NCBI GenBank assembly: GCA_019634095.1
Contig: JAHQVY010000127.1
Coordinates: 1 to 35,339 of the forward strand
DNA length: 35,339 bases
From: Cellvibrionaceae bacterium
GTDB lineage: Bacteria > Pseudomonadota > Gammaproteobacteria > Pseudomonadales > Cellvibrionaceae
Reading direction: 5' to 3'
In this document: positions 1-35,339 of the stretch, piece by piece
Numbering within the stretch: the stretch's first letter is position 1
Layout: each line of letters opens with the position of its first letter
Program-made: the position numbers and the translations under genes
The notes under the pieces: generated by a model
Told to the model about the DNA's origin: nothing
What the model saw: the letters and a program-made list of their open reading frames with translations, nothing else
Databases searched by the model: none

Positions 1-135
1 ATGCAAAACAATATATTCGATGACGTGGACTATGACGTTCTCAACGAAAATTTGCGCGACTATCTTAATAACTTGCAGTTGGAGCTTGCCGACATACATA
101 CACATATTTCGCAGGCGTGGTTTCCCGAAGTATAA
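1..135 (+). CDS. C-terminal end of a probable Alpha-E domain protein (5' truncated by window edge)
   Basis: Frame 1 is open from the first base to a TAA at 133-135, giving 44 residues. The ATG at base 1 need not be the true start; the gene probably begins outside the window. The end of the peptide (LADIHTHISQAWF) resembles the end of the Alpha-E protein at 25271-27814 (LAEISTVISDKYF), sharing the LA-x-I-x-T-x-IS-xxx-F spacing. Alpha-E is a helical domain that accompanies circularly permuted ATP-grasp ligases, and the next gene downstream (106 bp away) belongs to the same functional set, which supports the reading. The fragment is short, so the identification rests on one motif plus context; a chance open frame of this length is possible. 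Confidence 0.5.
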   Translation: MQNNIFDDVDYDVLNENLRDYLNNLQLELADIHTHISQAWFPEV

Positions 136-241
136 AATGTTCCGGCTGCAGCCGCGAAAGATTATAGTGTTAAATAGGCTGTGTGTTTTTGGGTATAGTT
201 ATCAACACATTAATTTTCTATTTTATTAGACGGGAGTAAGC

Positions 242-3200
242 GTGGCCATACGAGTTGCAATACACCACAATACCCATTATACCTTCGACCGCCGGGTTAA
301 TCTTTCTCCGCATGTGGTACGTTTGCGCCCTGCGCCGCACTCGCGTACCCCGATAGTCAGTTATAGCCTGAAGATTAAACCGACAACCCATTTTATCAAT
401 TGGCAGCAAGATGCCTTTGGTAATTACATGGCACGGCTGGTGTTTCCAGAAAAGGCGACACAATTTTCGGTTGAGGTTGAGGTGATTGCCGATATGACGG
501 TAATCAATCCCTTTGATTTCTTTTTAGAAGACTATGCCCAGCAATTCCCCTTTGATTATGAAGATCAGACAAAAAAAGAATTGACCTTGTATTTGGAAAA
601 GACCATAGAGGGCCCTCTATTTTCCGCGCTGCTAAAAGAAATAAAAGATTGTATATTGGACAAGGAGATAGATACCAATGACTTCTTGGTGGCGGTTAAC
701 CAGTTAATTGAAAAAAAAATTAGTTACAATATCCGTATGCAGCCGGGTATTCAAACGCCCGAGGAAACGCTGAAAATCGGCTCCGGTTCTTGTCGAGATA
801 GTTCGTGGTTATTGGTGCAGGTGTTGCGGAATTTGGGCTTAGCTACTCGCTTCGCCTCGGGCTACTTGGTACAGCTTAAACCCGATGAGAAATCTTTAGA
901 CGGGCCCTCGGGCGCCGAACAGGATTTTACCGATTTGCATGCCTGGTGCGAAGTCTATCTACCCGGCGCCGGTTGGGTGGGCCTGGACCCCACCTCGGGG
1001 CTTTTTGCTACCGAGGGGCATATTCCCCTGGCGTGCACGCCTAACCCGGTGTCTGCCGCGCCGATTACCGGCTACACCGACGAGTGCGAAGTGAGCTTTG
1101 AACACAGTAATGAGGTTACCCGGATTCACGAAGACCCGCGTGTAACTAAGCCCTATACCGAAGCGCAATGGCTGGAAATTAACACCTTAGGTGAAAAGCT
1201 CGATCGCGACCTACAGGCCAACGATGTGCGGCTGACCATGGGCGGAGAGCCGACTTTTGTTTCGATTGACGATATGGAATCGGCGCAGTGGAATACAGCT
1301 GCGTTAGGCGAGCAAAAACTGCAGTTGGCAAAAGATCTCTTGCTGCGCTTGCGTGAACATTTTGACCCTAAGGGTTTATTACATTACGGTCAGGGCAAGT
1401 GGTATCCCGGCGAGGAACTGCCGCGCTGGGCGCTGGGTTTGTATTGGCGCAAAGACGGCGAAGCGCTGTGGGAAAACACCAAATTACTGGCAAGGGTTGA
1501 TAAAAGTTACTCTGCTGACATTGGGCTTGCCTCACGTTTTTCACAACGTCTAGTGGCTCTGCTCGGGCTCGACGAGAAATATATTCACCCGGCCTATGAA
1601 GATGCTGCTCACTATATTTTAGAGGAGCAGAGGTTGCCGAAAAATCTCGATTTAATGGCGGCGAAGGCGGGGGACGATATGGATCGCCGCCGTATTGCCC
1701 GAATGATGTTAGAGCAGGAGGGATTGGCTAAACCCACGGGATATGTGGTTCCCATCGCCTGGAGCAGTGACCAGACTTGGCGCAGCAGTCAATGGCAGTT
1801 TAAGCGTGAACGGCTTATTTTATCTCCGGGGGATTCGCCCTTGGGATTGCGATTGCCCCTGGCAGAGTTACCACAGTACGAAGAGTTAGAGCGGGAAATT
1901 ACGTTTGAACAAGATCCGTTTAGCTCGCGCCAACCACTGCGCAAGCGCGAGGCTATGCATTTTCCGCCGCAACCCGTTGCGCCGAGTCTGCAAACCGACG
2001 CCACGTTTAACGAACAAGTTTTGCGCGAGCGCTATCAAGAATTACCTGCCGCAGAGCGCGAAGAAAAAATCAAGCGGGCGATGCAAATTCGCGAGTGGTC
2101 GGAAGTGGTTCGCACCGCTATTTGCATCGAACCCCGTGAGGGTCGGCTACATTTGTTTATGCCGCCCATATACAGTTTGGAATCTTATGTACAATTAATT
2201 GCCACCATAGAAGAAGCTGCGGGCCAGGTGAGTACGCCAGTCGTGATTGAGGGTTACGAGCCACCGCGGGATGACCGTTTGCACAAATTGCTGGTGACAC
2301 CGGACCCAGGGGTTATCGAAGTTAATGTTCATCCATCTAACAATTGGCAGGAGCTTAAAAGCATTACAGAAACGCTTTATGCCGCGGCAAGGGAGTCGCG
2401 TCTGTCCGCCGAAAAATTCATGCAAGACGGTCGTCATACGGGGACGGGGGGTGGTAACCATGTAACCTTGGGCGGGCCAACGCCCGCCGACAGCCCGCTG
2501 CTGCGCCGGCCGGATCTGCTGCGCAGTTTGGTCACCTACTGGCAGCACCATCCCGCTTTGTCTTATCTATTTTCCGGCGCATTTATTGGGCCGACCAGCC
2601 AAGCCCCCCGCATAGACGAGGGGCGCGATGAACTGCTCTATGAAATGGAAATTGCCTTTGCGCAAATGCCGCAAGGTGAGGTGAGTCAGCCCTGGCTAAT
2701 TGATCGTATTATGCGAAACTTGCTAATCGACATTACCGGCAATACTCATCGCGCCGAATTTTGTATCGACAAATTGTACTCTCCCGATTCACCCAGCGGT
2801 CGTCAAGGTATCTTGGAGTTTCGTGGATTTGAAATGCCGCCTCACAGTCGCATGTCCCTGGTGCAGTGTTTATTAATTCGCACATTGGTGGCGCGTTTTT
2901 GGCAACAACCTTACTACAAACCTTTGGTTCGCTGGGGAACCTCGCTGCATGATAAATTTATGCTGCCCTATTTTATTTGGCAAGATATGAAAGAGGTGGT
3001 GCGAGATATTAATCAAGCTGGGTTTCAGTTTAAAGATGAATGGCTATTGCCTTTCGAAGAGTTTCGCTTTCCCCATTACGGCCGAGTGAAATTGGATGAC
3101 ATTGAACTAGAGCTGCGTTGGGCCATAGAACCCTGGCATGTTCTGGGAGAAGAAGTCGGTGCCTTCGGCACCTCGCGCTATGTAGATTCTTCGGTGGAGC

Positions 3201-3691
3201 GCCTTCAGGTGCGACTTACTGGCCTTACCGATCGCCGCTATGTACTGGCTTGCAATGGTCGCCGTGTGCCATTGCACAAAACCCCCCGCGAGGGCGAGTA
3301 TGTCGGCGGTGTGCGCTATCGCGCCTGGGCGCCGCCTTCGGCTTTGCACCCAACCATGGGGGTGCATACTCCGTTGGTGTTTGACTTGATTGACACCTGG
3401 AATGGCCGTTCTCTTGGTGGCTGCACTTATCATGTGTCTCACCCCGGGGGTCGCAGTTACGATGACTTCCCGGTGAATGCTTTTGCCGCTGAATCGCGCC
3501 GCGTCAACCGTTTCGAGCAAATGGGCCATTCCCCAGGGCCGTATACACCGCGGCCGGTTTCCAATGCGCTGCGTGAAATTACGCAACAACTGCAGGCGCG
3601 ACCGATGGCGCCGCCAGCGGAGGAGTCGCCTGGTGAGTACCCCTGTACCCTCGATTTGCGCCGCCCGGCAAGCGCTTTGGGGCAATTTTGA
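242..3691 (+). CDS. Transglutaminase-like / DUF2126 fusion protein (putative circularly permuted GS-like amidoligase)
   Basis: This 1149-residue protein has a GTG start preceded by GGAG at about 234-237. The N-terminus (about 1-85) matches the beta-rich domain found before bacterial transglutaminase-like domains. The papain-like core follows with a visible catalytic triad: Cys184 in GSCRDSS, His233 in DLHAW and Asp249 in LDPTSG. From about residue 330 (MGGEPTFVSIDD) to the end is a long DUF2126 region, classed in published comparative work as a circularly permuted glutamine-synthetase-like ligase. No signal peptide or membrane segment is seen, so it is probably cytoplasmic. Family knowledge links it to circularly permuted ATP-grasp and Alpha-E partners in a proposed peptide-ligation or tagging pathway; the substrate is unknown. 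Its usual partners lie 21.6 kb downstream (25271, 28192). Family assignment is firm, biochemical role is not. Confidence 0.93.
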   Translation: MAIRVAIHHNTHYTFDRRVNLSPHVVRLRPAPHSRTPIVSYSLKIKPTTHFINWQQDAFGNYMARLVFPEKATQFSVEVEVIADMTVINPFDFFLEDYAQQFPFDYEDQTKKELTLYLEKTIEGPLFSALLKEIKDCILDKEIDTNDFLVAVNQLIEKKISYNIRMQPGIQTPEETLKIGSGSCRDSSWLLVQVLRNLGLATRFASGYLVQLKPDEKSLDGPSGAEQDFTDLHAWCEVYLPGAGWVGLDPTSGLFATEGHIPLACTPNPVSAAPITGYTDECEVSFEHSNEVTRIHEDPRVTKPYTEAQWLEINTLGEKLDRDLQANDVRLTMGGEPTFVSIDDMESAQWNTAALGEQKLQLAKDLLLRLREHFDPKGLLHYGQGKWYPGEELPRWALGLYWRKDGEALWENTKLLARVDKSYSADIGLASRFSQRLVALLGLDEKYIHPAYEDAAHYILEEQRLPKNLDLMAAKAGDDMDRRRIARMMLEQEGLAKPTGYVVPIAWSSDQTWRSSQWQFKRERLILSPGDSPLGLRLPLAELPQYEELEREITFEQDPFSSRQPLRKREAMHFPPQPVAPSLQTDATFNEQVLRERYQELPAAEREEKIKRAMQIREWSEVVRTAICIEPREGRLHLFMPPIYSLESYVQLIATIEEAAGQVSTPVVIEGYEPPRDDRLHKLLVTPDPGVIEVNVHPSNNWQELKSITETLYAAARESRLSAEKFMQDGRHTGTGGGNHVTLGGPTPADSPLLRRPDLLRSLVTYWQHHPALSYLFSGAFIGPTSQAPRIDEGRDELLYEMEIAFAQMPQGEVSQPWLIDRIMRNLLIDITGNTHRAEFCIDKLYSPDSPSGRQGILEFRGFEMPPHSRMSLVQCLLIRTLVARFWQQPYYKPLVRWGTSLHDKFMLPYFIWQDMKEVVRDINQAGFQFKDEWLLPFEEFRFPHYGRVKLDDIELELRWAIEPWHVLGEEVGAFGTSRYVDSSVERLQVRLTGLTDRRYVLACNGRRVPLHKTPREGEYVGGVRYRAWAPPSALHPTMGVHTPLVFDLIDTWNGRSLGGCTYHVSHPGGRSYDDFPVNAFAAESRRVNRFEQMGHSPGPYTPRPVSNALREITQQLQARPMAPPAEESPGEYPCTLDLRRPASALGQF

Positions 3692-3750
3692 GCTGAAGCA
3701 CCTTTAGCCATGTCGAGCGCACAGGCGCTGAAATTTTGCGCCCTACTTTT

Positions 3751-3915
3751 ATATACCCAAAACACTTGAGATTTAGGTGTTAGGAGTGCGTCAATTTTTG
3801 TTCTTGGCAAGGCGCGACAACGCACAATAGCCATTCTATTTAAGGCGGAGCAACGCCGCCAAGGGCACTTAGGGGCGTGCTCATGAGGCCTAAATCTCAA
3901 GCGTTTTGGGTATAT
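3751..3915 (+). repeat. TIR element copy 1 (165 bp, MITE-like)
   Basis: The ends form a 27-bp terminal inverted repeat with one mismatch: 3751-3777 begins atatacccaaaa and 3889-3915 ends ttttgggtatat. The interior shares long stretches with the copies at 5916-6105, 6496-6684 and 12362. It contains a near-palindrome around agccattct (about 3829-3837). This copy lies between the convergent DUF2126 and GMC genes and is inverted relative to copy 2. It has no coding capacity. It resembles a miniature inverted-repeat element; no clear target-site duplication is visible beyond the TATA at both ends. Confidence 0.85.
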
Positions 3916-3965
3916 ACCTCAGTTAACGCAAGCGATAAATGACTGCGACTAGCTCAGTGTAGGGC

Positions 3966-5675
3966 CTAGTGTGAGACAAGCTCACTGGGCTGCTCTTCCT
4001 GTGCCGCTACATTTTCTCCACGTCGGGTTTGACTGTTAAAACTGGGGTTTTTATGGTCGTTCTGGCTTGCTGCTGCAGTGCCGCTGTTTAGGTCTTCGGC
4101 GATATGCTCTGCCAATAGGCAAGCGAGCGCAGCGATTGTAAAGGTGGGATTATGGCTGCCAGAGGTGGGGAATACCGAGCTGCTGCAAATGTATAAATTT
4201 TCCTGGCTATGCACACGCAGGTTTTGATCGACAAAAGAGTCGTCGGCGCTAGCCCCCATAATTGTGCCGCCGATATGGTGGCTGGCGTCATCCGCAATGG
4301 GCCACTGACTTTCCTGGTCGAGCTGGGAATATAATACGCCAAGCTTATTCTCTTCTAAATATCGGCGGAGTGCTCGATGCAATTCAATGACTGAATTTTT
4401 ATCGCGCTCACTTAAGCTACACTGGATTTTGGCTTGCTGATTACCAAATTTATCTTGCTTTTCAGAAAGGGTTACACGGTTATTGTAGCGCGGCTCCATT
4501 TCGAGAAAGTTTCTAAGCTTATATGTTGTGATTTTCGGTTTAGTGTTACTAAGCCTATGCCAAAGATAAAGAGATAAAAACTTTAGCGATTTCATTAGGC
4601 TATGTTTACGAAGGTTTTGACCCTGATCGCTGTCACCAGTCTCGCTGTAATCGAGCATATTAATTTTCTTATTTTTATATATTCTAAAAAATAATTTCTT
4701 AACCCATTTATTTTCCAGTAGAAAATTAATGAATTGGGCCACTAAGTAATCATTGCGCCACGAGTATACCGGTTCAAGTCTAATGTAGCTGTTGAGAAGC
4801 TCTAGGTTACGTTGTTTTTCCAAGGGTAAGCTAATACCCGTATATTGGTATAGTCCATGCTGTCCCATACCAACGAATTCGTTCACCTCTTCATACTTGT
4901 GGAATTCAATGCTGCCGTAGTCCCCTTTGGGATGGTTCATAAAATAACGCCCCAACCACTTAAGTTCGTTTTTTACTACAAACGTTTGCTTCTGCTGGGC
5001 ATTCAACAATAGCTTGATGGTTTCGATAGTGCCAAGCGCAAGAATAAAGCGGCTTGCATACACTTTCGAGATGACCCGCGATTCAATATTCTCAATTTCT
5101 ATATGTGACACGCAATGCCGCATAGGTGCAGAGTGAAGCCCGGTAATATGCGCATTGTAGATCAAGTTTATATCGTTGCGCAGATATTTTGCATAGTTGA
5201 TGGCATCGGAATAGGCTTTAAATGGGCGTCGCGTAAAGTGACTGAACATGGGGTGCTCAGATTTGTGGCTCTCTAGGGTATTTATAAACGCGTACTTTTC
5301 TATCGCTGTTTTATAAAACGTTTTCAATTTATCTATTGGTATAACCCAATCGCTTCGCTCTAAGAAAGGTCTACCCTGAGTTTCAAATTCTTCGAAGCTG
5401 GCGGTAACCCCGCCCCAAGTATTCGTAGCGCCTCCCAATGTAAACTCGCGCGAATTCTTTTTTATTTCAAGGTCGGAGAATTCAAGTTTTCTTAAAGAAT
5501 GGTTGTGCGGGTTCTTGATAGAAAAATCACCGGAATCAATCAAGCATATCTTAAGTTCGGGTAATTTTTGCCGCAACTCGCTGGCGCAGATTATGCCTGC
5601 TGCTCCGGCACCCATAATGCAAATGTCGAAAGTGAAACTTTCGCTTTGTTTGACTAATTGGTAATTAAGCTCCAT
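3966..5675 (-). CDS. GMC-family FAD-dependent oxidoreductase
   Basis: The 569-residue protein starts at an ATG preceded on the minus strand by a good AGGGAGA site. The FAD-binding Rossmann motif is at G22-A-G24-A-A-G27, followed by an acidic LIDSGD strand end and GGATNTWGG. The C-terminal GMC domain carries the expected active-site region, with H466-H467 in ASHHIGG and H508-N509 in SGSHNPT. Family members oxidise alcohols or sugars at FAD. There is no export signal. The last 40 or so residues are a polar, probably disordered tail. It is the only minus-strand gene between 242 and 29839, and is flanked by inverted copies of a repeat element (3751-3915, 5916-6105), so it may have arrived separately from the exopolysaccharide genes. 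Substrate unknown; a role in polymer sugar modification is inference. Confidence 0.9.
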   Translation of the reverse strand: MELNYQLVKQSESFTFDICIMGAGAAGIICASELRQKLPELKICLIDSGDFSIKNPHNHSLRKLEFSDLEIKKNSREFTLGGATNTWGGVTASFEEFETQGRPFLERSDWVIPIDKLKTFYKTAIEKYAFINTLESHKSEHPMFSHFTRRPFKAYSDAINYAKYLRNDINLIYNAHITGLHSAPMRHCVSHIEIENIESRVISKVYASRFILALGTIETIKLLLNAQQKQTFVVKNELKWLGRYFMNHPKGDYGSIEFHKYEEVNEFVGMGQHGLYQYTGISLPLEKQRNLELLNSYIRLEPVYSWRNDYLVAQFINFLLENKWVKKLFFRIYKNKKINMLDYSETGDSDQGQNLRKHSLMKSLKFLSLYLWHRLSNTKPKITTYKLRNFLEMEPRYNNRVTLSEKQDKFGNQQAKIQCSLSERDKNSVIELHRALRRYLEENKLGVLYSQLDQESQWPIADDASHHIGGTIMGASADDSFVDQNLRVHSQENLYICSSSVFPTSGSHNPTFTIAALACLLAEHIAEDLNSGTAAASQNDHKNPSFNSQTRRGENVAAQEEQPSELVSH

Positions 5676-5915
5676 TACTATCTCCCTGCTAAAGTATCTC
5701 TCTTAATTTTCCGGGCTTGAAGATTTTTTTAGTTAACTAAACCCTAAATTTGCATACCTCTTCTGCCAGTAATAGCCCCGCCAAGACTGAGGGGTTTTCT
5801 GGCGACCTATTAAGGCCAGTGATTAAGCAAAATGAAGTCACAAACCATTTCTTAGCATGGTAAATTTGGGCATAGGAAATAAAATCTGCTTTGCTCGTGT
5901 CATCACTCTTTTAGG

Positions 5916-6105
5916 CTATACCCAAAACACTTGAGATTTAGGCCTCATGAGTACGCCCCTAAGTGCCCTTGGCGGTGTTGCTCCGCCTTAAATAGAATGG
6001 CTATTCTGCGTTGCTCTAATACCTCACATCCCTGTGAGTACCGCCTTGCAAAGAACCTTAATTGGCGCGCTCCTAACACCTAAATCTCAAATGCTTTGGG
6101 TATAG
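5916..6105 (-). repeat. TIR element copy 2 (190 bp, MITE-like)
   Basis: The ends are ctatacccaaaac (from 5916) and the near-complementary gctttgggtatag (to 6105). The body is the reverse complement of copy 1 over most of its length, including the taaatagaatggctatt core. It carries about 25 extra bases, among them the hairpin CTCACA (6023-6028), loop TCCC, TGTGAG (6033-6038). Copies 1 and 2 flank the GMC gene in opposite orientation. Confidence 0.85.
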
Positions 6106-6495
6106 ATCATAACTTAAATACAACCACAGGGTAAATTGTATATTGTGATTGCTAGTAGACGCAGTTATTATGAAAAAAATACCCGTTAATTTAAAGCATT
6201 AATATACCATTAACATTTAAGAGTTAGGTTCGCGGCCCGCAAATTTTTTTGGCAATATTCGGCAAGCTGGAATCGCTGTATATACTAAGGCAAAGCAAAA
6301 ACGCTTAGTGCAAAAAGTAGCTTGCTTAGTTAGCCTAAACCTTGGTCGGCCCGATACCTTCAGGCCGTTAAGCCTATCGGTTTCGCTCCGTTGCCTATTT
6401 GTTTTAGTACTTGTTCGCTCTGGTGCCTACAGAGTAACAAAATGGGGTATTTTATAGCTGTCGCCATTTCATTATTTTTACCTTAAGTGGCTAAT

Positions 6496-6684
6496 CTATG
6501 CCCGTAGCGAATGAAATTAGTCCTTATTAGCACGCCCATTTTTGCTTTTAGCAGTTTAGCTCCGCTTTAAATAGAATGGCTATTCTGCGTTGCCCTAATA
6601 CCTCACATCCCTGTGAGTACCGCCTTGCTAAAAGCAAAAAATGACGCGCTCCTAACACCCAAATTTCAAACACTACGGGTATAG
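6496..6684 (-). repeat. TIR element copy 3 (189 bp, MITE-like, diverged ends)
   Basis: This copy has the same orientation as copy 2. Its ends differ from copies 1 and 2 but still match each other: ctatgcccgtagcg at 6496 and the near-complementary actacgggtatag to 6684. The interior shares the taaatagaatggctattctgcg core, the extra CTCACA-TCCC-TGTGAG hairpin (6602-6617) and the cgctcctaacacc segment with copy 2. The arms next to the core (about 6541-6560 and 6626-6640) contain a tttgcttttagc/gctaaaagcaaa pair that also base-pairs, so the left and right arms appear to have changed together. Confidence 0.8.
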
Positions 6685-6794
6685 TTGGTAATATCTAAGC
6701 GAAAAAATTACGCATTAATGTTGAATTTTTTTATGCGAAAAGTAGCAATAATGAGTAATGGCAGTAATGGGTGATCAAGCGCTAACTTATGTCT

Positions 6795-6860
6795 ATGCCC
6801 GTAAACAACAAGACTTCTGCCGTTTGATGTCGAAAGTGCGCCAATACAGGTTACGGGTAT
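6795..6860. repeat. Small inverted repeat related to repeat copy 3 ends
   Basis: Arms atgcccgtaa (6795-6804) and ttacgggtat (6851-6860) pair at 9 of 10 positions. The arm sequence resembles the diverged ends of the element at 6496-6684, but the interior does not match, so this may be a deletion remnant or an unrelated short repeat. Confidence 0.45.
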
Positions 6861-6869
6861 TTTGTTCAG

Positions 6870-6927
6870 TTGGCCTTGGCAAACTAAACCCGTTCATCAT
6901 TTCTTTAGTTTGCAAAGGTCACGCCAA
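6870..6927 (+). promoter_or_regulatory. Long hairpin in the leader of the exopolysaccharide locus
   Basis: The arm ending GCAAACTAAA (to 6888) pairs perfectly over 10 bp with TTTAGTTTGC (from 6904), with further pairing outward (cctt/aagg, and ttgg/ccaa at the base) around a 15-base loop. It ends about 80 bp before the GTG of the first glycosyltransferase. No U-run follows, so a simple intrinsic terminator is unlikely. An attenuator, mRNA-stabilising stem or protein-binding site is possible. The structure is visible; the function is inferred. Confidence 0.45.
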
Positions 6928-7005
6928 ATAGTTTAAATAACCTGCGTGGAACGCTTCTTTTATCATCGCGATAAATCAAAATAGATTTAGCTTTGGAGTT
7001 AAAAA

Positions 7006-8046
7006 GTGCCAAATACAAATAAGCCTGCCATTTCTGTCGTTATGCCGGTCAAAGACGGCGAACGCTACCTGAGAATGGCTCTGGATAGCGTGTTAAGACA
7101 GAGCTTTGATAATTTCGAAATTATTATCGTAAACGATGGCAGCAGCGATAGCACTGCGCAAATCATCGCCTCTTATTCAGATCCACGCTTAATCGTTATT
7201 GCACACTCTGTGCCTCAGGGTGTCGCTGTATCTTTAAATGTAGGTATCGCCAAAGCCCGTGGTAAGTATGTTGCCAGAATGGATGCCGATGATTGCTGTC
7301 TACCGCGGCGTCTCGAGCGTCAATTTAACTACATGGAGGCGCATAGCAACTGTATTGCGCTGGGCTGCAGCTATTACTTAATGGACGAAAATGACAAGGT
7401 ATTACGCAAAGCCTATGTGCCAACTAGCGACGCCGAACTGCGTTTCATGCTGTTATATTCCGTGCCTTTTTGCCATCCGTCACTAATGTATAGGCGGCAA
7501 GTCCTAATCGACAATGGCCTAAGCTATTCCAAGGCATCTGGTTATGCGGAAGATTTTGAATTTCTGATACGTTTATCAAAATTTGGTGACTTCGCGTGCA
7601 CGTGCGAATACTTGTTCCAATACAGGACCCATGCCGGAGGGGTGAGTAAAGCGAAACGGGGCATATTGGTCAAAGACTTTTCAAGAGTTGCGGTACCTCA
7701 CATAAAAAATATGTTAAATAACCAGGATTGGTGTGACCTAAAGCTCACCGAATTCGTTGAAATGTCCGCCAGTAAGACCACCTTTAAAAATAAAAAACAA
7801 ATAGATGATTACATGCGTATTTTTTTCGAGCTGGTTAATGCGTATATTAAAACCCTAGAATCGCCTGAAGCTGTAATGAAAGTAAAAATGAATGCTGCAG
7901 AAATCCTTTTTAAGAAGATTCTAATAAAAGATCGATTTATTAAGCAACCTTCTTTCTTATTGCAATACATGCTGCGACAAGATAGCTTTTTTAAGCATCT
8001 TTTGGCCGGGATGCCCAATTTAGTTGCGCGCATGCTCTGGTATTGA
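7006..8046 (+). CDS. GT2-family glycosyltransferase
   Basis: The 346-residue protein starts at GTG with GGAG at 6995-6998, seven bases upstream. The N-terminus is a classic GT-A fold: the beta strand and loop at about 8-20 (ISVVMPVKDGE), the nucleotide-binding D44-G-S-S-D48, and the metal-binding motif D93-A-D95-D96 in ARMDADD. The acceptor half includes a conserved GYAEDFEF stretch near residue 185, matching the ED catalytic-base motif of this family. No membrane segments are evident, so it should act on the cytoplasmic face of the inner membrane, adding one sugar to a lipid-linked intermediate. It is first in the plus-strand exopolysaccharide locus and is followed by 0.8 kb without a gene. 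Donor and acceptor sugars cannot be read from the sequence. Confidence 0.93.
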   Translation: MPNTNKPAISVVMPVKDGERYLRMALDSVLRQSFDNFEIIIVNDGSSDSTAQIIASYSDPRLIVIAHSVPQGVAVSLNVGIAKARGKYVARMDADDCCLPRRLERQFNYMEAHSNCIALGCSYYLMDENDKVLRKAYVPTSDAELRFMLLYSVPFCHPSLMYRRQVLIDNGLSYSKASGYAEDFEFLIRLSKFGDFACTCEYLFQYRTHAGGVSKAKRGILVKDFSRVAVPHIKNMLNNQDWCDLKLTEFVEMSASKTTFKNKKQIDDYMRIFFELVNAYIKTLESPEAVMKVKMNAAEILFKKILIKDRFIKQPSFLLQYMLRQDSFFKHLLAGMPNLVARMLWY

Positions 8047-8248
8047 GCGTTGCTGGTGGATTTTCGCGCCGGCTATTCTTGAATGAAGCGTTGTAATAGC
8101 ATAAATATGACAGTAAATAGCTGTTAGCACTATCGCGGCTGAGTATTCAATCTCGACACCTTCACCAGTGAGATGCTCAAGTGCTTTGCACGCTTTATTT
8201 TTGTCCGCACAAGCCCTGTCTGAATAAACTATCGCTCCAGCTTAAAAC

Positions 8249-8274
8249 CGCCACCCGCAGCGATGCGGATGGCG
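8249..8274. terminator. Strong GC hairpin with GCGA tetraloop, possible terminator
   Basis: The 11-bp arms cgccacccgca (8249-8259) and tgcggatggcg (8264-8274) pair at 10 of 11 positions around a GCGA loop. It lies 200 bp after the GT2 stop codon. On the plus strand no T-run follows; on the minus strand the stem is followed by GTTTT, so it would fit a minus-strand terminator better. It may simply be a stable 3' end structure. Confidence 0.35.
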
Positions 8275-8305
8275 AGTAGGCTTGTATGTATGACTATTGC
8301 CAATA

Positions 8306-8333
8306 GGCTTGAACTTAGAGGCTTGAACTTAGA
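8306..8333. repeat. Perfect 14-bp tandem duplication
   Basis: ggcttgaacttaga occurs at 8306-8319 and again at 8320-8333, directly abutting. It lies in a non-coding gap. Probably a slippage duplication. Confidence 0.8.
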
Positions 8334-8823
8334 GTCGTGAAATCGGTGGATTGAAGCAGAGGATATGCCTTTTAAGTTTGTGATTAGTAAATAGGTTAGT
8401 AAAGTAAACCACCACAGTGAATTCTACTTTTTACCGCGTGTTTGACTGTATGGAACACGCTATATATTTTATGTCAGTAGGTTGTTTTTTATTAATGCTT
8501 TTTATGGGTATGAGTCTTGAAAGAAATATTTAACGCATGCTACTATTTCTTTGCGATTCCACGCGAAGGATTGACTTCACACTAACTTTTCTTGTAGCGT
8601 CTTCTTAGCGTGTTGTGTTGCAAAATAAAGGCTAAAGTCGCTCGATGTAATTTTAAGTCGATTCTTTTGAGCTGTCGTTTTATTCATTCACTGCTTGATT
8701 CGGTCTGCGATGACCGCTGGAATGTGTTTGGCAGTTTTTGACGCATAAATTTGTGCCTTGCTTTTTTTCAGTGCTATTAAGTGACTGCGGATGTCAACTT
8801 CTTTGCGGTTTATGGAGTGTTAT

Positions 8824-9663
8824 ATGATAGTCACAGCGGTGGATTATACCTACCTTCGTCGAGAAGGAACCTACCTTATTAAATCATGTTGGAAGCATGC
8901 TCCCGAACAGCGCTTTTATCTTTACTTGGTGAATGCACCAAAGGAGATCGACGCTGAGCTGAACCAGTGGCACGGTAATATAATTGTTGAACATCGCGAA
9001 TATCCGGTCTCACCCGAGACTTGGAAGGGAGTTATGTGCTGTGCTAGAACCATTCCGCTGCAACATGTCTTGCACAAATATAGAGAGCCGACGATCTATC
9101 TCGACTCTGATGTCATTGTAAAGCGACCGCTCACTCAGCTTTTTTCCCTTCTAGAGCAGCATGACTTAGCAGTGCTCTTAAGAGAACAATCGCGAATTGT
9201 AGGGCCCCTGGGTACGGAGCACGCTTACAAATTTAACAGTGGTGTTATTGGTATTAAACCCAGTCCATATGGCCTTGAGTTTGTGCAACGCTACTGCGAT
9301 TTTATTCAAACGAAAATTAAAGCAGGGGCAGCTATCGATCATACAGATCAAGGGGTTTATACCGCCCTCGATCAAGAATATCTATACGTCCTCTATCAAG
9401 AAATGAGCGATCGTATTAAGTTCCAAGCTTTGAGTGAAACATTTAATGACTCGGAATTCAAACCGGGCTCTGTGGTATGGCATGGTAAAGGCAATACGCG
9501 TAGCCAATACGTATATAAGCGAGAAAAAGCCGACTATGATGCAAATTATTCCAAGTACATTTTCTACAGTGGTGTAAGTCACGCTCAAGCGACACTCGAG
9601 CGCGGAAAAAGAAAATTAAAGAGTATTATTCTTCGAAAGAATTCGACTAAGGCAGCTATATAA
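8824..9663 (+). CDS. GT8-like / nucleotide-diphospho-sugar glycosyltransferase
   Basis: The chosen start is the ATG at 8824, preceded by GGAG at 8814-8817 with a 6-base spacer, giving 279 residues. In-frame ATGs at 8791 and 8812 would add 11 or 4 residues but lack a good ribosome site, and the protein from 8824 begins with the first beta strand (MIVTAVDYTY). The metal-binding motif is D94-S-D96 in YLDSDVIVK. FNSGVIGIKPS, DQGVYTAL and a late WHGKG follow, in the order typical of GT8-like GT-A enzymes. It has no membrane segment. It probably adds one sugar to the repeat unit. Distant relatives of this fold also act on proteins or lipid A, so the acceptor is uncertain. Confidence 0.82.
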   Translation: MIVTAVDYTYLRREGTYLIKSCWKHAPEQRFYLYLVNAPKEIDAELNQWHGNIIVEHREYPVSPETWKGVMCCARTIPLQHVLHKYREPTIYLDSDVIVKRPLTQLFSLLEQHDLAVLLREQSRIVGPLGTEHAYKFNSGVIGIKPSPYGLEFVQRYCDFIQTKIKAGAAIDHTDQGVYTALDQEYLYVLYQEMSDRIKFQALSETFNDSEFKPGSVVWHGKGNTRSQYVYKREKADYDANYSKYIFYSGVSHAQATLERGKRKLKSIILRKNSTKAAI

Positions 9664-9803
9664 GGCTGTATTAGCGGTTTACTTCGTCAGCACTATTGTT
9701 TAAAACGCAAAGACTTCACTTTATATATAGTGTTAATTGAGCGCAGCGGAACCTGCAGCATCTCAGCAAAACATCAGGCTGATAAAATCAAGGAGCTTTT
9801 TAT

Positions 9804-10325
9804 ATGGAAACTATTCAATACACCCGTATGCAACTATTTTCACTGGTGTGCTTACGCATGCTCGTCGGGTGGCATTTTCTCTACGAAGTTTTGGTAAAAC
9901 TACTTAATCCGGGCTGGTCTGCCCAAGGATATCTTATTGCCTCACAAGGGCCGTTTTCTAAGTTTTTTGTAGCTCTTGGTAACCAGAGCGGTCTCATGGT
10001 GTTTGTTGACATTTTTAACATGGGTGGATTGGCTCTCATCGGGCTGGCACTGATTTTGGGTTGCGCCGTGCGCTGGGCAGCGGTATTCGGCATGATGTTG
10101 TTGTCGCTGTATTACCTTGCCTACCCGCCGTTTGGCAATTTACTGGGCGTACCCGTTGAAGGAAGTTATCTTATTGTTAATAAAACACTTATAGAGATTG
10201 GTGCGCTATGGGTTTTAAAGGAATTCTGCACCAGTAAAAGTCTTGGCCTCGATGGACTTTTTGCATCGATGAAATCAAAGAAAAAAAAGGACGCAGCTAT
10301 GCTAGGGGGGCACTCCTATGAGTAA
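9804..10325 (+). CDS. DoxX-family integral membrane protein
   Basis: The 173-residue protein starts at ATG after AAGGAG (about 9791-9796). It has about four hydrophobic segments and a start typical of DoxX/DoxD-like proteins (CLRMLVGWHFLYEVLVKLLNP, then a GPFSKFF loop). Well-studied relatives are membrane subunits of thiosulfate:quinone oxidoreductase or of oxidant-responsive complexes; many have no assigned role. Its stop codon overlaps the start of the next gene by 8 bp (10318-10325), so the two are almost certainly co-translated. This suggests DoxX provides membrane or quinone contact for the exported oxidoreductase, which is inference. The C-terminus is short and lysine-rich (KSKKKKD), placing it in the cytoplasm by the positive-inside rule. 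Confidence 0.85.
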   Translation: METIQYTRMQLFSLVCLRMLVGWHFLYEVLVKLLNPGWSAQGYLIASQGPFSKFFVALGNQSGLMVFVDIFNMGGLALIGLALILGCAVRWAAVFGMMLLSLYYLAYPPFGNLLGVPVEGSYLIVNKTLIEIGALWVLKEFCTSKSLGLDGLFASMKSKKKKDAAMLGGHSYE

Positions 10326-11991
10326 AGATGATACTGAAAAACCAGCCGCTGGCAGTGCCGCATCTAGACGAGCTGTCTTAAAGGGGCTCGTGGGGGTACC
10401 GGTAGTGGCGGGGTTGGGAATAAGCGCCGCCGCCAAACAGATGTACGAAAACAACGCGGATAATCGAAGCAACAATCTGAATATTGAGGCCTCTACACCA
10501 CCCCTAGCAGGCCCGCTGGATGGGGAGCCGATTCGCTTGGGTATTGTTGGCTACGGTATTCGCGGTAAGCAGCTAATGCGCGCTTTGGGGTTTGCCCATC
10601 AGAGCTGGATCGATGAAATGGAAGAATCTGCTCGCACACGCGGCGATACACGATTAGAGCATTTTCTAGGTCAGGCATCTCTCAATGTCGAGATACGCGG
10701 CGTGTGTGACGTGTTTGAGGTGAATGCGCAAATGGCTATAGAAGCCGGTACGACCTCTGACAAAAACAAAGGCAAAAATAGCCCCAAACGTTATCGACAC
10801 TATCTAGAACTTATCGATAGCCCAGATATAGATGCCGTGGTGATTGCCACGCCCGACCACTGGCACGCACCCATGGCAACGGCCGCCCTAAATGCCGGCA
10901 AGCACGTATATGTTGAAAAGCCCTTGGCACATAATTTTACGGAGCTCTATAAGCTTGCTGAATCTGAAAAACGCTCGGGCAAGGTGTTACAGGTGGGGCA
11001 TCAGCATCGCCAAACACAGAGCTTTCTTACAGCCCAAGATGTTATTCGCAAAAATGTACTGGGTCATATTTCGTTAATTCAGGCGAATACTAATCGCAAT
11101 AGCGATAACGGTGCTTGGCAATATCCTATTCATTCAGAGGCGAACCCACAGACTATCGATTGGGAGCAGTTTCTCGGCCCCAACAATGAAAAAATTGCCT
11201 TTGATAAAGAGCGATTTTTTCGCTGGCGTAAATGGTGGGCTTATGGTTCTGGTATCTCGGGAGATTTGTTGACTCATGATTATGACCGCATTAATTGCGT
11301 GGTTGGCCTGGGGATTCCGTCATCGGTAATTGCTTCTGGTGGCATCTACACGCATCGTGATGGCCGGGAAGTACCCGATGTGTTTCAAGCTCTACTGGAG
11401 TTTCCTAAATTTGAGTCGGGCGCCTCGCAACAGCCGGGAAAAGAGCAGGGCATGGCCTTTGTCTACTCGGCTACATTGGGCAACCAATATAGTCGCGAAA
11501 CACTGATTATGGGTCACGATGGCACCATGGAATTGGGTAAGCGCCTGATTGTTAAAGCTGACGCAAATTCTACACGTTATAAAGATTGGCTCGAGAGCGG
11601 TCAAGTAGATCCGGAGGTGCCTTTATATGCCTACAACCCAGGTAGTAAAAGAGTGGATGGCTACACCTCACCTACGGCAAAGTATTTTGCCGATAAAGGC
11701 CTTCTCTATACCTACCGCAATGGTAAAAGGCTCGACTCGACTCACTTGCATATGTGGGAATGGTTGAGCTGCATACGCCATGGCGGTACGACCAGCTGTG
11801 GAATACAAGCCGGCTTCGAAGAAGCTATACCGGCACTAATGGCCACCTACTCGTATCGGACCGGCCAAAAAATAGAATTTGATCATGCGACCAATTGGCT
11901 TAAAACCAATAAAAGTATGGCAGAGATTGATGAAATATTAGTTGCGCCAAATACTGATTTAGCGCGCTCCAACATTTCACTAGAGGGCTGA
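10318..11991 (+). CDS. Tat-exported Gfo/Idh/MocA-family oxidoreductase
   Basis: The 557-residue protein starts inside the end of the DoxX gene, with AGGGGGG at about 10305-10310 as ribosome site. The N-terminus carries a twin-arginine signal: SRRAVLKG at about 17-24, then a hydrophobic stretch ending in SAAAK. The Rossmann domain begins at about 72 (LGIVGYGIRG) and continues with CDVFE and ATPDHWHAPM. The family EKP motif is present with Lys201 (YVEKPLAHN). The second domain contains GDLLTHDYDR with His320, in the region where these enzymes keep catalytic residues. Tat export implies folding with NAD(P) bound before secretion, as in Zymomonas glucose-fructose oxidoreductase, and action in the periplasm. 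A role in oxidising or epimerising envelope or polymer sugars is inferred from context. Confidence 0.9.
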   Translation: MSKDDTEKPAAGSAASRRAVLKGLVGVPVVAGLGISAAAKQMYENNADNRSNNLNIEASTPPLAGPLDGEPIRLGIVGYGIRGKQLMRALGFAHQSWIDEMEESARTRGDTRLEHFLGQASLNVEIRGVCDVFEVNAQMAIEAGTTSDKNKGKNSPKRYRHYLELIDSPDIDAVVIATPDHWHAPMATAALNAGKHVYVEKPLAHNFTELYKLAESEKRSGKVLQVGHQHRQTQSFLTAQDVIRKNVLGHISLIQANTNRNSDNGAWQYPIHSEANPQTIDWEQFLGPNNEKIAFDKERFFRWRKWWAYGSGISGDLLTHDYDRINCVVGLGIPSSVIASGGIYTHRDGREVPDVFQALLEFPKFESGASQQPGKEQGMAFVYSATLGNQYSRETLIMGHDGTMELGKRLIVKADANSTRYKDWLESGQVDPEVPLYAYNPGSKRVDGYTSPTAKYFADKGLLYTYRNGKRLDSTHLHMWEWLSCIRHGGTTSCGIQAGFEEAIPALMATYSYRTGQKIEFDHATNWLKTNKSMAEIDEILVAPNTDLARSNISLEG

Positions 11992-12070
11992 ATCAACCGT
12001 AAAACTTCGCATAGAGTTTTCGATTTTGGACCCTAAGTCACTCTTAGCTAAGTCGAAACAATCGAATACG

Positions 12071-12109
12071 GCGCTGTAACTAGATGCTGTAGCTAGGCGC
12101 TGTAGCTAT
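12071..12109. repeat. 13-bp tandem repeat, three copies
   Basis: The units are gcgctgtaactag (12071-12083), atgctgtagctag (12084-12096) and gcgctgtagctat (12097-12109). It lies about 80 bp after the stop of the oxidoreductase gene, in non-coding DNA. Confidence 0.75.
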
Positions 12110-12361
12110 AAATGCAGTTATATAAGTCGCGAAGCAGTTCTGGCCGAAAATTTATGCGACGGTAGGTTAATTATTAGCGTATCGGGCTCGTGCTGTGGTT
12201 GCAAAAAACGAGGCTCTCGTTACACTATATTTTGCCCTTGCTGTGCCAGCCGAAAACAGGCTGTCTTTCAACACGATGACAACAGGTGATTTTGCTACCA
12301 AATTTAACCAAGCTCTGTTGGTAACACGGTGTAAAGGGGCGCGGAAACGCATTGATTCGAG

Positions 12362-12502
12362 TATATACCCAAAGCGTTTGAGATTTAGGTGTTAGGAGTG
12401 CCTCAGTTCTGGTTCTTGCCAAGGCCTGTCAACGCAGCATAGCCATTTAAGTGAAGTCGGAACAACACCGCAAAGAAACAAAACTGGGTGTGCATCTAAA
12501 GC
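12362..12502 (+). repeat. TIR element copy 4 (right end decayed)
   Basis: The left end (tatacccaaagcgtttgagat onward, then tttaggtgttaggagtgc) matches copy 1 in the same orientation, and the core cgcagcatagccatttaa is recognisable. As in copy 1, the CTCACA hairpin module is absent. The right third is diverged and no matching terminal repeat is found, so the right boundary is approximate. Confidence 0.7.
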
Positions 12503-13118
12503 CCACAAAGTGAAGGCTAGGGTGATCTATGCAAATACTCAGGTTTTATTCTCTTTCACACCTGGGTGTTCGCAATAGTTTTATTGGAAGTCTGCCGGTT
12601 ACTTTTATTCTGCAGCGTTGGTGCTTAGGTCTCAATTTGGTTTAAGGAATATTTTTGCTTTTTTTTAGCGCCGATAAACCGCCGTTGCGACAAATTTTAC
12701 CAGTTTATCGAAAAGTCGTTGTAAGGCAAGGCGTTATTAAGTTAAGAAATTTTAACTGAGTAAAAGCTCATTAATAAATTTCGCCAAAATTTACTTGTTG
12801 GCAAGCGAATATTCTATATCTTTGTTTAAGTAGCTATTCAAATAGTATTGGTTTAAGAATTGCAGTAAAAAATACGCATCACTTTTTTAGTGTCTTGGTT
12901 GTGTAGTCATTTTGTATCTATATTTATTTGTAGTTTTTTGTATTGCAGCCATCACTTTAAAACAATGCTCGCATGAAAAGGTGTTGCTAATCATCAAAGT
13001 AATTAGGGCTCCCCTTAGGTATGAGCTACGTAAACATGGTTACGATTTTGGCTATAGATATAGCAGCGTTGCTAATTGCTGAACATAATTTGCTTAGGGT
13101 TAGGCGCGGTAGTCTGTT

Positions 13119-14249
13119 ATGAATGTCTTAATGTTAACTTGTCAGTATATGCCGGATGTGTACGGGGGTGCCGAAAAGCAGTGTTGGCGGCTGTCTAAGG
13201 CTTTGGTGCGCCACGGCATTAATATCCGCTTAATAACTTCTTTGCAGAAAAATGCAGCACGCTTTGATGATGATTTACCGATTTCAAGAATCTATACCGG
13301 AAAAGCGCCAGACTTACTAGGGCGTTGGTTTATATTTTCGAGTTACTGGTTTTTTCGGGTCGTTATTTGGGGAGTAATACATCGCCATTCTTACGATCTC
13401 GTTCATTGCCATCAAGGTAAGTTTGGAGGGTTTGTTGGTTGCTTCCTAGGTCTACTTGTAAAAAAACCGGTCTTAATTAAAATCGGCAATTCTGAGCAAG
13501 ATATGGATTTTCTATGTTTAAAACGTAAATTCTTTTTTGGGCCGTTATTGTTTCGCTTTGTTTTGAAGAGACAACCTTATGTGGTTGCAATCTCCCAAGT
13601 GATCGCCCGTAATTTGGAAACGGCGGGTTTCAAAAATATTATTCGAATTCCCAATGGCATCGATGTCAACGAGTTAGCAAGCTGTGAGATCGCTGAAAGA
13701 CCAGCTGTTAACTCAGATAGAATTAATCTTTTTTACCACGGTAGAGTGGAAAGAATAAAACGTGTTCATCTTTTAGTGGATGCGATGGTCTGTTTAAAGG
13801 ATTCATCAGTTCATTTGCATATTGTCGGAGATGGTGACGAGTTAGGCTATGTAAAAGGCCGTATTAGCGACTTTGGTCTTGAGCAACAGATTACAGTATA
13901 TGGAAGAGTAGATAATGTATTAGCAAGCATTAACAATTGGGATATTTTTGTTAATGCATCGCAATCGGAGGGCTTCTCTAATTCGCTTCTCGAGGCGCTT
14001 TTTTTAGGTAAGATCCTGGTATCTACAAATGTCAGCGGCTGTAGCGAAGCCATCGAGGTGGGTGTGAATGGATATATTGCTAAAAGTGAGTCGGCGAAAG
14101 ATATAGCTGCAGCAATTCAAGCGGCTATTGAATTACATTGTACGGCAAGAAACAAAGCAAAAAAGGAATCAAGTAGAAAAGTGGCAGATGTATTTGATAT
14201 TAATTTAGTGGCGAAAAGGTATATTCAACTTTATGAGGAAATATCGTGA
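13119..14249 (+). CDS. GT4-family glycosyltransferase
   Basis: This 376-residue GT-B enzyme begins with the usual N-terminal strand and glycine loop (MNVLMLTCQYMPDVYGGAEK), where retaining GT4 enzymes contact the donor phosphates. The second Rossmann domain starts near 200 (FYHGRVERIKR) and contains the E-x7-E motif, E284 and E292 in SEGFSNSLLEAL. No membrane segments are seen; it should act at the cytoplasmic face on a lipid-linked glycan. The ribosome site before ATG 13119 is weak (a GGCGCGG stretch). Its stop codon overlaps the next GTG by 4 bp, so the two transferases are translationally coupled. Sugar specificity cannot be read. Confidence 0.93.
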   Translation: MNVLMLTCQYMPDVYGGAEKQCWRLSKALVRHGINIRLITSLQKNAARFDDDLPISRIYTGKAPDLLGRWFIFSSYWFFRVVIWGVIHRHSYDLVHCHQGKFGGFVGCFLGLLVKKPVLIKIGNSEQDMDFLCLKRKFFFGPLLFRFVLKRQPYVVAISQVIARNLETAGFKNIIRIPNGIDVNELASCEIAERPAVNSDRINLFYHGRVERIKRVHLLVDAMVCLKDSSVHLHIVGDGDELGYVKGRISDFGLEQQITVYGRVDNVLASINNWDIFVNASQSEGFSNSLLEALFLGKILVSTNVSGCSEAIEVGVNGYIAKSESAKDIAAAIQAAIELHCTARNKAKKESSRKVADVFDINLVAKRYIQLYEEIS

Positions 14250-15385
14250 AAGTATTAATCGGGATGACACGACCAGATACCATTGCGTCTGGGTCTTTTA
14301 AACATGTAGTACAAGTGGGCGATCGTTTTAGAAAAGAGGGCGTGCAGGTGGCCTATGTTATCGGCAGAAGCGGTCCGGTAACAGATTATTTAGAGCTATG
14401 TGGTTACAAAGTCTATAAGCTCAATTTCTTGGAGCGGGATCTTAATCCATTTAAAGATTTTATCAGTTTGCTGCAATTAATCTGGACAATATGTCTATTC
14501 CGCCCAACTGTTTGTTCATGGCATACCGCAAAAATTGGTGCTCTTGGCAGAATCGCCAGCTTCGTAACTCTGCGAAAGAGTTACTATGTGCCCCATGGTA
14601 TCCCGTTTTACGAATCAAAATTTAACCCGAGTCACGGTAAATACCGAAAACTGGAGAAAATTCTATCATTCTTACCGGGGAAAATTATCGGGGTCTGCGA
14701 TTTTGATACTGAGCAATATCGGAATTTAGGTGTAAGCAGCAGTAAGTTAGTTACTATTGAGAATGGAATGCCTGAACCGATGCCAGAAGCAGATGAAAAA
14801 CCAGCTGCGAGCCAGCCATCGCCAGTTATTTTTAAAACCGCTGCACGTTTCGAAGACCAAAAAGATTACGATACGCTAGCTAAAGCTATTATTAAACTTT
14901 ACGATAACTATCCAAATTTTCAATTACATATTTACGGCGATGGCAAAAATGAAGGCCGAATCAAACAGTTATTTAGCCCGTTACCGCCGGGTGTTGTAAT
15001 TTTTTACGACGTAGTCAAAGATTTTTCCAAGGCGCTCGACGATGCCGATGTTTATATCCTTTCTAGTCATTGGGAGGGGTTGCCACGAACAATTATCGAA
15101 GCGATGTCGGTAGGATTACCTATTATTGCAACCGATGTTGGAGGTGTTTATTCTTTAATCGATGAAGATAAAAACGGATACCTGATACCCTCCCAGGATG
15201 ATAGAAAGTTCTATGAGGCTCTTAGTCGTTATGTGAAGCAACCCGAGCTTATTTCGCTGCACGGCAAAGAAAGTAAGTCGAAATATAAGTACCGTTTCAC
15301 CTTGGATAGAATGTTAAATGAATATGTTGATTTGTACTTACACTCTCGATTTAATCAAAAAACAGTATCCAGTGCTGACGCATAG
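14246..15385 (+). CDS. GT4-family glycosyltransferase, second of a coupled pair
   Basis: The 379-residue GT-B enzyme starts at a GTG that overlaps the preceding stop, with GAGG at 14235-14238 inside the upstream gene. N-terminal motif: MKVLIGMTRPDTIASGSFKH. The middle section carries the HGIPFYES and ENGMPEP turns typical of GT4 enzymes. The C-terminal domain shows TAARFEDQKDY, HIYGDGKNE, then E277 and E285 in HWEGLPRTIIEAM, followed by ATDVGG. It probably acts directly after or before its coupled partner in building the repeat unit. The gap to the next gene is 46 bp, so transcription continues into the polymerase gene. Confidence 0.93.
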   Translation: MKVLIGMTRPDTIASGSFKHVVQVGDRFRKEGVQVAYVIGRSGPVTDYLELCGYKVYKLNFLERDLNPFKDFISLLQLIWTICLFRPTVCSWHTAKIGALGRIASFVTLRKSYYVPHGIPFYESKFNPSHGKYRKLEKILSFLPGKIIGVCDFDTEQYRNLGVSSSKLVTIENGMPEPMPEADEKPAASQPSPVIFKTAARFEDQKDYDTLAKAIIKLYDNYPNFQLHIYGDGKNEGRIKQLFSPLPPGVVIFYDVVKDFSKALDDADVYILSSHWEGLPRTIIEAMSVGLPIIATDVGGVYSLIDEDKNGYLIPSQDDRKFYEALSRYVKQPELISLHGKESKSKYKYRFTLDRMLNEYVDLYLHSRFNQKTVSSADA

Positions 15386-15431
15386 ATTCTGATTACCCAT
15401 AGGAGAGATTAAAGCATAAGGAACCAGTATA

Positions 15432-16619
15432 GTGATGGTGTTATCGACAGAGCGACGGAATTTTTCTAATTGGCTGGTACTTGGTTACCCATACCTTGTA
15501 TTGTGTTTTTTGCCTATCGCATTGCTCGATCTAAGAATAAATCCAATAATCGTCAAAATTCGTATCTCTGATCTATATTTAGCGACATTAATATGTCTAT
15601 TTCCTTTGCTTAATCCTCGAGCGACGAGCTGGGCAATTAAATGTTTCTTACCTTTTTTACCGTTTTTGGCTTATCTGTTATTTAGTGCCATATTTACAGA
15701 TAATACCACGGGAATTTACGAATTTATTCAATGGGTAATTGTTCTATTCTGGATACCATTATTTGCTTCCGTATTTAGTACCTTGAATTCATCCCAGCTA
15801 AGATATTTCGTTTTATCTATGGCATTGGCGGCGTTCTATGTGGTAGCTATACATGCCTATGAGGGAATATATATTCGTTATAAGTTTATGGGCGATGCCA
15901 AATATATTTTTGGGATCACGTTTTTAGTGGTTTCATTATGGATGTTCCAGCGTTTTTCTTGGCGGGCGTTGATTGTATTTATAGCTAGCGCAACCTTTTT
16001 GGTGCTATCGCTCGAAAGAAAGGGAATTTTAGCATCTGTGTTAACTATCGTGACAATTGTTCCGTTGCTGCGCCTGCAAGTATCGGGTTTCTTTCAGTCT
16101 TTAACTCTAATTGCGATTCAAGTTTTATGCTTAATTTCAGGTTTTGTAGTTTATCTGGTATCTATAAAAGGCGAGGTGTCGGTTACACATTATTTAGATG
16201 AAGCACGAGCGTCGTGGGAGTCTAACTTACATCGTAGCAACTTATTGGCTAACGGAATAGAAATTTTTCAATCTAATCTTTGGTTCGGTGTTGGTGCCAA
16301 AAAATTAGATGATCATATGCAAACCTTTTACTTGGCAGACGGCCTGGCACATTATACGCACAATTGGTATTTGGATTTTTTTATTGAATATGGAATTGTC
16401 GGCGTTGTATTATTTTTTATGCCAGTTTTGGTGCTTATTTTGAAAATTCAACCGAAGCATCAGCGAGCCTGGTTATTTGTTCCTTTGGCGGTATATTGCT
16501 TGTTTGTGCCGACTATGATGGCCAACGGAACAACCACAATGCTTATATATTTAACCGCCATTGCTTCGATTTGCGTGCTTGGTTTGAGCAGGCGAGATAT
16601 ATTAGTACGGAGTAGCTAA
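15432..16619 (+). CDS. O-antigen ligase / Wzy-type polymerase family membrane protein
   Basis: The 395-residue protein is dominated by hydrophobic helices (about ten). The start is GTG 15432 with AAGGA at 15418-15422; ATG 15435 is the next codon and equally possible. A large extracytoplasmic loop at about 245-310 contains HRSNLLANG, LWFGVGAKK and the HYTHNWYLDFFIEYG stretch, which is the signature region of the O-antigen ligase/polymerase domain. In a Wzx/Wzy locus the likely role is polymerising flipped repeat units at the periplasmic face. Sequence alone does not separate polymerase from ligase; the adjacent Wzc-type and flippase genes favour polymerase. Confidence 0.88.
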   Translation: MMVLSTERRNFSNWLVLGYPYLVLCFLPIALLDLRINPIIVKIRISDLYLATLICLFPLLNPRATSWAIKCFLPFLPFLAYLLFSAIFTDNTTGIYEFIQWVIVLFWIPLFASVFSTLNSSQLRYFVLSMALAAFYVVAIHAYEGIYIRYKFMGDAKYIFGITFLVVSLWMFQRFSWRALIVFIASATFLVLSLERKGILASVLTIVTIVPLLRLQVSGFFQSLTLIAIQVLCLISGFVVYLVSIKGEVSVTHYLDEARASWESNLHRSNLLANGIEIFQSNLWFGVGAKKLDDHMQTFYLADGLAHYTHNWYLDFFIEYGIVGVVLFFMPVLVLILKIQPKHQRAWLFVPLAVYCLFVPTMMANGTTTMLIYLTAIASICVLGLSRRDILVRSS

Positions 16620-16769
16620 TCTGCTACCTATATTAACGAATTTACGGTCATTTCTATATATTTAATGAATGCTTAGACATAGCCAGGTTGAATATGTTTG
16701 AGCCAATATAGCTGGCAAAGCCTCCTTTTAGTGCCATTGCTGAACTAGTTAGAGGCGAGGGAAATTTTA

Positions 16770-18899
16770 GTGGAAAAGAGTCAACCACCTACAGAAGCAC
16801 TACCCATTGACCTATTCGTCAATGGGCTTCGCAATGCCTTATTTAATAAGTGGAAAATCTTAACTATTGTGACGATTATAACAGTCGGCGCTTATTTTCG
16901 TATGGATTACAGTCCAAGGAAGTATGGGTCCGATGTGACCTTATCGATTAGCGGTGCGATAAGTGCAGACAGTTCACTGGTGAATAAAGATCGGCCCGAT
17001 GGCGGTATCGCTACTACCAAGGCTTATCTCAACACTCAATACGAACTGTTGCTTTCTCGAGATATGTTTGAGCAAGTATACCCGGGCGCAAAAAATATTT
17101 CTTGTCACCTGGAGCAGTATGCCGAACCGGGTACCAAAGGTGGCTTTGAGTTTGATCCGGAAAAGCATATTGTTATCGAACCGGTGCGCAATACGGATTT
17201 AATATCAATTCAAGCATTGTGTCGTAATCCCGAAGCCGCTAGGGATCTAGCCGATTTTTATGCGCAAGAATTTATTAAGCTCAAATTAAGAGAATTTCAA
17301 ACCGAGAGAGAAAGGGTTACTTCATGGAGAAGGCAGGAGGTGACTAGGCTAAAGACCATTTTGGAGCAATCAGAAGCGGAACTATATGCCTTTAGAGAGT
17401 CGCAGCGGGTTTATTCCAGCCAAAAGAATACCGAGCTTAACGATGCAGATGTCCAGCGCTTACGCGAGGCTCTTGCGGCCGAGGAGGAAAAGCGAGTTCG
17501 GCTGGTGGCGTTGAAAAATCAGTTGTCTACAATTAATGCCGATGATATTGCGGTAGACAGTATACTGAGTATTGCATCGCTTACCGATGACGCAACACTT
17601 GAGTTTTTAGTTATGGAGTTATCGAAAGTTTCAACGTCGTTGAATGCGAACAAAAAGATCTATCAGGATGAGCACCCCAATATTCTTGAAGATCAAATTC
17701 GCTATGAAGAAACATTGCAGCAAATCCGTACGCGCATTGCCGTATCGTCGGGTGGTCTCGATAGAGAAATCGCTTTAGCGGACACCTCAATACGGAGCAT
17801 TCGCCGAGAGCTTAGTCAGCTGAATGCGCAGTTTTTAACGATTGATCGCAAAGTTTCAACGTTGGCGACCTTAGAGCAAAACGTCGATATCAATCAAGAA
17901 ATGTACCGCAGTTTTATTGAGCAAACCAATAGTATCGTACTATCTCTGGGTTTTGTGGGCGATCAAATTAAGATTGTCGGTAAAGCCTTTGTCAACCCTC
18001 ACCCGGCAAGCCCTAATATTGAGAAAAATACTGTATTAGCTTTTGTCATTTCTATGTTTATGTTTGTGCTCTATTTTGTTGTTAGGGGAGCCCGTGATCC
18101 CAGCATGAAGCATCCAGACGATGTGAGGTTGACGCTCGATAGCGAAATATTGGGGTATTTGCCGAATGTTAAAACTAAAAGAAGTAAGATGGCCTACAAT
18201 GGCTATAACGTGGAACCTGGGAATATATTTTCCGAAGCCGTGCGTTCGTTGCGAACTAGTTTACAATTGGTTGATCTGGATGTTGAAAAAAAGATAACTA
18301 TTATAACGTCTTCCATATCTCATGAGGGAAAAAGCACCGTCGCCATGAATCTTGCCGCCGCTTGCGGTCAGGTTGAAAAGGTATTGCTTATCGATTGCGA
18401 TATACGACGTGAAACGCTTTCTCGATCACTTTCAATAGAGCCAGGTAGTCACGGTTTGGTTAATGTGCTAAGCAAAGAGCGTGGCGTCGCAGAGTGTATT
18501 GTTTCCGATGCTTCACCGTTTTATCAATTTCTGTCTGCTGGAAGTTATGCAACAACGCGGGGCCCTAAAAAGGACCAGGTTCCGCACAGTCGCGTGGAAA
18601 TGCTTTCAGTTGAAAAATTGAAAAAATTATTCGAAATTCTGCAACAGGATTATGATCATATTATCGTCGACTGTCCTCCAATTTGCGGTGTTAGTGATGC
18701 GAAAATCGTCGCTGCCTGTGCTACGCATGTTATTTATGTTGTCGCTGCGTTTCAGACACCCTCAAAAATTGTGCAGCACGGGTTTCGGGAACTTAAGTCT
18801 TGTAACATTGATATTGCTGGCGTGGTGATGAATAAGATTGATATCAATAAAGCGCGTGCCTATACCAATATGGATTATTACGGTTATGGCTACGCCTAA
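16770..18899 (+). CDS. Wzc-type polysaccharide co-polymerase with BY-kinase domain
   Basis: The 709-residue protein starts at GTG with GAGGCGAGGG upstream. A first membrane segment lies at about 34-50 and a second at about 420-440, enclosing a periplasmic Wzz region with long coiled coils (about 175-240 and 310-380). The cytoplasmic kinase carries Walker A SHEGKST (Lys521), Walker A' LLIDCDIRR and Walker B IIVDCPP. The tail is tyrosine-rich (YTNMDYYGYGYA), the usual autophosphorylation cluster of bacterial tyrosine kinases. It controls chain length and export together with an outer-membrane Wza-type partner, which is not in the window. Cycling phosphorylation of the tail is the family's known control. 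There are 150 bp of non-coding DNA upstream. Confidence 0.96.
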   Translation: MEKSQPPTEALPIDLFVNGLRNALFNKWKILTIVTIITVGAYFRMDYSPRKYGSDVTLSISGAISADSSLVNKDRPDGGIATTKAYLNTQYELLLSRDMFEQVYPGAKNISCHLEQYAEPGTKGGFEFDPEKHIVIEPVRNTDLISIQALCRNPEAARDLADFYAQEFIKLKLREFQTERERVTSWRRQEVTRLKTILEQSEAELYAFRESQRVYSSQKNTELNDADVQRLREALAAEEEKRVRLVALKNQLSTINADDIAVDSILSIASLTDDATLEFLVMELSKVSTSLNANKKIYQDEHPNILEDQIRYEETLQQIRTRIAVSSGGLDREIALADTSIRSIRRELSQLNAQFLTIDRKVSTLATLEQNVDINQEMYRSFIEQTNSIVLSLGFVGDQIKIVGKAFVNPHPASPNIEKNTVLAFVISMFMFVLYFVVRGARDPSMKHPDDVRLTLDSEILGYLPNVKTKRSKMAYNGYNVEPGNIFSEAVRSLRTSLQLVDLDVEKKITIITSSISHEGKSTVAMNLAAACGQVEKVLLIDCDIRRETLSRSLSIEPGSHGLVNVLSKERGVAECIVSDASPFYQFLSAGSYATTRGPKKDQVPHSRVEMLSVEKLKKLFEILQQDYDHIIVDCPPICGVSDAKIVAACATHVIYVVAAFQTPSKIVQHGFRELKSCNIDIAGVVMNKIDINKARAYTNMDYYGYGYA

Positions 18900-18978
18900 A
18901 ACTAAACGCGGTGGGTGTCCAGGTTTATTGTTAACGCATTGTCCCCGTTTTTTAAGGAAATAGGAGGCCTGTCGCTTA

Positions 18979-20490
18979 GTGAGTGTAAAACGGCGAAACA
19001 AAACAATGAGTGAGCGCTCATTGAAACAAGTTGGCTCCGTCGGGTTTTTAGTTCTAGCTGGCAAAGCGGCTCGTTTCTGTGTGCTTATTGCGATGGCCAG
19101 ACTACTAACACCGGAGGATTTTGGTGTCTTTGCGATATTTGCTCTAGCGTTAAATGTGTGTTACACGTTTTATAAAAATATTGTTACGAATATTTTAGTG
19201 CAAAGAAAAGACATGAGTGTGGCTGATATTAACACCGTTGCTTTTACTTCGTTGGTTTTCTCGGTGTTTGCATCACTGTTTTTTGTTTCGATGGCTAAGC
19301 CCTTGGCCGCGTTTTTCGGAAATACAGAGCTGGCTTACTTATTTTACTTAACCCCGATATTTTTATTGATTCACGGCTTTGGCAGTGTTGCTATCGGTTT
19401 GCTTTCCAGAGCCCATAGAGTGGTAGATGTCGAACGCAGCCAAACCTTATATTCCACCTTAGTTAATCTAGCCGTTTCTTTGTTTTTGGCGGTTTTAGGT
19501 TTTGATTTTATGGCCCTGGTGATTGGGTTGTTAGTGGGTGAATTGATTTGTGCGATACGTCTCTACTGTATTTTGCAGCAGAAGTTTGCGGTGAGATACC
19601 ACAAAGAGAGTTTTTACAAAATAAAGTCCGCGTTAAAATCCTATTATTATATTTCTTTGGTGAGTAATTTTAATCAATTTATCGATCAGATACTAATAGG
19701 TAAGTTTCTCGGTTTAGCTGCAGTCGGAATTTATACGCGCGCAGTACAATTAAGGGAGTATCCGCTATTTATATTCTCCAAAACGGTGGTTCGAATTTTG
19801 TTCCCTGTACTTGCCGATATCCAAGACAAACCGGCTAGGGTTAGGGTGGCTATGTTAAAAACCCTTAATCTCACACTATTGCTTCTGCTACCAATTACGG
19901 TGTTTTTATACTTGGAGTCTGAAGCGATCGTTCTGGTTGTATTGGGGGACCAATGGCATAAGGTGGTAGGGGTGATGTCAATATTAATGCTAGGGGTACC
20001 ATTTATGGTTTGCTCTGGCATTTTTCATGCGGCACTCAAAGCGGCAAATCGTGAATCTGCCATTGCTCGGTATCTAACAGTTTATTCTGTGATGTTAATT
20101 ATCTCGCTGAGTATCGGCGTGCAGTACGAGGCGCATGGTATTGCCATTGCCGTAACGTTTACCGCCGCGATGCACTGCGTCAACTATGCCGTGCTTTATG
20201 CTCGTACTATGTCGATCAGCTTTTTCGATTACCTTGGTGTATCGCGGGCTGGTTCGCTGCTCGCCTTCATCGTCGCTATGATATTGTTAGGCATGGAGCT
20301 GATTCTGGCTGATACGCCAGCGATTTTGAAATTATTTATTGTCTCTGCGGTGTTTTCTAGCACTGCTGTTGCGTTGTTACTACTGTTACCGAAAAGTATT
20401 ATTTCCAGCGACGGTTTGTGGTTGCGACGCCGACTGCTTGAGCATATCAGGTTAATTATCGGTCGCCGATTTCCTGCAATTAAAGTGTAA
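18979..20490 (+). CDS. Wzx-type polysaccharide flippase (MOP superfamily)
   Basis: The 503-residue protein has many hydrophobic helices (about twelve to fourteen). The start is GTG 18979 after AGGAGG at 18962-18967, a somewhat long 11-base spacing; ATG 19006 would remove nine residues. Early motifs include a conserved amphipathic start (LKQVGSVGFLVLAGKAARF) and LLTPEDFGVFAIF, characteristic of lipopolysaccharide/exopolysaccharide flippases of the WzxC-like group. IYTRAVQLREYPLFIF in the middle is also typical. Its job would be to move the undecaprenyl-linked repeat across the inner membrane. It lies between the chain-length regulator and the fused transferase, 17 bp from the latter. Confidence 0.93.
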   Translation: MSVKRRNKTMSERSLKQVGSVGFLVLAGKAARFCVLIAMARLLTPEDFGVFAIFALALNVCYTFYKNIVTNILVQRKDMSVADINTVAFTSLVFSVFASLFFVSMAKPLAAFFGNTELAYLFYLTPIFLLIHGFGSVAIGLLSRAHRVVDVERSQTLYSTLVNLAVSLFLAVLGFDFMALVIGLLVGELICAIRLYCILQQKFAVRYHKESFYKIKSALKSYYYISLVSNFNQFIDQILIGKFLGLAAVGIYTRAVQLREYPLFIFSKTVVRILFPVLADIQDKPARVRVAMLKTLNLTLLLLLPITVFLYLESEAIVLVVLGDQWHKVVGVMSILMLGVPFMVCSGIFHAALKAANRESAIARYLTVYSVMLIISLSIGVQYEAHGIAIAVTFTAAMHCVNYAVLYARTMSISFFDYLGVSRAGSLLAFIVAMILLGMELILADTPAILKLFIVSAVFSSTAVALLLLLPKSIISSDGLWLRRRLLEHIRLIIGRRFPAIKV

Positions 20491-20507
20491 TAACGAAACC
20501 GGGAGAT

Positions 20508-22772
20508 ATGGAGAGGTTTATGAAGGTTCTATATATTACGAATGGTTTTTGGGGAAGCGGTGAGGCCAATATGGTTCAGTCCCACAATACTGTTGCAGCT
20601 TTGGTAAGTCAAACCGGCGTCACCCAGGTAACGTTTCTCGCCCATGCTGTGGAGCGGCCCAGTAGCTCACAATTAAAACAGGAATTTACCCAAACCACGG
20701 GTGTTTCCCCTGGTGACCATTTGATGATGGAAACGGCGCTTATCAACCCTAAAAGTTGGTGGAAAACGCTGCTGGCGGTGTATAAAAAATTGCGTGATCT
20801 AGAGTATGGAAATTATGATCTTATTTATACTCGAAGCAGAGAAGCGTTGGTGTTGTTTTATCTGCTTGGCTTTAAACGGTTTCAATATGAAGCTCATAAT
20901 TTAGAGTATCCAGGATCGCGCTATAAGCGCTGGTTATACCGCCGTGCCATTTGTTATGGAAAAATGCAGATCGCAACAATTAACAAAGCTCTTATTGAAG
21001 ATTTCAAGGCGATCTATGGCGTGAACCAGGCACGTTTGTCTTTAAATACCTGTTCGGCGCGCAGTCAAATGCAGGCGTCCCCCAAAATTTCTCAACGTCG
21101 CTACATTTGCTATTGCGGTTCGAGTTATCCCGGCAAGGGTTTTGATGAATTTGTAGCATTCTGCCGCAGCCACCCGGAGCTTGAGTTCTTAGCCATGGTT
21201 CGCAGCAGCACCTATTTGGATGAAATTCTGGCAGACCCGCCGCAAAACCTGAAAGTGATGCTGAACTGTAACAATGCGGAAGTGTACCAGTACTTAGCAA
21301 ATTCTTATATTGCTGTAGCGCCGTATTCGCAAAATGCTACAACCTCTGGCGGCAGTAAAAATGCGCGGTATTTAAGCCCACTAAAAGTTTTCGAGTATAT
21401 GTCTGCGGGGTGCTTGGTGGTAGCGCCGAATATTTCTGCAATTACAGAAATTTTGCACGATAAACGCGATGGTTTTCTCTATTATCTGGAGCGAGGTGAA
21501 ACCTTGGCTGATGGTGTACGGGCAGCATTGGATGCTGTGGCAGATGGCCTTGCGCAGCAGGTTAGTGATAGAGCGCGGGAATGTTTTGAAAATGCTTATA
21601 GTTATGATGCTCGCGCCAAAAAAATATTGTCCCACAGTGCTGCAAGCGCCAACAAACAGCGCGCAATTTACTTGATAAATTCCTTTAACTCCGGTGGAGC
21701 AGAGCGCGGCGTTTTGTCTTTACTCGATTCGGGTTTTTTTGACGGCGTGCAATTGGATTTAGTGGCAATACACCGCGGTTCTGGCCCGCTTTTGGATGAG
21801 ATTAAGCAGCGTGGGTTCGATTGTAATATACATATTTGCTCTGGCAGTCAACGTTTGACTGTGGTATCCATGGCGCGTGCATTTATCTATGTGCTGTTTA
21901 GCTTATTAAAGCACAAATATAAGTTTGTTATGTTATCGTTGATTCAGGCGAATTTAATTGGCCTAATTATCACCGCTTTGTATCCTCGAGCACGCGTGAT
22001 TACCTTTGCTCACAATACCCGTTTTTCAAAGAAGATATATTTTCACTTATTAAAAGGGCTTTCCAGGCGTATTGATGTGTGCCTTTACGACGATGAAGAA
22101 ACTCAAAATGCTTACAGACGTATTTTGGCTGAAAAGGAATCTCGGTTGTGGGTGTACGCGCCATTGCATTTTGTTGGCGAGACCGCAGAGCGTGCTCCGC
22201 GTTTAAATGCGTCACCGCTTAAAATATTGTGTGTTGGCCGTTTAAATAAGCAAAAAAATTACCTGCAAGCGATAGAGTCGATTAGCTTGCTATTAAAAAA
22301 GGGCATTGAGGTCGAGTTGCATATTGCCGGAGAAGGTGAGCAGCGCGCCGAAATAGAGGCGAAAGTTAATCAGTTGGGCTTGGGCAATAATGTGAAGTTG
22401 CTGGGCTACGTGTCAGATTGGATGGCGATTGGCAAAACTATGGATGTCTATTTGCTGGCGAGTACGCATGAGGGGATGAGTATTTCCACCATCGAAGCGA
22501 TGTCACTCGGTTTAGCGGTGGTGGCGAGCAATGTGGGTGGGATTAAGTCCTATGGTGTGGATCGCCACAATATGCTGCGCATAGAGAATCCGGTAGCAGA
22601 AGAGTTCGCAGCGGGTATCGAGGCGCTTTACAACGATCGGCAATTACTCGCCGCTTTGGGGCAGCAAGCGCGAGCCGATTGCATCGCGAAATTCGGCACA
22701 GAAAAAGTTCACGAAATTATTTGCCGTGCGAATCAGCTGGTTTTTAATCCTCGGGTGCATGTTCAGACCTGA
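20508..22772 (+). CDS. Tandem GT4-GT4 fusion glycosyltransferase
   Basis: At 754 residues this is twice the normal GT4 length and contains two complete GT-B enzymes. Unit one (about 1-375) begins KVLYITNGFWGSGEANM and ends with SPLKVFEYMSAG (Glu296). Unit two (about 385-754) begins AIYLINSFNSGGAERG and carries CVGRLNKQKNY, HIAGEGEQ and the E-x7-E motif at E655/E663 in HEGMSISTIEAM. No frameshift or stop lies between them. Either ATG 20508 or ATG 20520 could be the start: the latter gives the more usual N-terminus MKVLYITNG and has GGAGAGG just upstream. It would add two successive sugars, or one unit may be structural. The first unit lacks a clean E-x7-E pair, with Glu296 as the only clear acid. 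Confidence 0.92.
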   Translation: MERFMKVLYITNGFWGSGEANMVQSHNTVAALVSQTGVTQVTFLAHAVERPSSSQLKQEFTQTTGVSPGDHLMMETALINPKSWWKTLLAVYKKLRDLEYGNYDLIYTRSREALVLFYLLGFKRFQYEAHNLEYPGSRYKRWLYRRAICYGKMQIATINKALIEDFKAIYGVNQARLSLNTCSARSQMQASPKISQRRYICYCGSSYPGKGFDEFVAFCRSHPELEFLAMVRSSTYLDEILADPPQNLKVMLNCNNAEVYQYLANSYIAVAPYSQNATTSGGSKNARYLSPLKVFEYMSAGCLVVAPNISAITEILHDKRDGFLYYLERGETLADGVRAALDAVADGLAQQVSDRARECFENAYSYDARAKKILSHSAASANKQRAIYLINSFNSGGAERGVLSLLDSGFFDGVQLDLVAIHRGSGPLLDEIKQRGFDCNIHICSGSQRLTVVSMARAFIYVLFSLLKHKYKFVMLSLIQANLIGLIITALYPRARVITFAHNTRFSKKIYFHLLKGLSRRIDVCLYDDEETQNAYRRILAEKESRLWVYAPLHFVGETAERAPRLNASPLKILCVGRLNKQKNYLQAIESISLLLKKGIEVELHIAGEGEQRAEIEAKVNQLGLGNNVKLLGYVSDWMAIGKTMDVYLLASTHEGMSISTIEAMSLGLAVVASNVGGIKSYGVDRHNMLRIENPVAEEFAAGIEALYNDRQLLAALGQQARADCIAKFGTEKVHEIICRANQLVFNPRVHVQT

Positions 22773-22824
22773 GCCGTGGTCATGGTGTGTACGTTACCTC
22801 GCCTTTGGGCGCTATCTTTTACAG

Positions 22825-24792
22825 GTGAAAATAAACGTGCTCCATAGCGAGAGTAGAATTTGTCGCAGTTTGTTGGTAGTGCTTAGCATTTTTATTGCGG
22901 AGGCCTTTGCCGACGATGCGGTGCCCGCTTGCCCGATTGCAGGCGAAACACCGGGTAATTCGCGGAAGCTGGTGGCGGTTGCTGCTCGTGAGTCCAACAC
23001 CGATGCAGACAGCTGCGCTATGTTTCTCAGCTGGCGCTTTTTAAAATCCGATGCGCCAAATACATCTTTTAATATTTATAGAATTACTCCTGGCGGAGCA
23101 GTAGTCAAGTTGCAGCCAAGCCCGCTTGTTAAGGCGACAAATTTTGTCGACCAAGGGTTGCGCCGTTTAAAGTCGGGCGGGTGTGGCAGTTATCGCTGGC
23201 TGGTTGAGAGCAAGGTCGGCGACAAAGTGACGGGCTGCAGCGTGAGCAGCGCAAACTTGACGAATGCGCAGAGCCGGCTGTTGGATTTTAGCTACCCAGT
23301 CGGCGCTTTCGGGCGTTCAATATCCGTGGGGTCACTAATTTCGGGTAGCGACGATTATCTGGTGGTGCGCATACCGGATGTGACGGTTGATCCCTATTTT
23401 AGATTATGGCGCAAAGTTGAGGGGCTTTTTTACTTGCAAGCGGTAGATATTAACGGCAAGCACCTTTGGTCCTACGATATGGGCGCGGCGATCGAGCCGG
23501 GTATTTGGTATTCGCCCTACCTTATTTTCGATTTGGATGGCGATGGTCGCTCGGAGTTAATTGTTAAATCTGGCGAAAAGGGCGCCAGTAAAAAGCAGCT
23601 CACCGATAGCTCGGGCCGGGTGACTCGTGGCAAAGAGTTTCTCAGTATTATTGATGGCTCGGACGGCAACACGATTTTGTCGCAGGCTCCGTGGCCGGAT
23701 AGGTCGGGGTTTAATGGCGGCATGGTTAAGGATTTCGAAGACTACAATCGCTACTCGCGAAATTTGATGGCGATTGCCTACCTCGATGGTATTCACCCTC
23801 ATGTGGTTGTGGTGAGAGGTACCTATGGCAAACACAAGGTGCACGCTTACCGTTACCGAGCGAAACAGGGGTTATCGCGGGTCTGGTCTTGGGAGAACTC
23901 CCCGCCTCAGCATGCGGCGAATAGCAGAAACCTAAAAAAGAATACCGATTTAGAACAGTGGTGGGGCCAGGGAGCGCATACCATTCGCAGCGGTGATATT
24001 GATGCCGATGGCAAAGATGAAGTGATTATCGGCTCCGTGGCTTTAGATGACAACGGTCAGCCGCTGTGGTCTATTAATCGCGGCCATGTCGATCATATCC
24101 ATTTGGGGGATCTTATCCCACAGGAGCCGGGCTTAGAAATGTATTTCGGCGCAGAGCGCAGGCACAACGGCGGTGGTATGGGTATGGTCAGGGCTCGCAC
24201 CGGGGAGTTTTTGTGGCGCTATAACGGCAACACGCGGCATATTCACAAAGAGGGCGTCTGTGCCAACTTCCTTGCATCTTCACCGGGTTTGGAGTGCTTC
24301 AGCGGCGAGGCGGATCAACGCGCGTTTTGGCTTTGGAGTAGTCGTGGCGCGGCCCTATCTCGCGACAAACTCGATAGCTTGAGCCCGTTTGCCGCATATT
24401 GGGGGCAGAGTAATAAAAAATGGCATTTGCGGACGGTGGCGGAAAACAACCAGGGAAAATTGCTCGATATTGTCGATTTGGAATCGGGTAAGCTTGTTGA
24501 CCGCATCAACTTGCCCAAAGACACAGCTAAAAAAGATCTCAACAGCTCTCGAGTGTTGGCGGTTGCCGATATTTTGGGAGATTGGCGGGAGGAAATTCTA
24601 GTGGCGGGCCGCGGACGCATACTGGTTTATACGTCCAATCACCCCACCACAAAGCGCAAACCTTGGTTAATGAGCGATCATATTTATGCCATGGGGGCCG
24701 CATTGAGTTCAATGGGATACTACCAACAACCTATTTTGGGCGAACTTGAAACCAACGACATGTCGAGCCTTGGCCAGCCACCAAAAAAGTAG
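22825..24792 (+). CDS. Secreted PL11-like rhamnogalacturonan lyase homologue
   Basis: About 655 residues from a GTG at 22825, chosen because it yields a plausible signal peptide (basic start, hydrophobic RSLLVVLSIFIAEAFA, cleavage near 29). The open frame extends to 22726, overlapping the previous gene by 47 bp; no start has a good ribosome site. A beta-sandwich domain with LSWRFLKSDAPNTSFNIYR opens the mature protein, as in PL11. A propeller follows, with acidic calcium-type repeats (FDLDGDGRSE at about 235, GDIDADGKDE at about 390), HVDHIHLGDL and the family hallmark GDWREE (about 585). PL11 enzymes cleave rhamnogalacturonan I by beta-elimination. Last in the exopolysaccharide locus, it may trim or release the polymer; alternatively it is an independent degradative enzyme. 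Catalytic residues were not verified. Confidence 0.8.
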   Translation: MKINVLHSESRICRSLLVVLSIFIAEAFADDAVPACPIAGETPGNSRKLVAVAARESNTDADSCAMFLSWRFLKSDAPNTSFNIYRITPGGAVVKLQPSPLVKATNFVDQGLRRLKSGGCGSYRWLVESKVGDKVTGCSVSSANLTNAQSRLLDFSYPVGAFGRSISVGSLISGSDDYLVVRIPDVTVDPYFRLWRKVEGLFYLQAVDINGKHLWSYDMGAAIEPGIWYSPYLIFDLDGDGRSELIVKSGEKGASKKQLTDSSGRVTRGKEFLSIIDGSDGNTILSQAPWPDRSGFNGGMVKDFEDYNRYSRNLMAIAYLDGIHPHVVVVRGTYGKHKVHAYRYRAKQGLSRVWSWENSPPQHAANSRNLKKNTDLEQWWGQGAHTIRSGDIDADGKDEVIIGSVALDDNGQPLWSINRGHVDHIHLGDLIPQEPGLEMYFGAERRHNGGGMGMVRARTGEFLWRYNGNTRHIHKEGVCANFLASSPGLECFSGEADQRAFWLWSSRGAALSRDKLDSLSPFAAYWGQSNKKWHLRTVAENNQGKLLDIVDLESGKLVDRINLPKDTAKKDLNSSRVLAVADILGDWREEILVAGRGRILVYTSNHPTTKRKPWLMSDHIYAMGAALSSMGYYQQPILGELETNDMSSLGQPPKK

Positions 24793-25270
24793 GCTTAAAG
24801 CCCTTGAACAAGCCGTTTGCCAGCGTATTATCGCCGCGAAATAGCCATTTAGCATCTCCCTGAATCGACTTGAGCCCCATGTATTCTCTATATAACGTTA
24901 GTTTGAGACACTGCACTAGTTCCCCGATTCACGCCGCTATTTTTGCTGTGGTTTTTTGGATATGGAATTAACGGTGTTGCTTATGGCTGCCGTGCTGTGT
25001 GTCGTATCTTTTTTGGCTGAGCCTCTCGCATTGCCTCATGGCCAGCAACGGCGTTTGAAGGCCATAGCCCCGGCGGCTTTGTCACGAAACCCTATTGCCA
25101 AGCAGGCGGCACCTGCTGACCAGTTGTAACCGGTTAGCATTTTCGCTCCGACATGCTGCAATTAGCTAGCGTAAGCGTGGCAGTATGCGCTCGGTTGGGG
25201 TATTCTGCTAAGTTACTCGCTCCTGTTGATCGTTTTTTGTTCATTTTGCTAACCAAAGAAAGAGTTCGAA
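24793..25270. other. 0.48-kb intergenic region at the right border of the exopolysaccharide locus
   Basis: The region contains one possible small gene (24962-25129) and otherwise nothing recognised. A minus-strand frame at 24731-24916 overlaps the end of the lyase gene and has no family resemblance. No terminator with a U-run and no boundary repeat matching the 3751/5916 elements was seen, so the right edge of the presumed island is not marked. Confidence 0.45.
24962..25129 (+). CDS. Possible small secreted or membrane peptide (55 aa)
   Basis: An ATG-to-TAA frame encodes 55 residues. The first 23 are strongly hydrophobic with a signal-like end (SFLAEPLA, then LPHGQQRR), and the rest is short, basic and alanine-rich. 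The ribosome site is weak (TTTGGAT). No family was recognised. It lies 141 bp before the ATP-grasp/Alpha-E gene. Chance hydrophobic frames of this size are common, so this is a low-confidence call. Confidence 0.25.
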   Translation: MELTVLLMAAVLCVVSFLAEPLALPHGQQRRLKAIAPAALSRNPIAKQAAPADQL

Positions 25271-27814
25271 GTGCAACCAAACATCACCGCTCTACCCGAG
25301 AAAAAGCTGGTTTATAAGCGGCCTGAATCCTGCGTCGACGAAGTGTACGGCAATGGTGCAGAGGTGGCGACGCACTGGCGTTATTTGCTGGACAGTATCA
25401 GCGCCTTGGGCACAGAGGCGATGGCGCAGCGCAACCAGAAAGCGCTGCGCATACTCCGTGATGACGGCGCCACCTTTAATTTGTTCAGCGACGATGCAAA
25501 TGGCAGCCGCACTTGGGAGCTGGATTTAGTCCCTTCGCTTATTGGCAGCGAGGAGTGGGGAGCGATTGAAACCTCCCTGGTAGAGCGTTCCGAGCTGTTT
25601 AACTTGTTATTTAAAGACCTTTACGGCTCTCGGGATTTGGTGCGCCTGGGGGTTATTCCCCCCGATGTACTGTTCGCCAATGAAGGTTTCTTGCGGGCTT
25701 GTCAGGGTTCACAAGGGCCCGGCCAACACCAGTTGATTCTCCACGGGGTGGATATGTTGCGGCTGGCGGATGGCCAGGTGTGTGTACTCGCTGATCGCAC
25801 TCAGTCCCCGGGGGGAATGGGCTATGCCCTGGAAAATCGCTCGGTGATGTCGCGTGTGCTGCCGAGCTTGTTCCGCGATAGCCATGTGCATCGCTTGGCG
25901 GGGTTTTATCACCGAGTAAGGGCCAAATTAAGCTCCTTAGCCACCGATCAAGAAGATGTACCTCGGGTGGTGGTATTAACGCCGGGTGCCAACGAAGAAA
26001 GTTATTTTGAACACGCTTATCTTGCCAATTACCTTGGCTTTTCTCTGGTTCAGAGCAGCGACCTGGTGGTGCGTGGCGGTTTTGTGTGGATGAAATCGCT
26101 GGAGGGCTTGACCCGGGTGGACGTGATTTTGCGTGGCGTGGACGATTGGTTGTGTGACCCGGTGGAGCTGCGCAGCGATTCGCAGCACGGCGTGCCCGGT
26201 TTATTGGAAGTGGTGCGCGCCGGTCGGGTGGCTATTGCCAACCCTCTGGGGACGGGTGCATTGGAGAGCCCCGTGTTTTTGCGTTACCTGCCGCAAATAA
26301 GTAAAGCCTTGTTGGGGCGAGAATTGCGCATGCCCTCGGTGCAAACCTATTGGTGTGGTGATGCGGGCGATTTGAAGTATGTACTGTCTCACCTCAATAA
26401 ACTGGTGATAAAACCGGTGGAGCGTTTTAGTAAACAGCGCAGTATTTTGGCGGGCGAGCTCACCAGCCAACAGCAACACGATTTGGCGGAAAGTATCAAA
26501 AAGCAGCCGCGACAATTTGTTGCTCAACCCTGTTTAGAGTCGCGGCATCTCCCCACCTTTAGCGGCGGGGGCTTGCAACCGCGTCCGGCTATATTGCGCA
26601 GTTTTGCCCTGGCCGGCGAAAATTCTTATATCGTAATGCCCGGGGGCTTAACCCGAGTGGGTGCCGAAGAGGGCGATTTTTTAGTGGCTAACCACGGCGG
26701 TACTCGAAGTAAAGATACCTGGGTGGTGGCCTCAGAACCCGAAAAAGTGATGCCGCCAGCGGCCCAGAATTCGGTAAGGGCCAGCGATTTACTTTTGATT
26801 AGCTTGCCCAGTCGCGTGGTTGAAAACCTGTTTTGGATGGGCCGCTATGCCGAGCGCGCAGAGGCTTCGCTGCGATTGCTGCGCACAGTGTTTATTATGT
26901 TGAACGGTGAGGCTCCGCTGCCGCCGTTAAGCCGCCGCTATCTGTTAGAGGCGGTCACCGAGTTGACCGGCACGCGGCCGGGCTTCCTCGATTGCGATTC
27001 CAGCTTGCTCGAAAACCCGGAGCCAGAATTAATGCTGGTGGTAAAAGATGCCGCTCGGGTGGGCAGCGTACGCTCAAACTTAGTGGCCATGTTGCGCAGT
27101 GCCGATGAATCGAAAGAACTGCTATCTTCCGATACGATGCGCGTAATCAACGATATCAGCGATACCTTGCAAACATTGGACGATACCTTGCAAGAAGGCG
27201 GCTTGAGTGCCGCGCCGGAGGAGGCGCTAGACCCCTTAGTCACCGCTTTAATGGCCCTTGCCGGCTTGGCTCAAGAAAGCATGTTGCGCGGCATTGGCTG
27301 GCAATTTATGGAAATAGGCCGGCGTATCGAAAGGGGCATGCAAACGGTGAATATTTTGAACAAGCTGCTGACTCAAGTACTGCCGGAAAGCGAGCAAAAT
27401 ATTTTGTTTGAAACCCTGTTGCTTTCGCTGGAAGCGCTCATTAGTTACCGGCGCCGTTACCGGGCACACATGGGGCCAATGCAAATTTTAGAGTTGGTCA
27501 TGTTAGACGCGAGTAACCCGCGCTCCCTGGTTTATCAGATGACGCAGTTAAAAAATCAAATTACCCAGCTGCCAAAGTCGAAAACCAGTCATTTTGAGTT
27601 GAGCCACGAAGAGCGCGCAGTGCTGCAGGGGCAAACCCTGATTCAGTTAATTAATTTGAAAACGCTTTGCAGCGAAAAATACGGTAGCCGACCAGAGTTG
27701 CGTGAGGTTCTAAAAAAAGTTAAAGAGGTGTTGGCAGAAATCAGTACCGTTATTAGCGATAAGTACTTCGATCATCGTATGGGTGCACAGCAGTTAGTTC
27801 GCCGAGACTGCTAG
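25271..27814 (+). CDS. Circularly permuted ATP-grasp / Alpha-E fusion protein
   Basis: The 847-residue protein starts at GTG with only a weak purine-rich stretch (AAAGAAAGAG) upstream. Residues about 60-480 match circularly permuted ATP-grasp (former DUF404/DUF407): FNLFSDDANGSRTWELDLVP, SLIGSEEW, the LADRTQSPGGMGYALENR loop, LRGVDDWLCDP and ANPLGTGALESP. From about 510 (SLPSRVVENLFWMGRYAERAE) to the end is the helical Alpha-E domain (former DUF403). In many bacteria these are separate adjacent genes; here they are fused. ATP-grasp enzymes form amide bonds via acylphosphates, and the set is predicted to ligate a peptide or amino-acid tag. It is cytoplasmic. Its expected neighbour, the DUF2126 protein, lies at 242-3691 beyond the exopolysaccharide genes. 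Confidence 0.94.
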   Translation: MQPNITALPEKKLVYKRPESCVDEVYGNGAEVATHWRYLLDSISALGTEAMAQRNQKALRILRDDGATFNLFSDDANGSRTWELDLVPSLIGSEEWGAIETSLVERSELFNLLFKDLYGSRDLVRLGVIPPDVLFANEGFLRACQGSQGPGQHQLILHGVDMLRLADGQVCVLADRTQSPGGMGYALENRSVMSRVLPSLFRDSHVHRLAGFYHRVRAKLSSLATDQEDVPRVVVLTPGANEESYFEHAYLANYLGFSLVQSSDLVVRGGFVWMKSLEGLTRVDVILRGVDDWLCDPVELRSDSQHGVPGLLEVVRAGRVAIANPLGTGALESPVFLRYLPQISKALLGRELRMPSVQTYWCGDAGDLKYVLSHLNKLVIKPVERFSKQRSILAGELTSQQQHDLAESIKKQPRQFVAQPCLESRHLPTFSGGGLQPRPAILRSFALAGENSYIVMPGGLTRVGAEEGDFLVANHGGTRSKDTWVVASEPEKVMPPAAQNSVRASDLLLISLPSRVVENLFWMGRYAERAEASLRLLRTVFIMLNGEAPLPPLSRRYLLEAVTELTGTRPGFLDCDSSLLENPEPELMLVVKDAARVGSVRSNLVAMLRSADESKELLSSDTMRVINDISDTLQTLDDTLQEGGLSAAPEEALDPLVTALMALAGLAQESMLRGIGWQFMEIGRRIERGMQTVNILNKLLTQVLPESEQNILFETLLLSLEALISYRRRYRAHMGPMQILELVMLDASNPRSLVYQMTQLKNQITQLPKSKTSHFELSHEERAVLQGQTLIQLINLKTLCSEKYGSRPELREVLKKVKEVLAEISTVISDKYFDHRMGAQQLVRRDC

Positions 27815-27882
27815 AAGTATGTGACAACAGCCAAATAACCGTTAAAATTAAAGCCAGCGGGTGCAATATCCGGGTTGGGGAA

Positions 27883-27903
27883 GCGTCGCGTGAAACGGGA
27901 CGC
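27883..27903 (+). terminator. Hairpin, possible terminator without U-run
   Basis: gcgtcgcgt, loop gaa, acgggacgc: nine-base arms with one mismatch, 69 bp after the ATP-grasp/Alpha-E stop codon. No T-run follows, so an intrinsic terminator is doubtful; it may be a 3' end-protecting stem. Confidence 0.3.
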
Positions 27904-27956
27904 CCGCCTATTATCCTAAATAAATCAGTTGGATCGTAGCGAGGGCGCTCAAGGGG

Positions 27957-28048
27957 CTGAAATTAGAGAGAATTTTTTAACTTTTTCGGCAAATTCGTAG
28001 TCACCCTACGGGTGCAGTCGAAAAATTGAAAAAACGCTTTAATTTCAG
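27957..28048. repeat. Long inverted repeat (92 bp)
   Basis: The outer arms ctgaaatta (27957-27965) and taatttcag (28040-28048) pair perfectly. Inner arms ttttttaactttttcg and cgaaaaattgaaaaaa pair with few mismatches, and a central caccc-tac-gggtg hairpin forms the tip. The whole region can fold into one extended cruciform or RNA stem. It does not share sequence with the repeat family at 3751, 5916 and 6496. Confidence 0.7.
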
Positions 28049-28191
28049 TTCATTGGGCGTCCGCAGTAGATTCAAATGATTAATTTAGGATTATGCTTCG
28101 CCGGAAACGGGGTGCATTGGGCATTTGTAAACAAAGCGGCCACTGTGCCAGTAAGTCCTAAGCAGATTTTTAGTTTTATATGGGAAGCGCT

Positions 28192-29070
28192 GTGCACTAT
28201 CGCATTCGTCACATTACAGAATACCAATACCAGGCTCGAGTGTCCCACTGTTACAATATGGCGCACATGGTACCGAGAAACTCTGCCCGGCAGAGCAGCC
28301 GACGCAATTCTGTGACAGTCTCTCCGAGCCCGACATTCACCTCCAAGCGCAATGATTACTTTGGCAATATTGCCTATCACTTTGAAATTCAGCAGCCCCA
28401 TCAAAAGCTTGTGATCACATCGGAAAGCGAGGTGGAAGTGGATCCGCCCTCTATAGCGACTAACCTCGATTTGAGTTTAACCTGTGCCGAGGTGCGCCGA
28501 ATGCTCGCCCATTCCACTGAGCAAGATATTCTTCTAGCGCGGGAATTTTTATTTGACTCGCCTATGATTAAGGCCAGCGCGGCTTTACTAAATTATGCGC
28601 AGCCGAGCTTTGCCGATGATCGCCCCCTGTTGTCTGCGGTAAGCGATTTAACTCAGCGAATTTATGAAGATTTTGAATATTCGCCAGAAGCGACCACCGT
28701 GGCCACTCCACTGAGCGAAGTGCTGAGTAAGCGCAAAGGTGTTTGCCAAGATTTTGCGCACTTGCAGATTGGCTGTTTGCGGGCGCTGGGCTTTGCCACT
28801 AAGTATGTGTCGGGTTACATTGAAACGTTGCCGCCGCCGGGCAAAGAAAAGCTGGTGGGCAGCGATGCCTCTCACGCGTGGATTTCGGTGTTTTCCCCCG
28901 GCGAAGGCTGGTTCGAATTCGACCCTACCAACAATCAAATGGCGGGAGAGCAGCATATTATTACTGCCTGGGGCCGAGATTATCACGATGTGACCCCGCT
29001 GCGCGGTGTCATTTTTGGCGGTGGTGAATCGCCCTTGTTAAAGGTGTCGGTGGATGTTGCCCGTATCTAA
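28192..29070 (+). CDS. Transglutaminase-like cysteine protease family protein
   Basis: The chosen start is GTG 28192 (292 residues, beginning MHYRIRHITEYQY), which has GGGAAG at 28182-28187 and matches the usual family N-terminus. An ATG at 28180 would add four residues but lacks a ribosome site. A beta-rich N-terminal domain (about 1-85) precedes the papain-like core. The triad is visible: Cys185 in GVCQDFAH, His228 in SHAWISVF and Asp244 in FDPTNNQ. Relatives may cleave or transfer peptides; they are habitual neighbours of ATP-grasp/Alpha-E proteins, as here. It is soluble with no signal peptide. It overlaps the next gene by 17 bp. It is a paralogue of the N-terminal part of the protein at 242-3691. 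Confidence 0.92.
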   Translation: MHYRIRHITEYQYQARVSHCYNMAHMVPRNSARQSSRRNSVTVSPSPTFTSKRNDYFGNIAYHFEIQQPHQKLVITSESEVEVDPPSIATNLDLSLTCAEVRRMLAHSTEQDILLAREFLFDSPMIKASAALLNYAQPSFADDRPLLSAVSDLTQRIYEDFEYSPEATTVATPLSEVLSKRKGVCQDFAHLQIGCLRALGFATKYVSGYIETLPPPGKEKLVGSDASHAWISVFSPGEGWFEFDPTNNQMAGEQHIITAWGRDYHDVTPLRGVIFGGGESPLLKVSVDVARI

Positions 29071-29839
29071 TTTTTTAATAGACAGTCACTGCCACTTCGA
29101 TTTCAGTGAATTTGATAACGACAGAGAGGCGCTGTGGTCGCAGTGCCGGCAAGCCAATATTCGGCGCTTGATTATCCCCGGGGTCACACCCGGCGACACG
29201 TCCAAAGCCCTGGCGCTGTGTGGGGAGTTGCCGGGGGTGTATTGTGCGGCCGGCTTGCACCCCTGGTGGATTCCAAGTGACGCTGGCGGCGATCGTGCAT
29301 TACTGGCGCAGCTAAGCGGCATCCTGAGCAATAACAAGTGCGTGGCGGTGGGAGAAAGCGGTTTGGATAGCTTAATAGAGCTGCCCATGAAACGGCAGGT
29401 CACTTGGTTTGAGCGGCACCTGAGCCTGGCACAGCAATACAAACTGCCAGTCATTATTCACAATCGCAAGGCCCACAGCGCACTGCTGCGCAGCGTCGAC
29501 GAGCTCCCGCCACCCTGCGGCGGTGTGGTGCACGCTTTTAGCGGCAGCTTTGAACTCGGCAAGCAAATGTTTAACCGCGGTTTACTGCTGGGGATTGGCG
29601 GCGGTATTACCTACCCGCGGGCCAATAAAACCCGCGCCGCAATCGCTTCACTGCCTCTGGATGCATTGTTATTGGAGACCGACGCCCCGGATATGCCGCT
29701 GTGGGGCAAACAGGGGGAGCGCAACTCCCCGGTGAATTTGCCGGAAATTGCAGCTTGCCTGGCGGAACTGAAGAACTTGACCACGGAACAGATTATTGAA
29801 CACACCACCCGCAATGCACTGCGCCTGTTCCGCCTTTAG
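29054..29839 (+). CDS. TatD-family metal-dependent hydrolase
   Basis: The 261-residue protein has the TIM-barrel metal site of TatD enzymes: H12-x-H14 in DSHCHFDF, Glu101 in GESGLD, His136 in IIHNRK, His160 in VHAFSGS and Asp210 in ETDAPDMPL. Family length is about 260, so it is complete. Family members act as 3'-5' exonucleases/DNases or possibly on other phosphodiesters or D-amino-acyl substrates; the assignment to nucleic acid quality control is from family knowledge. It starts inside the end of the transglutaminase gene (17-bp overlap, GGTGG upstream), so it is co-translated with it. The link to the peptide-ligase set may be only positional. Confidence 0.93.
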   Translation: MLPVSNFLIDSHCHFDFSEFDNDREALWSQCRQANIRRLIIPGVTPGDTSKALALCGELPGVYCAAGLHPWWIPSDAGGDRALLAQLSGILSNNKCVAVGESGLDSLIELPMKRQVTWFERHLSLAQQYKLPVIIHNRKAHSALLRSVDELPPPCGGVVHAFSGSFELGKQMFNRGLLLGIGGGITYPRANKTRAAIASLPLDALLLETDAPDMPLWGKQGERNSPVNLPEIAACLAELKNLTTEQIIEHTTRNALRLFRL

Positions 29840-29914
29840 CTAGCGGTGCTGAGCGACTGCACTAGAGCGACTTTTGCCTTACCGCCGCGCACTGTGAAAT
29901 GTGCTGTTAAACTT

Positions 29915-29973
29915 CAGCCATCAGCCATCAGCTATTAACAATCAGCTATCAACCATCAGCTATCAACCATCAA
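29915..29973. repeat. Heptamer-based tandem repeat array
   Basis: Units of the form atcagctatcaacc occur exactly at 29941-29954 and 29955-29968. A variant atcagctattaaca sits at 29927-29940, and shorter cagccat units flank the array. It lies between the convergent TatD and allophanate hydrolase genes. A 9-bp inverted pair, ctgagcgac (29849-29857) and gtcgctcag (29989-29997), surrounds it. Confidence 0.8.
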
Positions 29974-30034
29974 CAGCCCTTAATCGAGGTCGCTCAGTGT
30001 TTAAATTAGCGGCGGCGAGCCTGTGGTTACAAGC

Positions 30035-31861
30035 TCAAGATTCGCGGCGCATATAGTTCGCCCAGCCACCGAAATGCGTAATGTCCTTGGCGTTGTCGGT
30101 TGCGTAGGCCTCGCAGCTAAACCCGCAAACCCAGCTGCCGTCTGCCAACTCTAGTGTGGCAATGCCCAGGGGCTGGGGGATTTCTGCAACAAAGCCGCCA
30201 AATAGGGCCTTGGGTATGCGCCAAACTTCCAATTGTATTTTTTCACCGTTGGTTTCATCTCGCACCAGGCCCGGTCGGTAGGGCGGCCCCCCTGCCAGGG
30301 CGTACAAGCGATAGGCCTTGGCGGTGGTGGTAGCGCACAGTTTACTGGCGCCGCGCTCGCTGAGTTGCCAATTGAGCGGAAACCCTTGTAAATGAGCGCC
30401 ACAAACGGCGACATCCACTGTGTCGGTAACGGCAAGCGGCGAGGCTTCATGTGGCGGGTATTTTAAATTTCCAGCCCCCAGGCTTAGCTGGTTGGATTGC
30501 TGCAACTGTCCCGCTAGAGAAAGCAGCATTTTGTCTGTGCAAGCCCCGGCGAATAGGGTTAAGCCAAAACCTACCTCGCTGCCATAAAAACCGGAGGGCA
30601 CGGAAATGGCGCAAAAATCCAGGAGGTTCATAAAGTTAGTGTAATAGCCCAAGTTGCTGTTGAGTTGAATCGGATCGTTTAACAGCTCCTCAATGGTATA
30701 GGCGGTGCCATTGGTGGGCGTGACAATGCAGTCGACCTTGTCGAGTTCGGCCAGGGCGAGTTGCTTGAGTTGATTGAGTCGGTAAATAGCCTGGTATACC
30801 TCGCCCGCAGGGGCGACGTCGCTACCCTCGACGATGCGGCGGATTACCGGCAGTATAGAATCGGGAGATTTTTGCAGCAGCGTTTGCATGGTTAAATAGC
30901 GTTCTACAACCCAGGGGCCCTCGTAAAGTAGGCGCGCCGCCGCTGCGAAAGGGGAGAAATCGATTTCGACAATATCGGCGCCAATAGCTCGCAGTTGCTC
31001 GATGCCTGCGGCGAAAAGCTGCTCCGCCTCGCGATTGCCAAAAAATTCCCTCTCGGCATTTGCGGGCACGCCGATTTTGCAAGACTTGATTTCTGACAAG
31101 CCATAGCGCGGACCGTTATCGTAGGGGTTTTTGCGTGCAAAGGGGTCGCGTATATCGTAGTGCGCAGCCACATCGAACACCGTGTTGGCGTCGTGGGCAG
31201 TCAAACACAAGAGGCTGACGCAGTCGATCGTTTTGCAAGCGGCAACCACGCCGCTATTACTCAACAAGCCGCAGCTGGGTTTTAGGCCCACCAGGTTATT
31301 CAGCGAAGCCGGCACCCGTCCGGACCCAGCGGTGTCGGTGCCCAGGGCAAAACTCACCCAGTTGTTTGCCACTGCCACTGCCGAGCCGGAACTGGAGCCA
31401 CCGGAAATATAGCTTTGATTGAGGGCATTGCGACAGGGCCCCCAGGGCGAACGGGTGCCCACTAAGCCGGTGGCGAATTGATCCAGGTTGGTTTTGCCCA
31501 CCGGTATTGCGCCGGCATCGATAAGTTGTTGCACCACGTGAGCGTGATGTTGCGCGGTGTAGGCAAAATCGGGACAACCCGCGGTGGTGCTTACTCCAGC
31601 TAAATCGATGTTATCTTTAATGGCGAAGGGAATGCCGTAGAGCGGCAAATGCTGTGAATCTTTAGCCTCGAGTGCGGTGAAGTAGGGCTCGAGTTCCGCT
31701 TCGCTGAGCAGGTAAATAAACACCGGATTTTCGCTGTGAGCTTGTATGGTTTTGCGCAGCGTCAACAGTAATTCTCTGGGGGTAAAATCCTTGGCCCGAT
31801 AGTGTTCGCTCAGGCCGGCAATGGTCATATCGATGGTATCTAATTGGTTGATGTCGAGCAT
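30035..31861 (-). CDS. atzF: Allophanate hydrolase
   Basis: The 608-residue protein hydrolyses allophanate to ammonia and CO2, the second step of the urea amidolyase route. The amidase-signature domain (about 1-440) shows its Ser-cisSer-Lys triad: Lys82 in FAIKDN, Ser156/157 in GGSSSGS and Ser180 in DTAGSGR. The C-terminal domain (about 480-605) carries AVCGAHLQGFPLNWQL and FGGFVAEIPQPLGIATLEL, which distinguish allophanate hydrolase from ordinary amidases. Full length matches the family (about 600). Start ATG 31861 has AAGGT a short way upstream on the minus strand. It follows the carboxylase gene by 13 bp, so the two form one operon. It is cytoplasmic. The 173 bp between its 3' end and TatD hold the tandem repeat described separately. 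Confidence 0.95.
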   Translation of the reverse strand: MLDINQLDTIDMTIAGLSEHYRAKDFTPRELLLTLRKTIQAHSENPVFIYLLSEAELEPYFTALEAKDSQHLPLYGIPFAIKDNIDLAGVSTTAGCPDFAYTAQHHAHVVQQLIDAGAIPVGKTNLDQFATGLVGTRSPWGPCRNALNQSYISGGSSSGSAVAVANNWVSFALGTDTAGSGRVPASLNNLVGLKPSCGLLSNSGVVAACKTIDCVSLLCLTAHDANTVFDVAAHYDIRDPFARKNPYDNGPRYGLSEIKSCKIGVPANAEREFFGNREAEQLFAAGIEQLRAIGADIVEIDFSPFAAAARLLYEGPWVVERYLTMQTLLQKSPDSILPVIRRIVEGSDVAPAGEVYQAIYRLNQLKQLALAELDKVDCIVTPTNGTAYTIEELLNDPIQLNSNLGYYTNFMNLLDFCAISVPSGFYGSEVGFGLTLFAGACTDKMLLSLAGQLQQSNQLSLGAGNLKYPPHEASPLAVTDTVDVAVCGAHLQGFPLNWQLSERGASKLCATTTAKAYRLYALAGGPPYRPGLVRDETNGEKIQLEVWRIPKALFGGFVAEIPQPLGIATLELADGSWVCGFSCEAYATDNAKDITHFGGWANYMRRES

Positions 31862-31874
31862 AGGGGCTACCTTA

Positions 31875-34800
31875 TCAATTAATACTGAGGGCTATAGTGG
31901 CCAGTGCTTGACCGGCATTGATTTGATCGCCTTCTCGGCGCAGTAATTTGGTGACTGTCCCCGCGTTGGGGGCGTGCACTTCAATTTCCATTTTCATCGA
32001 TTCCACGACGCAAATTAAATCTCCCTGCGCAATGCTTTGTCCCGGCTTTACTTGCCACTTCCACAGGCTGCCGGCAACCGAACTTTCGACAATGCATTGA
32101 TTTGTTGCCAGGGGCTGCTCTTCCGGCGTATTTTGCACTTCCGGTTGCGCACTAAAATTCATCTGACCGCTTTTAATCCAGCGATCGAGTTCGCTGGCGA
32201 AGGCGCGTTCACGCCGCTGAGTAAAGGCGTTTATGGAGGCTTGGTTGCGCTGTAAAAATGTTTCGTATTCGGTCAAAGAAATTTCGCTGTGTTCAGTTTC
32301 AATGCGATAGCGCCCTTTGGGAAACTCGCGGCGAATATGTTGCAGTTCGTCCTCACTCACCTCAAAAAATTTAATTTGATCGAAAAACCGCAGTAACCAA
32401 GGTTGGCTAAAATCTGCTGTAGATTTGTGTCGATTCCACATTTGCAGTGTTCGCCCGACAAATTGATAGCCGCCCGGGCCCTCCATACCGTAAACACACA
32501 AATAGGCGCCGCCAATGCCTACGGAATTTTCCGCAGTCCAAGTGCGTGCCGGATTGTACTTGGTGGTCACTAGGCGATGGCGCGGGTCTAGGGGAGTGGC
32601 CACTGGCGCTCCCAGATAAACATCGCCCAAGCCCATCACCAGATAATTGGCCGCAAACACAATATCTTTAACTTGTGCAACGCTTTCAAGACCGTTGATG
32701 CGACGAATAAACTCAATGTTATCCGGGCACCAAGGCGCCTCTTTTCGCACCGAGCGCATATATTTTTCAACGGCCACTTGGCAGGCGCTATCGTTCCAAC
32801 TTAATGGCAGATGTACTATGCGCGAGGGTACGGTATAGCTTTGCAAGTCACCCAGAGCGCTTTCTCCCTGGCACAGTTTATCGAGCAGCGATTGCTGAGT
32901 TATCTGCAACGGATCGAAATGCACTTGTAGCGAGCGTATCCCGGGTGTCAGCTCGCACACGCCGGGGATGTTTTGCTGCTCGAGCCACTGCATCAAAGCG
33001 TGAATGCGAAAGCGCAATCGTAGGTCGAGCACTTGCGGGCCGTATTCCACTAAAATATTACTGTCGCCCGAGTGGCGATACACTGCGGCAACGGGGTTGC
33101 TAGGTTCTGCGATGGTGGCGAGTACAGGGCTGGCTGGCCGCATTTTTTGCGGCGCCCCGGTATCGGCTGCTACTGCGCCTAAATTAGCTACGGCGGCGTT
33201 TTGCTGCTGTAGCAAGCCAACCGCTTCGGCTTGACTGACCCTGGCAAAGCGCACCCGGTCGCCGGCTTTGAGTTGCCCCAGTTTCCACAGGTCGGCGCTA
33301 ATAACGGTTGCCGGACACACAAACCCGCCCAGGCTCGGGCCGTCGGGCCCCAAAATCACCGGCATATCGCCGGTAAAGTCGATCGCTCCCACGGCGTAGG
33401 CGTTATCGTGAATATTCGAGGGGTGCATGCCCGCTTCGCCCCCCGATTCGCGCGTCCATTCGGGTTTGGGGCCAATTAAACGGATACCGGTGCGGCTAGA
33501 GTTGTAGTGTACTTCCCAGTCGCTTGTGAAGAAGGTGTCGATATAATTATCGCTAAAAAAGTCTGGCGCTCCGTGGGGGCCGTAAATTGCATGTAATATC
33601 CACGGGGCTTCCATCTCGGGCGGCGCGGCCATGCCATCCTCTGAAACGACTTGTGTCGGCAGCTTGCCCACATGCAATACATCCCCGGTTTTTAAGGCGC
33701 GCCCGTTAAAACCGCCAAACTGGCCCAGGGTAAAGGTGGACTTAGAGCCGAGATAGTCCGGCACATCCAAGCCGCCGGCAACCGCCAAATACACCCGGCA
33801 ACCGCGACCACCGACCTTGCCAATTTCTAGCAGATCGCCGGCGCGGATATCCACTACGGTATTGAGTGGCAGCGTCGATTGATTACATTTCGCGTTGACC
33901 TCGGCGCCGCACAGTGCAATCTGAGTGTCACAGGAGAATTTAAGGCTGGGGCCGGCTACCGTTATTTCCAGAGCCGCAGCGTGGCGCGGGTTGCCAAGTA
34001 TTTTATTGGCCAGCTGAAACGAATAATTGTCGAAGGGGCCAGAAGGCGGTACACCGACATTCCAATAGCCGACTCGTCCGGGGAAGTCTTGTATCGTGGT
34101 CATTGTGCCCGGGCTAATCACATCGATATTATTCCAGCGGCCGCGGAAGTTATTTAAGTAGCGGGTATGTAAGCTACCGCTAACAAAGGCGGGTGTTTGC
34201 AGCACTTGGTTAACATAACTTTTATTGGTTTCGACCCCGTTTAAGCTGCATTGCTCTAAAGCACTGCATAAGTTGTTTATCGACTTTTGCCGGGAGTCCG
34301 ACCACACAATGACTTTGGCCAGCAAGGGGTCGAATAGCGCCGACACCTCAATGCCCGATTCAACCCAGGTATCGATGCGCAGATTAACCCCATCGCTTGG
34401 CGGAAACGTTGCCACATTGAGCAGACCCGCCGCAGGCTGAAACTCTTTGGCCGGATTTTCAGCATAGATACGCGCCTGAATGGCATGACCGCGGGGGCTA
34501 AGCGTGTCGCGCAACGACTCGATATCACCTAAATTCCCGTAGGCCTGCTTAACCATCCACTCTACCAAGTCGACATTAAACACGCGCTCGGTAACGCCGT
34601 GCTCCACTTGCAGCCGAGTATTCACTTCCAAAAAATAAAATTTGTTGCTGGTGTCGTCGAAGATAAATTCCACGGTCCCAGCGTTGCGATAGTTCACCGC
34701 CGCGGCAAGGCGAACGGCGGTTGTGGCGAGCTGTTGGCGAGTGTCTGCCGATAAATTGGCAGCGGGGGTTTCTTCGATAACTTTTTGGTGGCGGCGCTGG

Positions 34801-35339
34801 GCAGAACAATCGCGCTCGCCAAAGGCTACCACCTTGCCCCGGCCATCGCCAAACACCTGCACCTCAATATGGCGGGCGTGCTCGATATATTTTTCGAGAA
34901 AAACCGAACTATCGGAAAAATGATTTTCGCTGAGGCGTTTTACCGAATCGAAAGCACTTTCCAGCTCTTGTGGGCTAGTGCAAACTTGCATGCCGATGCC
35001 GCCGCCGCCAGCCGAGGATTTAAGCATAACCGGGAAACCAATTTGCTGTGCGCTGTGCTGTGCTTCGTCGGCGTTCGCCAGCAGTTTCGAGCCGGGTAGC
35101 AGAGGCACATCGTTCTGTTGCGCCAGTTGCCTCGCGCTGTGTTTTAAACCAAAAGCGCGAATTTGTTGACTAGAGGGCCCAATAAAAACGATATCCTTTG
35201 CTTCACACAACTCTACGAAATCCGTGTTTTCGCTGAGAAAACCATAACCGGGGTGAATGGCTTGGGCGCCGCAGTCCAGTGCGATGTCGATAATTTTTTT
35301 GGCGTTTAAATAGGTTTGCGAGACCGGACCCTCACCCAG
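31875..35339 (-). CDS. Urea carboxylase or guanidine carboxylase (5' end beyond window)
   Basis: The frame stays open upstream of the first internal Met (35210) to the window edge, adding 43 codons ([15 protein letters not shown] through [10 protein letters not shown]) that match the biotin-carboxylase start, so roughly 45-50 N-terminal residues are missing. Domains in order: biotin carboxylase with ATP-grasp ([44 protein letters not shown]), a KipA/AHS2-like domain ([21 protein letters not shown]), a KipI/AHS1-like domain ([25 protein letters not shown]) and a C-terminal biotinyl domain with [10 protein letters not shown]; the biotinylated Lys codon is at 31992-31994. It carboxylates urea to allophanate using ATP and bicarbonate, feeding the next gene. 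Many homologues prefer guanidine, so substrate needs context outside the window. Confidence 0.95.
   Translation of the reverse strand: [1154 protein letters not shown]

Follow-up and report, generated by a model that had tools for sequence, protein, structure and literature searches.

Several bacteria encode enzymes that cut an exopolysaccharide (EPS) together with the genes that make it. SpnR and GelR are polymer-cutting enzymes encoded with sphingan EPS genes; overexpression of GelR released a capsule, while SpnR is called putative (PMC5399355). RbmB, a characterised lyase annotated as GH28, is encoded with the VPS genes of Vibrio cholerae, and Bap1, a matrix protein of the same bacterium, aggregates with VPS (PMC11637428). 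WelR, also characterised, cuts welan; its sequence contains PbH1 repeats, and a signal peptide is not predicted for it (PMC7899989). These cutting enzymes have folds other than PL11, and the passages of the sources that deal with them do not describe them as PL11.

PL11 is known for rhamnogalacturonan lyases such as YesW and YesX of Bacillus subtilis and the B. licheniformis protein of PDB entry 4cag. CAZy includes a subfamily PL11_1 (PMC10483417), and the roles of the active-site residues are described in PMC8787155. In the literature covered, from which subscription journals are mostly absent, no paper was found on a PL11 protein encoded among EPS genes, nor on a PL11 branch lacking the catalytic Arg and Lys.

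The window, a stretch of 35,339 nucleotides from a Cellvibrionaceae bacterium (GenBank assembly GCA_019634095.1, contig JAHQVY010000127.1), carries a PL11-like gene as the final gene of an EPS locus, on the same strand and after the genes for a Wzy_C protein, a Wzc-like kinase, a Wzx flippase and a double GT4 glycosyltransferase (Table 1). This is the position given to it in a sequence-only reading of the same DNA. The gene thus lies inside a polymer-making cluster, as do the genes for SpnR, GelR and RbmB, and that for WelR, which sits in the welan cluster. The stop codon of the double GT4 gene is followed after 64 nt by the GTG at 22837, with no terminator-like site between the two genes. Position, shared strand, short spacing and the lack of such a site favour a functional link to the EPS genes.

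Table 1. Features of the window around the PL11-like gene.
Feature	Positions	Strand	Basis
Left flank: transglutaminase-DUF2126 protein, first gene of the interrupted set	242..3691	+	Pfam; position in relatives
GT2 and GT8-like glycosyltransferases (GT8 below cut-off)	7006..9663	+	Pfam
DoxX-like membrane protein (below cut-off) and GFO/IDH/MocA oxidoreductase	9804..11991	+	Pfam
Two GT4 glycosyltransferases	13119..15385	+	Pfam
Wzy-like polymerase/ligase	15432..16619	+	Pfam Wzy_C, 58.4 bits
Wzc-like chain-length/tyrosine autokinase	16770..18899	+	Pfam AAA_31; NCBIfam TIGR01007 (autokinase domain) just above cut-off
Wzx-type flippase	18979..20490	+	Pfam Polysacc_synt_3
Double GT4, 754 aa, final EPS gene before the PL11-like gene	20508..22772	+	Pfam Glycos_transf_1, two stretches
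PL11-like beta-propeller protein, probably secreted	22837..24792 (frame open from 22825)	+	Pfam RGL11_C and RGI_lyase; YesW/YesX PDB matches; SD-like AGGTGA
Right flank: CP_ATPgrasp/Alpha-E protein and transglutaminase, rest of the interrupted set	25271..29070	+	Pfam; position in relatives

For the Wzc-like kinase, other models stayed below their cut-offs, and its nearest match in other genomes of the family is 30% identical. Among the locus genes scanned, Pfam identified neither Wza nor an initiating transferase nor a sugar-nucleotide gene, and no frame in the gaps between these genes exceeds 66 aa. A Poly_export (Wza) gene is found on contig C227, within another EPS locus of the same genome. 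Since none of the scanned genes is a sugar-nucleotide gene, the polymer cannot be guessed from the locus, and the earlier suggestion of a polymer with rhamnogalacturonan-like linkages finds no support here.

The PL11-like gene is an intact open frame of 655 codons (22825-24792). An SD-like AGGTGA at 22823-22828 lies 8 nt upstream of the GTG at 22837, and another GTG, at 22825, falls within the motif itself; the GTG at 22837 is therefore the likelier start, giving a protein of 651 aa. Its N-terminus has a hydrophobic stretch ending in AFA-DD, modelled by AlphaFold2 as a helix at residues 11-29. Read from this stretch, the protein probably carries a signal peptide and would hence be exported, in line with the sequence-only reading. 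The PL11 landmarks named there are likewise present: FLSWRFL (residues 67-73), the acidic repeats DLDGDGRSE and DIDADGKDE, and GDWREE (585-590).

Only domains of PL11 and FG-GAP types were found in the protein by Pfam, namely RGL11_C (PF21348, 246.9 bits against a cut-off of 27, E 5.4e-73) and RGI_lyase (PF18370, 30.4 bits against 27.8). Phmmer against the PDB sequences returned YesW (E 3.1e-50), YesX (4.4e-49) and 4cag (1.4e-47). An AlphaFold2 model made from a 23-row alignment of the window protein and divergent relatives (mean pLDDT 73.1, pTM 0.78) was closest among PDB folds to YesX (Z 39.5, 544 residues aligned), YesW (Z 35.5) and 4cag (Z 35.2), with which it shares the whole-length fold at 24-29% identity in the structural alignments. 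The N-terminal sheet domain and eight-bladed propeller of PL11 are thus predicted from the overall match rather than from a count of blades. Chance is excluded as the source of the PL11 match and of the position in the locus.

After the PL11 proteins come other propellers, at Z 21.4 and below. Bap1 (6mlt) is the best-ranked natural protein among them (Z 21.1, rmsd 3.9, 368 residues aligned), its score being tied with those of designed and WD40 propellers, which are unrelated. In Foldseek it ranked fifth, with TM-scores of 0.39-0.42. No sequence relation between Bap1 and the window protein was detected by phmmer against the PDB sequences. Neither Foldseek nor VIA singled out another lyase family, although this excludes none: the non-PL11 rows scored far lower and were mostly propellers.

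The active site was compared with an alignment of YesW and 35 PL11 proteins from the host's family and order, those of the family being its higher-scoring matches. YesW residue numbers are used for the catalytic and calcium sites; they fit the spacing given for Bo3128 in PMC8787155. Among the 35 proteins, all of which are canonical, Arg452, Asn532, Lys535 and the stacking Tyr595 are each invariant (35/35), as are the calcium ligands His363, Asp401 and Glu422, with His399 present in 34/35. The window protein retains the four ligands as H385, H421, D423 and E444 and the tyrosine as Y632, from which calcium binding may be expected. The carboxylate-stabilising pair is a different matter: the position of Arg452 is occupied by K475/E476 and that of Lys535 by S574. 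The canonical motifs IRAGAHY and NQPPH are replaced by IEPGIWY and YQQPI, and one DxDGDG blade loop is not kept.

The comparison with YesW urged in the sequence-only reading thus divides, with the calcium site and tyrosine kept and the catalytic residues, whose loss was to count against a working lyase, not at their aligned positions. The alignment in this region could be off by 1-2 residues, however, so the role of Arg452 or Lys535 might be taken by K475 or R576. It is on this, together with the fold and the Pfam match, that an ordinary PL11 rhamnogalacturonan lyase acting on a rhamnogalacturonan-like bacterial polymer would have to rely; with a pair that is invariant in the 35 canonical proteins out of place and both motifs replaced, we regard that reading as highly improbable. 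The protein is accordingly filed as PL11-like, by its fold and profile match, and not as a PL11 rhamnogalacturonan lyase, since the catalytic residues are not at their aligned positions.

No close orthologue of the window protein was found in the host's own group: matches came from 43 of the 144 family genomes, the best-scoring other one at 33% identity. Draws from the larger groups gave 8/390 genomes for the order, 2/369 for the class and 2/229 for the phylum, each including the window's own genome. Plasmid matches came from 21 records, all below 60% identity, and phage matches from two. No relative was found in a first scan of genome contigs or a scan of viral contigs with the window protein, nor in a viral scan with A2.

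One of the phage matches, L046, is a phage-collection record with the same active-site changes as the window protein. It is probably bacterial DNA, since its tree neighbour is Bacteroides cellulosilyticus. A pattern built from the window protein and L046 matched 88 stretches in the GTDB genome set, yielding 29 loci; 26 of these and L046 make up the 27 sequences analysed, after L074, L076 and L077 were dropped as partial or frame-broken. All 27 retain the four calcium ligands and Tyr595. In the column of Arg452 they have Asp (22), Gln (2), Ser (2) and Arg (1, L071), and in that of Lys535 Glu (23), Gln (2) and Lys (2, L067 and L071); L071, kept among the 27, is a canonical PL11 by every motif. 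Most of the sequences are from Bacteroidota and were named GDGM after their motif. Most GDGM proteins share IEPGIWYSP with the window protein. Like the window protein, the group keeps the calcium ligands and lacks Arg452 at its column and, except in L067, Lys535; unlike it, GDGM proteins have no HxHxxG motif, and their genes often lie in Bacteroides rhamnose/rhamnogalacturonan loci, beside GH88, GH106, GH28 and rhamnose genes.

In one Bacteroides locus, for example, Pfam identified a GH88-esterase, a GH106 rhamnosidase, the PL11-like gene, GH28 and an FGGY kinase, followed by RhaA, RhaT, an aldolase, GH88 and an AraC regulator. By phmmer, at least one of GH88, GH106, GH28 and sulfatase is encoded in 26 of the 30 neighbourhoods, and RhaA in 14; the reference proteins were taken from L050, L051, L055 and L066, which therefore match of necessity. 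The four without such genes are L054 (short flanks), L062, L074 (contig end) and L078. When L071 and two sequences with the HxHxxG motif (L050 and L051) are set aside, degradative genes remain in 23 of 27 neighbourhoods, so absence of the pair alone does not mean absence of a role in polysaccharide breakdown.

L050, from a Cyclobacteriaceae MAG, and L051, from a Sumerlaeia MAG, pointed to a second group, which includes the window protein and shares with it the motifs HxHxxG and IExGxW. The search for its members covered the groups of L050, L051 and L078 besides the host's own, and its apparent concentration in Phycisphaerae and Sumerlaeota reflects this choice. Of the 238 genomes searched in Phycisphaerae, the class of L078, 44 matched, with top matches reaching 41-42% identity and 379 bits, and 8 of 40 matched in Sumerlaeota, both counts including canonical PL11 proteins. 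In the order of L050's genome 45 of 291 genomes matched, and L050's own locus is the only one with HxHxxG among the 30 loci listed. The set compared has 23 members (20 fetched neighbourhoods plus L050, L051 and L116), none of which has Arg in the Arg452 column and two of which (L116 and L184) have Lys in the Lys535 column. Another sequence, L149, is intermediate by motifs and was placed in no group.

These nearest relatives have contexts of several kinds. The genes of L116 and L180 lie between argH/thiL-like genes and tsaE, a housekeeping setting, and those of L050, L051 and L185 adjoin a sulfatase. PQQ/BamB-like propeller genes are found near L168, L169 and L170, and in 5 of the 20 fetched neighbourhoods (L171, L173, L174, L175 and L179) a canonical PL11 gene adjoins the HxHxxG gene at 8-48 nt. 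The prospect that close relatives would lie only in pectin-utilisation loci, raised by the sequence-only reading, therefore describes much of the Bacteroidota group, but neither L078 nor the nearer HxHxxG group with its mixed contexts.

Two trees were made. In the first, in which 20 of 36 canonical rows were kept, the window protein joins L050. In the second, from which the partial L136, L140 and L154 were left out, it falls among the HxHxxG proteins with support of 90/68 (not starred). The tandem Phycisphaerae proteins are nearer to the canonical group there, although monophyly of all HxHxxG proteins is not rejected (AU p 0.0585). Because of the long branches, the exact position of the window protein is unsure. 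Its own end branch measures 1.78 against a median of 0.22, which fits a changed role.

By counts of conserved residues, no other protein in the HxHxxG set compared has diverged as far as that of the window. It keeps 112 of 147 positions (76%) that are near-invariant in the 23 members, while the other members, each left out in turn, keep from 132/153 (L050) and 133/149 (L184) up to all. At near-invariant polar and aromatic positions it keeps 59 of 77, and the other 23 from 69/77 (L184) or 70/80 (L050) to all. R622, E205, R600, D170, R260 and D253, each present in 23/23, are missing from it. D527/D529 are not kept either; these are conserved in another comparison, with near-copies reduced to 14 representatives, but are not near-invariant within the HxHxxG group. 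The retention of five out of five calcium-site and stacking residues is weak evidence in itself, since 76% of near-invariant positions are kept anyway.

The loss of R622, E205, R600, D170 and D527/D529 may mean that the protein has no catalytic activity. It could then be a secreted, non-cutting propeller of PL11 fold that binds the EPS as a matrix or surface protein, much as the V. cholerae matrix proteins Bap1 and RbmC do. The absent Arg and Lys and the wider erosion of polar and aromatic positions point this way, as do the rank of Bap1 in the fold search and its aggregation with VPS, since Bap1 is both an EPS matrix protein and a propeller. That rank may, however, reflect a shared propeller shape alone. 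Bap1 and RbmC, which carry an accessory beta-prism lectin domain, serve in adhesion and matrix assembly. The retained calcium ligands and tyrosine, and the degradative enzymes so often encoded next to related proteins without the pair, speak against such a loss of cutting, and we consider it rather unlikely, although a close rival of the reading that follows.

The reading we favour, tentatively and as somewhat less than an even chance, is that of an exported, calcium-binding propeller of PL11 fold that acts on the polymer of its own locus with altered specificity. The protein would derive from the divergent HxHxxG group, and the chemistry of its cleft would differ from that of YesW: the calcium site and stacking tyrosine stay, but the two residues by which YesW holds the uronate carboxylate, Arg and Lys, are out of place. 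Recruitment would have brought its gene to the end of a Wzx/Wzy locus that is itself an insertion, and the protein, once outside the cytoplasm, may trim, release or turn over the polymer, by analogy with SpnR/GelR and RbmB. Continued cutting is favoured by the calcium site and by the degradative loci in which relatives without the pair often occur. Of the earlier proposal of a PL11 branch with a new substrate, the divergent group and the changed active site bear out the first part.

Together, the EPS genes and the PL11-like gene split a set of genes that is otherwise mostly contiguous. Among the matches listed for the family, 46 genomes have DUF2126 and transglutaminase matches on one contig, and in 39 of these the two are 2.5-3.2 kb apart, compared with 24.5 kb in the window. 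The exceptions are G138, G015 and G011, with 5.7-7.3 kb, and G133, G135, G136 and G013, with more than 100 kb; in G013 the two end genes lie on one contig, 334 kb apart and on opposite strands. It is this contiguity in most of the genomes listed that identifies the window's arrangement as an insertion.

Within the insertion, GC content is 0.38-0.46 for the EPS transferase, Wzx, Wzy and Wzc genes and 0.49 for the GFO/IDH/MocA gene. The PL11-like gene, unlike the EPS genes, resembles the flanks (GC 0.522, GC3 0.576), and its codon use leans weakly toward them (+0.015 per codon). It may have arrived separately.

Recurrence of the EPS linkage was sought in six-frame peptides from 52 neighbourhoods of both groups, with a profile of the window's GT4 domains at E 1e-4 and its Wzx, Wzc and Wzy at E 1e-3. 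GT4, Wzx, Wzy or Wzc matches were found in 0/52, in single-sequence searches that miss very divergent Wzx and Wzy. The 52 include the canonical L071 and the partial or broken L074, L076, L077 and L117, and the flanking sequence is often short (as in L046, L051, L053, L054, L056, L057, L061, L062, L074, L172, L178, L182 and L186). Matches to the window's GT2 occurred in 3/52, about 7-8 kb away (L171, L174 and L175). A branch of PL11 consistently linked to Wzx/Wzy genes, as the sequence-only reading had envisaged, therefore finds no support within the reach of these flanks.

The flank-like composition and the lack of recurrence beside EPS genes weaken the EPS link, and they suit the other close rival, in which a gene with an unrelated catabolic or envelope function has by chance ended up between the EPS locus and the flanking set. 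The host genome has a separate canonical PL11, so that the host may use pectin. Even so, the gene is part of the insertion, shares the strand of the final EPS gene and follows it closely, and as the 35 PL11 proteins compared from the family and order are all canonical, it is no ordinary gene of the family. We hold a chance placement to be unlikely.

The favoured reading, of an exported propeller acting on its own EPS, has a wider counterpart. Pooling the divergent and HxHxxG sequences (26 and 23, with L050 and L051 common to both), 47 proteins besides the window's match the PL11 profile without the Arg of the presumed pair, and 44 of them, all but L067, L116 and L184, also lack the Lys; some are encoded in rhamnose loci of gut Bacteroides. 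No substrate or activity was found on record for the GDGM or HxHxxG group. It is conceivable, though we hold it with more doubt than conviction, that some groups of PL11 fold work without the pair, their clefts acting by another chemistry on an altered substrate, and that one of them, otherwise represented in Phycisphaerae, Sumerlaeota and a Cyclobacteriaceae MAG, was recruited here to cut or bind the cell's own EPS. If the proteins without the pair are active, they would point to another chemistry by which a lyase of this fold can work; if they are inactive, a match to the PL11 profile misleads. The window protein offers a test case for the reuse of such a propeller in EPS production.

The island also holds a repeat of about 168 nt in several copies, one of which recurs on other contigs at 92-99% identity, in at least 39 other places. 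Misassembly or contamination of the island was judged unlikely.

The EPS genes that end in the PL11-like gene (3692-25270) split a set of DUF2126, CP_ATPgrasp/Alpha-E and transglutaminase genes. Among the matches listed, the end genes of this set lie 2.5-3.2 kb apart in 39 of 46 tabulated Cellvibrionaceae genomes, and the distance is 5.7-7.3 kb in three family genomes (G138, G015 and G011).

The EPS insert contains multiple copies of a repeat that is MITE-like, roughly 168 nt long and bounded by terminal inverted repeats (TATACCCAAA...), and none was reported in the rest of the window. The first copy, itself counted, matches at least 40 places in the host genome at 92-100% identity, 40 places having been scored among 293 candidates. 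A GMC oxidoreductase gene is flanked by 97-nt arms (3818-3914 and 5917-6013) that are 96% complementary, and from this sequence arrangement the gene looks as if it had been carried between two repeat copies.

Coordinates of genes, repeats and related loci
Feature	Position	Remarks
MITE-like repeat copies	3750-3917, 5916-6105, 6517-6691, 12361-12475
GMC oxidoreductase gene	3966-5675	minus strand
DoxX-like gene overlapping GFO/IDH/MocA oxidoreductase gene	9804-11991	within EPS locus
Housekeeping-type loci of PL11-like gene	L116:3529-8040, L180:6360-10872
HxHxxG and canonical PL11 gene pairs	L171, L173, L174, L175, L179

The GFO/IDH/MocA oxidoreductase has a start that we take, from its motif, to be Tat-like; its nearest NCBIfam model is glycoside 3-dehydrogenase, with a score far under the cut-off. 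Two tandem GT4 glycosyltransferases are joined in a single 754-aa protein (20508-22772). Elsewhere, the host genome encodes a 1099-aa canonical PL11 on contig C220 (L187:803-4102) and, at the end of contig C227, a second EPS locus (L188) with Poly_export (Wza), BBP2_2 porin and Wzc-like genes.

Some Phycisphaerae-class genomes have a PL11-like gene in a housekeeping setting of argH-like, thiL-like, PL11-like and tsaE genes, which two further neighbourhoods (L182 and L184) resemble, judged from gene sizes only. In five loci of this class, a gene of the divergent HxHxxG group, which lacks Arg452 at the aligned position and includes the window protein, adjoins a canonical PL11 gene across a gap of 8-48 nt.
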